From Pseudomaricurvus alkylphenolicus (GTDB lineage Bacteria; Pseudomonadota; Gammaproteobacteria; Pseudomonadales; Cellvibrionaceae), in NCBI RefSeq assembly GCF_011683955.1, contig NZ_JAAQPI010000028.1:1-64000 (forward strand): a DNA stretch of 64,000 nt, read 5' to 3'. The notes beneath the pieces were generated by a model, which searched no databases, was not told the DNA's origin, and worked only from the letters and a program-made list of their open reading frames with translations. Shown piece by piece: positions 1 through 64,000 of this stretch (its first letter is position 1; each line of letters begins with the position of its first letter). The position numbers were made by a program, and so were the translations under genes.

Positions 1-128
1 TGGTGGCAACAGCTTCTTAAGTACCGCTTCTTTCCTTTCTGGTGAATAGTGTTTCACTCATTCCTCATCAGCCCCCTGTTCAAGTTTTCAACAATTTAGG
101 GGGTGACATCTATCCTGACACAGGGGGC

Positions 129-143
129 GTGCCATAAGCAACC
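129..143 (-). repeat. degenerate copy of intergenic 15-bp cassette motif
   Basis: GTGCCATAAGCAACC matches the GTGCCAAAAGCGGAC motif at 11 of 15 positions. It sits just downstream of the 155-565 gene in that gene's direction, as expected for a boundary copy. It is the weakest copy and could be chance. Confidence 0.3.
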
Positions 144-154
144 ATCGGCTTTTG

Positions 155-565
155 CTAAGCTTCATTCTTGAAGCACTCCGCTACCGATGACCCGAAGGAA
201 AGTGCGATCACAGCGCCCGAACACAAGATGGAAAGTTGATACAGCAAGATACTTGGACCGGAATATATAATAAGCCCGGTTACCGAGTACATTATATACG
301 CTAATAGCAATCCTGCGGAATAGGCATACCTCCCCCACCGTTTGAACAAAAATAACCCCAAAATTCCGGCGATATGGATTAATGCGAACACAGCGAGAAC
401 TAAGTTCTTTACTATCTGTTCCCTTTCTCCTACCGGGGAGTATGAATAATACATGGCCACTGCTTCCTCAAGACCTACGGAGGGAAATGCAGATTCCACA
501 AGTCTGGCTACCAAAGCCAGCGCAACGCTTGTAATAAGTAAAATTCTAAATTGGGTTTTTGTCAT
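155..565 (-). CDS. small integral membrane protein, unknown function
   Basis: A 136-residue protein made almost wholly of hydrophobic segments. I see about four membrane spans, near residues 8-26, 52-72, 80-102 and 106-125, so it is very likely in the inner membrane. No family is recognised. It is the last member of a run of single small genes on the minus strand, and a copy of the GTGCCAAAAGCGGAC motif lies upstream of its start at 628-642. By position it could be cargo of a cassette-like array, but no function can be read from the sequence. Confidence 0.6.
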   Translation of the reverse strand: MTKTQFRILLITSVALALVARLVESAFPSVGLEEAVAMYYSYSPVGEREQIVKNLVLAVFALIHIAGILGLFLFKRWGRYAYSAGLLLAYIMYSVTGLIIYSGPSILLYQLSILCSGAVIALSFGSSVAECFKNEA

Positions 566-627
566 ATCAAGTCGTTAGTAAGCATTGGGCAGATTGAACA
601 TAGAATTTGAGTTGTACTTACCACAAC

Positions 628-642
628 GTGCCAAAAGCGGAC
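628..642 (-). repeat. intergenic 15-bp cassette motif, copy 2
   Basis: GTGCCAAAAGCGGAC (plus strand) between the 155-565 and 690-1157 genes. Read on the coding strand it is GTCCGCTTTTGGCAC. Confidence 0.7.
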
Positions 643-689
643 TCCCGTTGAGCCTTTCGCGACGACACCAGCGCCGTTTGAATTTGCTG

Positions 690-1157
690 CTATTCAATAT
701 CCAATAATCTGCGATACCAACTATCTTCTACGAAGATTCCGCCCTCTTCAGCTATCGACAGAGTGTAATCCCCTTTTTCTAGCCCTGCTATCTGATATTC
801 GACATCAAAGGCACAAACACAAGCTGCAAGAGAAGGCATAATTGGCTTATATATTAACGATATGTGATTGCCATCCAAGTGGTAGTCACCGAATAACCAA
901 GTTGTTCCGCAGTTAGGAACAGCATATCCTTCCACTATCAAGGTATTGCCGTTCCAGTATTTCCTTGATATCGAATCCTTCCAAGCATCCTCTTGATCGT
1001 CACATCTCTCAAAGGAGAAACGAAGATTGTCATTTAATTCTCCGCCAAAATAAACGCCAAGTATCGTTGGGCCCGCCATAACATTAAAGACAAAGACAGC
1101 CAGCGCTGTAGCCAGGGTAAGAATGAGCCCAAGTACGATCTTATTTGTTCTTAGCAT
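690..1157 (-). CDS. small exported or membrane-anchored hypothetical protein
   Basis: A 155-residue protein with one hydrophobic N-terminal segment (about residues 7-29) that looks like a signal anchor or uncleaved signal peptide. The rest is polar and contains six cysteines (RCDD, NCGT and ACVCAF contexts), which suggests a disulfide-bonded periplasmic domain. No family is recognised. It lies between two copies of the 15-bp intergenic motif, consistent with being one unit of the array. Confidence 0.55.
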   Translation of the reverse strand: MLRTNKIVLGLILTLATALAVFVFNVMAGPTILGVYFGGELNDNLRFSFERCDDQEDAWKDSISRKYWNGNTLIVEGYAVPNCGTTWLFGDYHLDGNHISLIYKPIMPSLAACVCAFDVEYQIAGLEKGDYTLSIAEEGGIFVEDSWYRRLLDIE

Positions 1158-1185
1158 AATGTCTGTGGCTACTTAACGCCCCTTT

Positions 1186-1200
1186 GTGCCAGGAGCGGAC
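1186..1200 (-). repeat. intergenic 15-bp cassette motif, copy 3
   Basis: GTGCCAGGAGCGGAC. On the coding strand the motif is followed 8 bases later by GTTAAGT, which fits GTTRRRY, the consensus of one end of an integron attC site. Confidence 0.7.
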
Positions 1201-1252
1201 TGATACAATTGACTCTCGTAGCACGTCGCACGGCTTCCAAAGTCTATGTTTA

Positions 1253-1588
1253 TTACTTGAATCCAAGGTTTCGCTCCCGCAGCCAAACCTGCGCACCGAA
1301 GGCCTCAGGGCCATCACCTTCAGCAATTGCCCTGATTTTTGCAATACATCTCTGCTGTAGCTCTTGGTTCTCTCCGGAGATATCGACCAGGAGAAACGCC
1401 CCCCATTGGCCAGCAACTTCATGATCAAGAATGCTTTGGGCTTCATCCATACAATTGTCGGTAATGAGTTGTTTTGCAATATCTGCCATTGTCTCTGCGG
1501 CTAAATTTGCTTTTGAGACGCTCTTGGGGTCGCCGTAATTCATATCCGCGTGGATTTGTGCGCATTCAATAAATTTTTCGATGCTCAT
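1253..1588 (-). CDS. DUF2019-like small protein
   Basis: A 111-residue, probably all-helical cytoplasmic protein. The run from ADMNYGDPKSVSKAN through the Ala-rich middle to the C-terminal GAQVWLRERN resembles the DUF2019 pattern of a HEAT-like helical pair ending in a conserved Leu-Arg-Glu segment. Families of this kind are frequent among orphan immunity or cassette genes. The assignment comes from recognition of the pattern, not from a search. Motif copies flank it on both sides. Confidence 0.6.
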   Translation of the reverse strand: MSIEKFIECAQIHADMNYGDPKSVSKANLAAETMADIAKQLITDNCMDEAQSILDHEVAGQWGAFLLVDISGENQELQQRCIAKIRAIAEGDGPEAFGAQVWLRERNLGFK

Positions 1589-1624
1589 AATTCAGTTACA
1601 TTTAAATACTTAACAGGCGAAAAT

Positions 1625-1639
1625 GTGCCAAAAGCGGCC
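1625..1639 (-). repeat. intergenic 15-bp cassette motif, copy 4
   Basis: GTGCCAAAAGCGGCC. On the coding strand GTTAAGT follows 10 bases after the motif, as at copy 3. Confidence 0.7.
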
Positions 1640-1675
1640 AGATTTCATGCGGCTGCAACCTTTTTTCAAAGCCAC

Positions 1676-2215
1676 TTACGGGTAAATATTTTCTGGCTCA
1701 ACATTGAGGACAATCTCACAATCACAACCGCCTCCTTTTGCCATTAGAGCCATCAAAGTCGTCGCTGTATCTGCAGAGTTATTAGAAAGCCATTCCTTCG
1801 ATAAAGTGTAATCGTGGTTGCATCCCCTTTCCTGCACGGCTTCATCTAACCAATCCAAAAGATCTTCTAACTCGGTTTGATCAAGAGGCATCCATGAAAG
1901 GCGATCTTCACTTTCACCCATAAGGTCGAAGGGGTCACAACCCACGGCCAGGTCCCAGTCATCATTGATACGTTCACTTGCTAAGAAGTCGGTCAGCTTT
2001 TCAAGATCAACCGAGTTTCTCCGAGCCCATTGCGCAGAAAACTGAAAGTTGTTCTCGTGCCCGTTTTCAATTATGTTTTTCCCTACATACTCAACAAGAG
2101 AAAGAAGTTGATTTCTGTCTAAGGGAGAGAGATTAGCTCTTGTACTCTGTCGCTTTGCTATTTCCGCACGAATAGCCTCTTGCCTCAACTGCTTTTTGCT
2201 CTTATTGGTCATCAT
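1676..2215 (-). CDS. DUF2695-type protein, two-domain
   Basis: A 179-residue cytoplasmic protein. The C-terminal half has the layout CNHDYTLSKEWLSNN (about residues 132-146) followed by GGGCDCEIVLNV, which I recognise as the DUF2695 pattern of a C-N-H-[DT] start and a C-x-C-E-[IV] end. The N-terminal half repeats a similar helical layout (NGHENNFQFSAQWARRN) and may be a duplicated, diverged copy. Function is unknown; the family turns up near toxin/immunity loci. It starts with two consecutive Met codons. Confidence 0.65.
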   Translation of the reverse strand: MMTNKSKKQLRQEAIRAEIAKRQSTRANLSPLDRNQLLSLVEYVGKNIIENGHENNFQFSAQWARRNSVDLEKLTDFLASERINDDWDLAVGCDPFDLMGESEDRLSWMPLDQTELEDLLDWLDEAVQERGCNHDYTLSKEWLSNNSADTATTLMALMAKGGGCDCEIVLNVEPENIYP

Positions 2216-2293
2216 TCTATCTTCATGTATGCCTAATTGCGTGTTAAATGGACTCTGTGACCTACATGGTAATGATTACTTATGGTCCCAGTA

Positions 2294-2308
2294 GTGCCAA
2301 GAGCGGAC
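2294..2308 (-). repeat. intergenic 15-bp cassette motif, copy 5
   Basis: GTGCCAAGAGCGGAC. This spacer also carries GCGTTAAAC on the coding strand before the motif and TTTAACACGC near its far end, an imperfect inverted pair that makes the spacer look like a recombination site. Confidence 0.7.
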
Positions 2309-2344
2309 AGTTTAACGCCCAGCGCACACATTGAGCGAGCCAGA

Positions 2345-2704
2345 CTACGATTGTCGTGCATCTACGTATCCCACTACTGCATAGGTTACATTACCCGTAA
2401 CCTTGTTGGTTCGTCTAATTACCTTTGCCACTTTTCCCTTTAAGATTGGTAATTGATTGCTCCATTGAACACTTATTTCAGAGCCACCTGATGTTTTGGC
2501 CAAAACCAAGATCATTCCTGAATCTCTTACCCCTGGACTTGTACCTTTTAGACAGCATATTGTTGCCTGTATTTCTTCGTCTTTAAACATGCTTACGGCA
2601 CCAAGCAGAATAGAACCGTAGACAACAAAAACAACAGCAGCAGCCTTCCAGAAACCTTTTCTGGCGTTCTTGAATATTTGCTCTCTATCGGTGGTCATTT
2701 GCAT
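2345..2704 (-). CDS. small membrane-anchored hypothetical protein
   Basis: A 119-residue protein with one N-terminal membrane segment (about residues 19-40) followed by a domain rich in beta-forming residues (about 45-119). The layout suggests an inner-membrane anchor with a periplasmic or cytosolic beta domain. No family is recognised. It lies between motif copies 5 and 6 and is read in the same direction as its neighbours. Confidence 0.55.
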   Translation of the reverse strand: MQMTTDREQIFKNARKGFWKAAAVVFVVYGSILLGAVSMFKDEEIQATICCLKGTSPGVRDSGMILVLAKTSGGSEISVQWSNQLPILKGKVAKVIRRTNKVTGNVTYAVVGYVDARQS

Positions 2705-2737
2705 TACGCTGAGTGAACGAGTAAACGGGGCTCAGTA

Positions 2738-2752
2738 GTGCCAAAAGCAGAC
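2738..2752 (-). repeat. intergenic 15-bp cassette motif, copy 6
   Basis: GTGCCAAAAGCAGAC. It lies immediately next to the stop codon of the 2756-3109 gene. Confidence 0.65.
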
Positions 2753-2755
2753 TGT

Positions 2756-3109
2756 TCACTGCCCCCACTTCTCCAGAATCTGATCTAGCGTTTTTAACAC
2801 CTTTTGGCGTTTAGTGCCTCCATTGATACCTTTTGGTAACTTGCAGTACCAAGGGTGCCAGTAGTGCTCATGCGGCGGATGAATGTCGCGAGTAGAAGGA
2901 TGAACTTTCTTCTCAAAATAAGCCTTGCATTCCTTTACCTGTTCAATGCTCGCGAACTGGAAAGTAAATCCACATACCTCTGCTAAATAAACCCATTTCT
3001 CAATGAGGTTATCTCTGCTTTTTTTAACAGGAATCCCTCCTTCATTGTACGTACTCATGAAATCTGAGTGTTTTTTGGGATCAGCAATTTCTCTCCATAC
3101 TCTACTCAT
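2756..3109 (-). CDS. hypothetical protein with His/Trp-rich centre
   Basis: A 117-residue protein. The central stretch HPPHEHYWHPWYCKLPKG (about residues 77-94) is dense in His, Trp and Tyr and could bind a metal. The ends are basic and helical. It resembles small uncharacterised proteins of cassette arrays and immunity loci, but I cannot name a family. Its stop codon abuts motif copy 6, which is the tightest gene-motif junction in the array. Confidence 0.55.
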   Translation of the reverse strand: MSRVWREIADPKKHSDFMSTYNEGGIPVKKSRDNLIEKWVYLAEVCGFTFQFASIEQVKECKAYFEKKVHPSTRDIHPPHEHYWHPWYCKLPKGINGGTKRQKVLKTLDQILEKWGQ

Positions 3110-3121
3110 GCAAGATTTCCC

Positions 3122-3313
3122 TTAACAGCTTCTCCATAGTGCCAAAAGCTGACTGATTGAGTATTTATGCTTTGGCCCATTGTTCAGTATCATCGGCAGG
3201 CGTTGTAAATTCTCGATCATCCATAATGTCAAATAACAAAATAATTTAGTGGTACTCAGAGGACTGCCAGATCCGATAAAATCTATCTCGTCGGGAATTA
3301 CAGTGTAAGTCAA
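3122..3313 (-). pseudogene. possible frameshifted small cassette gene
   Basis: An open frame from a TTG codon at 3313 starts plausibly (MTYTVIPDEIDFIGSGSP) but runs through motif copy 7 at its C-terminus, which no other gene here does. In another frame a second frame from ATG 3224 to TAA 3165 encodes MDDREFTTPADDTEQWAKA and stops just before the motif, like the other genes. A single-base indel near 3224 would join the two into a short protein ending at the usual place. This is an inference; the stretch could also be non-coding. Confidence 0.3.
3139..3153 (-). repeat. intergenic 15-bp cassette motif, copy 7
   Basis: GTGCCAAAAGCTGAC. GTTAAGG follows on the coding strand about 12 bases later. 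This is the rightmost copy; none is seen around the next two genes. Confidence 0.65.
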
Positions 3314-3325
3314 GGTTTATACATC

Positions 3326-3883
3326 CTAGTGTATATGCGGCCAAACTTTTTGAAATTGGAACCCAGTAAGCCCTGAGTTTTGAACTTCCTGATAAAATTC
3401 CTCGTTCACAAATATCGCGACACGGTGGTAACCGTATAACTTGAATATTGGTGCTCCTCCAAGCTCATTTTCCGAGAACCAGTACCTTTCTACATTCATA
3501 ATTTCACCTGAAGAAAACCTTTCTATGATGGACCTATTCTCGTCTAATGCCTGAATTACACGAGTGACATTTATTATGTAATACTCATAATTGAGAACGG
3601 GCAGCAATTCAACGTCCTTTGAAAGAAAATTGGCTAGTCGTTTGACTCCTCTTTTACTTATTGTAGGGAGGCACCAAAATTCCGGAAAATCACTTAACAG
3701 CTTATGCTGATCTTCTTTATTTTCGACTATTGCCTCAACTTGGACCGGCGTCCATTTTCCTTTCAAAGAACGCGCCTCACGAATTTCTTCGAGGCATTCT
3801 GACTTATTTTCGTCTGTGAGCGTGAGCCACAGATACTTATCGGGCTCTGCCTGTAAGCGGTATATGTTACTAGACATTGGCAC
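3326..3883 (-). CDS. Imm11/Imm43-like (DUF1629-type) immunity protein
   Basis: A 185-residue cytoplasmic protein. The C-terminus, SGLTGFQFQKVWPH, has the Gly-Phe-x-Phe-x-Lys-Val-Trp ending seen in DUF1629/Imm11- and Imm43-type proteins, and the middle has the PVLNYEYYIINVTRVIQALD segment typical of that group. Such proteins neutralise polymorphic toxins, and orphan copies cluster in polyimmunity loci. No toxin gene is present in the window. The family match is by eye and moderately secure. Confidence 0.55.
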   Translation of the reverse strand: MPMSSNIYRLQAEPDKYLWLTLTDENKSECLEEIREARSLKGKWTPVQVEAIVENKEDQHKLLSDFPEFWCLPTISKRGVKRLANFLSKDVELLPVLNYEYYIINVTRVIQALDENRSIIERFSSGEIMNVERYWFSENELGGAPIFKLYGYHRVAIFVNEEFYQEVQNSGLTGFQFQKVWPHIH

Positions 3884-3963
3884 AGGTTTTATGCTGAAAA
3901 GCTACAGTAAGTGCATCTTTTTCATTCGACCTACCTGCGATAACTAGATAATAACTGGTACGA

Positions 3964-4353
3964 CTACAATGTATTTGAAAACGCATTAACTAGCTCCTTG
4001 TCTCGATCAGTTTTGCATGCCTGCTTTAACACGCGAGGAAGATAATACTTGACCAAGTCTCGCTTTGATGGATTCATGGGGATGTATCGGGATACTACTT
4101 CAATGAAACAAGTAACAGACATTATTGAAGAAAAGGCTTCATACCCTTTAGCACTAGCGAAAGGAATTTTGCTAAGGTAGTGTTGCGCCAAGAGAATTTG
4201 GTCTTTCCTTTTCCATGTTCGGTGCGGAATAAGCGAAATAGCTTCTCCCCAGTTATCGCTCGATACAGGATATGTAGTTAAGAGCCATGTAGAAGCTTCG
4301 TTCGAATCCATTGCCCTTAGCTGGCGGCACAACTTTCTAAGCCTTTCGTCCAT
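3964..4353 (-). CDS. hypothetical protein, helical, possible immunity-type
   Basis: A 129-residue, mostly helical, basic protein with a Trp-rich N-terminal third (STWLLTTYP, SDNWGEAI, HRTWKRKD). No family is recognised. It is the first gene of the minus-strand run of small genes. No copy of the 15-bp motif flanks it, so it may lie outside the cassette-like section. The 4354-4667 stretch upstream is AT-rich and holds no gene I can support. Confidence 0.5.
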   Translation of the reverse strand: MDERLRKLCRQLRAMDSNEASTWLLTTYPVSSDNWGEAISLIPHRTWKRKDQILLAQHYLSKIPFASAKGYEAFSSIMSVTCFIEVVSRYIPMNPSKRDLVKYYLPRVLKQACKTDRDKELVNAFSNTL

Positions 4354-4667
4354 AAACCCTTCAAATTCTCAGTTCTTTCTATACATATACACTATATTCG
4401 AAGTCCTCGTGGCATGATTTACCATGTCAGACTGACGTATATACTCAGAAGGGAGATTAGGACGGACAGCTAAATCCCTTTGAGATCAATGACAACCTTA
4501 ATTCCTTATAAGTCTGGAGTGTTATATCACGTCGCGGCGATCTGTTTCTACAACTCTGGGGCTTTAGGCTGCATTTTGTCTAAATTATGGGCATCCAAAA
4601 AGCTTTATATTAGAACTAGCTAACAGTCCGCATTGGGTTAACACCAGCCCCTTACACCCCCAATTCC

Positions 4668-4710
4668 TAACGCTAATGACATCAGTATTTAGCGCTAGCG
4701 TTAGCGCTAA
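4668..4710 (+). promoter_or_regulatory. iteron/operator-like TTAGCGCTAA repeats upstream of AlpA-like gene
   Basis: Three related units occur in 43 bp: TAACGCTAA (4668-4676), TTAGCGCTA (4689-4697) and TTAGCGCTAA (4701-4710). The last two are themselves near-palindromic and sit about 80 bp before the AlpA-like start. They could be an autoregulatory operator or Rep/AlpA binding iterons. Confidence 0.5.
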
Positions 4711-4791
4711 GAGAAATTTTTACTGCTAACGTCGATGACCTGCGCCGGTATGAAACAGTGCTCCCACATCAATCATCAAGGGAGTACCCAA

Positions 4792-5028
4792 ATGAATACC
4801 ATCACCAATGTAGCCACACCCAGGGCCTTTACCGAAAAGGAAGCCGCCAACTATATCTGCATGAGCCGGTCATATCTTGCTCAATCCAGAATGGACGGCA
4901 ACCGCGATAACCGCACCCCTGCCCCACCCTTTATCAAGATCGGGCGATCCGTCCGCTACCTGAAAGAGGATCTGGATCTCTGGCTCAACAGCTTTAGCAA
5001 GCTGGAACACCTGGGGCAAGCGGTATGA
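4792..5028 (+). CDS. AlpA-family excisionase/transcriptional regulator
   Basis: A 78-residue MerR-like winged-helix DNA-binding protein. FTEKEAANYICMSRSYLAQSR forms the helix-turn-helix, and PPFIKIGRSVRYLKEDLDLWL is the wing and C-terminal helix, the usual AlpA pattern (Pfam Phage_AlpA). I chose the ATG at 4792 because AAGGGAG lies 8 bases ahead; a longer frame from 4735 lacks a comparable site. AlpA proteins activate or excise integrative elements. The 4689-4710 repeats upstream are a likely binding site. The stop overlaps the next frame as ATGA. Confidence 0.8.
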   Translation: MNTITNVATPRAFTEKEAANYICMSRSYLAQSRMDGNRDNRTPAPPFIKIGRSVRYLKEDLDLWLNSFSKLEHLGQAV

Positions 5029-5264
5029 GAGCCCGGGAAAGACGCCCTTACCGGCCCAGACCTAAAGCTCTGTTTGCGGCCGAATCTCCCCGGAAATCCC
5101 CTATAGGGGATTCCGGACCATATTCCAGACGCCACTCCCTTATAAGGGAGCCGGAGATGGCTGCCGCTACCCCAATCCCTTATAAGGGATCAAACCCGGG
5201 TCTAATCCCGGGATTCCCTTATAAGGGTTTGATCGCCCCCCTTCGGCCTATAGGTCAAATCTGA
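5025..5264 (+). CDS. short open frame across the palindrome field, doubtful
   Basis: A 79-codon frame coupled to the AlpA-like gene by ATGA overlap and ending 10 bases before rep. Its product is Arg/Pro/Gly-rich, and the recurring PYKG segments are simply the translation of the CCCTTATAAGGG palindromes. It could be a real, translationally coupled peptide, or the spacing could be accidental over an origin or regulatory region. I favour the latter. Confidence 0.25.
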   Translation: MRARERRPYRPRPKALFAAESPRKSPIGDSGPYSRRHSLIREPEMAAATPIPYKGSNPGLIPGFPYKGLIAPLRPIGQI

Positions 5265-5327
5265 GCTATAGGTCATGACAGAGACCACCAATCGGTTCCG
5301 ACCCTACGATCGCCTAGAACCTATAGG
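5095..5327. repeat. field of short perfect palindromes between AlpA-like gene and rep
   Basis: Perfect palindromes occur at 5095-5112 (AATCCCCTATAGGGGATT), 5135-5150 (CTCCCTTATAAGGGAG), 5175-5190 (ATCCCTTATAAGGGAT) and 5216-5227 (CCCTTATAAGGG). CCTATAGG cores follow at 5247-5254 and 5320-5327, with a GCTATAGG variant at 5265-5272. CTATAGGTCA occurs twice, directly before the rep start. The density suggests a Rep/AlpA target, a nicking origin or a translational control region. Confidence 0.8.
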
Positions 5328-6951
5328 TACTCGCCAGTGCTCTGACTGGCGGGAATCGATCTTTAGGCGCCACCCCTCCTTTATGCATCCTCTCGTAGAT
5401 CAATACGAGAAGCGAGGTCTAGAGTCCGGTCATGTAGCCGCCAATGCGTGGCTTCGCCAGACCAGTAACCGAATGAAGCTGGGGCAGACCGGGCTTTTGC
5501 TGGACTCCCCCGAAGAAGCACTGACCCAATACGCCAAGGTAAAGGCCAGAAGAACCGAGAGAGACCTGTTCGATGCCCTAAAGCGCATGGACAGCCCAGT
5601 AGCGGTTGACCTTATCCGGAAGCTGGTGGAGCGCACCGGCATTTCCTTCCCCACATTGCCCGACGATCCCACCAAAGATGAAACCGCCGCCGCGTTGATG
5701 CGGACCTTTGATGAAAGCTGGTGGCGTCGCCAACTCAGAACGTGGCAGTGGTCGGACATGGAATCCCTGTGCCGGGAACTGGGGCTTGTGAGCAAGCGCA
5801 AGGGAATCTATATCAGTGATTTCTCTTTCAAGCGCTGCCAGGGCCAAAAGGTCAAGAACCGTCGCTTGCTGGAGGCCATGGAGGCGGAAAACGAGTGTGG
5901 GCAGGTCTATAGCCTTGCGGAATTGAGTGACGTTTCAGTCTCAAACCCGGAGAACCGTCGCAATGAATTAATGGTACGCATGAGGGGATTTGAGGAGACC
6001 GCCAAGAATTCCGATGAACAATGGTGCGGTATGTTCTATACCCTCACCTGCCCGAGTAAGTATCACGCTACACATCAGACCGGAGAGCCCAATAGCAAAT
6101 TCAACGGCTCTTCCCCCAAAGAGGCCAATGCGTATCTGAATAAGGTCTGGCAACGGGTGCGGTCGGCTTGGCACCGGCGGGACTATCACTGCTTCGGCTT
6201 TCGGGTGGTTGAACCTCACCACGACGGCACACCCCACTGGCATTTGATGCTGTTCTTTCCCCAGGCAGTGGCCCAGCAAGCAACCGACATTTTCCAGCGC
6301 TACGCCTTGCAGGAGGACGGCGACGAACCCGGAGCCGACCAGTATCGGTTTAAGGCGGTATCCATCGATCCAGCCAAGGGGAGCGCCACAGGCTATATCG
6401 CCAAATACATCTCCAAGAATATTGATGGGCATGGTATCGAGGCGGATCTATATGGACAGGACGCCAGTTCCAGCGCTGCTCGAATAGCCGCCTGGGCCTC
6501 CTTATGGGGAATTCGGCAGTTTCAGCAGATCGGCGGCCCCAGTGTCACCGTATGGCGAGAGCTGCGCCGCCTGGAATCCAAGAATATATCCAAGGAACTC
6601 CTCAAGCAGATTACTGAAGCTGCGGACGCCAGTGACTGGGAGACTTATACCCGATTGATGGGCGGGGCTATCTGCCCCCGCAAAGAGCGCCCTATTCGGG
6701 CATGGCTCGTTCGGAAGGCGGAAAAGAATCAGTATGGGGAATTCGTCAAGAAGCTCAAGGGAATTGTTTTTGGCCCCCTGGAGCTGACAACTCGGCTCCA
6801 TGAATGGACCGTCAGGGTCGCGCAGAGTAATTCCGGCTCGGATTCAGAGGACGCTGAAACCACTGCCAATTTAAACGCGAGTGCCGCCAGTATGGCGGCA
6901 GACTTCCGCGCACCGCCGCAGGCGTGCGCCACCTTGGAGTTCTGTCAATAA
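5275..6951 (+). CDS. replication endonuclease, GPA-type HUH protein
   Basis: A 558-residue rolling-circle initiator related to phage P2 gpA. The HUH metal site is visible as PHHDGTPHWHLMLFF around residues 315-328 (HWH near 321-323). The paired catalytic tyrosines are in GYIAKYISKN (Tyr about 374 and 378, Y-x3-Y). Such enzymes nick one strand at an origin and stay bound through tyrosine. The CTATAGGTCA repeats and palindromes just upstream are good origin candidates. The gene ends 14 bp from the convergent NACHT gene. Confident on family; whether the element still replicates is unknown. Confidence 0.88.
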   Translation: MTETTNRFRPYDRLEPIGTRQCSDWRESIFRRHPSFMHPLVDQYEKRGLESGHVAANAWLRQTSNRMKLGQTGLLLDSPEEALTQYAKVKARRTERDLFDALKRMDSPVAVDLIRKLVERTGISFPTLPDDPTKDETAAALMRTFDESWWRRQLRTWQWSDMESLCRELGLVSKRKGIYISDFSFKRCQGQKVKNRRLLEAMEAENECGQVYSLAELSDVSVSNPENRRNELMVRMRGFEETAKNSDEQWCGMFYTLTCPSKYHATHQTGEPNSKFNGSSPKEANAYLNKVWQRVRSAWHRRDYHCFGFRVVEPHHDGTPHWHLMLFFPQAVAQQATDIFQRYALQEDGDEPGADQYRFKAVSIDPAKGSATGYIAKYISKNIDGHGIEADLYGQDASSSAARIAAWASLWGIRQFQQIGGPSVTVWRELRRLESKNISKELLKQITEAADASDWETYTRLMGGAICPRKERPIRAWLVRKAEKNQYGEFVKKLKGIVFGPLELTTRLHEWTVRVAQSNSGSDSEDAETTANLNASAASMAADFRAPPQACATLEFCQ

Positions 6952-6964
6952 CTGTACGCTCACT

Positions 6965-9793
6965 TTATGCATATGCTATTAGAAATTCTTTTACCTCCTG
7001 CACTTTATCTGATACCAGAGGCGACAAAACGAAATATTCAGATTTCTCGACTGTGTTTAAAGTACTTATTGGATCTAAGCTGTTGTTTGACATGAATTTA
7101 ACAAACAGCCTAGTAGTTGGCGTTAGCTTATGAGTAGCCGTCCCCTCAGACATGGCCGCTTGGTATTTTTGAACTACAGTGTGGAGCACTTCACTATCTT
7201 GCAGACCGGCTTCTTTGGCCGCCAATGAATATATCACTGCCTTGAGCTTCACACCCAGTGGAGCTGAGAGAACTTTGGAAACTTTTGCGAAATCCACATC
7301 AGTGACACTTTCAATCGTTTCGCCAGACACCTCAACGTTTTCACATTTCAAGTCAACTTCCTCCCACCAGCTTGGCGGGACATTACTCGTTTCCAATAAT
7401 GTCAACTCATCATCAAAGTAATACCTAACTTGATGACTCGCCAAACTTCGAATAATCACTTCTATTTTTTCAAGGCTCTTTACATGAATCGCATCCTTGG
7501 CTATTGGAACACTATAGTCTTCATATGCTTTAATCAACGCATCCTTAACTTCATGGTCATCCGTTTTTAAATATTCTTTGAGAACTTGATATGCCTCATC
7601 AGTTCCAACTTTCTTAAGGACTTCAATGCACAATAAGTGCTGAATGCGCTCTCTAGGATTATATCTAAGGTAGGGAACCAAATAGTTACCTGCAGCAGAC
7701 AACGAATGGGCAGCAGGCATATTCGCAGGAGGAATGAGCTTTTCTAACCCTGCCTGAATCCTTCCGGGAACTTCACTCCCTTCAGGAAGAGCTAAAACGG
7801 ACTCCAGCGTCGCAGCTGCTATGATTAAAGCAGTCGGATCATCCTCACCTTTTTGAAAAATTCCATCGACAAGCTTTTCGGCATGACTCTGACCTAAGAG
7901 CGATCCAGATAAAACCACGATTTCTCTCCAGCGATCATCTTGAGCGCGACTAATCAACTCACCAATGCCACCCTCAAGGGTAATCGCCAGCGCTGAAAAG
8001 TATTCTAAGAATGTCTTGTGCGGAAAATCGACCGTATCGGCCTGGGGAATTCTCAGAATTCCACTACGTTCAACTAGGTATCTCAACATCAACTTCGATG
8101 TTGGTCTATCTTCTAAATTGAGCCTTCCAATTGAAACGTCCAGACGCGTCAAGGCCTCTTCTAACGAACATTGTGCGAGTCCGTTCCTGAGCATCCATAA
8201 TGCCAGATCAGAGACAACCGAAATTAACTGCGGCTCGTCAAGATCTATTTTCAATGGATTGATAGCTCTCTCCATTTCTCTTCGAAAGAAAAGAGAAATA
8301 CACTCCCTATAAATGTCTACTTTTCGTCTAGGGAGCTTTCCGGACCTCCCTCGATTTAAAACACAGAGAAGTGCACAGAGAAGGGGAGACCTTGACAACC
8401 GAAACAGAACCCTCTGGTATACTACGACCTCCAACAAATTTTCTTTACAAGCCCGTAATGTTGCTATTTCAGAATTCGTTGTACACGACCTCTCCACGGA
8501 ATTGTGCCAATGCTCGATAAATTCTTTAATCCGCTTTAGGTCTAAATCCAAAATAGATGTTTCCGTAAAAGACAGATTTTTTAGCCATCCAGGAGGGAGA
8601 GCGTACGGCCGCATCGTTACGATATATATGTTGTTCGGATAGAGGCTGATGAGTTCGTCAATCCACTTCCTGAATTGATCTCTCCTTGCAGTGCTAATCT
8701 CATCGAGCCCATCAATCATAATGACGGACTTGCCTTCTTTCAGCTTCTTTGCCACCCAATTGTCAGGCATTCCTTCTGCAAGCAGTTCAGACGCCTCGGA
8801 TACCATATCAATTAATTTCGGCAAAGGCCCCGATGGGTACTTTCGAACCTTTATAAAGAATGGGAGATAGGAGTTGTAATTATTCATGTCTGCACCAAAA
8901 GACATGTTTGCCATATTGACACTCAACCACTGTAGGAGCGTAGTTTTCCCTGATCCTGCTGCACCACGAATGACAATTCTATCCGAAAGCTGCAAAGCTC
9001 TCTCGATTGTTACACCACCATCAACTTGACCCTGCTTTTGATCAAGATTCATTTCAAGTGCTACAAAAGCAACGTTTAAATCGTATCTCCGGGAAGTTTC
9101 GCTACCATTAATCCCAAAGAGTTGAATTGAACTGTTATTCCGAATGACTGAGCGGCGATAATTCGATTCAAATGTCCTATCATCATCACTACCGCGATCA
9201 GAAACAGCTCTTATTTTTTTAACTTCGTCTAGAATGGCATTACAGATTTTTTCTATATCATCAGCCTTTCTTAGATTCTCTGAAGCAATTACCTCATTGA
9301 AACCAGGAATATTTTGAGCCAAATCTATAATTATTTGTGAACTTTCTGAAACCAGCTGCACATACAACCGCTTCTCTTGCTCGCTAAAATTATCTCCAGT
9401 ATTACCGAAGTCCCTGCCCCGCCTTGATATTAATTCCTTTGCCAGATTTTCGGGGTTCATTGCGGATTTCATAACCAAGCTAAAATCAGTAAACCCATAC
9501 TCAATAAGGTCCGTGACGCTGTTTGCTACAACGATCTTTCTGGACTCATTAATATACTCGAAATCATTCTCGATGATTTCAAAAATAGTATCGGCAGTTG
9601 ACTCAGCTATAACCTCAAATTCTCTCCTCAACTTTCTTCTGGCTAGGACATTCGACGTGACACTGGCTATTAGATCAGAAATCGATGAAGCACCACTTTC
9701 AAGAGCAGGTGCATCTCCAAGCCATGCTTTAAATACGCCTTTTGAAATTGCAGTTCCTAATCCAATAATTAGGGTACTGAGTAAACCTGGCAT
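6965..9793 (-). CDS. NACHT NTPase, bacterial NLR-like anti-phage protein
   Basis: A 942-residue STAND-type ATPase. Residues 1-250 form a helical N-terminal region. Walker A is GAAGSGKTT (277-285), and the NACHT-type Walker B is VIMIDGLDEI (357-366), with the extra Asp-Glu typical of NACHT. A long helical C-terminal part (about 560-942) with repeated helices may be the sensor. In characterised bacterial NACHT proteins a phage product triggers oligomerisation and abortive defence. No separate effector domain is obvious; the N-terminal region could be the effector. Start chosen at 9793 because AAGGAGG precedes it. It is a single gene, convergent with rep. Confidence 0.85.
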   Translation of the reverse strand: MPGLLSTLIIGLGTAISKGVFKAWLGDAPALESGASSISDLIASVTSNVLARRKLRREFEVIAESTADTIFEIIENDFEYINESRKIVVANSVTDLIEYGFTDFSLVMKSAMNPENLAKELISRRGRDFGNTGDNFSEQEKRLYVQLVSESSQIIIDLAQNIPGFNEVIASENLRKADDIEKICNAILDEVKKIRAVSDRGSDDDRTFESNYRRSVIRNNSSIQLFGINGSETSRRYDLNVAFVALEMNLDQKQGQVDGGVTIERALQLSDRIVIRGAAGSGKTTLLQWLSVNMANMSFGADMNNYNSYLPFFIKVRKYPSGPLPKLIDMVSEASELLAEGMPDNWVAKKLKEGKSVIMIDGLDEISTARRDQFRKWIDELISLYPNNIYIVTMRPYALPPGWLKNLSFTETSILDLDLKRIKEFIEHWHNSVERSCTTNSEIATLRACKENLLEVVVYQRVLFRLSRSPLLCALLCVLNRGRSGKLPRRKVDIYRECISLFFRREMERAINPLKIDLDEPQLISVVSDLALWMLRNGLAQCSLEEALTRLDVSIGRLNLEDRPTSKLMLRYLVERSGILRIPQADTVDFPHKTFLEYFSALAITLEGGIGELISRAQDDRWREIVVLSGSLLGQSHAEKLVDGIFQKGEDDPTALIIAAATLESVLALPEGSEVPGRIQAGLEKLIPPANMPAAHSLSAAGNYLVPYLRYNPRERIQHLLCIEVLKKVGTDEAYQVLKEYLKTDDHEVKDALIKAYEDYSVPIAKDAIHVKSLEKIEVIIRSLASHQVRYYFDDELTLLETSNVPPSWWEEVDLKCENVEVSGETIESVTDVDFAKVSKVLSAPLGVKLKAVIYSLAAKEAGLQDSEVLHTVVQKYQAAMSEGTATHKLTPTTRLFVKFMSNNSLDPISTLNTVEKSEYFVLSPLVSDKVQEVKEFLIAYA

Positions 9794-10120
9794 CCAAATC
9801 CCTCCTTGGTCTTTATATGAAAGTTTGAGCTAGATATCTGCGTCATGAGCCGAGCGGACAAGACGTTCGCTTCCCCGCAATACTCCGTCACCAACCCAAA
9901 TCAACATAAGGTCTTCGTGAGGCAGCGCAGAATGAAAATATAGCGAAGAGAAACCACTCAATCACTCGTTCGCCTTATAGCTAACGATTATCAATATAGT
10001 TATTTTAAAGTAAAGTGGCTATTTCGCAGAGCCTTTAAAAATCAATGTGTGCTGTCCAAAGAGAAGGCGGCTTGTAGAACCAAATCGCTGACTGGACTTA
10101 ATATGGACTTAAATCCCAAA

Positions 10121-10160
10121 AACAAAAAAGCCGCTCAAGATTCAAAATCTCTAAGCGGCT
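10121..10160 (-). terminator. displaced host terminator of tRNA-Pro
   Basis: On the minus strand a long hairpin (AGCCGCT arm at 10154-10160 pairing with AGCGGCT at 10129-10135, with an inner AGATT/AATCT helix) is followed by a T run. It lies directly downstream of the displaced tRNA 3' fragment, so it is probably the original tRNA-Pro terminator. Confidence 0.75.
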
Positions 10161-10172
10161 GATTTATAAGGA

Positions 10173-10223
10173 AAAATATGGTCGGAGTGGCCGGATTTGA
10201 ACCGACGACCACCACACCCCCAG
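10173..10223. other. attL
   Basis: 51 bp identical to 52366-52416. It contains the 3' half of tRNA-Pro (displaced host copy) without the 5' half. Weaker similarity continues to the left, through the terminator region. Confidence 0.9.
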
Positions 10224-10331
10224 CAAGGCATGTGCAAATTCATAAGCTCATGATTTGAAAGGAGTATTCCGGATTTGAAAGCCGGTGTCAATTTTAGGAT
10301 TTTCCCCGATCAACACCAGATTTCATCCAAC

Positions 10332-10694
10332 CTAGAGAACCCCTACCAGCAGCCCTGATCTCCCCTGCTGCGGGTTATGCTGAACGTTCAACGGCGGAGC
10401 CAATACCCCAATCAGAGATCGCTCGTAGTAGTCCCTATCTGCCTGGCTACTCATGCCAACCGCGTGCACATGTGTAGCACCCATTCGCCGAGCCTCTTCC
10501 CACCTTGGATGATCAGCAAAGCGATCGCGGAAGTTCTGGGTTTGTCCCACATACAGCGAAAACCAAGGCGCCTGGCTGCCCGGCCTACAGAACATATAAA
10601 GACCCCCAAGCGGCTTCCAATCGCCACTCGGATTGTAGATGTCGAACGTTAAACTACCATCAGCCGAATACGGCCATTTGTATTGTCCTAACAT
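10332..10694 (-). CDS. GIY-YIG domain protein
   Basis: A 120-residue single-domain protein. The GIY-YIG signature appears as GGLYMF (about residues 29-34) and SLYVGQTQNFRDRF (about 46-59), followed by HPRWEEARRMGATHVHA, a glutamate in DYYERSLI and a terminal PPLN, the order seen in small phage and plasmid GIY-YIG nucleases. It is probably a DNA-cutting or DNA-binding protein. It is the first prophage gene inside attL, a common place for accessory or defence cargo. Its biological target is unknown. Confidence 0.75.
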   Translation of the reverse strand: MLGQYKWPYSADGSLTFDIYNPSGDWKPLGGLYMFCRPGSQAPWFSLYVGQTQNFRDRFADHPRWEEARRMGATHVHAVGMSSQADRDYYERSLIGVLAPPLNVQHNPQQGRSGLLVGVL

Positions 10695-10915
10695 GCTTCA
10701 GACCCCCATCGGTCAAAAATCACACAGACATTCTACGCCGCCACCTCTCACTGTACAACCATACACCACTGTATTTTTGTATAGCCTTTATGAGATAAGG
10801 ATTTTTGTGACATTTCCCGCCCCCTGAGTCATAATCGCCTCGCCTTGAGTAGCGTGACAACTGCACCAGGTCGGCCTGCAGATGGCCGCGATCGCGGAGC
10901 CGTGATGGCTCACGG

Positions 10916-10946
10916 AAAAAAGCCGCCCAGCTCGATGCCGGGCGGC
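10916..10946 (-). terminator. Rho-independent terminator
   Basis: Minus-strand hairpin GCCGCCC (10940-10946) with GGGCGGC (10922-10928) followed by TTTTTT. It ends transcription arriving from the 11050-11322 gene. The 10695-11049 stretch contains this terminator and no gene I can support. Confidence 0.8.
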
Positions 10947-11049
10947 CACGTGGAATACAAAACCGAAAGGGAATACCGTGGGGACGCTCCGCTCTGCGGC
11001 GTCTTGTCAACCGCCCCGGCACCAACTTTGGTGCCGCACTTCCCTATAC

Positions 11050-11322
11050 CTATATAGGAAGATCGTTTTCACAATCCTCCAGCAGGGCACTGTACGCCTC
11101 TGTCAGATTGTCGGACCCTACCCTACCAGTCAGCACGCTGACAGCCCCCTCTAGCCAACCAGCTCGATACGAGACCCCTGAACCGTACCTGAGGGCACCT
11201 CTCCCCCTGGCACTCAAACGCCGCATTTCTCCGGTCAGCTGATGCTTAACCACCAAGTAGACACCGTTGTCACGCAGCACCAACTCAAAGGCCAGCACAT
11301 TCCATTGCTCTGCTATATCCAT
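11050..11322 (-). CDS. hypothetical phage protein
   Basis: A 90-residue protein of unknown function. The N-terminal part reads as a small beta sheet (LAFELVLRDNGVYLVVKHQLTGEMRRL) and the C-terminal third is an acidic helix (LTEAYSALLEDCENDLP). It is followed by a strong terminator at 10916-10946, which supports expression as its own short unit. No family recognised. Confidence 0.5.
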   Translation of the reverse strand: MDIAEQWNVLAFELVLRDNGVYLVVKHQLTGEMRRLSARGRGALRYGSGVSYRAGWLEGAVSVLTGRVGSDNLTEAYSALLEDCENDLPI

Positions 11323-11408
11323 ACCTCATTCCCTCTGTATAGTCTTAAGAGGCAGTACCCCTTGAGACTTGATCCTTACAACCCCACTTTAGTGACACCC
11401 TAATTTTC

Positions 11409-11439
11409 TTGACATTAATAATTAGGCCGGGGATATAAA
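11409..11439 (+). promoter_or_regulatory. candidate sigma-70 promoter for the XRE-like gene
   Basis: TTGACA (11409-11414) and TATAAA (11434-11439) are separated by 19 bp, slightly long. Position and direction fit the plus-strand XRE-like frame that follows. Confidence 0.3.
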
Positions 11440-11722
11440 CAGATTTTGACGCCAAAGAAAAGGAGTAACCCATTGAAATATATGCAAATTTTCTGTATTA
11501 GAAATATCTGAAAGGTAATATTTCGAATATAGAAACATCACCAGGGGACGAGACGAGCAGGACGCACCCAAGAACGCGGAGAAGCGACCTCACCAGCGAC
11601 TGAAAGAAGCTCGCCAGGCGCGCTCGTGCACTCTCATTGAACTGAGCCAGAAGCTCAAAAGGGAATGGCTGGCCGGCAGACTACAGCTCAAACAAGCACC
11701 ACTGCCGGCAGCATTATCGAAG

Positions 11723-11935
11723 ATGGAGAATGGACACCAGGAAATACCATCCAGCCTGATGGCCTGCTGGGCCCCACTGGTGGGATTATCGTATAACGAG
11801 GTGTTTGGCTCACCGGAAGATAAAATTCCCTCCAGGCTCTCCAGAGCCTACAGAGACCTGCCACCAAGCTTTCGGGACGCCATTCTTCAGCACGTGGAGA
11901 AACTCCACCAGGTATGGAAAAACCTTAAAGACTGA
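11723..11935 (+). CDS. XRE-like helix-turn-helix protein, start unclear
   Basis: From the only ATG (11723) the product is 70 residues. The same frame is open back to 11519, and the upstream part (RLKEARQARSCTLIELSQKL) reads as the first helices of a lambda-repressor-like HTH, continuing into LSKMENGHQEIPSSL and LVGLSYNEVFG. No ATG, GTG or TTG lies in frame before 11723. Either a rare start (a CTG occurs at 11600) is used, or the gene has lost its start. It stands alone on the plus strand, tail-to-tail with the late operon. Confidence 0.5.
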   Translation: MENGHQEIPSSLMACWAPLVGLSYNEVFGSPEDKIPSRLSRAYRDLPPSFRDAILQHVEKLHQVWKNLKD

Positions 11936-11944
11936 GACGAGGAA

Positions 11945-12598
11945 TCAAGAAGCAGCAGGCCACCCGGCATTAACGTCAACGCCGTCAACCTCCTCTAGCG
12001 TGACCGCATTATCGAGAGCGACAAGCAACACTTTCTCATTCTTCTCAATCTGAGCGGCCACCGCCAGCCAAGCACCGGCCGTATTGAGCACAGACTGACC
12101 CACGCCTGCCAGATCGCTGGCCGTGATCCCCACCTCTGCAGCCAACAAGGGATAATCTGCCGCAGAGGGCGCCGCATCGGAAGCAAGTCGTTTGGCCTCC
12201 TCATGCTTGGCCGTGTAAACCATCGCCTTGCCATATCCCGGCGTGATGTATTTGAGACGCTCTTGCTCAGCCCTTTGAACTATCGTCTGCCGGATAGACA
12301 GGCGGCGATTGACAAGTTTTGCCGCATTAGCCTCTGCCTGACTCTGCTGTTCTTGCATCTGGTGAGCCAACTCCACGTCCAGCAGCTCCTGGTCGACGAC
12401 AGTCCAGCCACTGTCATAAGCCAGTGCCCTACCCGCCCACTGAGCCGGCGCCGGGCCAACGGCTATCTCATAATCGTCTGAGCTAATGTCACTGGCGCTA
12501 ACGCCAGGCCCCCTCAGCAACTCACCAAGCTCGACGACGTCATTATCCTCAAAGAGGTAGACCGCCACCTTGGTCTGCTTGTTGCGAACTATCTTCAT
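11945..12598 (-). CDS. tail-fibre-associated protein / possible fibre chaperone
   Basis: A 217-residue protein, last gene of the late operon. Residues 1-70 look like a compact alpha/beta domain. A long charged coiled-coil-like helix (about 72-115) precedes an Ala-rich helical C-terminus with the YTAKHEEAKRL and DYPLLAAEVG segments seen in C-terminal domains of phage tail proteins. The start overlaps the stop of the preceding propeller-like gene by 4 bases (ATGA), suggesting they work together. The role is inferred from position. Confidence 0.5.
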   Translation of the reverse strand: MKIVRNKQTKVAVYLFEDNDVVELGELLRGPGVSASDISSDDYEIAVGPAPAQWAGRALAYDSGWTVVDQELLDVELAHQMQEQQSQAEANAAKLVNRRLSIRQTIVQRAEQERLKYITPGYGKAMVYTAKHEEAKRLASDAAPSAADYPLLAAEVGITASDLAGVGQSVLNTAGAWLAVAAQIEKNEKVLLVALDNAVTLEEVDGVDVNAGWPAAS

Positions 12599-14439
12599 GC
12601 CGCGTTGGCCTCCGTAATCAGCAGATGGGTCGCCGAGAACGCCTTACCCACCTTTTCGCCGGTATTGGTCTGCGTCAGGTCACCATTGTCATCCACGTAG
12701 TAAGTCGCACCGACAACAAGACCGGTTTGATCAGGCGAAAATTCTCCAATGGTAGCCACCAGACACTCCTCGGTATCATTGGCCGCCTCCAAGGCAATGC
12801 CAAACCAGGTCGACTTATTCGAAGCCCCGGTCGAGTAGCGAACCGTCTCTCCGCCAGAGTTAGACGATATCCCAGTATTGACAATCATGTCTCCGGTGGA
12901 AGGATCATACGACACCGCGCGCGCTGAGATCGACGCACTGCGGAACGTATCGCTATTGTCATTATTGATGGTCGTGCCGGCAGAGAGACTCAGCAGCACC
13001 GCCGTCCCATAACCGGAATTGTTCTGATCACGATAAACCACCAGAAACTTATCCGCGATCGGATCATAGTCAATTGCCGCCGAATTGCCCCCACCAGAGT
13101 CAACCACAATGGCAGCCCCCGCATTCACAGAGGTACCATTGATTGTCATGGCGATGGCTTTCAAATCTGACGAGGTATTTTCTTTGTAAGTAATGACGTG
13201 CACATTATCGACGGTCGAGAAGGCACTGGAGAAAAACTGATTAATGCCATTAGCAAAGGTGTACTCTGAACCATAACTGGCGGAGGTACCGGAAATGGTG
13301 CCTACCATTGATCGCCCCTCATCGGTCTCAGCTTCATCCCGGTAAGCAACCAGAAACTTGCCAACAAAGGAATTGAAACTGAGGCAGATATCTTTCGTCG
13401 AACCAGTGCCGTTAAAGGTCTGAAGCGCCCCAAAACTCACACTGGTACCGGATATAGTCGCCACCTTGGAATCACCGGTCGTGGCATTCTCGTTCCAAGC
13501 CACCAGATGTGCCTTATTCACCGAATCGTATTCGCAGGCGATATCGCTCGCAACCCCAGTGGTAAACGTGGTTGCCGAACCAAAGGAAATAGAATCGTCA
13601 CCCGTGTCGACCGTGCCCACAATGCCTTTGCCATTATCGGTGTCACTGGTATCACGATACACCACCAAAACCTTACCAAGCTCTTCATCATAGGAGATGT
13701 CACTGGCATTATCCGTCGTCAGCCCGGACAAGATTAGGACCGGAGTGCCATAGACCGGCGTACCCCCACTGTTATTCAACACCACCGCATAGAGCCCGGT
13801 ACTGACCAAGACCTGCTGATACAGGATCACCGTTCGATCATTACCAGAGTCGTAAACCTGACGAACCGACTGAATACGCGACCCAGCATCCTGAGGAAAC
13901 GAAACCGGAGTCCCCGCGCCAATGGCCTTTGGTGCAATCTGGCTCACGGTACCGTCATCGTTCAAAGCAACCACCTTTCCAAGCGTGATCGAACCGCTGG
14001 CCGTACGAGCAGGCTTGGCCGAAACAAAACTGGTAATCGGAAACGCCACCGTCAAACTGACGGTCCAGGCCGCAAACGTTCCACTCCCCTCTGCCTTGCT
14101 TACTGTGACATCCAGCGCACCAGTGCCAGAGTTATAGTCGTCAACGGTTGCGATCATACGGTTGGTCGGCGTGGTCGTAAACGCGATCACCACCTCCATG
14201 CCCGGAACAAGTTGCTTTCCCGTCTCAACCGTCAATGACTTCGAACCGGTACCGACCGTGAGAGAGCTCGTGCTGGCCGCCGTCATGCCAGGCGCAGCCG
14301 CAGCGACATTCATGTCATCAATCGCTTGATTAACTTCTGGAATAAACTGAATCAACTCAGCTACCAATACGTCCATCTCAACCGGAAAGTTGTCAGGATC
14401 GGATCGGTGTGGGTTTGCCGTAAAGGGAGTGATAGCCAC
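12595..14439 (-). CDS. putative receptor-binding tail protein with beta-propeller repeats
   Basis: A 614-residue protein. Residues about 230-510 contain at least five repeats of roughly 45-55 residues built on D-x-x-x-[DN]-x-[AV]-x-[IL]-x-[WY]-[KR]-[DE], for example KVLVVYRDTSD, AHLVAWNENAT, KFLVAYRDEAE, VHVITYKENTS and KFLVVYRDQNN. These read as blades of a propeller, a common adhesin fold. The N-terminal 150 residues may attach to the tail. Genes on both sides overlap it by 1-4 bases. Host binding is an inference from position and fold. Confidence 0.6.
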   Translation of the reverse strand: MAITPFTANPHRSDPDNFPVEMDVLVAELIQFIPEVNQAIDDMNVAAAAPGMTAASTSSLTVGTGSKSLTVETGKQLVPGMEVVIAFTTTPTNRMIATVDDYNSGTGALDVTVSKAEGSGTFAAWTVSLTVAFPITSFVSAKPARTASGSITLGKVVALNDDGTVSQIAPKAIGAGTPVSFPQDAGSRIQSVRQVYDSGNDRTVILYQQVLVSTGLYAVVLNNSGGTPVYGTPVLILSGLTTDNASDISYDEELGKVLVVYRDTSDTDNGKGIVGTVDTGDDSISFGSATTFTTGVASDIACEYDSVNKAHLVAWNENATTGDSKVATISGTSVSFGALQTFNGTGSTKDICLSFNSFVGKFLVAYRDEAETDEGRSMVGTISGTSASYGSEYTFANGINQFFSSAFSTVDNVHVITYKENTSSDLKAIAMTINGTSVNAGAAIVVDSGGGNSAAIDYDPIADKFLVVYRDQNNSGYGTAVLLSLSAGTTINNDNSDTFRSASISARAVSYDPSTGDMIVNTGISSNSGGETVRYSTGASNKSTWFGIALEAANDTEECLVATIGEFSPDQTGLVVGATYYVDDNGDLTQTNTGEKVGKAFSATHLLITEANAA

Positions 14440-15341
14440 TATACAAGACTCCTAACTTTTAGATCGCAATGCGAATAGACTTTGTTTTGATGCAATAACC
14501 TGAAGTCATAGTAATAACCGTAAGTAAGAAAACCTCCACCACCATCATCCCGGCCACTGTAGATCATAGGGGTCGAGCGATAAGATTCAAGAACATGCAA
14601 CGCAGAATGAAAATGCTTTGAAGGTAAAGAAATGGGATAGCCGATCTTTCGACTAAAACCTCTTTTATTGACTGTTGCGTTCCCAAAATCGTCGTACGCT
14701 ATCTTCGAGTAATCCGCAATCCCAACATCAGCACCCAGCTTCAGATCACCCAGAGACTCTTTAGCACCCAGGGCCAACTCGCCGACAGCCACAGGACCAG
14801 AAACAGAGGAAATGGTGATAGTGATTGATGCCGCAGAATACCGAGGAAGATTGAACAGAGCCGCATCTTTAATCAGTTTTGGCTTCGTCGAGACATAAGT
14901 GGACCAATCCACGACCCCAGAATTATCGATCAACTGAACAGTTTCATCGAAAACCGGACCATCAACAGGATCCACCACTTGCGCCCTAAAAGAAGCCGCG
15001 GAAAGATTAATCAATGCCAAGGAATCCACCGGCACCCCCGGCACGATAGTAACCGAAATCTCCCCCTCATGAGTGGTTTGATCGGCCAACTTACCATCGA
15101 ACATCTTGTGTAAATTGGTAGCCGATACATCCAGCCACTTGTCCGAATGGTTATCCCGATCATCGGGATCATTGCCCAGATTACCGGGAATCAATGATTC
15201 ATAAATTCGATGTGTCGCTGGACTTATAGCCCTCTCTCCTTGAGCGTACCCCGGATCATTGTCACTGACCCAAGCTGGATAATCATCCTCGGGTACGTTG
15301 GACGTTACACTGGTGATCGCAATGGGCTTAAAGATATTCAT
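14439..15341 (-). CDS. putative distal tail / tail tip protein
   Basis: A 300-residue protein directly downstream of the tape measure, where siphophages place distal tail or baseplate genes. It begins with a short basic leader and is beta-rich after residue 90, including a Ser/Thr-rich sandwich-like region (SAASITITISSVSGPVAVGEL). No family is recognised with certainty. It overlaps the tape measure start by 4 bases and the propeller gene by one. Confidence 0.5.
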   Translation of the reverse strand: MNIFKPIAITSVTSNVPEDDYPAWVSDNDPGYAQGERAISPATHRIYESLIPGNLGNDPDDRDNHSDKWLDVSATNLHKMFDGKLADQTTHEGEISVTIVPGVPVDSLALINLSAASFRAQVVDPVDGPVFDETVQLIDNSGVVDWSTYVSTKPKLIKDAALFNLPRYSAASITITISSVSGPVAVGELALGAKESLGDLKLGADVGIADYSKIAYDDFGNATVNKRGFSRKIGYPISLPSKHFHSALHVLESYRSTPMIYSGRDDGGGGFLTYGYYYDFRLLHQNKVYSHCDLKVRSLV

Positions 15342-18300
15342 GCAGCAGCCTCCGGCGGCGTTCCCTCGTCATCCCACTTTTCGACGATCTGCAACAGACT
15401 CACCAAATGACGTATCAACGACAGCATCAGCTCTTCATTCTCCACTCCGCCACTCCTTAGAACTTCCTTGATTGCCTTCAGCTCATTTTCAATCCGACCC
15501 AGGTCATGCTGTGCAGGCACAGCGCCTTGCGGCAATACCTGAGGAGACGGCGCGTGAAAGGTCGCCACTGGGAGAGGCGCCTGCGCGCCAAACTGAGGTA
15601 CAGCAATATTTTGCACTTCGAGCGCCTGCGCCATAGTATTCGCCAGCCAAGCGTTGGTTCTCTGGACCGCCTGGAGACTACTGGCGGACTCCAAAGTTGA
15701 TGCCTCAATAGCTCGACTGAGTTCAGGCAACTGCGCAAGTGCCTCGAGGTCACCCCGGCGAGCCTGAGCCGCCAACTCACTGAACCTGGAATTCAACGCA
15801 CCAGCACTGATCGCGCCATCGGCAGACTGCCCCCTCAGCCGAAGAATTTCATCAATCACCCCACGACTTGCGACAGCCGCCTCCTCAGCCGCCTCTTTCT
15901 GAGCCTTCATGGCCTCAACGTGATCAAATAGAGCGCGATTGGTCTCATAGTATCGACTACGTTCAAGCGCATGCACTTTGTCGTTGCGCCCCTGTAGGGT
16001 CCACAGCTCAACTTGCAGACTCTCCCGCTGCTCAGCAATCGACTTCAACCGATCCGCCGCTTGCTCTTCTGCCAGAGCGGCATCGTTAGCCGCCTGCTGA
16101 AGATCTTCCAGCGCATAGACCTGCTCGAGAATAGAACGATTCGACTCATGGTATTGAGCAAGCTCGCGCTCCCTCAGCTGCTCTGCGTCTCCCTGCAACT
16201 GAAGCAGCCTGGTCTCCAACCCATAGCGCTCACTGGCTATTCTGGCGAGTTCCTGCTGTGCATCACCAGCCTGATCAACGACGACATCGATGCCGGTCGC
16301 GAAACGCTCCTCAATGGCCGTCAATCCCCGATCAAAGATACCCTGAATACTGCCCAACACACTGTCGACACCACCAGCGAAGGCAGCACCACCGGCCAGG
16401 AGTTCGTCAACCACCGCCAACTGCTCGTCATACCATTGCTGGAGCTCGTACCTGGCCAACTCCTCTGGCGCCAAGCCCTCGCGGAAATTACGATCGGCCA
16501 GACTGGAAGCAAAGCTGTCGGCGTCGGCCTGCAATAGGCGCAACGCCGCAGCCGCCTCATCCACCACTTCCACCACAGCCACCGCAAAGCGATCCTCAAT
16601 GGCATTCAGACCACGATCAAAAATCCCCTGGATATTACCCAGAACACTGTCAACGCCATTGGCAAACTGAGCACCCGCGCCGACAAACTCACTCAACATA
16701 TTCAGCTGCCCGTCGTACCACTCCTGCAGCTCATGCCTGGCCAATGCCTCTGGTGACAGACCTTCGCGCAAATTGCGATCCGCTAAGCCAGCGGCAAAAC
16801 TGTCAGCGTCGATCTGAATCAGTCGCAATGCCTCAGCCGCTTGATCCACAACTTCAACAACCGTCACCGCAAATCGATCCTCAATGGCCGACAGACCGCG
16901 ATCAAAGATGTCCTGTAGATTCCCCAACACACTGTCAACACCACCAGCGAAATCCGCACCCGCGTCGACAAAACTGTTAATCATCGACAGCTGATTGTCA
17001 TACCAGCTCTGCAGCTCGTATTCAGCCAGCGCCTGAGGTGACAGCCCTTCACGGAAGTTACGATCGGCAAGACCCGCTGCAAAATTGTCGGCATCCGCCT
17101 GGATCAGCTTCAACGCCTCAGTGGTCGCATCCACCACCTCCACTACGGCCTCAGCAAACCGCTCCTCGATCGACGATAGACCACGATCGAAAATATCATC
17201 AATGTTCGTGAGCACCGAATCGGCACCACCTGCGAACTCAGCGCCCGCTTCCAGGAAGTCATTGACCAGCGCCAATTGGCCGTCGTACCACTCCTGCAGT
17301 TCAAATTCAGCCAGAGCTCGAGGCGACAACCCTTCGCGGAAATTTCGATCGGCCAGACCTGCGGCAAAGCCATCCGCATCCGCCTGGATCAGTTTCAACG
17401 CCTCAGCGGTCGTATCCACCACCTCGACTACAGCCTCAGTAAACCGCTCCTCGATTGACGACAGACCACGATCGAAAATATCATCGATGTTCGCGAGCAC
17501 CGACTCGGCACCACCCGCGAACTCAGCGCCTGCCTCCAGGAAGTCATTGACCAGCGCCAATTGGCCGTCGTACCACTCCTGCAGTTCAAATTCAGCCAGA
17601 GCTCGAGGCGACAACCCTTCGCGGAAATTGCGATCAGCCAGCCTCGCGGCGAAGCTATCCGCATCCGCCTGGATTAGCTTCAACGCCTCTGCGGTCGTAT
17701 CCACCACCTCCACTACGGCCTCAGCAAACCGCTCCTCAATCGAAGCCAGGCCACGATCGAATATTTCATCAATATTCGTCAGCACCGACTCAGTACCACC
17801 CGCGAACTCGGCGCCTGCCTCCAGGAAGTCATTAACCAACGCCAATTGACCGTCGTACCACTGCTGCAGCTCATACTCAGCCAGCGCTTGAGGCGACAAC
17901 CCTTCACGGAAATTGCGATCAGCGAGACCCGTGGCAAAACCATCTGCATCTGCCTGGATCTGCCTCAACGCCTCCGCGGCTGTATCCACGACTTCCACCA
18001 CCGCCACCGCAAAGCGATCCTCAATATCCGCCATCCCACGATCAAATATATCCTGGATATTGCCCAGCACAGAATCGGAACCGCCAGCGAATTGATAGCC
18101 GGCATCGATGTAACCGTTGAGGGTATCGATCTGCACCGCATACCAGTCGTTAAGCTGCTTCTCAGCGCGCTCACGCTCAGTCATAGATTCAATGACATTC
18201 TGACCCGCCAACGCCTCAGCAAACTCCGCAGCCCCCTCAGTGAGGCTGTTGTAGATTGCTTCCTGAGAGTTCGCGAACGATTCAGCAACCTGTTCGAAGG

Positions 18301-21300
18301 TCATGGCACCCGTCTGGATCTCATTGACCCAGTACTCCAAGCCTTCGGTTTCTGGCGCTCTGCCCAAAACATCCGCGTACAAATCGCGCACATGATTGGA
18401 CACCGCCTCATTGGAATTTTCGATCGCATGAGCAACCTGATCGATGGTGAGCCCGGATTTAACGACCTGATCAACCCAATACTCCAACCCCTCTGTTTCC
18501 GGCTCACGCCCCAGAACATCGTTATACAGTCGCGTTAGCGTTTCGCGTGTTGAGTCCAGGCCACCGTAAAACTGATCCATCGCCGGAACCAGTGTCATGA
18601 GATTGGCAAACTGCTCTCTCGCTGCCTCACTGGTGAGATCCAGCCCCTCAACCAGATCCTTAAAGCCCTGACGCGTTGTCGGCAGCGCCAAGTCCATCTC
18701 CGAAAAAGAAGATGCAATGTTACTGTTGAAATTCTTAAACCTTTCTTCCGCTGTGGTGAACGTCTGCAGATAGACTCCAGCCGCCTGCCCAAGCCCCTCT
18801 ATACCACCATACATGTCACTGAGAGCCTTAGCAGAATCAACACCCAACTGATTGAAACCGAACGCCCCAACGGAAAGATCTTCCAGCACCGAGTTAACGG
18901 AAACCAGATTACCGGCGAGTTCCAAAAGCGTTGCTATATTCGCCCGGCCGTCTTCATCCACGCCACGATAGCTCGAAGCAAGATCATTGAGGAGCTGTGA
19001 GAATTCAGTGGTCGGACCGGTCATCAGCTGCAGCGACTTGATCAGAACATCGATGTTGCTGCTGACATCAGCGACATCCATCCCCGCGGTGATCTGGTCC
19101 ATCACCTGGTTAACCTGCCCGCCAACAGCATCACCCCAGGCAAACCAGAAGGCCCCAGCTGCTGCCTCCATTTGTGACTCACTGACGCCATTGTAGAAAG
19201 CCGACCCGAAGAAAGAGCCGCCCTCACCCTCATGTCCAGCGTCCCAGGTCTTACCGCGAAGAGTGACGTCCGTTAAATCCACCGCCTGCCCAAGATTCTC
19301 TGCCAGCTGCACTAAGTGCGAATCGATCGCCTTAAAGGCTTCAGTCATAGAGGCAGCCGCCTCATTGCCCTCACGACCCACCCTGGACGTAATCTCAGTC
19401 AGCAACAACCCGGATTCAAGTTGTGTGGAATTTTTGGCATACCGAGAGCTGGTTGCATCCAAGCCTGTTGCAACACCAAGACGATAGCGCTCATTGCCAT
19501 CGCCACCACCTGCCACGTCAACCAGCGCACCGATCAACGCTCCAATAGCCGCCCCCCATGGGCCCCCAATTGAGGTGCCAGCCGCAACATAACCACCGAT
19601 GACACCACCGCTGACTGCCCCCCAATTGCTTTCGGCCTGCTTGTCGAAAATGGCCTCACCGACCGCATCACCCACCTCAGCACCGATGTAAGCCGCCGCC
19701 GCCGTAATTGCTGCACTGGTGACCGCATTACCAACACTGTTCACTGTCGTAGTTGCACTCTCAGAGATCAATCCCTGGTTGGCCATCTGGTAGGATGCCG
19801 GAGCCGCATTACCAATATAGGCACCGCCATTGATATAGCTGGACATCGCATAGCCAGCAGCGCCATCAATGGCACCTGCAACGCCGCCCGCGCCAAATCC
19901 GGAGGCTAATGAGCCAAACAAGCCCCCCCCCGAACTCACCGCACCCCATAAGTTGCTTACCGAGCTAAGAAGCCCGCCACCACTCGAACCGCCACCAGCA
20001 ATAGTGCCTAGATTGGGGCCACCACTGGAAGACAGTCCCAGGTTAACCAAAATAGGCTTGGTCAAGGACTGATGAGCCAGCTCAGCCAACAACCGCTTGA
20101 AACCATCAAGCAACCTGTTCGAGAAATCAGAGAAGGAGTCAAAAGCCCCTTCCCACGCACCGGCAAAACTGTCATCGATACGCTTAGTCGCCTCCTCCCA
20201 AGCCGTCGCGAAGGGATCCGCTTCGTCCTTCAGTTTTTTGACCTTTTTCGCCGATTCCAGCGACGCAGTGGTTACAGCCTCAATGACTTGAGTTTTGGTT
20301 TCACCCACCTTTACCGCAGCCGCCTGAGCAGCATCCCTGGCCTCTGCCACATATTTTTCTATGGAACGACTTGGAATTTCCTCCAACGCCATCGCCTGAA
20401 GATTGTCTGTGGACTCGCGAAAATCCTCCTGCATTTTGATAGTGAATTCTCGCAAGGTAGAGCTTTCGTAATCAATATCGATTCCAGGAATCCAACTCAG
20501 TGCAGTCGAAAATCCCTGCGCTATTTTGTCCGCCATTGAGATTGCATATGTCGCATACCCAAAAGCCGCAACCTTCAACCCTTCCCAGATAAGGTTCAGA
20601 CCATGCAACCCATCTGCAAACAAACCCACAGCCTTAAGTGCAAAATCAAATGCCTCAGTAGCAACCTCCCCAAAGCCTCCCGCGTTTTTGCCAGCAGCCG
20701 TAAAGTCCTCAACCACTTTCGTCATAACAGGGGCAACGGCTATCGTCAGCTGTTTTCCGAAAGAACTGAGCAACCCACTACCACGAGACCAGGCGTCGTT
20801 GGCCTGTTCGATTTTCGCCGCATCAACCCGGGACAAGGTAATACCCAGCGAGTCAGCTTCAGCTGCCATCTCTCGCAACCCAGAACTTCCGAGATCCAGG
20901 GTATTGATGAGAGCCGTACCTTTTCGACCGAAGATGTCATACGACAGCGACGCCTTGAGAGACTTGCTTTCAACCTTGCTCAGCGCCTCAGCAACAGTTT
21001 CAAACTGCTTATCCGGACTCATTCTGGCCAGGGCTTCAGCACTTAACCCCAACTGCTCGATCGCCTCTTTGGCCGTTCCAGTACCTCGAGCCGCTTTACC
21101 AACATTGACCGTCAACTTCTCGAGGCTTTTATCGAGCTCGGCATTTGACAGCCCAGTCAAATTAGATGCATAGCGAAGGCCACCCAACGCTTCAGTAGTC
21201 ACACCGAGAGCATCCGACGTCTTGGCGAGCGTATCGATTTGCTCAAGATTTTTTTTGACCAAGGCCGCACCCGCCGCAAGCGCAGCGCCCGAAGCAGCAG

Positions 21301-21493
21301 CCCCCCACTTACCCAGCTGATTAACACCATCACGCAGCGCTTTGCCGTGATCTTTGGCGTATTGGATAGCCGAATTCGTGGTTTTGTTCAGGGCACTGAG
21401 TTCTTTGTCGGTGAGCTTGGCAGCTTTGATCGCACCCTTGGCATCACCTGTGATGATATAGCCCGTTACAATCTCTTTTTTTTGATTCGCCAT
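15338..21493 (-). CDS. tail tape measure protein with DUF4214 and seven 95-residue repeats
   Basis: A 2051-residue protein. Residues 1-450 are a helical TMP core (AxxGAALAAGAALVKKNLEQIDTLAK, then AAGVAGAIDG-type glycine-rich stretches). Two copies of a DUF4214-like unit (LYNDVLGREPETEGLEYW and LYADVLGRAPETEGLEYW) lie near residues 985-1085. Seven tandem units of about 95 residues follow, then coiled coil. It sets tail length and helps DNA entry. At about 0.15 nm per residue a tail near 300 nm would be expected, which is long for a siphophage of this genome size. Confidence 0.9.
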   Translation of the reverse strand: MANQKKEIVTGYIITGDAKGAIKAAKLTDKELSALNKTTNSAIQYAKDHGKALRDGVNQLGKWGAAASGAALAAGAALVKKNLEQIDTLAKTSDALGVTTEALGGLRYASNLTGLSNAELDKSLEKLTVNVGKAARGTGTAKEAIEQLGLSAEALARMSPDKQFETVAEALSKVESKSLKASLSYDIFGRKGTALINTLDLGSSGLREMAAEADSLGITLSRVDAAKIEQANDAWSRGSGLLSSFGKQLTIAVAPVMTKVVEDFTAAGKNAGGFGEVATEAFDFALKAVGLFADGLHGLNLIWEGLKVAAFGYATYAISMADKIAQGFSTALSWIPGIDIDYESSTLREFTIKMQEDFRESTDNLQAMALEEIPSRSIEKYVAEARDAAQAAAVKVGETKTQVIEAVTTASLESAKKVKKLKDEADPFATAWEEATKRIDDSFAGAWEGAFDSFSDFSNRLLDGFKRLLAELAHQSLTKPILVNLGLSSSGGPNLGTIAGGGSSGGGLLSSVSNLWGAVSSGGGLFGSLASGFGAGGVAGAIDGAAGYAMSSYINGGAYIGNAAPASYQMANQGLISESATTTVNSVGNAVTSAAITAAAAYIGAEVGDAVGEAIFDKQAESNWGAVSGGVIGGYVAAGTSIGGPWGAAIGALIGALVDVAGGGDGNERYRLGVATGLDATSSRYAKNSTQLESGLLLTEITSRVGREGNEAAASMTEAFKAIDSHLVQLAENLGQAVDLTDVTLRGKTWDAGHEGEGGSFFGSAFYNGVSESQMEAAAGAFWFAWGDAVGGQVNQVMDQITAGMDVADVSSNIDVLIKSLQLMTGPTTEFSQLLNDLASSYRGVDEDGRANIATLLELAGNLVSVNSVLEDLSVGAFGFNQLGVDSAKALSDMYGGIEGLGQAAGVYLQTFTTAEERFKNFNSNIASSFSEMDLALPTTRQGFKDLVEGLDLTSEAAREQFANLMTLVPAMDQFYGGLDSTRETLTRLYNDVLGREPETEGLEYWVDQVVKSGLTIDQVAHAIENSNEAVSNHVRDLYADVLGRAPETEGLEYWVNEIQTGAMTFEQVAESFANSQEAIYNSLTEGAAEFAEALAGQNVIESMTERERAEKQLNDWYAVQIDTLNGYIDAGYQFAGGSDSVLGNIQDIFDRGMADIEDRFAVAVVEVVDTAAEALRQIQADADGFATGLADRNFREGLSPQALAEYELQQWYDGQLALVNDFLEAGAEFAGGTESVLTNIDEIFDRGLASIEERFAEAVVEVVDTTAEALKLIQADADSFAARLADRNFREGLSPRALAEFELQEWYDGQLALVNDFLEAGAEFAGGAESVLANIDDIFDRGLSSIEERFTEAVVEVVDTTAEALKLIQADADGFAAGLADRNFREGLSPRALAEFELQEWYDGQLALVNDFLEAGAEFAGGADSVLTNIDDIFDRGLSSIEERFAEAVVEVVDATTEALKLIQADADNFAAGLADRNFREGLSPQALAEYELQSWYDNQLSMINSFVDAGADFAGGVDSVLGNLQDIFDRGLSAIEDRFAVTVVEVVDQAAEALRLIQIDADSFAAGLADRNLREGLSPEALARHELQEWYDGQLNMLSEFVGAGAQFANGVDSVLGNIQGIFDRGLNAIEDRFAVAVVEVVDEAAAALRLLQADADSFASSLADRNFREGLAPEELARYELQQWYDEQLAVVDELLAGGAAFAGGVDSVLGSIQGIFDRGLTAIEERFATGIDVVVDQAGDAQQELARIASERYGLETRLLQLQGDAEQLRERELAQYHESNRSILEQVYALEDLQQAANDAALAEEQAADRLKSIAEQRESLQVELWTLQGRNDKVHALERSRYYETNRALFDHVEAMKAQKEAAEEAAVASRGVIDEILRLRGQSADGAISAGALNSRFSELAAQARRGDLEALAQLPELSRAIEASTLESASSLQAVQRTNAWLANTMAQALEVQNIAVPQFGAQAPLPVATFHAPSPQVLPQGAVPAQHDLGRIENELKAIKEVLRSGGVENEELMLSLIRHLVSLLQIVEKWDDEGTPPEAAA
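16245..18215 (-). repeat. seven tandem ~285-bp repeats inside the tape measure gene
   Basis: Each unit encodes about 95 residues with DRNFREGLSP, ELQ-[QES]-WYD, IFDRGL and EVVD landmarks. The central units are nearly identical in DNA (for example the segments beginning near 17348 and 17633 differ at few positions). The outer units are diverged, and the first (near 18.2 kb) is the most divergent. Confidence 0.85.
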
Positions 21494-21555
21494 CTCGACT
21501 CAAACTCAGCAGAAGAAAGGAAATAGAAAGGCCGCCCGATCGGACGGCCCCAGAG

Positions 21556-22479
21556 TTACTTGACGGTCAGTTTAAACTCGTCATCACCCGCATTGGGCAC
21601 AAACAGCGTATTGGTTTGCAGCACCGAAATGCCATCACTATCAGCCTTGGACGGCTGAGAGAGCTGAACTTTAGGCGCATCAATCTGAACGATATTGCCC
21701 GCGGTAACCCCATGAACAATCTGGATAGGCACCAACGTGGCCGCCTCACAGATCGCATAGAAGTCCTTGGTGCCAATCGCCGGCTCCTCAAAATTCAGCG
21801 TTCCAGCCGGCGCACGATCGGTGATCTTGACCGCCTCACTGTTCACCACATTGCGGTAAACCACATTATTGGCAATGTCGGCAGAGAAAGCCTCAGCACT
21901 GGCAGCGTAGCTGTCGACCGTGTAAGTGGGCGTATTGTCCGCTGTAACAGCAATCGGCTGAATGAATTCGCTGTGATCCGGAGTCACCATTGCCAACGCA
22001 GCCACAGGCGTATGCAGCCCCATAAAGCTGTAACGCATTACCGGCAACTGATCCTTATTGAGCGCAAAGGACACAGAGCCCCGAGAACCCAGGACTTTAA
22101 AATACTGACCATCGTGGTAGTAGTACATCGCAATGGATTCGAAGGCATCGCTGATCAGATTGTATTGAACATCCACACCCACACTGATGACCTCGTTGAA
22201 GCCACAGCCACGAAGCAAGACGCCATAACCTGGCACATCGCCAGCGGTACCCGCGCCTGCCAATTCCACCTCGAACGTCACACCTGTGTAAAAACTGGTA
22301 GGAATTTCTTGGTCGTTACCAAGGGTGGCACGATCCAAACCACGCGTCACACGATTACCCTGAAGCGGCTGGATCTCTAGATTTTTGGTTAATATCGCAT
22401 TCGAACCATCAGGGGTCGGATCTGTCCCGTAGGTCGACTCGATTTTGGCTAGCACCACTTTTTTACGAAACAGCATCAC
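21556..22479 (-). CDS. major tail tube protein
   Basis: A 307-residue protein placed between the tail chaperones/terminator and the tape measure, the invariant position of the siphophage tube subunit. The N-terminus (KIESTYGTDPTPDGSNAIL) and central beta-rich stretch resemble phage tail tube proteins of the TP901/lambda V kind. The C-terminal FKLTVK ends a likely Ig-like or tube beta strand. The start overlaps the 54-residue gene upstream. A 61-bp gap separates its stop from the tape measure start. Confidence 0.75.
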   Translation of the reverse strand: MMLFRKKVVLAKIESTYGTDPTPDGSNAILTKNLEIQPLQGNRVTRGLDRATLGNDQEIPTSFYTGVTFEVELAGAGTAGDVPGYGVLLRGCGFNEVISVGVDVQYNLISDAFESIAMYYYHDGQYFKVLGSRGSVSFALNKDQLPVMRYSFMGLHTPVAALAMVTPDHSEFIQPIAVTADNTPTYTVDSYAASAEAFSADIANNVVYRNVVNSEAVKITDRAPAGTLNFEEPAIGTKDFYAICEAATLVPIQIVHGVTAGNIVQIDAPKVQLSQPSKADSDGISVLQTNTLFVPNAGDDEFKLTVK

Positions 22480-22627
22480 TAATATCCTCTATTGCCTCTG
22501 TCTCAATTTCGGGCTCTTCATCGAAACCCACTGACTCGGAGTCAGACGGCAACTCGATTGAGTCACCGTCGTTCACCGGTATCTTTTCACCGTCACGAAC
22601 AACGTAGCGGCCGCCGCGATTGGCCAT
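22463..22627 (-). CDS. 54-residue acidic protein between tail chaperone and tube gene
   Basis: A short frame with a good Shine-Dalgarno (AGGAG, 8 bases before the ATG at 22627). The product starts MANRGGRYVVRDGEKIPV and is acidic after residue 20 (EEPEIETEAIEDISD). It overlaps the tube gene start by 17 bases. Tiny basic-start, acidic-end proteins at this place are common in siphophages but uncharacterised. Confidence 0.55.
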   Translation of the reverse strand: MANRGGRYVVRDGEKIPVNDGDSIELPSDSESVGFDEEPEIETEAIEDISDAVS

Positions 22628-22661
22628 AGCGATTCTCCTGGATTAGTTGCCGCGATCGCGG

Positions 22662-23392
22662 CTAGTGATTAACTTTGCTGAATCCGGTCAGAGCGCCAGA
22701 CTCAATGGAACGAATGTCACGAAGGATATCGAGCCATTGGGAGCGATCCTCCACCATGAGCTCCATCACCGCCCTGACCGCTGTGTAGTCAAGACCGGTC
22801 CGAAACACCCCATTCATGGTGGTCACGACATTCCACTGAGTCGCGCACTGGAGAAACACCCGCAAAGCCTGCTCGCTGCACTTCCACACCTCGAATACAT
22901 CCGGCTCTTTTTCAAACTCTGGCATCTCGATACTTAGGTGCTCAAAATCCTCTTCATAACTGTCTGCGCCGTGAGAGCGGCTATAACACGCCCAAAACTC
23001 TCCGGCTTCCTCTAGTTTTTTGCCTTCAGCACCTCTTTGCCAAAGAATACTTCCAGCATTTTGTCTACCAGAGCCTTTCGGACGTAGTAACGCGCCATAA
23101 GCTTTTGAAACATATCGTCACTGAATGGAATTTTATTCTTGTCTTTGTCCATCATGCCCTCGATATCAAGGATATTCTCGGACAGGATTTGCTCCTCTGT
23201 ACGATTTCCCTCTCGAAAATCTTTAAGTACTTCCTCGGCGTCTTCGAGCTCCAAAACCCGATAAGTCACCAACAAGTCTGCCTTGGTCTCTTTATCGAGA
23301 TCCCCTGGCACCTTAAACGAGACCTTTTTCTTGATTTGATCAACTTCAGTAAATACAAACATTGTCATGCCCATGTCGTTCGCCCATGCCAT
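22662..23392 (-). CDS. tail assembly chaperone GT fusion made by -1 frameshift
   Basis: Translation from 23392 that slips back one base at 23015-23021 enters an uninterrupted frame (LEEAGEFWACYSRSHGAD...) running through to 22662, giving about 243 residues. The downstream part contains the 22662-22925 frame, a DUF1799-like domain (QALRVFLQCATQWNVV). The layout equals lambda G/G-T, whose fusion guides tube assembly on the tape measure. The slippery heptamer and the open -1 frame are both directly visible. Confidence 0.8.
23012..23392 (-). CDS. tail assembly chaperone, short form (lambda G-like)
   Basis: A 126-residue acidic/helical protein ending ...VLKAKN-stop. It is the unshifted product of the G/GT pair. 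Content such as KVSFKVPGDLDKETKADLLVTYRVL fits the chaperone family that precedes the frameshift in long-tailed phages. Together with the fusion form it should coat the tape measure during assembly. Confidence 0.75.
   Translation of the reverse strand: MAWANDMGMTMFVFTEVDQIKKKVSFKVPGDLDKETKADLLVTYRVLELEDAEEVLKDFREGNRTEEQILSENILDIEGMMDKDKNKIPFSDDMFQKLMARYYVRKALVDKMLEVFFGKEVLKAKN
23015..23021 (-). other. programmed -1 ribosomal frameshift site A AAA AAC
   Basis: In-frame reading is GCA AAA AAC TAG, so the heptamer fits X XXY YYZ, and the stop follows at once. Slipping back one base opens a frame of 117 further residues. Confidence 0.85.
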
Positions 23393-23481
23393 TGAATAAA
23401 AACCCTATGCGCACATGGGCGATACGCACAAGGAAACCCGCCAACCAGGGAACCTGGTAGCGTGTTTTTTGAAATCTTGAA

Positions 23482-23859
23482 TTAAATGTGTGTGGCCGTC
23501 AGATAGGTTTCACGCCACCAAACGTAGGACGCTTTCAGCTCTTGAGGCTTACCCTTAACAAGCTCAATGGGATTGTGATACGTCGTTGGCTGCCACCCCA
23601 GTAACAGTTGACGCACCTCAGACTTCCGCACTTCTATATCGGAAATATCACAGACAATGAACAGCTCTATTTGCTGCTGGAGCTGTTGACGTACCGCACT
23701 GTCGTGGACGCTTGCCGCGGCTGACTCTTCACCCGGCCACACCAGAATCGCCGGCGTCTCTTCCTTAAGATCCTCAATGGGATCCATATCCAGAGCGAAC
23801 TCCACCGACTTAAACGCCGACGCCTGCGCCTTTAAGCGAGCAATCACCACCTCAATCAT
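23482..23859 (-). CDS. tail terminator/completion protein
   Basis: A 125-residue protein in the lambda U position, between the minor tail Z-like gene and the tube/chaperone group. It starts with a helix (MIEVVIARLKAQA), and the middle has beta strands (PAILVWPGE, QIELFIVCD) followed by a helix (EVRQLLLGW), the fold order of Gp37/tail terminator proteins. It overlaps the Z-like gene by 4 bases. It should cap the tail and join it to the head. Confidence 0.65.
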   Translation of the reverse strand: MIEVVIARLKAQASAFKSVEFALDMDPIEDLKEETPAILVWPGEESAAASVHDSAVRQQLQQQIELFIVCDISDIEVRKSEVRQLLLGWQPTTYHNPIELVKGKPQELKASYVWWRETYLTATHI

Positions 23860-24470
23860 TTATCGAATTCTCCAAGCCTGGCTCGCAGCGCTTTATCAAA
23901 CTGCACAGGGAGCTCCTCCTCAACCAATTTGTTGAACCGATCCAGCACATCCACGTTACGGACCATCTGAGAAATTGAGGGCGCGGATTGCTTAACAATT
24001 TGTTGCTTTTTTCGATTACTCTTCATCCGCTTTTGCGGATTGCGCTTGAAGATCTGCAGCTCGCTTTTTTGCTCACCATCTTGCTGAAACTTCGCAGCCC
24101 CCCAGAAACCATCCTCAACCAGGTGCTGCTTTTTATAGAGCTTGACTCTAGCCTGCACGCGACGACCTCTAGACGTACGCCAGACCTTTCCCACGCCCGG
24201 CTTCGTCGCATAGTGTCGCAAGGACCGACGAAAGCCGCTGTAACTCAGAACGTGCCTCATGATGCCATCACTGGAAACATGAACCGAGACTTTAACCGCA
24301 GCTTTCACGTCTGCAGTCTTGATGCTGTACCAATCCCGGACTGACCTACTGATGGAGGTTTTGACCTTATTACGAGTACGCGTTAAGGCGGTGTTCATCG
24401 ACCTTCGGACCGTCTCCTCGCCGAACGCCTGTCGCAACCGCGGCAGATCCGCTACCTGGTACTTGATCAC
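23856..24470 (-). CDS. minor tail protein Z-like
   Basis: A 204-residue, very basic protein. The N-terminal RRSMNTALTRTRNKVKTSISRSVRDWYSIK pattern is characteristic of prophage minor tail protein Z (gpZ). It participates in tail completion or head-tail joining. Overlaps by 4 bases with both neighbours show one translationally coupled block. Confidence 0.8.
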   Translation of the reverse strand: MIKYQVADLPRLRQAFGEETVRRSMNTALTRTRNKVKTSISRSVRDWYSIKTADVKAAVKVSVHVSSDGIMRHVLSYSGFRRSLRHYATKPGVGKVWRTSRGRRVQARVKLYKKQHLVEDGFWGAAKFQQDGEQKSELQIFKRNPQKRMKSNRKKQQIVKQSAPSISQMVRNVDVLDRFNKLVEEELPVQFDKALRARLGEFDK

Positions 24471-24754
24471 ACCATTCTCCGAGTCACCGTATACTGATCC
24501 GACGCAACGACCTCAGCAGTGGTGTAGCGCTTTCCGGACTCCAATCGAATCTCGGTACCGCGGGCAATCATTTTCTTGTCCGCCGATTGGACCTGGATGG
24601 TGGAGATATACACCGGCAACCCAGTCTCCGACTCCTGATACTCCACACCGTGCTCCACCACCGCCTGGAACTCTTCCAGACCGACATAGACGGGACCCGC
24701 CAAAACCTTGAATCCACACTTATCTGCTATCCCGACTAGTCGGTCAAAGTTCAT
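24467..24754 (-). CDS. head-tail joining protein
   Basis: A 95-residue protein between the decoration protein and the Z-like gene, the lambda FII-type position. It is beta-rich (LPVYISTIQVQ, KMIARGTEIRLESGKRYTTAEV) with a helix at the start, compatible with a small connector barrel. It overlaps the decoration gene at TAATG. The exact subfamily is not certain. Confidence 0.6.
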   Translation of the reverse strand: MNFDRLVGIADKCGFKVLAGPVYVGLEEFQAVVEHGVEYQESETGLPVYISTIQVQSADKKMIARGTEIRLESGKRYTTAEVVASDQYTVTRRMV

Positions 24755-25086
24755 TAGATGCTTACCCCATTGAGGCGCACCTCAGCAGTGGCCAGGCCCG
24801 TAGCATCGGCCTTCATGAATACACCGATTTTTGTGTTACCTGTATCAGTAGTAGTTACCCGCTTATTCGTATCATCCCAATAGGCATCGGCAAACTGAGC
24901 CGGCGTATCGGCCTGATTTTTTGGCAACTCATAAACGCCCTCAGTCTCCATTTCGCCTTCGGCGCCGTTAGCAACAGCGCCCACAGAAACACCAAACAGA
25001 CTGCCCACCAAAACACCTGCACCAGAAGCAACGGTCGCAGCCGCGGTGAACGTCACAACCTTTCCCGGCTGAATGTAATTTTTCAT
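24754..25086 (-). CDS. DUF2190-type capsid decoration protein
   Basis: A 110-residue protein starting MKNYIQPGKVVTFTAAA, followed by SGAGVLVGSLFGVSVGAVANG and a C-terminal IGVFMKADATG segment. This is the DUF2190 pattern (lambda-D-like or gp decoration proteins) found right after the major capsid gene in protease/capsid-fusion phages. It probably stabilises the expanded head. Confidence 0.78.
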   Translation of the reverse strand: MKNYIQPGKVVTFTAAATVASGAGVLVGSLFGVSVGAVANGAEGEMETEGVYELPKNQADTPAQFADAYWDDTNKRVTTTDTGNTKIGVFMKADATGLATAEVRLNGVSI

Positions 25087-25162
25087 AGATCACCTCTATC
25101 AGTTATCAACGGGCCCGCTTAAGCAGACCCTGCGAAATCACGATTTATCGATTGAGCAACCC

Positions 25163-27400
25163 TTAGGCGCCGGTGCTACGATACAGACCACGGTAGTCGA
25201 TGACGCCCGCACCAAAGTCCAGGCGGACCTTCATTTCTACCCCATCCACATCGAACCCTTGACGAGTCTCCAGGTAGGCACCTTCCTGACCCTCGAGATA
25301 GGCGTATTCAATGGTGTCGATGCGATTAGAACTGGCCGCACCGTACCACTTCACCTCACTGTCACCATCCAAACGCGCCTCAACCAGCAGCTCCATGGTG
25401 CCAGCGAAGGGGTTTACGCTGGACGGCTGATCAGGCGTGATCGAGGCCAGGAACTTCTGAGCCGTGGTTTCCAGAGCCGCGGGCACCATCAGGAAGGCAG
25501 GCGCGAGATTGATTGGCGTTTTATCATCCAGCTTCTTCTGAGTACGCATTTTCTTGCGCATGGTGTTCAGACCCGCCTCAGCGATCACCCCGGTACCGGT
25601 GTTCTTGTGGTCATTGTGGAACAGCGCCTTGCCATCGCCCATGGTGACGTCACTGAGAATCAGATCCCAGACTACTTCGCTCTCGGTTTCAGCCACCTGC
25701 GCCCCTTGCATCATAGGGATGCGAGACAGAGCATCAAGGTCGTCGTTAATCAAAGTCTGGCGAGTGATCGCCAGAATCTCACCGTAGGTTGCAAGCCCGT
25801 AGCTCTCCTTCCCATCGGTCAACTTACCGCGGCGGAATTCGCCTTTTTCATTGACCTTGTTGAGCGAAGCGCCCGCCGAATCCAACTGCGCTCGATTGAT
25901 GGCCTTGAAGTCCGACGCCGTCACACGGCGACAGAAACGAGTGAACGTTCGAGGCGCTGCCTCATAACCCGCTCGCAGCGTCTTGTTAGCCACATCCGCC
26001 AGAATGGCGGCAAAGTCGCTGGAGCTGTGCATCGCCTTAGCAGCAATAGCACTCTTACTCATGCCCGCAGTATCGATACCATTGAGATTCAAATGCGCGG
26101 TAGCGAGCTCAATGAGCGTCATATGCGCAAACATCTTGCTGTTGTCATCGATCTTGTAGGCCACCGGATCAAAGCGGTGCAGCAGCGCCTGCGCCATAGC
26201 GACATTGGCCGCCTCGGTACCGATCGAAGTCACCCGCACACCCGGCGCCGGCATTTGCGACTGACTGCGCTGCGCCACCACATCCAGGGCACGATCGCGA
26301 GCTGTTGACAGGGAAATGCCATCATTGATGTAGGCCGTCACAACAGCGGTTTCGAGTCCGTATTTAGCCCCCATCTCAGTAATATCAGCGATACGCTTGC
26401 GCTCTTGCGCTACAGCTTGTGACGCAGCGGCCACTGAATCAGCAACAGCCGTAGTGGTGGTAGTTACAGCGGGAACCGGCTGGGAAGCAGGCTCACTTGG
26501 CTTCAGAGCAGCCTCCAGCTCACCCAGCTGCTCATCACTGGCCTCGACCTCACCAGTAATCAGCGCTTTGGCATTATCGATACCTTTCAGCTTGGCCAAA
26601 GCGTCATCGACACTCGAAAACGCAGCGGCAAGAAGCTGTAGGATGCTGGCAGCCATAGCAGTATTGCCGCCACTCTTTGCGACCACTTTAAATTTCATGG
26701 ATGTTTTCCTCGTAGGTTTCGCAGCGGCTGCTGCAGTTGATGCCAATCCATTCCAAAGGTCGGATGGCGGATTATGAAAACTTGCTGGTTGATAGGACGC
26801 CGCGATCGCCACGTCCTCGACAATTTCGTCACACAGGCCCATTTCCAGGCACTGCTGAGGCGTTAGCCAGTGATCCTTCCCATCACTGATCAACGCGGTG
26901 ATTTGCTCGGCCGTCTGGTTACCTTTCTGCGCGTAGCAATCAACATAACTGCCCTCAAGAATGTCGATCTGATCGGCCATCTCTCGGAGCTCATCGGCAT
27001 TGCCACTCGCTGCCAGGCTCGGCTTGTGCATCATCCAGAGGGCATTCGACGGCATACGAACAACGTCGCCGGCACAGGCAACGGCCGACCCCATACTGGC
27101 CGCGATACCATCGATATAAACCACGACTCGCTTTTCAGAACGCTTCAATGCGTTGTAGATGGCCAAACCTTCCATCAGGTTGCCACCTGGTGAGTGGATC
27201 CGGACCACCAGATCCCCGTCGGTGACCGCGACCTCTGCCTGGCGAACGACAGTTTCGGCATCAAGGTCATCCCACCAATCCCCAATAACGCCATAGATAA
27301 GGAGCTCGCCTTTGCCGTTTATGGCGCAACGTGTACCAGTGACCACTCCGGAGGCCATCGCGACCACCCGAGATAAGTTATTCAGCTTCATCAGGTTCAT
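25163..27400 (-). CDS. ClpP-like prohead protease / major capsid protein fusion
   Basis: A 745-residue fusion. Residues 30-200 are a ClpP/S14-type protease: HSPGG near 69-73, nucleophile Ser102 in IAASMGSA and His125 in WMMHKPS. A Pro/Thr/Ala-rich linker (about 290-335) leads into a scaffold-like helix. The capsid part (about 400-745) has TFTRFCRRVTASDFK and the terminal DFGAGVIDYRGLYRSTGA. The fusion implies that processing releases the capsid subunit, as in other phages with this arrangement. The 5' end overlaps the portal gene by 23 bases. A downstream Met at 27391 is an alternative start. Confidence 0.88.
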   Translation of the reverse strand: MNLMKLNNLSRVVAMASGVVTGTRCAINGKGELLIYGVIGDWWDDLDAETVVRQAEVAVTDGDLVVRIHSPGGNLMEGLAIYNALKRSEKRVVVYIDGIAASMGSAVACAGDVVRMPSNALWMMHKPSLAASGNADELREMADQIDILEGSYVDCYAQKGNQTAEQITALISDGKDHWLTPQQCLEMGLCDEIVEDVAIAASYQPASFHNPPSDLWNGLASTAAAAAKPTRKTSMKFKVVAKSGGNTAMAASILQLLAAAFSSVDDALAKLKGIDNAKALITGEVEASDEQLGELEAALKPSEPASQPVPAVTTTTTAVADSVAAASQAVAQERKRIADITEMGAKYGLETAVVTAYINDGISLSTARDRALDVVAQRSQSQMPAPGVRVTSIGTEAANVAMAQALLHRFDPVAYKIDDNSKMFAHMTLIELATAHLNLNGIDTAGMSKSAIAAKAMHSSSDFAAILADVANKTLRAGYEAAPRTFTRFCRRVTASDFKAINRAQLDSAGASLNKVNEKGEFRRGKLTDGKESYGLATYGEILAITRQTLINDDLDALSRIPMMQGAQVAETESEVVWDLILSDVTMGDGKALFHNDHKNTGTGVIAEAGLNTMRKKMRTQKKLDDKTPINLAPAFLMVPAALETTAQKFLASITPDQPSSVNPFAGTMELLVEARLDGDSEVKWYGAASSNRIDTIEYAYLEGQEGAYLETRQGFDVDGVEMKVRLDFGAGVIDYRGLYRSTGA

Positions 27401-28892
27401 CCTCTGGTTTTTCTGTTATTTCCGGCTCTTCCGTCTCCGCCGGAGTAGAACCGTCACTTTGTCGCTGGCCACTTTGGTTGGTTTGAGCTGGATTGGAGTC
27501 CAGCACCAGACCAAGATCCTCCAGGAGCTTAAAGTCTTCCGCGCACTCTCGAAGTACAGCCTCAGGGTCCGAATAACCCAGCGAACGCAATATTCCGGTA
27601 ATACTCCCGAACCCACCGCGACACTGCTTGATCAAAGCCGGGATATCGTCACGCAGATTTAGAATTTCGGTACGCGGTGGCACCCAATCAAAGGTCGTGC
27701 CGCTGATATCGAATCCAGCCATATCGGCAGCCTCGATAAACCAACGCTCCACATTCCGACAGAATTGAGGCACGAGCATGGTTTTTCGCCAGCGCCGAGC
27801 ATTGCCGTACACTTCCAAGCGACCAATCTTTGTACTGGCAAAGTTGGCTCCCTTAATATTGCCGGTGACAATCTGATGATTCAGACCGTAGCCCCGAGCA
27901 ACCATGTGCTCTTCACCCTCAATAAACTCACCCTGCCCACTGACAGAGGGCGGGTTGGCATAGGAGACTGTCTCATCCTGCGCCAGCCGTGCGATCATCG
28001 CCGGCTCAATGGTGGTAGGCAGCGGATCCCCTTTGAGCTTCCCACTTTCGCCCTGCGTGATAAACGCCGCCAGACACGCCGCAATCTTCTGCTGCCTCAG
28101 GCGCGCATCCTGAAAGTCATCCAGGTTGGCCACCCGCGTCATGGCGGAAGTGCCCCGCGGAATTCCCCTCACCTGGCCCGGTCGACGCACTTCATAGACA
28201 TGCGCTAGATCTTCTGCACGTACCAACGCCGACTGACCGGGAGAAACCCCACGATCACCTGGATGAGACCGATGGATGTAGTAGCCATAGCGGGAGTCGT
28301 CAGCATTGAAGACAACCCCTTGCACCACACGTCGACCTTCGATCACCCCGTCTCTCAAGTGGTCAAGATAATCGCCCTCCAACAACCGAACCTGTAGAGG
28401 CACCCGAACGCCCGGTATTCGTTTGATCTTTTTCATCGCGAGCACTTCGCCGCTCTCGACTTCACTCCGCATCGTCAGCGCCTGCAAACCAAACAGGTCC
28501 AATCGACCGTCAGCGTCCGCCAGAACGCTTTGCGACCATTCAAGCATCAACTCATTGGCCAACTTCTCTTTGGCCTTACTCTTGTTTTTGGCCGATGGCG
28601 TAATACCCTCGGCAACCACCAGAGAAACCGCACTGTCAATCACAGAAGCAACATAAGGATTGTTCCTGGCCAACTCACGATGTCGGTAACGAAGCGCCGT
28701 GAGCGCAACGCGATTCTCGGCATTCTGAGAGGTGTCACTGCCGCGGATCCATTCATTGCCACGCCCCTTGCCGGCACCGTCGTAGCCTGCCTCGGTCGTC
28801 AACACATCCGTCAACGCCTTCGCACGAACCCGAGCCAGCCCGCGCTCCGGCGATAGCCCCATCACAATGCGATCGAGAATATTAAGCTTCAC
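27378..28892 (-). CDS. portal protein, lambda gpB type
   Basis: A 504-residue portal. Landmarks are an N-terminal basic segment, RHRELARNNPYVASVIDSAV, the DYL and GRRVVQGVVFNAD segments, and an ARLAQDETVSYANPP stem region, all typical of lambda-type portals. The gene starts with GTG overlapping the gpW-like stop (GTGA). The C-terminal 50 residues are acidic and disordered. It forms the dodecameric DNA gate at one capsid vertex. Confidence 0.9.
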   Translation of the reverse strand: MKLNILDRIVMGLSPERGLARVRAKALTDVLTTEAGYDGAGKGRGNEWIRGSDTSQNAENRVALTALRYRHRELARNNPYVASVIDSAVSLVVAEGITPSAKNKSKAKEKLANELMLEWSQSVLADADGRLDLFGLQALTMRSEVESGEVLAMKKIKRIPGVRVPLQVRLLEGDYLDHLRDGVIEGRRVVQGVVFNADDSRYGYYIHRSHPGDRGVSPGQSALVRAEDLAHVYEVRRPGQVRGIPRGTSAMTRVANLDDFQDARLRQQKIAACLAAFITQGESGKLKGDPLPTTIEPAMIARLAQDETVSYANPPSVSGQGEFIEGEEHMVARGYGLNHQIVTGNIKGANFASTKIGRLEVYGNARRWRKTMLVPQFCRNVERWFIEAADMAGFDISGTTFDWVPPRTEILNLRDDIPALIKQCRGGFGSITGILRSLGYSDPEAVLRECAEDFKLLEDLGLVLDSNPAQTNQSGQRQSDGSTPAETEEPEITEKPEDEPDEAE

Positions 28893-29098
28893 TGGTAGTC
28901 TCGCTTGTAGCTGGTTTTCAGAACCCTGTCTTCACCGGTTGAACCGGCTCCGTTCACGGCGTCCTCAATCATCGACCGGACTTGCATCATTTCAGCTAGG
29001 GAACGAAATGTAGTGGAGCGCCCATTGATGGTGACCTGCAGAACGCCCGTGGCGATCGCCGCACTGATGTCCCTGAGGTCTTGTTGTGTATACGACAT
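28889..29098 (-). CDS. gpW-type head-tail joining protein
   Basis: A 69-residue protein beginning MSYTQQDLRDISAAIATGV, with QVTINGRSTTFRSLAEM next. This is the gpW signature (helix, beta hairpin, helix). Its place between large terminase and portal is as in lambda. It stabilises packaged heads before tail attachment. Confidence 0.9.
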   Translation of the reverse strand: MSYTQQDLRDISAAIATGVLQVTINGRSTTFRSLAEMMQVRSMIEDAVNGAGSTGEDRVLKTSYKRDYQ

Positions 29099-29110
29099 AT
29101 AACCCGTGCC

Positions 29111-31192
29111 TTAGATTCGGTAATTGGATTCGCGCCGCGGCGCCTCTTCCAGCTCAGATTCGACCACTTCCAGAGGACGCGCCTCGCTGAATAGATCGGA
29201 TTGCTTGATGTTCAACTCAATCTCATCCCACTGCTTATCGGACTTCGTATGGACATTGACTGCACGAGCGGCGTGCTCGGCGTAGACCTCGCAGTCCCAG
29301 AATTCGCAAGGACATCCCGGTTTCTGCTTCCATGTTTTTCGACCACTTTTGTCAGGGATTTTGGATTCGGCCAACAACTGATCAAAGTAGTCGTCACGCA
29401 TCTGATCACTGTTGAAATAGTGAAAACGCCCGACGCCTTTCGCGTTCAGCGCCATCTGATCAGAGACGTAGTCCTTAGCCTTGTTAGTCCCAATGATGTA
29501 GAGTTTGAGGCCCTTTTTGTCAGCCTTGGTCCGCTTCTTGGGATCTTTATGTGTGAGGGTCTTTGACGGCGTTACAAAAACTGGCGGATCGGTTTTTGAA
29601 CTCGATCCCTTACCCGCCATGATCTCAACCGTCGGATACTTCTTTTCTCGAGTGGACACCCACTCATACACGGCATCGGTTGCATGACCGCCGGAGTCGA
29701 TGGTAATGGCAGAGGCAAAAATACTTCCTCCGCTTTCATGCTCAAAAGGAGAGAACACCAACTTATCCAGAGCAGTCCAAACAGCATCTTGGTCATTAAT
29801 CGTGGTCTTCTCGGCATAGAGTTCGTCAGCATACATTAACCAGCTTCGACGTTTGCGACCGTGCGCACGGATAACCACCGCCAAACGATCGTCTTGAACA
29901 TCGATACCAATGGTGATGATGAGCCCCTGATCCGGACACATGAGCTCGTCGTGTTGAGATTCTGGATCCGCCTTCGCTTCTTTGCGCAGAGTATCGGCAT
30001 CAGAACGCGTGTCTTCGTACTCGTAGGCCCTTCCGAGCTTTGAGTTAATGAATACAATTTTCTTGGTGTTATCACCCAGGTCGGCGTAATGCTCCGCCTC
30101 CAGGTAATCCCTAACCATGTCTGCCATGCCTACACCAGGCAAACAACTATACAGCTCATTCAGACCCGTGAAACCGGCCACACCAGGTGAGTTGGAAGTA
30201 GGCACCCAGCCACATAAAGGGTCCCCCGCTTCCATCGCGTCATAGACCGTATTGCGGATGTTTTCCTTACGTTGAAAATCGTCCCATTCAGTACCACAAC
30301 CAGGACACGCGTAGACTGTGAGCTCTGGTCGATGGAACCCGTAGATCGGATGCTTTTCACTTTCCGGATTGTCTGGCGCTTGCCAGCCCCATAGCTGCTC
30401 AAACATGAGCGGATGGGCTTCACCGCACTCGTGGCATTTGACCGGCAGCACCCTTTTGTCAGAGCGCTCTATGTGTTCAGCAACCCGGCTAAAACCCTTA
30501 ACCGACGGCGTGCCTCCCAGGATTTTCTTTGGTCGGCGCGCTCGTTTCGTCCGTTCGAACAGCAGCTTGATCGAATCACCCTGGTTGCCGACGTTTTCAT
30601 TGGCATCGTCCGGCTCTTCCACAAATACGAAATCCGCCGTAGTGGACTTCATGTTACCGGCGGCATTCGAGCCAAAGAATTCCATCCATCCACCTTCCCA
30701 CTGTTTGGAAAGAATGGAATTACCCGACCGGCGACTGGTCGTGAAGTCAACCAGCTTTTGAACCTCAGGGGTGGCCTTCCCCATCGGCTCCAGTTTTTTT
30801 TGACTGAACTTTCGCGCCTGGCTGTCGCTGGCGAACATACCCAGGATCACACAACCAGGACCACAAACGCGGTTAAAAATGTAGGCAATCAGCGCTGTAG
30901 TCCACAGCACCTGAGCCGCTTTCATGCAATAGACTTCTGGTATCTCCGGATCATCAAACGCAGCAAAGATGCCGTATAGATGCGGACCGTAGTCCAGGTC
31001 AAACTTGGTCTGAAACGCCCCAACCTCACGGGGCAAACGAAGACTTTCTTGTGACCAATCAGCCGTAGACTCCGGCGATTTCGGCACCAATGTCTCCGAC
31101 GCCTGAACTAAAATCCTCCCCAAATTGGCGCGCAGCTTCAGCAATGCTCTTTGCGGAATCGCCGATAGGGCCAAAGATAAGTTCATCATCAA
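29111..31192 (-). CDS. terminase large subunit, GpA family
   Basis: A 693-residue packaging motor. The ATPase half shows a degenerate Walker A-like segment (MKAAQVLWTT) and Walker B ADFVFVEEPDD. A zinc-binding pair follows (CHECG and CPGCG). The nuclease half begins near GIDVQDDRLAV. It cuts concatemers and drives DNA into the prohead. From 31192 it overlaps the small subunit by 134 bases; a TTG/GTG pair at 31090/31087 with GGAG ahead is a plausible true start. Confidence 0.92.
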   Translation of the reverse strand: MMMNLSLALSAIPQRALLKLRANLGRILVQASETLVPKSPESTADWSQESLRLPREVGAFQTKFDLDYGPHLYGIFAAFDDPEIPEVYCMKAAQVLWTTALIAYIFNRVCGPGCVILGMFASDSQARKFSQKKLEPMGKATPEVQKLVDFTTSRRSGNSILSKQWEGGWMEFFGSNAAGNMKSTTADFVFVEEPDDANENVGNQGDSIKLLFERTKRARRPKKILGGTPSVKGFSRVAEHIERSDKRVLPVKCHECGEAHPLMFEQLWGWQAPDNPESEKHPIYGFHRPELTVYACPGCGTEWDDFQRKENIRNTVYDAMEAGDPLCGWVPTSNSPGVAGFTGLNELYSCLPGVGMADMVRDYLEAEHYADLGDNTKKIVFINSKLGRAYEYEDTRSDADTLRKEAKADPESQHDELMCPDQGLIITIGIDVQDDRLAVVIRAHGRKRRSWLMYADELYAEKTTINDQDAVWTALDKLVFSPFEHESGGSIFASAITIDSGGHATDAVYEWVSTREKKYPTVEIMAGKGSSSKTDPPVFVTPSKTLTHKDPKKRTKADKKGLKLYIIGTNKAKDYVSDQMALNAKGVGRFHYFNSDQMRDDYFDQLLAESKIPDKSGRKTWKQKPGCPCEFWDCEVYAEHAARAVNVHTKSDKQWDEIELNIKQSDLFSEARPLEVVESELEEAPRRESNYRI

Positions 31193-31592
31193 TCTTGATC
31201 GAAAGCTCAGACTCCAGGCGCTCCTGGATCTTGATACCCGCGTTCGTCAACTCCGTTGAAACATCTGAAAAGACTCGATTGATCGCACCACCCACGTCGA
31301 TCGACAACACAAGATTGTCGAGCTCTTTGTTGTTGGCGATCGCCAGTTGAAGCGTTTTTTGTTCGGACTCTCTCAGCCGCTGCTCAGCAAGAGATTTGTC
31401 ATTGTCGTTGGCGCGACCGGCGGCCTCGGTTCGCATGTGCTCACAGTAAATCAGCAACCACTCACGGTAGGTGCCTCCCATCTGGAGCCCAACCTTGGAG
31501 GCGTTTTTCTGGATAGCCTGACGGCTAACACCAACGAGCTCAGCCAATCCGGCCTGAGTAGCCTCATCGTCAAGCGAGACAACCGAAGCCAT
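31059..31592 (-). CDS. terminase small subunit, Nu1-like
   Basis: A 177-residue DNA-recognition subunit. The N-terminal winged helix (DEATQAGLAELVGVSRQAIQKN) is followed by helices for oligomerisation. I chose the ATG at 31592 because a G-rich site (GGGGGG) lies just before it and the HTH starts soon after; the frame is open to 31643. It precedes and overlaps the large subunit. It should bind the cos or pac site, which I could not locate. Confidence 0.82.
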   Translation of the reverse strand: MASVVSLDDEATQAGLAELVGVSRQAIQKNASKVGLQMGGTYREWLLIYCEHMRTEAAGRANDNDKSLAEQRLRESEQKTLQLAIANNKELDNLVLSIDVGGAINRVFSDVSTELTNAGIKIQERLESELSIKIDDELIFGPIGDSAKSIAEAARQFGEDFSSGVGDIGAEIAGVYG

Positions 31593-31686
31593 GACAACCC
31601 CCCATAGGAATAAACTTTTGATGGAAATTTGCGAGCCTGCCACCCGTATGTCACGGATCGCCAGGGAGGACCCAGACCCACCCCCC

Positions 31687-32055
31687 TTAGGCGTCGGGGT
31701 CTATGAACCAGAGCTCAAGCACCCTCTCGGGATCGCGGGGCACGATGGTCTCGACGCCGGCACCATTGATCAACACCTGCCCCTTGGGATGGCCAGGATC
31801 AAATACACGCAGGGTTGCGTAGAGTTTCTGGCCGTGAGCGATGTTGAGCTCGTTGAGATTGAAGATAATCTCGCCTTCCTCCCCGCCCTGCCATTTAATT
31901 AGGCTGGATTCACTATCAGCATCGGCAACGACGCCCATGCCCGAGATCGAGAGCGTCATGCGATCGACAAGCGAGAAGTCAAACGGGCTGCCGTCAGCTT
32001 TGAACACTCTGATCGAGTTGGGGTCATTGGTCCCCTTGTAGACGGTCTCGATCAC
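31687..32055 (-). CDS. hypothetical virion-type protein
   Basis: A 122-residue beta-rich protein (MIETVYKGTNDPNSIRVFKADGSPFDFS ... GKLYATLRVFDPGHPKGQVL). It looks like an Ig-like or fibre-accessory domain. It sits 3 bp after the CBM-containing fibre gene in the same operon, so a structural role is likely. No family named. Confidence 0.5.
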   Translation of the reverse strand: MIETVYKGTNDPNSIRVFKADGSPFDFSLVDRMTLSISGMGVVADADSESSLIKWQGGEEGEIIFNLNELNIAHGQKLYATLRVFDPGHPKGQVLINGAGVETIVPRDPERVLELWFIDPDA

Positions 32056-32057
32056 AA

Positions 32058-32648
32058 TTAACTCTCACCAAAGGTCAACGCACCAGCCCCAAAGGACGGG
32101 GCCGCATCGCCATTGTTAACGTTCTTGGCGTTCGTCAATACACCGATATGATAGATATTACCGGCCGCCGCCGCTGAAACCGTAAACAACCCAACCACAA
32201 GACCCCAGTCGCCCGTCGGAGCGGCGAAATCAATGCTGGCCGCGTTGTCGATATCACCCGGCGTCGGGTTATCCCAATTAGCGTCCAGAGGATCACGCTG
32301 CACCCGCGCGTAGGAACCGCCCGAAACCTCCGGTATGGTCGATCCGGTATCAGCCTTCAGGAGCAGGGACATTTCAGTCCAGACCGCAGCATTGTCGCTG
32401 GTCGTCCCACCTTTGGTCGTACCCCAGGTCGGCTCACTGGCATCTGAGGTTCCAGCCGTAGTACAGATGTAGATGTGGCCATTGTCCACCGAAGGGACAA
32501 TGACGTCATTTAGGGCATACGCAGTATTGGCCTGCCAGCGCCCCTTGTTCGCGACGATCAGACCCACGTGGATCGCGGTCGGCTTGGCAAACGTACCGGT
32601 TCGGTAGATATGCTTAACAATCTCATCTTCCAACCAATTAGATTTCAT
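32058..32648 (-). CDS. tail fibre-type protein with carbohydrate-binding insert
   Basis: A 196-residue protein. The ends (LEDEIVKHIYRTGTFAKPTAIHVGL and SYARVQRDP...FDAAPTG-like stretch) match small phage fibre/adhesin proteins. Residues about 37-93 hold an insert with WQANTAYALNDVIVPS, HIYICTTAGTS and EPTWGTT, the layout of a carbohydrate-binding (CBM5/12-like) module. It may bind surface glycans. It is expressed with the neighbouring repeat and spike-like genes. Confidence 0.65.
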   Translation of the reverse strand: MKSNWLEDEIVKHIYRTGTFAKPTAIHVGLIVANKGRWQANTAYALNDVIVPSVDNGHIYICTTAGTSDASEPTWGTTKGGTTSDNAAVWTEMSLLLKADTGSTIPEVSGGSYARVQRDPLDANWDNPTPGDIDNAASIDFAAPTGDWGLVVGLFTVSAAAAGNIYHIGVLTNAKNVNNGDAAPSFGAGALTFGES

Positions 32649-32658
32649 GCCCTATTCC

Positions 32659-33585
32659 TCAATGAATGGTAAATGTGGGAGTCTTCGAAGTCAGCTCATA
32701 CTTGGGCGTTGTAGACTCAATCGTGATAATGCCGTCCAGATCCGGGAACGCTTCACCCAAGATCAATACCCCGGACACCTGCGCCTCACCATCAACACTC
32801 GCCACCAGGTTGATCTGCGTCGTCAATTCAGCAATGGCCGACGACTCGCCACGAACCACGGCAGCCAGTAGGTTGGCATCCACCTGCAGATCACCAACAA
32901 CGGTAGAGACCCCTTCAACATTAGCCGCCAGCAGAATACTGGCCGTCAGATCACCACCAGCGGATGCCTGCCCAGCTACTGTGGCCGCCATCTCAATGGA
33001 CGTCATTAGGTCTGCGGTTACCGCCGACGACCCACTAATAGCCGCTGCAAACAGGCCCGCTGACGAGAGCTCACCATTGGCGGTAGAGCTACCAGACAAA
33101 GAGGCAGCCAGCTGTATCAACGCTTGCAGATCTGCTTGAACCTCACTGGACCCCGCTACAGAGGCCCCCAGCTTGACTCCTGTGGTTAAGCTGCCCGTCG
33201 CCGATGAATCGCCCACCATGGCAGCCGCTAGTTGAATCAACGCTTGTAAGCTTGCCTGAGTCGTCGACTGCCCCGTAGAGGACGCATTCAGATTGATACC
33301 CGTCGCTAGGTCGGCACTGGCCGATGCCTCACCGACCACAATCGCGCTGAGCAGAATGTCTACCGAGGTGAGGGCTGCGCTTACATCGGCCCCACCAGCA
33401 ACATCAGCCGCCAGTTGAATAGCCACTGACAAATCCGCAGAGACTAGCGATTCACCCAACACTGTCGACTCCAGTGCTATTTCCTCACCCCCTGCAGATG
33501 GGGACGCAAAAATTGCCCCACCGGCAATACGCTTTTGACCATCGGGGACACCAACGATCCCGCCATTGACAATGCGCTTTGCCAT
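32659..33585 (-). CDS. 20-residue-repeat protein, likely fibrous virion protein
   Basis: A 308-residue protein. From about residue 35 to 275 it consists of eleven or so repeats of about 20 residues with the pattern L-A-A-x-V-x-G-x-S-x-x-x-x-x-L-x-x-x-I-x. The small-residue, regularly spaced hydrophobic design suggests a beta-solenoid or fibrous rod. The N-terminus (MAKRIVNGGIVGVPDGQKRI) looks like an attachment peptide. It overlaps the preceding spike-like gene by one base. Function inferred only from neighbours. Confidence 0.6.
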   Translation of the reverse strand: MAKRIVNGGIVGVPDGQKRIAGGAIFASPSAGGEEIALESTVLGESLVSADLSVAIQLAADVAGGADVSAALTSVDILLSAIVVGEASASADLATGINLNASSTGQSTTQASLQALIQLAAAMVGDSSATGSLTTGVKLGASVAGSSEVQADLQALIQLAASLSGSSTANGELSSAGLFAAAISGSSAVTADLMTSIEMAATVAGQASAGGDLTASILLAANVEGVSTVVGDLQVDANLLAAVVRGESSAIAELTTQINLVASVDGEAQVSGVLILGEAFPDLDGIITIESTTPKYELTSKTPTFTIH

Positions 33586-34970
33586 CAGGCTGCCAAAGCC
33601 CCAATGTCAGTACAAAGGTAAATCACTGCATTCGGCTTAGCTGCGAACGCACGAAGCTTGGGCACACTGTTAGCACCACCGTTCCCGATGACGCTAGTAT
33701 CAATATCAATGTAATACAGGTTGTAGCCCGTCAATGGGCTTGCGCCATCTTTCCAGGTCGATCCCGTGTCCGAACTTAACGTCACACCAACTGTGGCAAG
33801 TCTATCTGGATTGCGAGTATCCGCGTGATTCCATAAATTCTTGTTGGTACCGTCAGGGAACATTACTCGCAACCAAAAATCCAAATCCGTTAGAGAGTCC
33901 GTACTCACCAGATAAACTCGCAACTTGTTACTTGATGCGTTGCTGAGATCAACGGCCCAGTCAGGCAAATCGAAAAAGAAAGGCGTCGCTAAGCTAGCCA
34001 TTCCATTCGTTACACAGTGAAGCGAGACCTTTTCTCCACCAGGGAAAGCCATCGATTCATCGCGATGAATGCCCGCATCGTCTTGATCGTCAACGTATCC
34101 GCCATAACCTTGAACATGAAACTGATACTCGGCGGCCGCACTGTCGGACGAGCAGTTATAAGCTTCAAAGCGGTGAGTGTAGTTGGTGAATTCTTCTTCA
34201 ACGAAGGCCGTTAAACCTGATGCGACCTTACAGCCCCGCATCCTGACACTGATATTGTCATCAGATCCGATCGTACCGCCAATATCCTCAAGGATGTAAT
34301 TTGTAACGTTCGTAAAATCAACGCCATCCAATCTTGACGTGAAGCCCCTTGTGCCCATATCACCAAATACTGCAGCAGGCTTAACGGCAGCATCTACACT
34401 ACCGCCTACGACATCAATGACACTTCCGCCGCCAATTCCGATCAAATGAGCAGCCGTATTGTTGACCTTAAACGTTGGGTTAATGGCCAAATGGTACCCG
34501 CCGTCAGCGGAAATATTCAGGCATCGGTCAAAACTTCCATCAGCTTCGAAGGTGCAATCTTCGCTCATGCTAAACGTATTCGTGGAAGCTATTACAATAT
34601 CGTTGGCGGCCTTCGACCACAGGCCGCACATGTAAAAAATGCCGTCGTAGGTCAAGAAACTTCCGCCGCCGGTATGTTGGAAATTTTTAGAGCTCGCCTT
34701 AACTGGAGTGTCGCAGTTTGCGTCATCCACACAAATCAGCTGTCCCCCGTCCCCGGATTGAGGACCGGTCAACGTCAGACCGGACGCGGATTCATCATGA
34801 TCCTCGGAAACGCACATAATATCCCCAGAACCATAGCCATCCGCTTGAGCATCGGCGTAAGAGGCATAGACGTTGGCCGCGCCAAGTGAGGCGAAGCTGC
34901 CGGTCTGTTTGGTAAGCGCACCGCCGGTAGTGCGCCCGCCGATGACACTGCTGACGTAAAAATACCCCAT
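33585..34970 (-). CDS. putative tail spike with beta-helix-like region
   Basis: A 461-residue protein. The opening (MGYFYVSSVIGGRTTGGAL ... YADAQADGYGSGDIMCVSEDHDE) is that of proteins leading into a right-handed parallel beta-helix, and the middle is rich in short strands with Asp/Asn/Gly turns (TFEADGSFDRCLNISADGG). The C-terminal 140 residues form a separate beta domain. Such proteins bind or degrade surface polysaccharide. No catalytic motif is evident. Confidence 0.55.
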   Translation of the reverse strand: MGYFYVSSVIGGRTTGGALTKQTGSFASLGAANVYASYADAQADGYGSGDIMCVSEDHDESASGLTLTGPQSGDGGQLICVDDANCDTPVKASSKNFQHTGGGSFLTYDGIFYMCGLWSKAANDIVIASTNTFSMSEDCTFEADGSFDRCLNISADGGYHLAINPTFKVNNTAAHLIGIGGGSVIDVVGGSVDAAVKPAAVFGDMGTRGFTSRLDGVDFTNVTNYILEDIGGTIGSDDNISVRMRGCKVASGLTAFVEEEFTNYTHRFEAYNCSSDSAAAEYQFHVQGYGGYVDDQDDAGIHRDESMAFPGGEKVSLHCVTNGMASLATPFFFDLPDWAVDLSNASSNKLRVYLVSTDSLTDLDFWLRVMFPDGTNKNLWNHADTRNPDRLATVGVTLSSDTGSTWKDGASPLTGYNLYYIDIDTSVIGNGGANSVPKLRAFAAKPNAVIYLCTDIGALAA

Positions 34971-35458
34971 CAGAGATCACCTTGCTTGAGAGCCCTGGCG
35001 GCTTCGATTTCAGTATCAGATCTGCTATCGAGGTATGCCCAGCGATCGAGTAGCCGTTGCGCTTCCTCTTCGGTGGAGCCAAAGGCAACGGCGTATTGCG
35101 CGGCGGTGTAGCCAAGACTAAGAACCGCGGGCGCCACCTCTTTGAGAATGTCGTACGCCGTTACCGGATCGGTTTCATTGAAGCCTTTTTGCAACCAGGC
35201 GTATTGAACCTGGAACAGAGTTGCGGTCTGGTAGGCAGTCGACACCCCCTGCGCCACCGCCTCGCTCGCATCCTGTTCCGCCACCCGAGCTTCTAGCCTC
35301 GCGCCAGCGGCTGACACATGATCAGCCAATTCTGATTCGGTCGCTGCGTTAACGTTTCTATCAAATACGCGGCCGTCATCCAGGGTAAAGCGCTGGCGGG
35401 TCCTCACCTGTCCTGTCCTCTGCAATCTGCGCTCTAACTCTTCAACTTGCATATACAC
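34970..35458 (-). CDS. hypothetical protein in fibre/lysis region
   Basis: A 162-residue, mostly helical acidic protein. It has a charged N-terminal helix (VEELERRLQRTG), a beta piece (QRFTLDDGRVFDRN), an Ala/Glu-rich helix and a C-terminal helix pair. It abuts the lipase gene (1 bp apart) and overlaps the spike-like start, so it is probably co-expressed with virion or lysis proteins. No family recognised. Confidence 0.45.
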   Translation of the reverse strand: MYMQVEELERRLQRTGQVRTRQRFTLDDGRVFDRNVNAATESELADHVSAAGARLEARVAEQDASEAVAQGVSTAYQTATLFQVQYAWLQKGFNETDPVTAYDILKEVAPAVLSLGYTAAQYAVAFGSTEEEAQRLLDRWAYLDSRSDTEIEAARALKQGDL

Positions 35459-36085
35459 CTACCCTAGACCCGAGAGCGAACCAATGTACAACGACAAATC
35501 ATGGTCACTCCAGGTCCGCCCCCAGAGCCAATTCAAACTACGACGCCTACCAATCGGCGTCCGATCCAAATGCCGGCGATTCGTCCAAAACTGCAGCGTC
35601 GGGACTATGTCATTACCGAACTCGTACTCAGTCACCGATATATGACCAAAATACTCAAAGCCCTTACTGATGCACCGCGGCGTACCGAACGTCACGAGCT
35701 CAGCCACAACAAAGCCACTGCGGTCGAGCAATCGAGCCGCCGGAATCGCCAGACCGCCGCCCAATGAATGACCCGTTACATAAACCGGCAGTTTTCGATC
35801 AAGCCCCTCTAGCAATGGCTTTTCGATCAGACGAACGCCCCGCAAGAAACCGGCATGCCCACGAAGACCATGGTAACCCACCGGCCACACCCGCAGATCG
35901 CGAAGAACGTCCCAGAAGCCACCACGCGACCACAATCCGGAAAACTCGGTACCGCGAAACGCCACCACCTGGTAGCGCTCAAACTTTTGTATCAGCACCT
36001 CAACCTCATGGACCATAAACGTGGCCCGCTTGTAGCTCAGCTCGCTACTGAGCGCGAGATCAAGGTGCGTCGGCTTCTGGTTCAT
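35459..36085 (-). CDS. class 3 lipase-like hydrolase
   Basis: A 208-residue alpha/beta hydrolase of the lipase class 3 type. VVAFRGTE (oxyanion strand) is near residues 40-47, the nucleophile elbow is GHSLGG with Ser107, and likely acid and base are Asp159 (GNDIVP) and His195 (SDHDLSLY). There is no signal peptide, so it may act after holin opening or as a virion part. I chose the ATG at 36085; the frame is open to 36211 but the upstream part lies inside the lipoprotein gene. Substrate unknown. Confidence 0.78.
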   Translation of the reverse strand: MNQKPTHLDLALSSELSYKRATFMVHEVEVLIQKFERYQVVAFRGTEFSGLWSRGGFWDVLRDLRVWPVGYHGLRGHAGFLRGVRLIEKPLLEGLDRKLPVYVTGHSLGGGLAIPAARLLDRSGFVVAELVTFGTPRCISKGFEYFGHISVTEYEFGNDIVPTLQFWTNRRHLDRTPIGRRRSLNWLWGRTWSDHDLSLYIGSLSGLG

Positions 36086-36278
36086 TGTGCTCGCCTCCAG
36101 CGTCAGCAGGCTGATCCTCAGACCCCTTGGCTGCATCCGCCACGGTCTTGGCCGTTTCGATTGCACCCGTGGTAACTCGAGCACACTCCACAGGAGAGCC
36201 CACGCAGGCACTCAGCAAATTGGACGTCACCGCACACGCGGTTAACGACAAGAAAAACAACATGAACACGATTTTCAT
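36060..36278 (-). CDS. small lipoprotein, possible outer spanin
   Basis: A 72-residue protein from the ATG at 36278 (AAGGGGGTG ahead). It has a signal peptide MKIVFMLFFLSLTAC with a lipobox at Leu-Thr-Ala-Cys15, then a short acidic tail. Its position after the coiled-coil membrane protein is where Rz1-type outer spanins lie, but it lacks the Pro-rich character of Rz1. It overlaps the lipase gene by 26 bases. Confidence 0.55.
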   Translation of the reverse strand: MKIVFMLFFLSLTACAVTSNLLSACVGSPVECARVTTGAIETAKTVADAAKGSEDQPADAGGEHNEPEADAP

Positions 36279-36279
36279 A

Positions 36280-36570
36280 TCACACCCCCTTGAAATGCCA
36301 TACCAGAAGCCCGCTGGCAACGGTACAGCCAATGCCGATAATCACTCGAAACCCATATTCGTTGGTACCGGTTTTCACCCGCTCCGACGAGTTTTCAATT
36401 TCGACCGCACGGACCCGATCCTCTACCCTTTCGATTCGCCCGAACGCCCTGGTTACTTCGTCCTGTAGATTGTTTTGACGCTCCTCCAGTCGAATCACCT
36501 GATCCAGCTTTCCCTCAATGCGCTCGAGTCGATCATCAAGCCTTTTAATCTCAGCCTCAGCACCGCTCAT
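36280..36570 (-). CDS. coiled-coil membrane protein, holin- or XhlA-like
   Basis: A 96-residue protein with a heptad-rich coiled coil (residues 4-60, EIKRLDDRLERIEGKLDQV) and one C-terminal membrane span (about 73-92, FRVIIGIGCTVASGLLVW). This architecture is that of XhlA/DUF1515-type lysis proteins. It lies between the DUF5675 gene and the lipoprotein. It could be the holin, or an inner-membrane spanin partner. Confidence 0.6.
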   Translation of the reverse strand: MSGAEAEIKRLDDRLERIEGKLDQVIRLEERQNNLQDEVTRAFGRIERVEDRVRAVEIENSSERVKTGTNEYGFRVIIGIGCTVASGLLVWHFKGV

Positions 36571-36578
36571 ACCAATCC

Positions 36579-37034
36579 CTATGCCTTATCACGAATGGTT
36601 AAGAAGACTTTCTGACCAGCCCTTATCGCCTCAACAACGATCGGATAAAGCCGTTTGTACGCAGCAACAGACTGTAGAACAGCACCACCACCCAGGCACG
36701 TTTCAGCACCCAAGCCGACAAGCAAACAACCGCTTGTGTCATCATCGGTATTGCCCACATGGATATAAACGTTTGAAAAATTTGGGACGTCCTGTAGCCA
36801 CATCATGCCGGCATGAAAATCGAATCGCTTGGCATAACGTTGATTCATCGGGGAATCAACCGTCCGCAATTTGACTTCGTATTCTCCCTCAGGAATACGC
36901 GTTTCACCTGGCACCTTTTCAGATCTGAATTCGTCCTCGCAGGTAAAGCAAAAAAACGTCGACGCGATGAAGAGCTCCCCCAACGTTGAATCGGAGCCAT
37001 GCAGAAAACGCTGAACGCAAAGATCTAGACGCAT
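36579..37034 (-). CDS. DUF5675 protein, candidate lysis enzyme
   Basis: A 151-residue protein. I recognise the DUF5675 pattern in GELFI...CFTCEDEFR, KVPGETRIPEGEYEV, and the central HAGMMWLQDVPNFSNVYIHVGNT with a conserved DTSGCLLVG. It is beta-rich with conserved His, Asp and Cys, consistent with an enzyme. The family typically sits beside holins in phages. I start it at 37034 because a terminator ends just upstream. It is the best endolysin candidate here, but activity in this family is unproven to my knowledge. Confidence 0.65.
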   Translation of the reverse strand: MRLDLCVQRFLHGSDSTLGELFIASTFFCFTCEDEFRSEKVPGETRIPEGEYEVKLRTVDSPMNQRYAKRFDFHAGMMWLQDVPNFSNVYIHVGNTDDDTSGCLLVGLGAETCLGGGAVLQSVAAYKRLYPIVVEAIRAGQKVFLTIRDKA

Positions 37035-37065
37035 AAAAAAACCGCTGCAAGTTGCCCAGCAGCGG
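37035..37065 (-). terminator. Rho-independent terminator ahead of lysis genes
   Basis: Minus strand CCGCTGC (37059-37065) pairs with GCAGCGG (37042-37048) and is followed by TTTTTTT. It lies just before the DUF5675 start, so it could be a site of Q-like antitermination. Confidence 0.75.
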
Positions 37066-37120
37066 CCCAGGTACAGGATGACCAAAGAATCACAAGAGAG
37101 AAAACACAACCAGCCAGAAA

Positions 37121-37151
37121 CAAAACAGCCCGCTACATTGCTGTGCGGGCT
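37121..37151 (-). terminator. Rho-independent terminator after Q-like gene
   Basis: Minus strand AGCCCGC (37145-37151) pairs with GCGGGCT (37127-37133), then TGTTTTG. It is the first of two stacked terminators between early and late genes. Confidence 0.65.
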
Positions 37152-37184
37152 GCGGAGTCACTTATCTCTAGCTTGCCGAATAGC

Positions 37185-38000
37185 CTACTTTTGCCGGGGC
37201 AGTTTGGTCAACCCCTTTTTTTGATTTTTTTCATCAACCACCTGGATAACCCCACCACGCGCCAGGTAAGCATTAACATCCTCAGCCGTCACCTCCTCAT
37301 CGATCGTAACATTCCCGCCAACGTGATTCACTCGAGGCGCTGACTGATCAGCGCTTTTGAAATCCTCACGTCGACGCTTGGCAAACCCCTTAGCGCTGGC
37401 AATCTTCTTTGATCGATCTTCATCGGAATCTTCAACGAGTTCTTCGTTGAGCAGCAATTCCAGAAACTCTTCCAATGGCCGGTCGTGAGCCTCCCCCAGC
37501 AAGAGCACTGCTCGAACCATACTCTCCCAGGTTTCTTGATAGCTGCGCTTAAAGGAGCTTTCAGCAACGCCCAGCACCTGTGACAACGTCGACACCGAGT
37601 AATTGCTTCGGCCGCGATTGTGGACCCGATACCTCACCTCATAGGGTACACAGACCCTGAGCGCCGAAAGCCCATCACGCACCGAGAGCCTTCTACCCTT
37701 CAGCAGCTCCTCAGTCTCTGCCCAGCTGTAATTGGCCAATCGAAAACAGAGCACATCGCCACCGTTGATATCCCCGCCAAACACCCACCGATAATATTCC
37801 GCCGCCCCTTCTGGCAAACGGTTATCGATATAGCCGATCACCTTCGAAGCAAGCGCCATGTTCAACTGGCAAGACAGTTGGCCGCTGGGCTTCCAGCCGC
37901 CACCAAAGTCATCACCAGATTTTTCCCTGACAACACCCGCCATCAATTGATAACAACGCTCCAACGAGCCGTACAGGTCCCGCCTCGATAATCGCAGCAT
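37185..38000 (-). CDS. Q-like late-gene regulator (putative antiterminator)
   Basis: A 271-residue protein. The middle carries a helix-turn-helix of the Q type (SVSTLSQVLGVAESSFKRSYQETWESM), preceded by VPYEVRYRVHNRG. The basic C-terminal region ends with TAEDVNAYLARGGVIQVV. I chose the ATG at 38000, which has GGGGGAA ahead. It lies between replication and two terminators that precede lysis and structural genes, exactly where lambda Q acts. Family assignment is moderate; the position is the stronger argument. Confidence 0.55.
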   Translation of the reverse strand: MLRLSRRDLYGSLERCYQLMAGVVREKSGDDFGGGWKPSGQLSCQLNMALASKVIGYIDNRLPEGAAEYYRWVFGGDINGGDVLCFRLANYSWAETEELLKGRRLSVRDGLSALRVCVPYEVRYRVHNRGRSNYSVSTLSQVLGVAESSFKRSYQETWESMVRAVLLLGEAHDRPLEEFLELLLNEELVEDSDEDRSKKIASAKGFAKRRREDFKSADQSAPRVNHVGGNVTIDEEVTAEDVNAYLARGGVIQVVDEKNQKKGLTKLPRQK

Positions 38001-38025
38001 AGTTCCCCCAAGGTTTTGTTTTCCG

Positions 38026-38808
38026 TCACACTCGCAGCCGGGCTGCCATTCGAAATTCCGGATCACGCCGATTCAGCAATTGATATCGCACATGCTCGAC
38101 AAAGCGCACACTCCAGCTACTGCAGCCACCACCTCGCTCCAACCAGTAAATTCTGAAATCTTCTGATCGCTGACGCAGAAAGCTTTCGTCGAAACCGTAC
38201 TCCATGCACAGATAATCCAGAGCACCCTGATCAACCTTCCACTCGCGACTCATCGGAGAATATTCTGGGCCGCTGAAAAACTTATCCACAGCCCCATCTA
38301 GATATATTTTATTATCACCTGTAGTAGTAATACCGGATATACCGGTATTACTGCGCTCCTCGGTGAAAACCGTTCGGCGCTCCTCACCCGGCAGCCCCCG
38401 GAATCTATGGTTATTCGTTCGGGGCTCCTGTTCGGGGCTCCTTCGGTGCTCCTCCTGAGGACGGACCAATCCCGTTGACGCCAAAGGCAGTCGAAAAATC
38501 ATGGAGTCATTGCGCCGCTTCTTGCGCAACCGCTCTACGAGACCCGCCCGCTCCAACAAAGTCAACAACCACCGCACGCTATCAGGACTTGCCACATAGG
38601 GTACTCTTTGGCTCCCTGCAGAGACCTCCTCATGCATTAACCAGACAAGCCAGTCCATTTTTACCCGACTCTCCCGAGTCGCCCCCACCAAGCCCGTGGA
38701 ATAGTCCATTCGCTTTCTCAAACCACGTAAATAGAGCTTTTCCGCGTGAGCGTTGTTCAACTCATCTAACGCCTGCTCTTCCAGCTCATTCCACTTCCAG
38801 GAATTCAA
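38026..38808 (-). CDS. replication initiator, lambda O/DnaT-like
   Basis: A 260-residue protein. The N-terminal 110 residues form a winged helix (SPDSVRWLLTLLERAGLVERLRKKR). A polar linker (about 118-150) follows, then a DnaT-like C-terminal domain (DFRIYWLERGGGCSSWSVRFVEHV). It should bind the origin and recruit host helicase. The linker DNA contains 13-bp iterons, as the O gene contains ori-lambda. TTG start at 38808 with AGGAGG ahead. Confidence 0.75.
   Translation of the reverse strand: MNSWKWNELEEQALDELNNAHAEKLYLRGLRKRMDYSTGLVGATRESRVKMDWLVWLMHEEVSAGSQRVPYVASPDSVRWLLTLLERAGLVERLRKKRRNDSMIFRLPLASTGLVRPQEEHRRSPEQEPRTNNHRFRGLPGEERRTVFTEERSNTGISGITTTGDNKIYLDGAVDKFFSGPEYSPMSREWKVDQGALDYLCMEYGFDESFLRQRSEDFRIYWLERGGGCSSWSVRFVEHVRYQLLNRRDPEFRMAARLRV
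38295..38453. other. candidate phage replication origin inside initiator gene
   Basis: Four iterons of consensus GTTCGGSGCTCCT lie at 38372-38384, 38417-38429, 38430-38442 and 38441-38453. Next to them is a perfect inverted repeat with 11-bp arms (38326-38336 / 38342-38352) and an AT-rich stretch (38298-38318). Iterons plus AT-rich region inside the initiator coding sequence repeats the lambda layout. Confidence 0.7.
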
Positions 38809-38933
38809 ATTTGTTACCTCCTGTTTAGGTTAGCTGGCAGCCCAGCACCCTCACCACTGGGCAGGTGACGCCTTCCTGTTGTAAGCTCATCAGCTCCCAC
38901 ACCAACGAACCAACAAGAAAGGATTCAATCCAT

Positions 38934-39161
38934 ATGAAATTGAAAGTAACGATTAACACTGACACCATTGTTGACGCCCCTTGGCCAGCCGAAAAGCCAG
39001 TCCCCGTACCGGGCGATAGCATAATCATGAGACACAACGGGCATATGATCGCCTGCACCGTTACCGATCGCTGCTTTAGCGTCGGGACAGACCCCTTTGA
39101 GCCAGGCACACCAATGATGCACATCATGATTACGGGAAAATCGGCGCAGGATAGCGATTAA
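38934..39161 (+). CDS. hypothetical small protein
   Basis: A 75-residue beta-rich protein (MKLKVTINTDTIVDAPWP, PGDSIIMRHNGHMIACTVTDR) ending in PGTPMMHIMITGK. AAAGGA lies ahead of the ATG. It is on the plus strand among minus-strand genes, and its end overlaps the opposing 39130-39405 gene. The sequence reads as a real folded protein, but one of the two overlapping frames may be wrong. Confidence 0.5.
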   Translation: MKLKVTINTDTIVDAPWPAEKPVPVPGDSIIMRHNGHMIACTVTDRCFSVGTDPFEPGTPMMHIMITGKSAQDSD

Positions 39162-39405
39162 GCCCCACCACTCTTAGCCTTCCCGTAGCATCAATCTGCA
39201 CAGCAGTAGGGGTGCAATACCTCTTATCATTGATTAGGTAGGTATTGCCATGCCGAAGACTGGATATTGGGAGACGGAGTACCACCTCCTCTCCCTCCAA
39301 CGAGGCACTGACAAAAGCCTCCCCCTCTCGAAAGCTATCAGACCCACCACCTTGCTTCGGCTTCTCCTCTACCTGACCGCCCAAGACACCCATAATTTCC
39401 CCCAT
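39130..39405 (-). CDS. hypothetical early protein
   Basis: A 91-residue protein with a flexible Gly/Gln/Lys-rich N-terminus (residues 1-25) and a beta-rich domain after it (EGEAFVSASLEGEEVVLRLP, TPTAVQIDATGRLRVVGL). It lies in the leftward early operon between the Cro-like and initiator genes. No family recognised. It overlaps the opposing 38934-39161 gene by 32 bases. Confidence 0.5.
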   Translation of the reverse strand: MGEIMGVLGGQVEEKPKQGGGSDSFREGEAFVSASLEGEEVVLRLPISSLRHGNTYLINDKRYCTPTAVQIDATGRLRVVGLNRYPAPIFP

Positions 39406-39477
39406 TGAAATTTGCTCTTTCGCCTGTTAAAAACACCCACCAATCAAGTTACGCGGCACTCAAACTCCTAAAACAAG

Positions 39478-39741
39478 TTAACCAGGCCCTCCTGAAACTA
39501 ACCCAATAGCGGCAAGATCCCGCTTTACCGAAACCTCATCGAGCGCTTCTGTAATATCGGCAACTGAGCTGCCATTAACATACGCTTCAATGGCAGCAGC
39601 CCCCTCTAACACCACCTCGATTTCAACCCCCCGCTCGGCACATTGAGCCGCAGCCTCTACACACCTCAGGCGAACCATCTCTTTATCGATACTCACCAAC
39701 AGACTCCTGTATGAATTCCCAGCCCCTTTGAGCAGAGGCAA
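39478..39741 (-). CDS. hypothetical early protein
   Basis: An 87-residue helical protein (SIDKEMVRLRCVEAAAQCAERGVEIEVVLEGAAAIEAYVNG). It is in the lambda cII-like position after the Cro-like gene, but I see no clear HTH. Function unknown; it could be an early regulator or a short helical adaptor. Confidence 0.5.
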   Translation of the reverse strand: MPLLKGAGNSYRSLLVSIDKEMVRLRCVEAAAQCAERGVEIEVVLEGAAAIEAYVNGSSVADITEALDEVSVKRDLAAIGLVSGGPG

Positions 39742-39859
39742 CCCCTCACAACCTTGGTCATACTATGGACACTTCTAACGAAACAGATAACTCCACATAT
39801 GAAGATCGGAAAAAGCACACCATTCGAAGACCTGCAAAAGCTTGAGCTAATTTATTCAA

Positions 39860-40141
39860 TCATGCAGCCGTCTGAGAAGAACCATATACGTCCGACCTCA
39901 GACTATGACGAGACACCCCTACTGCAAGCTCGATTGGAATCACATACTCAGCAGGAGGAACGGGCCCCTTCACTACCTGCAGCCAAGCCCAAATATTTGC
40001 CTGCTTAATAGGACGAGGAGCCGATTCGGAAAAATAGAAGCCTTGAGCCTCAAGCTCACAAATCGATTGATTGATCTTTTTGGTCAACGCCGTTTGTCCG
40101 CCAGCCCTATCAATGGCCGTGAGTAACGCATCTTTCGACAT
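39860..40141 (-). CDS. Cro/YdaS-like transcriptional repressor
   Basis: A 93-residue HTH protein starting MSKDALLTAIDRAGGQTALTKKI and closing VPPAEYVIPIELAVGVSRHSLRSDVYG, the YdaS/Cro pattern with a central insertion. The ATG at 40141 has GGAGG ahead. It is divergent from the CI-like gene, with three operators between them, and heads the leftward early operon. Expected role: shut off repressor synthesis after induction. Confidence 0.78.
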   Translation of the reverse strand: MSKDALLTAIDRAGGQTALTKKINQSICELEAQGFYFSESAPRPIKQANIWAWLQVVKGPVPPAEYVIPIELAVGVSRHSLRSDVYGSSQTAA

Positions 40142-40166
40142 ACTTGCCTCCGCTAGGAACACTAGG

Positions 40167-40232
40167 CTACAAAATATTTTGCAGGGCAGTCAACAAAAAT
40201 TCTTGGCAACAAAATAACAAAGTTTTTTGTAG
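40167..40232. promoter_or_regulatory. immunity operator array (three 18-bp palindromes)
   Basis: Sites at 40167-40184 (CTACAAAATATTTTGCAG), 40191-40208 (CAACAAAAATTCTTGGCA) and 40215-40232 (TAACAAAGTTTTTTGTAG) fit CTACAA-N6-TTGTAG. Their starts are exactly 24 bp apart. They lie between the Cro-like and CI-like starts and overlap a minus-strand TTGACT element for the Cro-like promoter. Confidence 0.8.
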
Positions 40233-40262
40233 AATTAGGTAAATTCAGTGAAATATTGAGAA

Positions 40263-40952
40263 ATGGCAAAAGAAACTTACAGCGACCGCCTAAGAAGAGC
40301 CCTACAGGAGAGAGGCTTGGCACAGTCAGAGCTTGCAAGAAGGATCGACGTCAAACCCCAAGCCATTCAGTATCTGTGCTCCCCTAAGGCCCAAGGCTCA
40401 AGCCACAACGCTCGCATCTCTAACGTCTTGCAAATAAACCCGCAGTGGCTTGAGACCGGCGAGGGAAGTATGCACTTTTCTGACAACTCGAACCCAGACG
40501 CCCCAGATTCTCCATCAAGACCTGCGATCATCCCCGTACCAGTCTTCAGCTGGGATCAGGCCGACAAAGTTAACGAATCCAAACCCTCCGCTGAAACCTG
40601 GGTAGACCCGGAATACGCAACATATGAATCATTTGGACTGAAGATGCGCGGCGACAGCATGGCCGACAGCACCCTCCTTACAATCCCAAATGGAGCAATT
40701 ATTGTTGTTGACCCTAGAGAATCAGCAATCGAGAATGCAGTCACCTCACCTGACGCAGATGAAGGCACAAGAGTAGTAGTTAAATTAGGGGAAGACGTAG
40801 TATGCCGAACCATAAAGCGGGAGGCAGGAAAACTCTACCTAACCCCACGCAAGCAAACCTACGATAGCATCACATTCGATCCGCAAAAGCACCGAATTTT
40901 GGGTGTTGTCACCATTGCCGTGCTTTCAACGATCAGTCGCAACATCAAATAG
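40263..40952 (+). CDS. CI-like repressor with S24 peptidase domain
   Basis: A 229-residue lysogeny repressor. The N-terminal HTH is AQSELARRIDVKPQAIQYL (residues 20-38). The C-terminal LexA/S24 fold has Ser132 in MRGDSM and Lys174 in RVVVKLGED. At the usual cleavage position, where many phage repressors have SWVQAG, this one has SWDQAD (about 96-101), so self-cleavage may be altered. The 24-bp-spaced operators lie directly upstream. It keeps the prophage silent. Confidence 0.88.
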   Translation: MAKETYSDRLRRALQERGLAQSELARRIDVKPQAIQYLCSPKAQGSSHNARISNVLQINPQWLETGEGSMHFSDNSNPDAPDSPSRPAIIPVPVFSWDQADKVNESKPSAETWVDPEYATYESFGLKMRGDSMADSTLLTIPNGAIIVVDPRESAIENAVTSPDADEGTRVVVKLGEDVVCRTIKREAGKLYLTPRKQTYDSITFDPQKHRILGVVTIAVLSTISRNIK

Positions 40953-40975
40953 AACCAGATTGTGTCTGGCGTCGC

Positions 40976-41911
40976 TTAATTCTCCTCAATGTAGATCATC
41001 TGAGGGTTCATTTCGATGACCTTGTCCGCAACAATCTGTGGATCTCCAGATCGCCAGCCGTCCATCTCATCGACATCATGAGCGACGGACTCTTCGTCTA
41101 ATGCCTTCAATGCTGCTTTGAATACTGGGAGAGACACCTTTTTAACACCGTAGCAGTCTTGAGCTTCATCACGATCAGACAGACTATCCCAGATATCGAC
41201 AAAAGCATCCCACTCCTCCAACTTGGACTCACTCAGTCGCCTAGCCTCCACTGCAGCAAACTCCTCAGCCTGACCAAACCTCAATCCCTTTGGAACCCCC
41301 TTCCCCACAAACCGATAGAATTCCTTTTGCATCTGAGTGGCTGGAGCATCTAACCGCTTTCGCTCTCTAGACTCACACTCCCCCTCCCATTTCGACAAAT
41401 TCTCAGGCTCCTTGAACAGCAGGCGCATAGCCATCCTTCGCTCGGTCTCACTATGAACATCATTTGGCCAGTCAAAAAACCTAAGAACCTCCAAAGACTC
41501 ATGACCTGGCACTTCACCGAGACCTATCAGATCTGAAGCCTGGCCTTTCGTCATACCCTTACGAAGCCGAATTGACATATCTGACAGCCGAGACAACTGA
41601 GATTCAGAAGGCTCATCAAAATACCAATCATCTACAGCCTCATATCCAGCCTTCCTCCACTTTTCCAACTTCTTCCAATGCCCCTTCAATCCCACCTTAA
41701 TTGCGGCCTGGCGTAGCTCTTGATCTCCAATCCACCAGAATTCCCCCTCACGGACAAGGAAAAGCAACATTGATAAAAAACCAGAGAAAGCCACGAATGC
41801 ATAATCCCCATCACCCACTGAAGATATCGCGGCAATACCAAACAAAAGCGAAAGAGAAATACAGACGAATTTCCGTAAATAGGCGTACGCAACGGCGAAC
41901 ATAGCAACCAC
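40976..41911 (-). CDS. membrane-anchored protein, candidate lysogenic-conversion gene
   Basis: A 311-residue protein with two N-terminal membrane spans (about 10-30 and 34-52), then a hydrophilic, Trp- and charge-rich cytoplasmic part. No family recognised. It lies between the repressor and the rightward early promoter and is read opposite to both. In lambda (rexA/rexB) and many other prophages this is the place of exclusion and anti-phage genes. Whether it is expressed in the lysogen cannot be seen. Confidence 0.55.
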   Translation of the reverse strand: MVAMFAVAYAYLRKFVCISLSLLFGIAAISSVGDGDYAFVAFSGFLSMLLFLVREGEFWWIGDQELRQAAIKVGLKGHWKKLEKWRKAGYEAVDDWYFDEPSESQLSRLSDMSIRLRKGMTKGQASDLIGLGEVPGHESLEVLRFFDWPNDVHSETERRMAMRLLFKEPENLSKWEGECESRERKRLDAPATQMQKEFYRFVGKGVPKGLRFGQAEEFAAVEARRLSESKLEEWDAFVDIWDSLSDRDEAQDCYGVKKVSLPVFKAALKALDEESVAHDVDEMDGWRSGDPQIVADKVIEMNPQMIYIEEN

Positions 41912-41979
41912 TCCCTTAGTCAGACCCCCACTAAAGATACCCCCTTACCCAGCATATTCAACAGAAGCAAAACTATTTG

Positions 41980-42030
41980 TTGACACCTACAAATATTCTT
42001 GTATATATTTATCTACAAATAAACTTGTAG
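41980..42030 (+). promoter_or_regulatory. rightward early promoter overlapped by two operators
   Basis: TTGACA (41980-41985) and TATATT (42004-42009) are 18 bp apart. One operator (41987-42004, CTACAAATATTCTTGTAT) fills the spacer, and a perfect one (42013-42030, CTACAAATAAACTTGTAG) covers the start region. They match the 40167-40232 consensus. The first gene begins at 42047. Confidence 0.85.
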
Positions 42031-42046
42031 ATAGGACCAGACACCG

Positions 42047-42322
42047 ATGGACAACCACCAACTCTTCTACGCCATGATCAATAAAGTCCCTCGGATTGCC
42101 AGGCTATGGGATCAGGACACCAACGACCTGAAACTTGAGGACTTTGAGCGCCAGCTGGGGGTCATGAGTAGCGGCGAGGTACAGCTGGCCAAGTTCTTTG
42201 CTGCGGTATGGTTCAACGACAACACACGCTATGGCTTTGACGTCGTTGACGCAGTAAGCACGCTGAACCCCCACAGCCGCAAGATCGTTATCGACTGGCT
42301 AATCAAACCCTTCTACCCCTGA
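42047..42322 (+). CDS. hypothetical first early protein
   Basis: A 91-residue protein, helical and Trp-containing (MDNHQLFYAMINKVPRIARLW). It is the first gene behind the operator-controlled rightward promoter, so it should be made immediately on induction. Position recalls lambda N, but no Arg-rich RNA-binding segment is present, so an N-like role is not supported. No family recognised. Confidence 0.6.
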   Translation: MDNHQLFYAMINKVPRIARLWDQDTNDLKLEDFERQLGVMSSGEVQLAKFFAAVWFNDNTRYGFDVVDAVSTLNPHSRKIVIDWLIKPFYP

Positions 42323-42332
42323 GGTTTGAATT

Positions 42333-42890
42333 GTGGCCACTCAGCTCAGAATGACCCGTGCCGGCGACACAGGCTACCAACTTGGCAGCCTCATCGCCGA
42401 CGGCCTACCGAAACGCCAGGCCGAAGCCCTGCTCTACACCGGCAACGGGTTCACGGACCAGCAAGCTTCGGAGCTCATGAACTGCGCGCCAGCCACCGTT
42501 AAGCACTTGCGCAAAGAGGTCCACTTCAAATGTGGGTCCCACACTGGCCCCAGCCTAATCGTTAAATGCTTTGAAAACGGATTCCTTCGACTGGCCTGCA
42601 TCACACTGGCCTGGCTAATCGGCCTTGGCGCTATCACCACCCACTCAATGCCGGCAACCGCCAGTAACACCGAACAGCAAGAAGAGGAAGACGACAAGAT
42701 GCGATTCCGGAACCGATCGCGCCGCAACCCGAACACAGGCCGACGCCTTAACAACCGCGCGCGAGCTCGCACCCGGCAGAGCTTCACCATTTTTCGAATC
42801 CACCCCCCAGAGCTTGCCTGGGAGAACACCACAGGGACCCTGCTGTTAGAAGGGCAACCGCTTCACACCGCCACGGAGCACTCAGCATGA
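42333..42890 (+). CDS. LuxR-type HTH protein with membrane span
   Basis: A 185-residue protein starting at GTG 42333. Residues 27-62 form a LuxR-like HTH (AEALLYTGNGFTDQQASELMNCAPATVKHLR). A single hydrophobic span (about 83-100, LACITLAWLIGLGAITTH) follows, then a very basic stretch (MRFRNRSRRNPNTGRRLNNRARARTR). HTH plus membrane span suggests a membrane-linked regulator. It overlaps the next start by 4 bases. Confidence 0.55.
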   Translation: MATQLRMTRAGDTGYQLGSLIADGLPKRQAEALLYTGNGFTDQQASELMNCAPATVKHLRKEVHFKCGSHTGPSLIVKCFENGFLRLACITLAWLIGLGAITTHSMPATASNTEQQEEEDDKMRFRNRSRRNPNTGRRLNNRARARTRQSFTIFRIHPPELAWENTTGTLLLEGQPLHTATEHSA

Positions 42891-43456
42891 AAAAGCAAAG
42901 GATCTTGATTGGCTTGCACGGCCTATCGCACACCCCTACTCGGGCCACCGCCGAAACACTGGCAAAGTCGCTTGATTTGGCCGCGGTACGCATTTCCAAG
43001 GTTGTACAGATGGCCTGCGCGGGCGCGCTCAACATGAATTTCTACGATTTCGAGGCACACTCACCCGACCACCGATTCCCGGAAATCGCCATGACCAAGT
43101 GTGAGTTTATGTGCTTCATGAAAAAAATGTTGAACTCACTCAATCCCAACCACGCGCTCAACATGATTTTCCGAGAGTTCCGAAACCCGAACTCTATGCA
43201 CAAGCACCTGTTCAGCGGTGAAATTTTTATGGAGATCACCACCGAATCGGAAGCTGAGTGGATACGCCAACAGGGTGGCACCATCATTCACCTGCACCAA
43301 GAGTCCACAGAAGATCGACACCCCCTGAGCTGCGAAACCGCACTCAAACCAAAGGAAGATGTTGACTTCGTCATCACCAACAACAGCACGCAAGACGAGC
43401 TCCTGTCCAAGCTCAGAGACATGGGGCTGGAGCTTCGCCACCGACCTGCCGCGTAA
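42887..43456 (+). CDS. dNMP kinase-like protein with degenerate P-loop
   Basis: A 189-residue protein. The overall order matches phage deoxynucleoside monophosphate kinases: an N-terminal strand and loop (ILIGLHGLSHTPTRATAETLA), then ESEAEWIRQQGGTIIHLHQ near residues 120-138 and a C-terminal VDFVITNNSTQDELLSKL. The G-x4-GK[ST] P-loop is replaced (no Gly-Lys), so ATP binding is doubtful. It may be a regulatory or inactive relative. The match is by pattern only. Confidence 0.5.
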   Translation: MKKQRILIGLHGLSHTPTRATAETLAKSLDLAAVRISKVVQMACAGALNMNFYDFEAHSPDHRFPEIAMTKCEFMCFMKKMLNSLNPNHALNMIFREFRNPNSMHKHLFSGEIFMEITTESEAEWIRQQGGTIIHLHQESTEDRHPLSCETALKPKEDVDFVITNNSTQDELLSKLRDMGLELRHRPAA

Positions 43457-43476
43457 ATGGCACCAGGAGGATCACC

Positions 43477-43956
43477 ATGAAAAAGAGACAACTGAACTTA
43501 CCCGCAGGACACCACGACGCAGACAGCGCCAGTGAACTACTGGGCATTTCAAAGGTGAAACTCCTGCAACACCTACGCGAAGCCGGCTTCCTGGACACCG
43601 ACAAAAAAAACGGCCTGCACGGCAACCACAATCTGCCACGCCAGCAGATCAAGGACATGCAGTGGGCATACGTCAAAACGCTCACCTACGGCTCCGGAGC
43701 CAACAAACAGATCAACCGGGAATACCGCATCGCAATATTCACCGAGAAGGGCTTCAAAGAGGTCAAGAAGATCATCGCCGATCCCGAAGGCTACGAAATG
43801 CCAAACTTTGCCAAGCCCAAACTGACACCACCTCCCAGCGACTGCACCGGACAATCACGCAGGATGGCCCGTGCAAAACTCGACTCAGCCTCACGCAAAG
43901 CCCTACTGGACCAAATGGCCGACTGGGGACTGAGCACCGATCAACCCGCACACTGA
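43477..43956 (+). CDS. antirepressor-like KilAC-type protein
   Basis: A 159-residue protein. Residues 12-95 (SASELLGISKVKLLQHLREAGFL ... NREYRIAIFTEKGFKEVKKII) match the C-terminal ANT/KilAC domain of phage antirepressors: HTH, Leu-rich helix, then a TEKG segment. There is no N-terminal Bro/KilA domain. Strong AGGAGG before the ATG. It could displace or bind the S24 repressor, which would fit a repressor without the usual cleavage site, but this is inference. Confidence 0.6.
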   Translation: MKKRQLNLPAGHHDADSASELLGISKVKLLQHLREAGFLDTDKKNGLHGNHNLPRQQIKDMQWAYVKTLTYGSGANKQINREYRIAIFTEKGFKEVKKIIADPEGYEMPNFAKPKLTPPPSDCTGQSRRMARAKLDSASRKALLDQMADWGLSTDQPAH

Positions 43957-43965
43957 GAAACCACC

Positions 43966-45858
43966 ATGACCAGCGAAACCACTCAACAAATTGCGATCAA
44001 ACAGCTTTGCCCTTCGCAACTTAACCAGCGCAAGAGCCAGGCCACCAAAGCCGAAGACGATCAGCTGAAAGCCTCCATTAAGGCACACGGCATCAAGCAG
44101 AATCTGATCGTTTTCCCTGGCAAGAAAAAGGGCACCTTTGAGGTTGTCGCCGGCGGCCGTCGCTACGACACCCTCGCCAAACTGGTGAAAGAGAAGCACT
44201 TCAAAAGCACCGACACAGTACCCTGCCAGGTCGCCGCCTCCGAATCTGAGGCCATCGAGCTGTCGATTGTTGAAAACACCCACCGGGCAGCCATGCACCC
44301 GGCCGACGAATTCGAAGCCTACCAGGCACTGCAACGCACTGGCGCCACCATCAAGGCAATCGCCGAACGATTTGGCGTCACTCAAAAGCACGTACGCCAG
44401 CGCCTGAAATTGGCCGGAGCTGCACCCGAGATCATCCAAGCTTATCGGGATAAAAAACTAGACCTGGACGCCGTGAAAGCGTTCACCGTAGAAGAAAGTC
44501 ACGAGAAGCAGGTCGAAGTCCTGGAGTACTTTACCAATGACAACTTTGCCCCCGACGCCCACCACATCCGCCAACGCCTAACACTGGAGAGCATCCGAAG
44601 CAATGACGGCATTGCTAGATTTATCGATATGCGCCGGTACAAAAAACTTGGCGGCACCGTCAGCTCCGACCTGTTTGGCGACGTCAGCTATTTAAATCAA
44701 CCCGAGCTTGTGCACCAACTGGCGATCGAAAAGCTTGAGCAACTGGCTGAGGAGATCGCCGACGGCTGGCTCTGGCACGAAACGCACATCAAGCTTCCGG
44801 AGCACAACTACGTAGCCAACATGGCCCCGATCACCGGCACGCCAAAACCCGAACTGACTGCCGAGCGCCAAAAGCTGGACGAAGAATTCCTGGAACTTGA
44901 GGAGCGCTGGGAAGATCTCAGCGACCAAGAACAGCAGCACATGGAGGAGCTCGAAGCCAAGGTATACCAGCTGGATGAGCAAATCGAACGAGAGCTTATG
45001 TTCAAACCCGAAGAGATGGCACTGGCTGGCTTTATCGTTACGCTGAGCCGGAATGGCGAACCTGAATTCCACATGGGCCGCGTTCGCACCCCAGAGCGTC
45101 AAGCACTGAAAGCACTCCAGACCGGTACCGACAACGGCGAAGAGAGCACCGACAACACCGAATTCAGCCCCCCTACCGAGACCGCGACCGAAGAGCTCAA
45201 CGAGTATTCCAAGGCCCTGGTTAGCGATCTCGGAGAAACACGCCGCACGATCGCACAGGCGCACCTAGCTCGCCACCCGGTACTGGCCGCCGACCTACTG
45301 CACTACACCCTCTGCTACAACGTACTAGGCCCGCAGTGGTGGAGCCAACCCATCAGCCTGTCGACCACACAAACCTTTAATGCTGACCAGCACCCCACCG
45401 TTGCGGAGAGTGACGCCGTGGAGCACCTACAGAACGTTGCCGGCACCATGATGGAGTGGATCCACATCGATGGCGACGCAGAGCGATTTCGCGCCTTTCA
45501 AGCCATGGACGCGGATGTCAAAGCCGATATGGTCGCCTACTGCACCGCCACCCTGCTCAACGTCTCCCTGGTTAACAAAAGCGGCAGCGACATCACCGAA
45601 GAGGTGATCAGTCAAATGGAAATCGACTGGCACCAAACCTGGAGCCCAACCAAGAAGAATTTCCTCGAGCGCGTTGGCAAACCCATCCTGATCGATTTGG
45701 GCAAACAGTTCCTGCCCGCCGAATGGGAAGCGGAGGCCGAAAAACGTAAGAAGGGCGACCTGGCTGAGGAGCTAGAGAACGTATTCAACGGCAACGATGA
45801 TCGCCTGAGCGAGGAACAGGCCCAAGCCGCTGCGCAGTGGATGCCGCCAGGATTTTAG
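43966..45858 (+). CDS. ParB/Spo0J-family protein, long form
   Basis: A 630-residue protein. The N-terminal ParB/sulfiredoxin-like CTPase domain has VVAGGRRYDTL (about residues 61-71) and IELSIVENTHRAAMHPADEFEAYQAL (about 98-122), followed by a KorB-like HTH (TIKAIAERFGVTQKHVRQRL). The last 400 residues are acidic and helical, as in long ParB proteins of integrative elements. No ParA is encoded here, so a role in gene control or DNA loading is as likely as partition. Largest gene of the right arm. Confidence 0.82.
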   Translation: MTSETTQQIAIKQLCPSQLNQRKSQATKAEDDQLKASIKAHGIKQNLIVFPGKKKGTFEVVAGGRRYDTLAKLVKEKHFKSTDTVPCQVAASESEAIELSIVENTHRAAMHPADEFEAYQALQRTGATIKAIAERFGVTQKHVRQRLKLAGAAPEIIQAYRDKKLDLDAVKAFTVEESHEKQVEVLEYFTNDNFAPDAHHIRQRLTLESIRSNDGIARFIDMRRYKKLGGTVSSDLFGDVSYLNQPELVHQLAIEKLEQLAEEIADGWLWHETHIKLPEHNYVANMAPITGTPKPELTAERQKLDEEFLELEERWEDLSDQEQQHMEELEAKVYQLDEQIERELMFKPEEMALAGFIVTLSRNGEPEFHMGRVRTPERQALKALQTGTDNGEESTDNTEFSPPTETATEELNEYSKALVSDLGETRRTIAQAHLARHPVLAADLLHYTLCYNVLGPQWWSQPISLSTTQTFNADQHPTVAESDAVEHLQNVAGTMMEWIHIDGDAERFRAFQAMDADVKADMVAYCTATLLNVSLVNKSGSDITEEVISQMEIDWHQTWSPTKKNFLERVGKPILIDLGKQFLPAEWEAEAEKRKKGDLAEELENVFNGNDDRLSEEQAQAAAQWMPPGF

Positions 45859-45934
45859 AGCGCACCACGGGCATTGAGCATCATCCCTCAATGCCCACCA
45901 GTCAACCAGAACACCCAACAGCAGGAGCTACAAC

Positions 45935-46090
45935 ATGAGTGCAAAAAGAGGAGCACCCTTCGTCATCAATCGCCCTTACGGCCAGCACGACAGCAATAAA
46001 AAGTCTGCCGTTACCAAGGGCATTGACCCCAAGAAACGCCACCAGGTGGAAGAGCACCAGCGTCGTATACGCGATAAATGGTTTGACTAA
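45935..46090 (+). CDS. 51-residue basic protein
   Basis: A small gene with AGGAG 7 bases before the ATG at 45935. The product MSAKRGAPFVINRPYGQHDSN... is basic (KKRHQVEEHQRRIRDKW) and could bind nucleic acid. Its codons and Shine-Dalgarno are better than those of the longer overlapping frame that begins at 45939. No family recognised. Confidence 0.55.
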   Translation: MSAKRGAPFVINRPYGQHDSNKKSAVTKGIDPKKRHQVEEHQRRIRDKWFD

Positions 46091-46124
46091 AATCCAATCG
46101 CATCACCCAACGGGAGCACTCAAC

Positions 46125-46616
46125 TTGAAGAAGTCGTTATTGGAAAACCTGGAGAAGCAAAAAATCAAAGATCTCTATGATGCCTTGCTTGCCACCTGCC
46201 TAGAGGAAAATACTCAACCGCATACAGGCATCATGCACTTACTTAATTTTGGGATCATTTCTGAGGAGACGGCCAACACTCTTCGCACCGTGTTTTCCGA
46301 AGCAAAGGATGCGCACCGCTGGCTTGCAGGACAGATCACCATTTTAGTCGACGAACTGGAAGACTCCTCACCGTTTGTTGTCTGCCACAGATCAAACAAA
46401 GGTGCCCACTCGATACTGGAAGCCGGGAAAATTAGCAATCCGGAAGAGCTGAGAGCAATGCAGGAGAGATATAAGGGATGCAAGGTCCAGATCGATTGCG
46501 CCTTTATGGGCACAGACATGCAGTACGCCGCCCAACACTACCACTGGAAACTTGTTAAATTCCGGAAAGATGATTTCCCATTCATCGAGGCGATGACTCA
46601 ACTAGGTTCAATCTGA
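46125..46616 (+). CDS. hypothetical phage protein, TTG start
   Basis: A 163-residue protein starting at TTG 46125 with GGGAG 8 bases ahead; the frame is open further upstream but overlaps the 51-residue gene. It is helical and charged (MKKSLLENLEKQKIKDLYDALL). The middle has the DELEDSSPFVVCHRSNKGAHS segment. No family recognised. It precedes a row of genes whose leaders carry TGTAC. Confidence 0.55.
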   Translation: MKKSLLENLEKQKIKDLYDALLATCLEENTQPHTGIMHLLNFGIISEETANTLRTVFSEAKDAHRWLAGQITILVDELEDSSPFVVCHRSNKGAHSILEAGKISNPEELRAMQERYKGCKVQIDCAFMGTDMQYAAQHYHWKLVKFRKDDFPFIEAMTQLGSI

Positions 46617-46656
46617 ACCAAAGCACGAAGAGGAAGAATTGTACGAGGTTTCCTTT

Positions 46657-46908
46657 ATGGATCAGGCAACACAAACACAGATTTGCGATGACTGTAGAAG
46701 GCCATTTAGTCCTACCGGGTCACTCTGGAGCAATCTTTGCGTTGAGTGCTTGACGCCCAAAAAGCCATCGGAGCACCACACTCGCTGCCATGACTGCGGG
46801 CATTTTGTAAGCAAGGATCTTTGGGTTCGTAAGGGCCACCCGACCTATGAGCACGCCTTGTGTCGGGATTGCCTCAGCAACTATGACGACCCTTACGCGA
46901 ATTATTGA
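46657..46908 (+). CDS. small protein with two zinc-ribbon-like CxxC pairs
   Basis: An 83-residue protein. It has CDDC (about residues 10-13), a second pair LCVEC, then CHDC and LCRDC, giving four CxxC knuckles and probably two zinc sites. A start at 46657 uses GAGGT in the TGTACGAGGTT leader, with 7 bases spacing; a TTG at 46639 is in frame but lies in the leader motif. Likely a nucleic-acid or protein adaptor. No family recognised. Confidence 0.55.
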   Translation: MDQATQTQICDDCRRPFSPTGSLWSNLCVECLTPKKPSEHHTRCHDCGHFVSKDLWVRKGHPTYEHALCRDCLSNYDDPYANY

Positions 46909-46932
46909 GTCGAAATGTACGAGGTTCACGCT

Positions 46933-47136
46933 ATGGAGATACCGGAGACAGTAGAGGAACTGGACCAGCTTTACGCAGACATAGAGCGGCGTGATCTGGC
47001 TAGATTTCCTTACGAGGTTTATCACCCCGAAGGTGGTGGACCGCCACCGAAATTCCGCTCTTGGGCTGACGCGTTGGCGGCGCAAAAAGAATGGAACAGA
47101 GAGGTTTCCGGGCATATCGCCCGTAAGCGTAAGTAA
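46933..47136 (+). CDS. hypothetical small protein
   Basis: A 67-residue protein (MEIPETVEELDQLYADIERRD ...). It has an acidic N-terminal helix, a Pro/Gly-rich middle (PEGGGPPPKFRSW) and a basic C-terminus. The start at 46933 matches the leader of the previous gene (GAGGT 7 bases ahead); the ATG at 46915 lies in the leader motif. Unknown function. Confidence 0.5.
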   Translation: MEIPETVEELDQLYADIERRDLARFPYEVYHPEGGGPPPKFRSWADALAAQKEWNREVSGHIARKRK

Positions 47137-47160
47137 CGATCATATACCTGGAGAACATAA

Positions 47161-47373
47161 ATGAAAGGCAAGAAGTTCTTTTACTGGCTAGGAATCCTGC
47201 ACTCAAGGGTTGGCCCTCAGATTGACACCCGCCGCTTGGCTTCGTGGGCGGAAACTGCTTACACATGCGGGCTGATTGACGGGAAGGTGTGCGCGTTCAA
47301 TTCTCGCCATAAAGGATCAGCCAAGCCCGACCACATTCCCGCTCGGCAGCGTAAAAAACTGGCTATGGCGTAA
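47161..47373 (+). CDS. hypothetical small basic protein
   Basis: A 70-residue basic protein (MKGKKFFYWLGILHSRVGPQ ...) with Cys36 and Cys44. GGAG precedes the ATG. The leader (ATATACCTGGAG) looks like a weakened version of the TGTAC leader. No family recognised. Confidence 0.5.
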   Translation: MKGKKFFYWLGILHSRVGPQIDTRRLASWAETAYTCGLIDGKVCAFNSRHKGSAKPDHIPARQRKKLAMA

Positions 47374-47397
47374 TCCTGTACCGGGAGTGAATTATAG

Positions 47398-47610
47398 ATG
47401 GACCCTGTTGCGGTATTTCTGATGGTCGGTTTCATGGCGTTTGTTGCTGTCGCCTTGTGGATTTGGTCAATCATTTTGGGCGGGAGGCTGGAGGATGCAA
47501 ACCTAGAAATTAGCCACCTGAAAAAACAGAATAATGAGCTTTGGGAAGTCTACGATCACGACTGCTGGTGCAAGGGTTTAGAGTTTCGCCCCGAAGCTGA
47601 AACTAAATAA
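47398..47610 (+). CDS. small membrane protein with coiled-coil tail
   Basis: A 70-residue protein with an N-terminal membrane span (about 4-27, VAVFLMVGFMAFVAVALWIWSI), a heptad-like helix (LEDANLEISHLKKQNNELW) and an HDCWC segment. GGGAG within the TGTACC leader precedes the ATG. Single-span small proteins of this sort may act on the host envelope. Unknown function. Confidence 0.5.
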   Translation: MDPVAVFLMVGFMAFVAVALWIWSIILGGRLEDANLEISHLKKQNNELWEVYDHDCWCKGLEFRPEAETK

Positions 47611-47632
47611 TGTACAACTAAAGGAAAACAAC

Positions 47633-48262
47633 ATGAACAAGTGCAATGAAGAAAGATTTCTGAAGGATGTAGAAAATCACACAATGGACGTTCTTCAGGA
47701 TGATGAGAATATGCGCCACCTAATCTTCACTGAAAACGGGTCGTCATTTTATCGTTTTGACCTGATCACCTGGCCGGGCTATCTGTGCATCACTGGTGAC
47801 TGCGGCACTTATGTTTTTCGGCGCCTGTTAGACATGTTCGATTTCTTCCGTAGCAAAGACGGTGAGCTGAACATTAACCCTGGATACTGGGGTGAAAAGC
47901 TTGAGTCAATCGACACCCATGGTGGCTTTGAAAAGTATGAGAGCGATGTTTTTGATCGCACCATCAAAGAGGACTTTGACGAATGGGAGTTCGAAGAGGA
48001 CACAGACAAAGGGCTGTCAGCAGAGGAAGTAAAGGCAGCCGTTTGGAAGCAGATCAAGTCGGAAGTTCTCTACTGGTCTGAAGATGGCGAGCATCCAGCC
48101 AGGCAGGCAGCTTCTTCATTCAAATCTGACTATGGGCATGAGTTCGTCGACTTTTGGGAGCGCGACTTGACCGAATACACCTTCCGCTTCATTTGGTGCC
48201 TCCGTGCGATTGTCTGGGGTATTCAGAAGTACGACACCAGAAAATTGGATAAGGCCCCCTAG
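47633..48262 (+). CDS. conserved phage hypothetical protein
   Basis: A 209-residue acidic protein. The segment FYRFDLITWPGYLCITGDCGTYVFRRLLDMFDFFR (given here in two parts: FYRFDLITWPGYLCITGDCG and TYVFRRLLDMFDFFR) is one I recognise as conserved among many unrelated phages in early regions, without known function. The C-terminus is Trp/Phe-rich. AAGGA precedes the ATG, and the leader starts with TGTACAAC right after the previous stop codon. Confidence 0.65.
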   Translation: MNKCNEERFLKDVENHTMDVLQDDENMRHLIFTENGSSFYRFDLITWPGYLCITGDCGTYVFRRLLDMFDFFRSKDGELNINPGYWGEKLESIDTHGGFEKYESDVFDRTIKEDFDEWEFEEDTDKGLSAEEVKAAVWKQIKSEVLYWSEDGEHPARQAASSFKSDYGHEFVDFWERDLTEYTFRFIWCLRAIVWGIQKYDTRKLDKAP

Positions 48263-48281
48263 TTCGCGGTCCTGTACCAGT

Positions 48282-48367
48282 GGCGTAGTTATAAAGGCGT
48301 CCTCCCAATTGGAGACAAGGGTCCGTCCCTCTCACCGATCTGGCCAGGGCGTCTCTATAACTACGTC
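48282..48367 (+). ncRNA. candidate structured RNA, cloverleaf-like inverted repeat
   Basis: The outer 10-bp arms CGTAGTTATA (48284-48293) and TATAACTACG (48356-48365) are perfectly complementary, extending by two more pairs with a wobble. Inside are small hairpins CTCC-CAATT-GGAG, AGGG-TCCGT-CCCT and CTGG/CCAG. The 136-bp spacer between stop 48262 and the next ATG is unusually long for this arm. No known RNA family is recognised, and an anticodon arm is not credible. Confidence 0.4.
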
Positions 48368-48398
48368 TAACAAGCGGAAAATGAGTGGTAAAAGGAAT

Positions 48399-48818
48399 AT
48401 GGAATATCAATCAAATGCACTGTGGCCAAGAGGCGTATGCAGCAGTCCTTACGGCGACAACATCAGCACCGACAAGCATCAATCTGAAGCAGCGGCGGAT
48501 GCGGTATGCAATGCGCTAAAGCAGGAAGGTTTTGGCGGCCAGCGCCAAGATTTCCCGCTGATGACTTGGGTTTCACCAGTTGAGCAGCCGCCGATGCCGC
48601 CAAAGAATGAGGCCGTTTATGAGGCTGTTGGCGAGTCAATTCGAAACGCGACATACAATGGCATCGAGTTCGAGGGCTGGACATACCGAGAGATAGCCGA
48701 TGACATGGTTTCGTTGTGCCAGCCTCTGGAGGACTGGGACCCTCAAATTGTAGAGATGGAGATTCGCCGCTGGTTTGCGACGGATAAATCGCAAGGCTAT
48801 AAGCCAGTGTTTTGCTGA
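48399..48818 (+). CDS. hypothetical phage protein
   Basis: A 139-residue protein from the ATG at 48399 (AAAAGG ahead). The N-terminal segment LWPRGVCSSPYGDNISTDKH followed by EAAADAVCNALKQEGFGG is typical of small phage early proteins. The C-terminus is acidic and helical. An ATG at 48381 in the same frame lies inside a leader shared with the 49440 gene. No function. Confidence 0.55.
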   Translation: MEYQSNALWPRGVCSSPYGDNISTDKHQSEAAADAVCNALKQEGFGGQRQDFPLMTWVSPVEQPPMPPKNEAVYEAVGESIRNATYNGIEFEGWTYREIADDMVSLCQPLEDWDPQIVEMEIRRWFATDKSQGYKPVFC

Positions 48819-48843
48819 TCTGTACGACTTTGGAGCAATAGAA

Positions 48844-49002
48844 ATGACTCAAGAAGAAGCGAAGCGGGAGTTAGAGCTGCTCCGAGAAATGGCTATCGAA
48901 GCCACCAAAGATTTGGGCGGCATTGAGGATCAGGACCACTCCGCTTTCCAAGAGGTGGCAACCCCGAAGCTGATAATCGAGATTGCGGACGCTCTGTTGT
49001 AG
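48844..49002 (+). CDS. 52-residue acidic helical protein
   Basis: A small protein MTQEEAKRELELLREMAIEATKD... that is helical throughout. The ATG at 48844 is preceded by GGAG in the TGTACGACTTTGGAG leader. Unknown function. Confidence 0.5.
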   Translation: MTQEEAKRELELLREMAIEATKDLGGIEDQDHSAFQEVATPKLIIEIADALL

Positions 49003-49030
49003 AGCGGTCTTGTACGACTTTGGAGAAACA

Positions 49031-49414
49031 ATGAAAGCACTATCGATCAGGCAGCCCTGGGCATGGTTAATACTCCATGCTGGCAAGGACATTGAGAATC
49101 GCACCTGGCACACGAACTACACCGGGCCTCTGCTGATTCATGCCTCCAAAGGTTGCACCCAGCGCGAGTACTTCGAGGCGGCTGCGTTTGCCAAACTGGC
49201 ACTGGATGACAGTCTGAGACCTCTCACACTGCCTCCACTGAAAGAGCTGCCACGGGGCGCGATAGTCGGTCAGGTAGAAATGGTAGATTGCAGCCGGGTG
49301 ACCGGCTCACCCTGGCACATGAAGGACCAGTGGGGATTCGAACTTGAGAACCCGGTACCGATGGAGCCGATCCCGTACAAGGGCCAGCTGGGATTCTTTG
49401 AAGTGATCCTATAA
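49031..49414 (+). CDS. ASCH-domain protein
   Basis: A 127-residue protein starting MKALSIRQPWAWLILHAGKD, with ENRTWHTNYTGPLLIHASK and later GAIVGQVEMVDC and a terminal GQLGFFEV. This is the ASCH pattern (PUA-like fold). ASCH proteins bind RNA, and some act on modified nucleosides (N4-acetylcytidine amidohydrolase family). The ATG follows TGTACGACTTTGGAG by 8 bases. Exact substrate unknown. Confidence 0.82.
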   Translation: MKALSIRQPWAWLILHAGKDIENRTWHTNYTGPLLIHASKGCTQREYFEAAAFAKLALDDSLRPLTLPPLKELPRGAIVGQVEMVDCSRVTGSPWHMKDQWGFELENPVPMEPIPYKGQLGFFEVIL

Positions 49415-49439
49415 AGCGGAAATGAGTGGTAAAAGAAAT

Positions 49440-49673
49440 ATGAAATACCTTCTCAAGAAAAACGGATATTGGTACCGCCCCAAGTTTTGTGGATATACCA
49501 GCAACCTACATGAGGCCGGAATTTACAGCGAAGATGAGATTGCTGACTACCGGACAGAAAGGAATTGTGAAACCAGGATTGTACCCTGCTCTGAGGTGGT
49601 TGCGGATCTGGAGCTGACTATCGCTCAGTGCACCGAGAGGCTGGAGCAATTTAAGGCCGCTATCGAGCGGTAA
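49440..49673 (+). CDS. hypothetical small protein
   Basis: A 77-residue protein (MKYLLKKNGYWYRPKFCGYTSNLHEAGIYSEDEIADYR ... abridged) whose first part reads like the beta hairpin common in small phage proteins that begin with Tyr/Trp-rich strands and an 'AGIYSEDEA' segment. The C-terminal helix is EQFKAAIER. Its leader duplicates that of the 48399 gene. Function unknown. Confidence 0.55.
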   Translation: MKYLLKKNGYWYRPKFCGYTSNLHEAGIYSEDEIADYRTERNCETRIVPCSEVVADLELTIAQCTERLEQFKAAIER

Positions 49674-49753
49674 TGTACAAATCACTCTATAGATTAGAGT
49701 CCTATATGGACAAAAATATTAACACTTCAGTGAAACACCAGGAGAAAACATGA
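49673..49753 (+). CDS. 26-codon leader frame, doubtful
   Basis: ATG 49673 overlaps the previous stop (TAATG), begins with the TGTAC motif and ends TGA at 49751-49753, overlapping the next ATG. A coupled leader peptide is possible. No Shine-Dalgarno is visible before it. Confidence 0.2.
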   Translation: MYKSLYRLESYMDKNINTSVKHQEKT

Positions 49754-50361
49754 ACACAATCCAACTCATTCAGCCAGATGAAGACACCAAGAATGCGAAT
49801 AATGAAATTCGACGACACTTAACCTTTTGCCGCTGGGAAGACGCGAAAAGCCTATCCCACCAACAGTTATCGAAGCTACACAAGAAAATTTCCTGTGGAG
49901 GAAAACCGACCAAAGCAATTAAATCCGCGATCGGACACTTCACCTACTACGTCTGTATATGCCACTATTTTCGGTCTTACCATAACACTCGACTCATTAG
50001 CTTTAACGCATACATGCCCCTTTGGGCCGACAGCCTAAGCCAAACATCTCTGAGCCAATCCATACCATTTTTCACTGAAAGCTACGGAGAATATTTTGGT
50101 AACTCATATGGAAACTATATTTTAAAGGCAGGCACAACGGATTGCTGGGAAAAGTTTCCGGAAGAAAAAAGAGAGCCACTGTATACCCGCGCCATGAGCA
50201 TGGAAAATACAGCATTTAAGCTCAAAGAGTTACTTCACCAATCTGATACTCCATTTGACTCACACCCAATCCTGGAAGCTGCAGAGGAGCTCCTCAGAGC
50301 GAAAAGAAAAATCGATGAACTTGAAGCAGAACTCGAGCCCCATCAAACAAAGCAAGGCTGA
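49750..50361 (+). CDS. hypothetical phage protein
   Basis: A 203-residue protein. It is helical with many His, Tyr and Trp residues (FTYYVCICHYFRSYHNTRL), and the last 30 residues are a probable coiled coil (LLRAKRKIDELEAELEPH). CAGGAG precedes the ATG. No family recognised. Confidence 0.5.
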   Translation: MNTIQLIQPDEDTKNANNEIRRHLTFCRWEDAKSLSHQQLSKLHKKISCGGKPTKAIKSAIGHFTYYVCICHYFRSYHNTRLISFNAYMPLWADSLSQTSLSQSIPFFTESYGEYFGNSYGNYILKAGTTDCWEKFPEEKREPLYTRAMSMENTAFKLKELLHQSDTPFDSHPILEAAEELLRAKRKIDELEAELEPHQTKQG

Positions 50362-50368
50362 CAATGTC

Positions 50369-50695
50369 ATGTATACGTACTCAGCAACTGTAACCGGTGT
50401 ATATGACGGTGATACGGTTACCGTTGATATTGATTTGGGACTGGGAGTTTGGCTTAGAGGTCAGAAAATTCGACTCTTCGGAATTAACGCTCCAGAGGTT
50501 AGAGGCAAATCAAGATCGGCCGGAATCGATGCCCGCGACTGGCTAAGGTCGGAAATACTGGGGCAGTCAGTCGTTTTGAATACCATTAAAGATAAGACCG
50601 GAAAATACGGGCGATGGTTAGCTGTAGTCAGGAAGAACGGCGTCAGCATCAATGACAAGCTCGTGTCCACCGGCCACGCAACTCCCTACAACTGA
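50369..50695 (+). CDS. thermonuclease (staphylococcal nuclease-like)
   Basis: A 108-residue single SNase domain. VYDGDTVTVDIDLGLG holds the metal-binding Asp, KIRLFGINAPEVRG gives the first catalytic Arg and the Glu, and KYGRWLAVV the second Arg, all in the family order. No signal peptide is present, so it acts in the cytoplasm, perhaps on host DNA or invading DNA. The ATG at 50369 is chosen because the upstream frame lies inside the preceding gene. Confidence 0.85.
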   Translation: MYTYSATVTGVYDGDTVTVDIDLGLGVWLRGQKIRLFGINAPEVRGKSRSAGIDARDWLRSEILGQSVVLNTIKDKTGKYGRWLAVVRKNGVSINDKLVSTGHATPYN

Positions 50696-50728
50696 TTGAA
50701 CCTTGAACCCAGACAGTTAATTTAGAAG

Positions 50729-50998
50729 ATGCTTAAGCTGATCACTGCCCAACAATGGATTCGCGAAGTCTTCCCCGAGGGAGGGGTTGGCCCTCGCACC
50801 GTCGAAAAGTGGATCCGAACCAAGGTGATCCACGGCAGAATCATTGGAGGCAAACTGTTTGTGGATCCAGACAGAACTGCTGTGCTACTCGAGTCAAACA
50901 CCGAAATTGAGGCAGATGACGCCACCGATCCCGAGCCTCCAGAACCCACACCCCAGGACGACTTTCAGGCGCTGCTAGACAAAGCCAGGGCCGCCTAA
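50729..50998 (+). CDS. excisionase (Xis-like)
   Basis: An 89-residue protein. A MerR-like winged helix occupies residues 1-48 (LITAQQWIREVFPEGGVGPRTVEKWIR, then HGRIIGGKLFVD), as in Xis proteins, and the acidic tail is disordered. It lies 62 bp upstream of the integrase and should bend attR/attL during excision. The layout Xis-Int-att is standard. Confidence 0.72.
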   Translation: MLKLITAQQWIREVFPEGGVGPRTVEKWIRTKVIHGRIIGGKLFVDPDRTAVLLESNTEIEADDATDPEPPEPTPQDDFQALLDKARAA

Positions 50999-51060
50999 GT
51001 TGACTAAAAAACACTCAGTCATCTATGATCAACAGGATGGACTAAAATCGAGATACCAAC

Positions 51061-52284
51061 ATGGGCACCAAGAAAAGGGTTTTTGAAGGCCAGGAACTGC
51101 CTGAAAACCTCTACCAGCATCAACGCAAAATCGCTAACCGCTGGCGATACAAAAAGGCCAACGGCACTTTTTTCCACTTTGAAGCGCCTACAGACCAAGC
51201 GATCGCACTGGCCACACAGCTCAACCTGGAGCGGTCAAACCCTGAATTACCCACCCCCCAAGCCAGGGCGCAAAAGGCAGCCCGCACGAGCTTTGAACGC
51301 CACGTTGAGGACTTCATTGGAGAGCGAGAATCAAGGGATCCGTATCTTGCACGGAAAGCCAGCTGGCGAGACAGGAAGGGATATCTCAGGCGATTATCAA
51401 AGGATTTTGCGCACACGAGCGTCACCCAGGTCACACTGCTCGACATGCAGAAATACTGGGACAAATTCACAGGAAACGCCCAGCGAGCCAGACGTGCCGA
51501 ATTCAAGCGATTTTTTAACCATCTGATTACGCGAGAGCTGTGCCCTAAACTAAAGGCTAACCCCTTTTCTACCGACGACAGCAAGCCCCAGGTAGCCATG
51601 CGGGCTCGCGCCGGCAAAAGGCGCCTGAGGCTTTCCATTGAGCAGTTCTGGAGCATCTACCATCATGCCGGCAACAAAGGTTGGCATTTCCTACAGACGG
51701 CCATGGGCATATCTCTGGTCACCACCATGCGCCGCGGGGATATCTGCGACCTGCGCTTCGATGAACACGTAGCCAGCAACTATCTCCGGAAGCAGATCAA
51801 CAAAAGCCATGCTCAGCTGAGCCAGGCGGAGTTTCGAGCCGACCCTAGCAACCTGAGCTGGAACCTGGATGAGCAACCGATCCTGCGCAAACTGATCAAT
51901 GACGCTCGAGAGACAAGCCTAAAGCACGCACGGTGCCCCTACATCATTCACTTCAGACCAAAAAGAAAGATCAAGGGCGATAGCCGGAAACACGCCAACC
52001 AGGTACTACCCGATTACCTCACCCGAGCTTTTGCTGAAACGCGAGACGAATGCGGCGACTTCAATAGTGTTTCTCCTAGCGCCCGACCCAGCTTCCACGA
52101 AATCAGAGCCCTTGGCAGTCATCTATTCAATAAAGCTTTTGGAGAGGAGCGCCGAAAGGACGTTCAGCTACTGATGGCACACACAGACGAGAAGATCACC
52201 AGGCATTACCAGCAGGGTCACGAGACCCACTGGACAGAGGTCGAACTGTCACTACCAACTGAGATCCTGAAGGGGCAATTTTGA
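51061..52284 (+). CDS. tyrosine-recombinase integrase
   Basis: A 407-residue phage integrase. An arm-binding N-terminal domain (residues 10-60) with a YKKANGTFFHF strand is followed by a SAM-like core-binding domain (75-175) and a catalytic domain with Arg near 224-225 (TTMRRGDICDLRF), His346-x-x-Arg349 (FHEIRALGSHLF), His374 (LMAHTD) and the nucleophile Tyr383 (RHYQQGH). It inserts the phage into the tRNA-Pro 3' end. Its stop is 82 bp from attR. Confidence 0.95.
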   Translation: MGTKKRVFEGQELPENLYQHQRKIANRWRYKKANGTFFHFEAPTDQAIALATQLNLERSNPELPTPQARAQKAARTSFERHVEDFIGERESRDPYLARKASWRDRKGYLRRLSKDFAHTSVTQVTLLDMQKYWDKFTGNAQRARRAEFKRFFNHLITRELCPKLKANPFSTDDSKPQVAMRARAGKRRLRLSIEQFWSIYHHAGNKGWHFLQTAMGISLVTTMRRGDICDLRFDEHVASNYLRKQINKSHAQLSQAEFRADPSNLSWNLDEQPILRKLINDARETSLKHARCPYIIHFRPKRKIKGDSRKHANQVLPDYLTRAFAETRDECGDFNSVSPSARPSFHEIRALGSHLFNKAFGEERRKDVQLLMAHTDEKITRHYQQGHETHWTEVELSLPTEILKGQF

Positions 52285-52286
52285 GT

Positions 52287-52327
52287 TTTGTCCACCTGCG
52301 CCAAAAGCTTTGTCCACTTTTGTCCAG
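52287..52327 (+). repeat. three TTTGTCCA repeats, candidate integrase arm sites
   Basis: TTTGTCCAC at 52287-52295 and 52309-52317, and TTTGTCCAG at 52319-52327, all in the same direction between the integrase stop and attR. Short direct repeats at this spot are typical arm-type Int sites. Confidence 0.5.
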
Positions 52328-52329
52328 GC

Positions 52330-52354
52330 AAAAAAATAGCGACACTAAGTCGCT
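52330..52354 (-). terminator. phage-supplied terminator of tRNA-Pro
   Basis: Minus strand AGCGAC (52349-52354) pairs with GTCGCT (52338-52343), followed by ATTTTTTT. It lies 17 bp downstream of the tRNA 3' end and replaces the host terminator displaced to 10121-10160. Confidence 0.8.
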
Positions 52355-52365
52355 GATTCTTAAGG

Positions 52366-52416
52366 AAAATATGGTCGGAGTGGCCGGATTTGAACCGACG
52401 ACCACCACACCCCCAG
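52366..52416. other. attR
   Basis: 51 bp identical to 10173-10223. It covers the tRNA-Pro 3' half from the anticodon loop through CCA and a few bases beyond, so the tRNA stays intact after integration. Confidence 0.92.
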
Positions 52417-52448
52417 TATGGTGCGCTACCAGGCTGCGCTACACTCCG
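52372..52448 (-). tRNA. tRNA-Pro (GGG anticodon)
   Basis: 77 bases including encoded CCA. The acceptor stem CGGAGTG/CACTCCG is perfect, the anticodon loop CTGGGGG puts GGG at 34-36, and the T arm is GTCGG-TTCGAAT-CCGGC. The 3' half is shared with attL. It is the prophage integration site and the last gene of the pheST-ihfA-MerR stretch. Confidence 0.95.
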
Positions 52449-52627
52449 AGAAGAGTTGGGATTTGCTTGAAACAAATCGCCGTTTCGGACTTCTTCTTGG
52501 TGAAGAACAAGCTAAGTCATTGATTTGACTCGCTTTAGCCCTTGGGGTGAGAGGGCTGCATCATACCCGAATTCTATTTGATTGCAAGCACTTTATCGGC
52601 AGCAGGCCTGTGCTCACGGTGACAGCT

Positions 52628-52987
52628 TCAAGGACCGTTGAGTACGTCGAGAACCTCTTCCAGCTCGTTGATCATCTGATTAACCAGCTGGCCAAACTGA
52701 CTGGCGTCCGCTTGGGCACTGTCTCCACTCATTTGCTGGCGGGCACCACCAATAGTGAAGCCCTGATCGTAGAGCAAGGAGCGAATCTGGCGAATGGTGA
52801 GAACGTCCTGACGCTGGTAGTAGCGGCGATTTCCGCGGCGCTTAACCGGTGTCAGCTGGGGGAATTCCTGCTCCCAGTAACGCAGAACATGGGGTTTGAC
52901 CGCGCACAGCTCGCTGACCTCACCAATGGTGAAGTAGCGCTTGCCCGGGATAACCGGCAGCTCGTCGTTATTGGTTGGTTCCAGCAT
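52628..52987 (-). CDS. MerR-family transcriptional regulator
   Basis: A 119-residue protein. The N-terminal winged helix is [27 protein letters not shown] with [13 protein letters not shown] as the wing. The C-terminal helix ([17 protein letters not shown]) is the dimer coil. It lacks the usual effector-binding cysteines. A gene nearly identical in N-terminal sequence follows ihfA in Pseudomonas-type genomes. It overlaps ihfA by 20 bases, so the two are co-transcribed. Confidence 0.88.
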
Positions 52988-53270
52988 AGTTCTCTACTCG
53001 AGCCTTGAGTTTTTGCCCCGGGCGGAATGTCACCACCCGGCGGGCAGAGATGGGGATCTCTTCGCCCGTTTTCGGGTTGCGGCCCGGCCGCTGGGTCTTG
53101 TCGCGCAGATCAAAGTTGCCGAAACCCGACAACTTCACGTGCTCGTTGGTCTCCAGGGAGGTGCGGATCTCTTCGAAGAAAAGCTCCACCAGCTCCTTGG
53201 CCTCACGCTTGTTGAAGCCAAGCTCCTCATAGAGCATTTCCGCCAGATCCGCCTTGGTCAGTGCCGACAT
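52968..53270 (-). CDS. ihfA: integration host factor subunit alpha
   Basis: A 100-residue histone-like DNA-bending protein. It starts [21 protein letters not shown], and the beta-arm contains [20 protein letters not shown] with the Pro that inserts into DNA. IHF alpha-beta bends DNA at promoters, origins and phage att sites; the prophage next door probably depends on it. It follows pheT at 24 bp, the usual arrangement. Confidence 0.97.
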
Positions 53271-53294
53271 AGCCTACGCCTCTGTCTGCCCCTC

Positions 53295-55694
53295 TTACCT
53301 CAGGGAAGCGTTAAACGTCTCCTCCAGGGATTTGATCACGGCATCCATGGAGGCATTAATTTCGTCCTCAGTAAGAGTGCGTGAAGCATGCTGAAAGGTC
53401 AAGCCCAGGGCGACACTTTTTCTATGTGGATCAATACCTTTGCCCACATACACGTCAAACACCTTTAACTCTGTAAGCTGCTCTCCGGCGGCCGCAGAGA
53501 TGGTGTTTTGGAGGCTGTCGACGTTGATATTCTGGTCCACAATAACCGCAATATCCCTACGAACCTCAGGGAATTTAGACAGCGGCTGGAAGCTCGGCAA
53601 CTGCGCCTCGGCGACAGAGGCCTGGGTGATTTCAAACAGATAAACCGACTGATTCAAACCCAGCTCCTGCTGCAGTTTGGGGTGCAAAGCTCCCACAAAA
53701 CCCACCTGCTCGCCATTGCGTACTACGGCGGCACACTGCCCCGGATGCAATGCGGGGTGACGGGCCACCTCAAAGCTGAAGCTGGCTTCATCGGCCATCA
53801 GAGCCAGTACCGATTCCAGATCACCCTTCATGTCGTAAAAATCGACGTTTTCCGCCTTCGCCGTCCAGGCCTCCTCCAGACGAGAGCCGTAGATCAGGCC
53901 GGCAATCACTGGTTGCTGATCCAGGTTGGAAACGCCTTCGCCTTTGGGGATAAAACGCTGACCGGTCTCGAACAGACGGACCCGATGCTGCTGGCGGTTG
54001 AGATTGTACTGCAGAGCAGATACCAGACCCGGCCAGAGGCTGGTACGCATCACCGCCATATCGGCACTGATGGGATTCTGCAGGGGCACCGGCGTGATCT
54101 CAGGATCAAACATCTGCTGCAATTTGGGCTCAACAAAGCTGTAGGCAATCGCCTCCTCATAGCCACGGGCAACCAGCTGGCTACGAACAGCACTCAGACC
54201 CACGCGGGTTTCGTTCTGGGGCAGAATACTCAGATCAGCGGTCAGGCTGGTGGTGGGCAAACGGTTATAGCCATAAACCCGGGCCAGCTCCTCCAGCAGG
54301 TCTTCTTCGATAGCGATATCAAAGCGGTAGCTGGGCACGCGGAAACGCCAGCCGGTATCGGCCTTGACGGACAGTTCCAGGCCAAGACGGGTAAGGATAT
54401 CGATAACATCCTCATCGCTCATTTCAAAACCAAGGCCGGACTTGATGCGCTCGCGGCGCAAAGTCACTTCACGATCCTGGGGAATTTGGTCGTTTTCGGT
54501 GACCATAACGGGACCAGGCTGACCGCCGACGGCATCCAACAGCAGCTGAGTGGCTCGCTCGATTGCCTGCTCCTGCAGCTTATAATCAACACCACGCTCA
54601 AAGCGGTGGGAAGAATCCGTGTGCAAACCATAACTACGGGCGCGGCCGGCAATGGCGATCGGATGGAAGAATGCACTCTCCAACAGAATGTCTTTGGTTT
54701 CGCCGGTCACAGCGGTGTCGTTGCCGCCCATAATCCCTGCCATAGCGATGGCACGCTCATCGTCGGCAATCACCATGGTATCGCTGTTGAGCTCAACTTC
54801 CTGACCGTCCAACAGGGTCAGTTTCTCGCCCTGATCCGCCATACGGGCCTGAACGCCACCACGCAGGGTATTCAAGTCGAAAGCGTGCATGGGCTGGCCC
54901 TGCTCCAGCAGGACGTAGTTGGTCACATCCACAATCGCATCAATGGAACGCAGACCGGCACGGCGCAAGCGCTCTTGCATCCACAAGGGACTTGGTCTGG
55001 AAACATCAACGCCACGAATGATGCGACCGACGTAGCGGGAACAGGCCTCGCCGGCATTGAGAGACACTTTAATGGTGTCTTCGATCTGGGCCTCAACGGC
55101 CTTTATGACTGGCTCAATAACCTCTTTTCGATTAAGAACCCCTACGTCGCGGGCAATGCCTTTCATCGAAAGGCAGTCGCTGCGGTTGGGCGTGAGATCA
55201 ACCTCGATGCACTGGTCGTTCAAGTCGAGATACTCGCGCAGATCCGCGCCTACCGGTGCATCCTCGGCAAGCTCCCACAGACCGGAATCATCGTCGCCCA
55301 ACTGCAACTCAGTTTGCGCGCAGAGCATGCCGAAGGATTCGACACCGCGGAGCTTGGCTTTTTTAATCTTGAATGGCTTGCCGTCTTCACCGGGCGGCAA
55401 CGCAGCGCCAACGGTCGCAAACGGAATTTTGATGCCGGGGCGGGCATTGGGCGCTCCACAAACCACCTGGCAGACTTCGTCGCCATTACCGGCAACCTTA
55501 CAGACCCGCAGCTTGTCGGCGTCCGGATGCTGTTCAGCTTCCAGAATTTCGCCGACCACCACACCGGAGAACTCGCCGGCAACCGGCTCAACGGCATCCA
55601 CCTCGAGACCCGCCATGGTGATTTGCTCAACCAAACCCTCAGTCGTGAGGTTGGGGTTAACCCATTCGCGTAACCATTTTTCGCTAAGTTTCAT
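53295..55694 (-). CDS. pheT: phenylalanine--tRNA ligase beta subunit
   Basis: A 799-residue subunit, normal length. It begins MKLSEKWLREWVNPNLTTEGL. An EMAP-II-type tRNA-binding domain is at 40-150, B3/B4 editing domains follow, then B5, and the C-terminal ferredoxin-like anticodon-binding domain (FPEVRRDIAVIVD). It pairs with PheS as alpha2-beta2 and edits mischarged Tyr-tRNA(Phe). It follows pheS after a gap of 79 bp that holds a REP-like hairpin. Confidence 0.97.
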   Translation of the reverse strand: MKLSEKWLREWVNPNLTTEGLVEQITMAGLEVDAVEPVAGEFSGVVVGEILEAEQHPDADKLRVCKVAGNGDEVCQVVCGAPNARPGIKIPFATVGAALPPGEDGKPFKIKKAKLRGVESFGMLCAQTELQLGDDDSGLWELAEDAPVGADLREYLDLNDQCIEVDLTPNRSDCLSMKGIARDVGVLNRKEVIEPVIKAVEAQIEDTIKVSLNAGEACSRYVGRIIRGVDVSRPSPLWMQERLRRAGLRSIDAIVDVTNYVLLEQGQPMHAFDLNTLRGGVQARMADQGEKLTLLDGQEVELNSDTMVIADDERAIAMAGIMGGNDTAVTGETKDILLESAFFHPIAIAGRARSYGLHTDSSHRFERGVDYKLQEQAIERATQLLLDAVGGQPGPVMVTENDQIPQDREVTLRRERIKSGLGFEMSDEDVIDILTRLGLELSVKADTGWRFRVPSYRFDIAIEEDLLEELARVYGYNRLPTTSLTADLSILPQNETRVGLSAVRSQLVARGYEEAIAYSFVEPKLQQMFDPEITPVPLQNPISADMAVMRTSLWPGLVSALQYNLNRQQHRVRLFETGQRFIPKGEGVSNLDQQPVIAGLIYGSRLEEAWTAKAENVDFYDMKGDLESVLALMADEASFSFEVARHPALHPGQCAAVVRNGEQVGFVGALHPKLQQELGLNQSVYLFEITQASVAEAQLPSFQPLSKFPEVRRDIAVIVDQNINVDSLQNTISAAAGEQLTELKVFDVYVGKGIDPHRKSVALGLTFQHASRTLTEDEINASMDAVIKSLEETFNASLR

Positions 55695-55723
55695 AGTCTT
55701 TTCTAACGTTGTTTGTTTCCCAA

Positions 55724-55760
55724 GTCGGGTTACGGCGCTTTGCGCCTAACCCGACCTACG
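55724..55760. repeat. REP-like host hairpin
   Basis: GTCGGGTTACGGCG and CGCCTAACCCGAC arms around CTTTG, followed by CTACG. Related to the copy at 56893-56930 (shared GTAGGTYGGRTTAG on the minus strand). Probably a dispersed chromosomal REP element. Confidence 0.65.
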
Positions 55761-55773
55761 CCTTTTAGATTCC

Positions 55774-56799
<1,026 letters not shown>

Positions 56800-56892
56800 T
56801 TAAATGAGAAGTTATAAGTTTGTATGTTGAGACAATTTATTGGGTTTGGTTCGTTGGCTTGTGACTATGTTCGCCTGCCGTCCGTCTGCAGT

Positions 56893-56930
56893 GTCGGATT
56901 ACGTCGCTGCGCGACTAATCCAACCTACGC
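56893..56930. repeat. REP-like host hairpin
   Basis: GTCGGATTACGTCGC and GCGACTAATCCAAC arms around a short loop, followed by CTACGC. Second copy of the family at 55724-55760. Confidence 0.6.
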
Positions 56931-56984
56931 CTGGCTTTGTGTCGAGCCAATGCCAATAAATTGTCCTAAATAAAGTCCTGTAAA

Positions 56985-57024
56985 TAAAAAAGGGAGGCGC
57001 TGAACCAACAGCCCCTCCCTTTTC
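56985..57024 (-). terminator. terminator after rplT
   Basis: Minus strand GGGAGGGGCTG...CGCCTCCC hairpin followed by TTTTTT. It separates the infC-rpmI-rplT unit from pheST, though read-through is known in related bacteria. Confidence 0.8.
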
Positions 57025-57055
57025 GCAATCGTACTGTGACGACGTTGCCGGCCGA

Positions 57056-57412
57056 TTAGGCCAGGGCTGCTTTTGCTTGAGCAACAATCGCAGCAAACGC
57101 AACTTTGTCGTGAATGGCCAGATCGGCCAGAACGCGACGGTCCAGTTCGATGTTCGCTTTTTTCAGACCAGCGATCAGGCGGCTGTAGGACAAACCTTCA
57201 GCACGGGACTGAGCGTTGATACGGGTGATCCACAGAGCACGGAAGTTGCGCTTCTTGACACGACGGTCACGGTAAGCGTACTGACCCGCTTTGATCACGG
57301 CCTGCTTGGCAACGCGGAATACGCGAGAACGCGCACCGTAGTAGCCTTTGGCCTGCTTCAAGATTTTCTTGTGACGACGACGCGCCTCTACACCACGTTT
57401 TACTCGAGCCAT
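57056..57412 (-). CDS. rplT: 50S ribosomal protein L20
   Basis: A 118-residue protein of standard length. It starts [26 protein letters not shown] and has the [21 protein letters not shown] segment. It is an early 23S rRNA-binding assembly protein and, in related bacteria, a translational repressor of rpmI-rplT. It follows rpmI at 42 bp. Confidence 0.98.
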
Positions 57413-57454
57413 GGTAAATATCCTCTAAAAATGGGTAAGTCTGTGACAGGCCAA

Positions 57455-57649
57455 TTAGTTGGCGCGCAGCATACGATCGATAGCTTTCTTATCGGAAGCA
57501 TCGACCAGACTGGTACCGCGCAGCTGACGCTTACGCTTGGTGGTCATTTTAGTGAGGATGTGGCTCTTGTTAGCGGACTTGCGCTTGTAACCACCAGCAG
57601 ATTTCTTGAAGCGCTTTGCAGCACCACTGTGTACTTTAGCTTTTGGCAT
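57455..57649 (-). CDS. rpmI: 50S ribosomal protein L35
   Basis: A 64-residue basic protein, [20 protein letters not shown]..., of standard length. It lies between infC and rplT in the usual operon and is expected to be under L20 control. Confidence 0.98.
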
Positions 57650-57787
57650 GAGAATACTCTCGTTCTAACGTTAATAAAAATCACTAACCAGAAACTAAAA
57701 ACGCCACTGCGTATTAATACCACTCACACGCAATGACGAGTTCTGGTAAAGCGCCATATAAAGTCATCTAGGCAGCTAAAAGCCCGA

Positions 57788-58327
57788 TCACTTTCTCTTT
57801 TTGGGGGCAATAACCATGAGCAGCTGACGACCTTCCATCTTCGGATGCTGTTCCACAGTGCCAAGCTCCTCCAGATCGGTTTCGATGCGTTTCATCATCT
57901 CCATGCCGAGCTCCTGGTGAGCCATTTCGCGACCACGGTATCGCAGGGATACCTTGACCTTGTCCCCATCTTCCAGGAACCGAGTAAGATTACGCAATTT
58001 AATCTTATAGTCCCCGATATCCGTCCCTGGGCGAAACTTGATTTCCTTGATCTGCTGCTGGCGCTGTTTCTTCTTCGCCGCAGCCTTTGTCTTCTTGATA
58101 TCAAACAAGTGCTTGCCGTAGTCCATCACTTTACAGACTACAGGATCTGATTCGCCGTTCATCAGCACCAGATCAAGACCCGCGCTTTGGGCGTTCTGCA
58201 ATGCGTCTTCCAAGGATACGATGCCTACCTGCTCACCGCTGGCACCAATCAGGCGAACCTGATCTGCTTCGATTTGATCGTTAATTGGCGCCTTTTTGGA
58301 ACGTCCTTTGGAATTATCTCGTTTGAT
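57788..58327 (-). CDS. infC: translation initiation factor IF-3
   Basis: A 179-residue protein if started at ATC 58327. The N-domain has [21 protein letters not shown] (given in full length 21 only in part: [20 protein letters not shown]), and the C-domain ends with [14 protein letters not shown]. No ATG/GTG/TTG gives a full-length start; the TTG at 58213 would remove the first 38 residues. TAGGAG lies 9 bases before ATC. A rare start codon (AUU in E. coli) is the classic basis of IF-3 autocontrol, so a non-canonical start here makes sense. Confidence 0.92.
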
Positions 58328-58404
58328 AGTATTAATCTCCTAAAGTTTGACCGCCGGGAGTGACAGCCCTGCCATTTCAGCAATGGCCGGGCCTGCCCCA
58401 CACC

Positions 58405-60336
58405 TTAATCGGCCTGCAACGACGAGCGGCCGCGACGTGCTACGTCCGCGGCCAACAGTTCTGCAAATGCATCGATGCTCATCGAACCCAAGTCCTCACC
58501 GGTGCGCGTGCGCACGCTGACGGACCCTGTTTCGACCTCCTTATCGCCCACTGTGAGCAGGTAAGGGATCTTCTGAATTGTGTGCTCGCGGATTTTAAAG
58601 CCGATCTTCTCATTTCTCAAGTCAGAAATAGCCCGGAAGCCCTTGTTTCTCAAGGATTCTTCGACTTTTTGCACATATTCGGCCTGATTGTCAGTAATAT
58701 TCATGATCACGGCCTGCTCAGGCGCCAACCAGGTGGGGAATGCCCCCTCGTAGTTCTCGATCAGAATGCCGATAAAACGCTCGAAAGAGCCTAAAATGGC
58801 CCGATGCAGCATCACTGGCGTCTGGCGGGAGCCGTCTTCAGCCACGTACTGCGCCTCCAGGCGACCGGGCATGGAGAAGTCCACCTGAATGGTACCGCAT
58901 TGCCAGACCCGGCCAAGGCAATCCTTGAGGGAAAACTCAATCTTGGGACCATAGAAGGCCCCTTCGCCCGGCAACAATTCCCAGCCGAGACCTTTGGCGT
59001 CCAGCGCATCCATCAATGCCTTTTCCGCCTTATCCCACACCTCGTCGCTGCCCACGCGCTGCTCAGGGCGGGTAGAGATACGGATGATGACGTCATCGAA
59101 GCCGAAATCCGCATAGACGCTGTACAGCAGGTCGGTGAAGATGGACACCTCGCTCTGGATGTCATCCTCGGCGCAGAATATGTGGGCGTCATCCTGGGTA
59201 AAGCCACGTACCCGCATAATGCCCTGCAGAGTACCGGAGGCCTCGTTGCGGTGGCAGGAGCCGAACTCCGCCAGGCGCAGTGGCAGGTCGCGGTAGCTCT
59301 TCAGCCCTTGATTGAACACCTGCACATGGCAGGGACAGTTCATGGGCTTAACCGCGTAGTCACGGTGCTCTGACTGAACGGTAAACATATTCTCACGAAA
59401 CTTGTCCCAGTGACCCGACTTCTCCCACAGGGTGCGATCGACAACCTGGGGCGTCTTGATTTCCTGGTAGCCATTATCGCGCTGTAACTTGCGCATATAC
59501 TCTTCAATGGCGGTATATATGGACCAGCCACGAGGGTGCCAGAACACCATACCTGGCGCCTCTTCCTGCAGATGGAAGAGATTAAACTTCTTGCCCAGCT
59601 TACGATGATCGCGCTTGACCGCCTCCTCCAGGAATTTGAGGTGAGCCTTCAACTGCTTCTTATCGGCAAACGCAATGCCGTAAACGCGCTGCAGCATTTT
59701 GTTGTCGGAATCACCGCGCCAGTAGGCGCCGTTGACACTCATCAGCTTGAAGTAGTGACAGAATTTCATGTTGGGCACATGAGGGCCACGACACATGTCT
59801 ACGTATTCTTCGTGATGATAAAGACCAGGCTGGTCACCTTTGTCGATGTCCTGGTCCAGAATTTCCATTTTGTAGGTCTCGCCGCGAGCTTCGAACACCT
59901 CGCGAGCCTCCTGCCAGCTGACCGTCTTTTTCACAACGTCGTAGTTGGTCTTGGCCAGCTCCAGCATGCGCTTCTCCAGCGCCGCCATATCGTCCTCGGT
60001 GAGCATATGGTCGAGGTCGACGTCGTAGTAGAAACCGTTCTCGATGGTGGGGCCAATGGCCATTTTCACATCGGGCCACAGCTGCTTGATGGCGTGCCCC
60101 AGCAGGTGCGCGCAGGAGTGGCGAATAATCTCCAGACCGTCTTCGTCTTTGGCCGTGAATATCGTCAGCTCGGAATCTTCGCTGATGATGTCGTGAGCAT
60201 CCACGCGCTCACCGTTGACGCGGCCGGCAATGGTGGCTTTGGCCAGACCAGGACCGATATCGGCGGCAACATCCATAACGGAAACGGGTTTATCGAACTC
60301 GCGTTGCGAGCCATCGGGAAGGGTAATAACAGGCAT
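58405..60336 (-). CDS. thrS: threonine--tRNA ligase
   Basis: A 643-residue class II synthetase, normal length from the ATG at 60336 ([20 protein letters not shown]). TGS domain at 1-62, editing domain with [10 protein letters not shown] (about 72-81), catalytic core with [12 protein letters not shown] and [11 protein letters not shown], and a C-terminal anticodon-binding domain. The frame is open to 60498, but the extra residues are not family-like. It precedes infC as in most gammaproteobacteria. Confidence 0.97.
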
Positions 60337-60529
60337 TTTACTTTCCAGTTCAGTGGTGACCCCTACGTAAGGCCACGTGAAGTTTTTGTCCGAACGGACT
60401 CCATAGTTCCGACGCTGGGCCGGAGCGAGGGAGGGATTATAGAGAAGAGCGCCAGGGCTGGCTACGGCACCTGTCAAAAATCCAGGGCAACCTCGCAAAA
60501 ATCAAGGGCGCCAGCCCGGAAATCAGCTA

Positions 60530-61612
60530 TCAGGCGTCAGAACCGCCCTCAACAGCAGCTTCAACCCAGTCGATCACCTGATAATAGCGCTCTGGGAGTT
60601 GCTCTTTTAGCTCATCCAATCCCTGAATCAGGCTCTTGTCGCCACTGTGGGTAAAGGTGATGTGGCCGACCTTTCTGCCCTCGCGCACCTCTTTGCCATA
60701 CCAATAGGGTTCAGCTCCGGAGATCGCCCACCAGCGCTCGTCGCGAGGTGTGCCCAATAGATTAATCATCACATTGAGCCCCTTAACCTGGGGCTGGGCG
60801 AGCGGCACACCGGCGACAGCGCGCATATGGCTCTCAAACTGGCTGACACTGGCACCGGCCTGGGTCCAGTGAGCGGTATTGTGCACCCGTGGCGCCAGCT
60901 CATTGACAATCAGTTCGTCATCGACGCGGAAGCACTCCATCGCCATAACACCGACGTAGTCCAGACCATCGAGCAGCTTGCCCAACATAGCCTCGGCCTT
61001 GGGCTGAAGCATTGTCAACCGCGGCAGGGGCGCCACCGAAGCGGTCAGCACGCCATCCACCTGCAAGGTCAGTGTCAGCGGGTAAAAGAACTTATTGCCC
61101 TGGCGGTCACGCACGCCGACGATGGCCATCTCTTCGTCGAAGTTGATGCCCTGCTCGACGATAGCCTCATTGCGCCAGTCATCGGGAATTTCTGTGCCTT
61201 CGTATTGCTTCAGCCAAAATTGCCCGCGGCCGTCGTAGCCGCCCGTACGGCGCTTCATCAAGGCCCGCTCGCCAAGCTCTGCGTACACCTGGGTAGCAGT
61301 CAGTGAATCATCCACCAACTTCCAGGGAGACGTGGCGAGACCGAGGTCATCGAGCAATTGCTTTTGCGTGTAGCGATCCGCCAGGCGGGAAAACACATGC
61401 AGGTTAATAAAATTGGGGTGCTGGGCAAGCTTCTCGGTCACCGGCGTATCGGGCCAGAGCTCACGCTCGGCGGTTACCACATCTTGGGGCTGCAGATCAG
61501 GAATATCCTTAGCATCAATATCGACAGGTATCGCTTCCACGCTCAGCGGCATCGCCGCATGCTTGAGCATATTGCCAAGCTGACCGTGACCCAAAATCCA
61601 AACCTTGCTCAT
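60530..61612 (-). CDS. purK: N5-carboxyaminoimidazole ribonucleotide synthase
   Basis: A 360-residue ATP-grasp enzyme. It starts MSKVWILGHGQLGNMLKHAA, and the ATP-grasp core has MKRRTGGYDGRGQFW and ELAPRVHNTAHWT. It carboxylates AIR using ATP and bicarbonate in purine synthesis, and PurE takes the product. It follows purE at 52 bp on the same strand. The 193-bp gap to thrS holds no gene I can support. Confidence 0.96.
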   Translation of the reverse strand: MSKVWILGHGQLGNMLKHAAMPLSVEAIPVDIDAKDIPDLQPQDVVTAERELWPDTPVTEKLAQHPNFINLHVFSRLADRYTQKQLLDDLGLATSPWKLVDDSLTATQVYAELGERALMKRRTGGYDGRGQFWLKQYEGTEIPDDWRNEAIVEQGINFDEEMAIVGVRDRQGNKFFYPLTLTLQVDGVLTASVAPLPRLTMLQPKAEAMLGKLLDGLDYVGVMAMECFRVDDELIVNELAPRVHNTAHWTQAGASVSQFESHMRAVAGVPLAQPQVKGLNVMINLLGTPRDERWWAISGAEPYWYGKEVREGRKVGHITFTHSGDKSLIQGLDELKEQLPERYYQVIDWVEAAVEGGSDA

Positions 61613-61664
61613 GGCTACCTCCAGCGAATGTTCTGCTGCTATTTATACGGACTATGTGGCGCGA

Positions 61665-62153
61665 TTACGCCCGGGGATCCGGACTCGACAGGACCGTATC
61701 GGTTTGCTCCTGGCGGAAGGCGTCGATGCGCTTGGCCAGCTCTGCATCGCTGTTTGCCAGAATCTGGGCCGCCATCAATCCGGCGTTAAAGGCCCCTGCA
61801 CCACCAATGGCCAAGGTACCTACGGCAACCCCGCGAGGCATTTGTACAATAGAGAGAAGACTGTCCTGACCGCTCAATGCCTTGCTCTGAACCGGAACAC
61901 CCAATACCGGCAAGCGGGTTTTGGAAGCTACCATGCCCGGCAAATGCGCTGCACCACCGGCGCCTGCCACAATCACCTCATAGCCGTTATCGGCGGCTGA
62001 GCCGGCAAAACTCATTAACTTATCGGGAGTGCGATGCGCCGAAACCACTTCGACATGATAGTCCACGCCCAGCTTATCGAGGATATCGGCCGCCTCTTTC
62101 ATGGTTGGCCAGTCACTCTTGGAGCCCATAATTATGGCGATTTTCGGCTGCAT
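61665..62153 (-). CDS. purE: N5-CAIR mutase
   Basis: A 162-residue class I Pur[22 protein letters not shown] opens the protein, followed by [10 protein letters not shown] and [13 protein letters not shown], the active-site loops. It converts N5-CAIR to CAIR. It is first gene of the purEK operon, upstream of purK. Confidence 0.97.
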
Positions 62154-62249
62154 CTCTGCTCTCCCTAATTCACTCCACCGCGTTGGTCGGAGCGCAACTC
62201 AAATCAGTTGCACGGCCAAACATTCGTTGGCGGGCAATGATCCCAAACG

Positions 62250-62272
62250 AAAAAACCCGCTGAAAAGCGGGT
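62250..62272 (-). terminator. terminator of tRNA-Val
   Basis: Minus strand ACCCGC-TTTTCA-GCGGGT followed by TTTTT. It lies 45 bp downstream of the tRNA 3' end, after another imperfect hairpin at 62284-62309. Confidence 0.85.
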
Positions 62273-62316
62273 CTTTATCAAAGCCTGCTGCTGACAAGCA
62301 GCAACAGGCGGAAATT

Positions 62317-62393
<77 letters not shown>

Positions 62394-62604
62394 ATAAATA
62401 CACTTCCTGAGCCCGCCAGAGTGGCCACTGCTCGAAAGAGGCGCGTACTTTACCAGCCCGATTTGGCACTGACAAGCCCCTTTTTTGGCTTTTCCCCATT
62501 CCATCTTGAACCCATCCAGACTACCACTTCTATATATAGAAGGAGTAAAATCCCGGCCTTCACCGTTTAGTTGTGTCGTTAAGCCCGCTGGAGGCCTGGA
62601 AACC

Positions 62605-63459
62605 ATGCAGATTGCCGTTACCGGTGCCAACGGGTTTGTTGGTCGCGCACTTTGCGCCAGCCTTACTGAGCAAGGTCACCGCGTGGTTGAGCTTTGCCGC
62701 CCCACCAATTTTTTCGACGAGGCGGCACTGGAAAAACCACTTTCGGGTTGTAAGTGCGTCATTCATACCATTGGCAAGACGCACAGCAGTGATTCCCTGG
62801 CGCAACTGCAGCAATATCGTGACATCAATGTTGACCTGAGCGCGTCGGTTGCCCGGGCTGCAGCCAAAGCCGGCGTTGCGCGCTTCATTTACTTAAGCAG
62901 CATCAAGGTCAACGGGGACTCCAGCGGCGAAACCCCGTTTTGCCCGAAATCCCACCCCACCCCCAGTGGGGCTTACGGCATTAGCAAACTGGAAGCTGAG
63001 CAGGCGTTAACAGCCACTTGTGATGAGCTGGGCATGGAGTTGGTCATTGTCCGCCCACCTTTGATTTTCGCTCCACATGCCAAGGGCAATATCGCCAGCC
63101 TGTCACGGGCGATCAAACTCAGACTTCCTCTGCCGCTGAACAGTATTCGTAACCGTCGCAGCATCGTAGACCTGGAAGTCTTGTGCTCGATATTGACGAA
63201 ATGCTGCGAACAACCAGGAATCAATGGGCAAATTTTTCTGGTCAGCAATGGCACTCCAATCTCCACGGCAGACTTGGTTCGACGCTTGGCCAAACAGACC
63301 AATAGAAGAGCCTTGTTGGTCCCGGTTCCGACACCCCTGCTCCAATTTGCCGGACGAATGCTTGGCAAGCGCGAAGCCATTAATAAACTCTGCGGCAACC
63401 TGGAAGTGGATGACCAGCAGACGCGAGCAATACTGAACTTACCCGGTGAAGGCGCATGA
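62605..63459 (+). CDS. NAD-dependent epimerase/dehydratase (SDR), polysaccharide synthesis
   Basis: A 284-residue extended SDR. The Rossmann motif TGANGFVG is at residues 6-13, and the active-site pair is in YGISKLEAE (Tyr-x3-Lys), with the preceding YLSSIKVNG serine strand. The start at 62605 gives the family-like MQIAVTGANG; GGAGG lies about 10 bases ahead. It overlaps the next gene (ATGA), a WecA/WbpL-like transferase, a pair known in O-antigen loci. Exact sugar unknown. Confidence 0.85.
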   Translation: MQIAVTGANGFVGRALCASLTEQGHRVVELCRPTNFFDEAALEKPLSGCKCVIHTIGKTHSSDSLAQLQQYRDINVDLSASVARAAAKAGVARFIYLSSIKVNGDSSGETPFCPKSHPTPSGAYGISKLEAEQALTATCDELGMELVIVRPPLIFAPHAKGNIASLSRAIKLRLPLPLNSIRNRRSIVDLEVLCSILTKCCEQPGINGQIFLVSNGTPISTADLVRRLAKQTNRRALLVPVPTPLLQFAGRMLGKREAINKLCGNLEVDDQQTRAILNLPGEGA

Positions 63460-64000
63460 AGACCCTTCCCTGGGACTGGTACGCCGGCGTATTCGCGCTG
63501 ACACTCCTCTTAAGCTGGATAATAACAGGCCAGTATCGGCGCTATGCCTTGAACCGAGGGGTCATAGACAATCCCAATGAAAGGAGTTCACACACCATTC
63601 CAACGCCGCGCGGCGGCGGCATCTCGATTGTATTGACCAGCTTGCTATTGCTGGCCGCGGCAGGTTACTGGCAACTGCTCGACTGGCAAACATCGACCGG
63701 CCTGATACTGAGCGGCAGTCTGGTTGCCGCCATTGGCCTGGCAGACGACCACTCACCGCTCAGCAGCCGCTGGCGCTTTGGCGTACATTTTATCGCATCG
63801 TTGCTGGCACTTTCGCTGCTGCCGACAATACCTCACTTGCCAACCCTCTGGGGTGAACTGTCCTTGACCGGATTTGCGCTGCCAGTGCTGACCTTAGCAT
63901 TGTGCTGGTTAATCAACCTGTACAACTTTATGGACGGTATCGATGGTATTGCCGCTGCGGAAGCCTGCAGCGTACTGCTCGGGGCGAGCGCCATCCTCTG
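63456..64000 (+). CDS. WecA/WbpL-type undecaprenyl-phosphate glycosyltransferase, partial
   Basis: The first 181 residues of a membrane protein that runs past the window end. Membrane spans are visible at about 9-24, 50-70, 80-92 and beyond. Family signatures are IPTPRGGGISIV, GLADD (the Asp-Asp motif) and NLYNFMDGIDGIAA, the MraY/WecA catalytic loop. It transfers a sugar phosphate to undecaprenyl phosphate to start O-antigen synthesis. Start overlaps the epimerase stop. Confidence 0.9.
   Translation, partial: MKTLPWDWYAGVFALTLLLSWIITGQYRRYALNRGVIDNPNERSSHTIPTPRGGGISIVLTSLLLLAAAGYWQLLDWQTSTGLILSGSLVAAIGLADDHSPLSSRWRFGVHFIASLLALSLLPTIPHLPTLWGELSLTGFALPVLTLALCWLINLYNFMDGIDGIAAAEACSVLLGASAIL

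Follow-up and report, generated by a model that had tools for sequence, protein, structure and literature searches.

TGTAC leaders at the junctions of small genes in a Pseudomaricurvus prophage: a candidate cis element that recurs in another phage

In a run of small genes within a prophage of Pseudomaricurvus alkylphenolicus, the sense strand carries the pentamer TGTAC in 8 of the 10 gaps at 46617-49749, where 0.17 would be expected; all eight copies are oriented with transcription, and the tag recurs at gene junctions of a metagenomic phage. The reading preferred here, at slightly less than even odds (about 0.45), is that TGTAC belongs to an oriented cis element, similar to the start-associated sequences (SAS) of mycobacteriophages, that marks and probably tunes or couples the expression of each accessory gene. 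On this reading, one element of about 19-20 bp (roughly yTR-N8-WAm-TGTAC) would stand at nearly each junction of the accessory-gene run, following a stop codon and, in most cases, directly ahead of the next gene's Shine-Dalgarno sequence; the small genes would be read from a shared early transcript; and a factor encoded by the phage or by the host would read the element, through which each small gene's expression may be marked and probably tuned or coupled.

The prophage and its tagged gene run

The window (that is, the whole 64-kb stretch of a P. alkylphenolicus contig analysed here) houses a prophage of roughly 42 kb at a tRNA-Pro gene, and the tagged run sits upstream of the prophage's excisionase-like and integrase-like genes:

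10173..10223, attL, left attachment repeat; 51-bp perfect direct repeat with 52366-52416
42333-42890, gene for a sigma-region-4-like protein (phrog_3282)
50729..50998 (+), excisionase-like gene (phrog_629)
51061..52284 (+), tyrosine-integrase-like gene, 407 aa; match just under the Pfam cut-off
52366..52416, attR, right attachment repeat; overlaps the tRNA-Pro gene 52372-52448 (-)

The prophage also encodes a repressor, whose gene lies within the region examined at 39.8-42.1 kb. The locus L027 is this very prophage (100%); no close relative was found by megablast of 44000-52300 against a phage collection, nor of the array DNA among 57 other genomes. The array is organized as follows:

46125..46616 (+), 163-aa gene directly preceding the array; partial homologue among the small genes of the related element L297 (48% identity over 90 aa)
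46640..46644 (+), TGTAC site 1, leader TGTACGAGGTT; 23 bp past stop, ATG 17 bp on
46657..46908 (+), array gene 1, 83 aa, cysteine-rich; zinc-ribbon-like, under the Pfam cut-off
46916..46920 (+), TGTAC site 2, leader TGTACGAGGTT; 7 bp past stop
46933..47136 (+), array gene 2, 67 aa, without family
47137..47160 (+), gap without TGTAC; TATAC instead, with TATACCTGGAG, close to TGTACCGGGAG
47161..47373 (+), array gene 3, 70 aa, without family
47377..47381 (+), TGTAC site 3; 3 bp past stop
47398..47610 (+), array gene 4, 70 aa, without clear family
47611..47615 (+), TGTAC site 4; abuts stop (0 bp)
47633..48262 (+), array gene 5, 209 aa, phrog_4657, function unknown; homologues in 85 phage records
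48273..48277 (+), TGTAC site 5; 10 bp past stop, next ATG 126 bp on
48280..48370 (+), long hairpin in the same gap as site 5; single copy in the genome
48399..48818 (+), array gene 6, 139 aa, without clear family
48821..48825 (+), TGTAC site 6, leader TGTACGACTTTGGAG; 2 bp past stop
48844..49002 (+), array gene 7, 52 aa, without family
49011..49015 (+), TGTAC site 7, leader TGTACGACTTTGGAG; 8 bp past stop
49031..49414 (+), array gene 8, 127 aa, ASCH domain / phrog_3193
49415..49439 (+), gap without TGTAC; 28-bp leader shared with 48379-48406 (93%)
49440..49673 (+), array gene 9, 77 aa; weak phrog_7674 match
49674..49678 (+), TGTAC site 8; abuts stop (0 bp), next ATG 76 bp on

Most array gaps are 22-40 bp long; the 136-nt gap holding site 5 folds at -53 kcal/mol (z -5.25). 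In IMG/VR, array gene 6 was found only as its own copy. Among 22 proteins no between-gene blastp match was obtained at E ≤ 0.01; the genes behind the copies are thus mutually unrelated, and gene duplication does not account for the leader.

Placement and extent of the tag

Across 2000 dinucleotide shuffles, the most widespread 5-mer of any kind reached at most 6 gaps and never 8. Elsewhere in the window, TGTAC falls within 2 of the 53 remaining same-strand gaps of 1-200 bp (the gene list having been hand-corrected in places ahead of the gap counts), and window-wide it is not enriched, with 57 copies on both strands versus 61.1 expected; a ninth plus-strand copy near the array sites, at 49580, falls inside an ORF. 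An earlier, sequence-only reading had placed eight copies 0-23 bp past stop codons, and the distances (23, 7, 3, 0, 10, 2, 8 and 0 bp) bear it out; the longer leaders that it described in pairs are exact, TGTACGAGGTT at 46640/46916 and TGTACGACTTTGGAG at 48821/49011. Its further statement that the tag precedes the Shine-Dalgarno sequence of the next gene holds for six of the eight copies, at which an ATG follows 17-23 bp after the tag, but not for those at 48273 and 49674, which adjoin the stop codon and not a Shine-Dalgarno sequence, since the next start lies 126 and 76 bp off. These two copies also make a pure initiation leader an ill-suited description. Over all elements, the tag lies 16-25 bp upstream of the start codon at 15 of 18 sites, with variable spacing to the Shine-Dalgarno sequence. 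It occupies a low fractional position within gaps (P 1e-5 over all 18 sites; P 0.02 when limited to the 8 gaps of at least 30 bp). An element anchored to the stop codon was considered and rejected: the effect is gone once 11 nt are kept free for the ribosome site (P 0.22), so that, given such room, a position after the stop calls for no particular explanation.

When the 18 sites are aligned, the tag extends upstream to about yTR-N8-WAm-TGTAC. (The first alignment also included a site in L479 at 10784, which coincides with the start codon of a 32-aa ORF; it is excluded from these 18, and a TGTGC variant at L421:4409 takes its place.) The 14 bp 5' of TGTAC are more alike across elements than in stop-matched controls, with P 0.003 for the window and P 0.0002 for the metagenomic phage, L309; for L479, a prophage in the host genus, the corresponding test is weak (P 0.07 and 0.04). 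Under the resulting motif model, which was built from these sites, the eight window sites score 13.5-20.1, and one equally high score was obtained outside the array (35485, +, 14.8), antiparallel to the local genes. A small hairpin presenting TGTAC was likewise discarded as a candidate, 7 of 18 sites folding at 0 kcal/mol in a 25-nt stretch.

The leader TGTACGAGGTT is absent from the rest of the genome, and the TGTACGACTTTGGAG 15-mer, with two mismatches allowed, has 8 matches in its own genome versus 17 for the reversed pattern. Such pairing of leaders, with little in common beyond the core at the other sites, is what would be expected if past duplications had copied leaders that are functionless today; this neutral descent is nevertheless improbable, given that both the core and the upstream preference recur in L309, whose proteins have no convincing match to those of the window. 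It is extremely unlikely, moreover, that the leaders are coding, with NTG-TAC, in frame with the gene that follows, being read as an earlier start codon and a tyrosine: in 4 of the 8 window copies (two identical pairs) no stop interrupts this frame before the ATG, but the remaining four are stopped or out of frame, and 75 of 79 ASCH homologues (the best 80 of 488 minus the own copy) align from residue 1 of the reading of array gene 8 that starts at 49031.

Within 46500-49800 no sigma-70-like promoter and no terminator was found, where shuffles lead one to expect 3.1 and 3.5, respectively; a single read-through operon fits this absence. That a phage sigma factor, or an alternative one, instead uses each site as a promoter element is very doubtful. 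The prophage does encode the sigma-region-4-like protein, and L479 encodes one that is 29% identical to it; however, no second conserved box was found at -50 to -15, sigma-70-like promoters are lacking as just described, and transcription starting just 3' of TGTAC would leave nearly no leader ahead of the Shine-Dalgarno sequence.

Occurrence in other elements

The metagenomic phage L309, found by pattern search, carries TGTAC in 6 of 9 gaps of an array that comes after a RecT-like annealing gene, and it has the leader TGTACGAGGTT-N6-ATG twice, as does the window. In a blastp comparison covering 17 kb, its proteins show no convincing match to those of the window; the best one, over 29 aa, has E 0.009. 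When the word is not chosen beforehand, 6 of 500 shuffled sets of L421 gaps gave some 5-mer in 6 gaps, which counts against the preferred reading. A relative of L309 sharing one gene with it, L422, has the tag in 0 of 6 gaps; in Enterobacter and Pantoea phages with the gene common to L309 and L422, genes are mostly touching. The second element, L479, probably has the tag too, with TGTAC at three consecutive junctions of an array. (The first gap of this array, 166 bp, exceeded the length allowed in the automatic count, and a TGTAC gap on the minus strand near the left end, being outside the array, is excluded.) When 390 genomes of the order were searched with the L309 and L479 proteins, nothing matched; as no known-positive genome was confirmed in this set, the result carries little weight.

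The check named with the sequence-only reading was enrichment of the motif at gene junctions of related phages; such enrichment holds for the individual elements L309 and, less surely, L479, but not for relatives taken as groups by shared genes. Across 121 distant-relative loci with 754 gaps (a few of the loci overlap), TGTAC was counted 23 times versus 18.9 expected; the counts were 9 versus 6.8 in 190 gaps of 19 integrase-related loci including L297, and 10 versus 15.8 in 414 gaps of 43 host-genus stretches (3 beside L479 and 40 around integrases, drawn from 64 listed integrase places). Nor does it accompany the two array genes that have many homologues: it lies within 70 bp upstream of 0 of 26 phrog_4657 homologues (1.1 expected) and 2 of 79 ASCH homologues (2.7 expected), and the leader, with no excess of TGTAC at these homologues, is a property of the phage rather than of the gene family.

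Pattern searches gave a similar picture. The exact 15-mer TGTACGACTTTGGAG occurs in 27 viral stretches and at least 116 genome stretches; none of the viral stretches shown had more than two TGTAC gaps, the own prophage aside, and a motif scan of all loci, including the genome stretches with TGTACGACTTTGGAG, gave no further array. The pattern TGTACGAGGTT-N6-ATG occurs in at least 120 viral stretches, and a stricter form with a leading A in 25, including the own prophage and L309; among the matches listed, only L309 and the window have the leader inside a TGTAC-rich array. In 369 genomes of the class it matched 6, including the own genome, as did the reversed pattern (also 6), and TGTAC-N7-GGAG-N3-9-ATG gave 11 matches in six genomes of the genus versus 14 when reversed. 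In a control on phage TM4 the known element was recovered weakly (TAGGAGC in 5 of 27 gaps, with 9 of 200 shuffles equally good); because the leader scan has such low power, absence elsewhere is weak evidence.

Several other loci drew attention during these scans: L154 has a further, differently worded leader, found via 7-mers; in a 6-mer panel of 80 loci, L246 and L297 stood out; and L400, L353, L341, L320 and L060 have three scattered motif matches each at a score of at least 11, all loci having been scanned.

Known junction repeats and rival readings

Cluster K mycobacteriophages, according to PMC3203893, have SAS and ESAS, short asymmetric repeats that lie just 5' of starts, nearly always in one orientation, that flank genes of different families and are rare in host genomes, and whose function was left undetermined there; the SAS is the 13-bp GGGATAGGAGCCC, which directly adjoins the start codon and has a purine-rich portion resembling a ribosome site. 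The likeness to actinophage SAS that had been proposed from the sequence extends to layout: both are short, asymmetric one-way repeats in the stop-to-start gaps that separate unrelated small genes (here 8/8 with transcription and without between-gene homology). It does not extend to sequence: what is conserved in the window is TGTAC together with the 14 bp before it, and the window leaders (TGTACGAGGTT, TGTACGACTTTGGAG and others), read by eye, differ from GGGATAGGAGCCC by more than two deviations. In position relative to the start the picture is mixed: the element stands 5' of the Shine-Dalgarno sequence at variable spacing, with the ATG 17-23 bp on at six copies and 126 and 76 bp on at two. 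SAS are common to a set of related phages; TGTAC is not enriched in groups of relatives but is present in L309 and probably in L479. Two of ten junctions without the tag also count against an SAS-like reading. TLS and T1-like phages, according to PMC11447400, have 21-base intergenic repeats of unknown function, likened by the authors to stoperators, with consensus aaATAGCACnnnTTGnTAAAA, about 76 bases upstream of starts and genome-wide. This consensus does not resemble TGTAC.

In Cluster A mycobacteriophages, stoperators are described as asymmetric, spread over the genome and repressor-bound, as well as oriented and intergenic. That the present sites are stoperators, at which the phage repressor would halt transcription in the prophage state, would suit their one-way orientation and intergenic position in an early operon, the temperate nature of the phage and its repressor gene; the layout resembles that of L5-type mycobacteriophages. 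It is quite unlikely, however: no motif site lies near the repressor gene (best score 6.2 at 39.8-42.1 kb on both strands, versus 13.5-20.1 at the sites), and all eight sites are restricted to a single 3-kb run.

A somewhat unlikely reading is that the tags are joints for the exchange, gain or loss of small-gene units, by phage annealing recombination or a site-specific step. The genes beside the tags are unrelated and mostly without families; neighbouring pairs have identical leaders, as if units had been copied; both copies in long gaps adjoin the stop or are close to it, where a unit would be expected to end; the RecT-like gene precedes the array of L309; and the array occupies an accessory slot ahead of the integrase, while in L297, which is related and lies at the same place in the chromosome, the region ahead of the integrase is filled with small genes split by a different repeated element. 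Against this, the core common to all sites is just 5 bp, less than ordinary homologous recombination requires; no two relatives were found whose content differs at the tag; and the tag does not accompany ASCH or phrog_4657 genes. In T4-like phages, mobile regulatory cassettes (PeSL) are reportedly promoter-terminator composites between small genes (Arbiol 2010, Comeau 2014) and are said to have been proposed as mediators of module shuffling; both systems place regulatory sequence between small genes, but here neither promoters nor terminators were found at 46500-49800.

We give little credence to the reading that TGTAC marks a cassette-like gene-capture system of phages, in which arrays in the pre-integrase slot would gain and lose units, each consisting of a small gene with the junction element at its 3' end, and which would make the array a non-integron counterpart of the pre-integrase small-gene array of L297. 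(By eye, L297 has attC-like gaps.) The integron attC is a long, folded, repeated site that ends each small array gene. Integron attC cassette arrays do occur in phages (PMC9892861). In the TGTAC array, by comparison, most gaps have the short lengths given above, and the one 136-bp gap has a single-copy hairpin; a search for RYYYAAC...GTTRRRY at 42.0-52.5 kb gave two pairs only, not one per array gene, though this search is insensitive because it missed most of the by-eye attC-like gaps of L297.

The apparent recurrence of the tag at the same place in two other viral elements points to a shared control or assembly signal. Junction repeats such as those of the SAS and TLS phages have been described before, with function left open; the present case adds, beside them, a new sequence with a short core, TGTAC. 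It spans a prophage, probably a second prophage of the host genus, and a phage without convincing protein match. With this case and the leader of L154, which differs in wording again, junction leaders specific to phages become open to testing as a general class.

Prophage gene order and the array junctions

The window contains a prophage of ~42 kb, bounded by a 51-bp direct repeat at a tRNA-Pro gene, in which a run of nine small genes (termed here the array) is followed on its 3' side, in order, by a gene for a 203-aa protein and by nuclease-like, excisionase-like and tyrosine-integrase-like genes. Clear membership of wider families is confined to two array genes: a phrog_4657 gene (gene 5, 47633-48262) and one encoding an ASCH-domain protein (gene 8, 49031-49414).

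Features of the prophage
10173-10223 and 52366-52416: 51-bp direct repeat, prophage ends, tRNA-Pro gene
40263-40952: repressor gene, phrog_4
42333-42890: sigma-region-4-like protein
43477-43956: protein with a weak antirepressor match
43966-45858: ParB-like protein
46657-49673, + strand: nine small genes in a run

Sense-strand TGTAC (the tag) occurs in 8 of the 10 gaps within 46617-49749, where 0.17 is expected from its frequency in the window; when the gap sequences were shuffled 2000 times with dinucleotides preserved, every 5-mer stayed at six gaps or fewer. The tag occurs in 2 of the window's remaining 53 same-strand gaps, just one of these two lying in the prophage. All eight array copies point along transcription; six lie 17-23 bp 5' of an ATG, and two lie at or near a stop codon, with the next ATG 126 or 76 bp away. 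The sequence TGTACGAGGTT is found at only two places in the 8.9-Mb genome, both in the array. Two gaps lack the tag: 47137-47160, which carries TATACCTGGAG, and 49415-49439, which has instead a 28-bp leader shared with the end of the gap preceding gene 6 (48399). This second leader, AAATGAGTGGTAAAAGRAATATG, does not contain TGTAC; it lies at 48379-48406 and 49420-49447, and an upstream ATG is in frame with each copy. After gene 5, the 136-bp gap also contains a strong predicted hairpin (48280-48370; -53 kcal/mol, z -5.25), which is single-copy in the genome and reaches no Rfam gathering score. No sigma-70-like promoter or terminator was found within the array, as compared with about three of each expected in shuffles.

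Occurrence in other phages

The elements that share genes with the prophage are only distantly related to it and, taken group by group, show no enrichment of TGTAC. A search by the leader itself led to the metagenomic phage record IMGVR_UViG_3300001265_000006 (L309), in which TGTACGAGGTT-N6-ATGGA is present twice and TGTAC occupies 6 of 9 gaps (0.2-0.3 expected), four of the six being additional copies outside what the search selected for. In a longer stretch of this record (L421), TGTAC occupies 6 of 12 gaps (0.31 expected) and TGTGC one more junction, and seven of seven consecutive junctions at 3698-5924 carry one or the other; when the word is not chosen beforehand the enrichment is less striking, some 5-mer filling six gaps in 6 of 500 shuffles. 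This array is located after a RecT-like gene, and encodes a 74-aa stand-alone FtsK gamma-domain protein (L421:4428-4652). Over the 17 kb compared, the record has no convincing match to window proteins (best E 0.009 over 29 aa).

L479, a prophage of the host genus whose integrase and sigma-like protein are 35% and 29% identical to those of the window prophage, has TTAACTGTAC, ATAACTGTAC and CCAACTGTAC at three successive junctions shortly 5' of its integrase. Given the background TGTAC rate in integrase-related and host-genus loci, three in succession would arise by chance in an estimated ~3% of such surveys; hence L479 is a probable, not a certain, carrier of the tag. Directly before its array a 32-aa hydrophobic peptide (MYWIFGFFTG...) is predicted (L479:10783-10881), its start codon overlapping TGTAC.

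Other elements repeat other sequences in their gaps. In L154 (IMGVR_UViG_3300024581_004294), reached via phrog_4657, CGGAAAC occupies 6 of 12 gaps, a result equalled in none of 500 shuffles, likewise 5' of the Shine-Dalgarno sequence of small genes; at ~6100-8100 the leader, about CGGAAAC..GGGAG, precedes several small genes adjoining the phrog_4657 gene. A 6-mer panel of 80 loci found comparable repetition to be rare (two loci at or below 1/100), though the method recovers the known TM4 element weakly, so that such rarity is not established. L297 (G158:C1:3887000-3906000) occupies the same chromosomal place as the window prophage (flanking genes 63-90% identical, integrase 36%); its small genes at ~9200-12700 repeat TGTTAT in 5 of 13 gaps. 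By eye these gaps resemble integron attC sites; a strict RYYYAAC/GTTRRRY search yielded one pair only, elsewhere in the locus. One L297 gene is homologous to part of window 46125-46616.

Gene families and the longer motif

TGTAC lies within 70 bp upstream of 0 of 26 phrog_4657 homologues elsewhere (1.1 expected) and 2 of 79 ASCH homologues (2.7 expected). As the tag does not accompany either family elsewhere, the array genes bear a leader of the window phage and not a gene-family trait. Nor is the leader a product of gene duplication: blastp at E 0.01 among 22 array and neighbouring proteins (window, L309, L479) found no match between genes. Since 75 of the 79 ASCH homologues, taken from the best of 488, align from the first residue of the protein as read from 49031, the leader ahead of that gene is very likely non-coding.

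Alignment of 18 sites anchored on TGTAC (one being TGTGC) reveals T at -13 (15/18), A or G at -12 (17/18), A or T at -3 (18/18) and A at -2 (12/18), and no additional strongly conserved column from -50 to -15. An L309-derived model of the 14 bp upstream scores window sites above control sequences placed at matching distances from the stop codon (P 0.003; reverse test, P 0.0002); for L479 the corresponding values are 0.07 and 0.04. This upstream part often falls within the 3' end of the preceding gene, in differing frames, and is therefore an element at the level of DNA or RNA. Over both window strands the eight array sites, which are included in the motif model and thus provide no independent test, score 13.5-20.1. 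Outside the array the model gives 14.8 at 35485 (+), on the strand opposite to local genes and the sole such place to fall among the array-site scores, and 12.6 at 8485 (-). Near the repressor gene no score exceeds 6.2.

Likely role of the motif

The analysis shows a junction motif of single orientation, roughly one for each gene, in the window prophage and in a phage whose proteins do not convincingly match those of that prophage; a third element is a probable carrier. A whole-word literature search for TGTAC as a phage intergenic motif found no paper; judged by this search together with those on start-associated sequences, mobile regulatory cassettes and stoperators, the motif is not in print. 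The tag might serve as a joint for the exchange of gene units, a reading that we retain in view of the two stop-adjacent copies, the array genes without families and the accessory slot that the array occupies. Nevertheless, a role in expression is favored by the orientation of the copies, by their spacing of usually 16-25 bp from the start codon and by a common leader independent of gene families, the tag acting, we infer, in the expression of every array gene from a shared transcript. An analogous role has been considered, but is unproven, for the start-associated sequences of Cluster K mycobacteriophages (PMC3203893).
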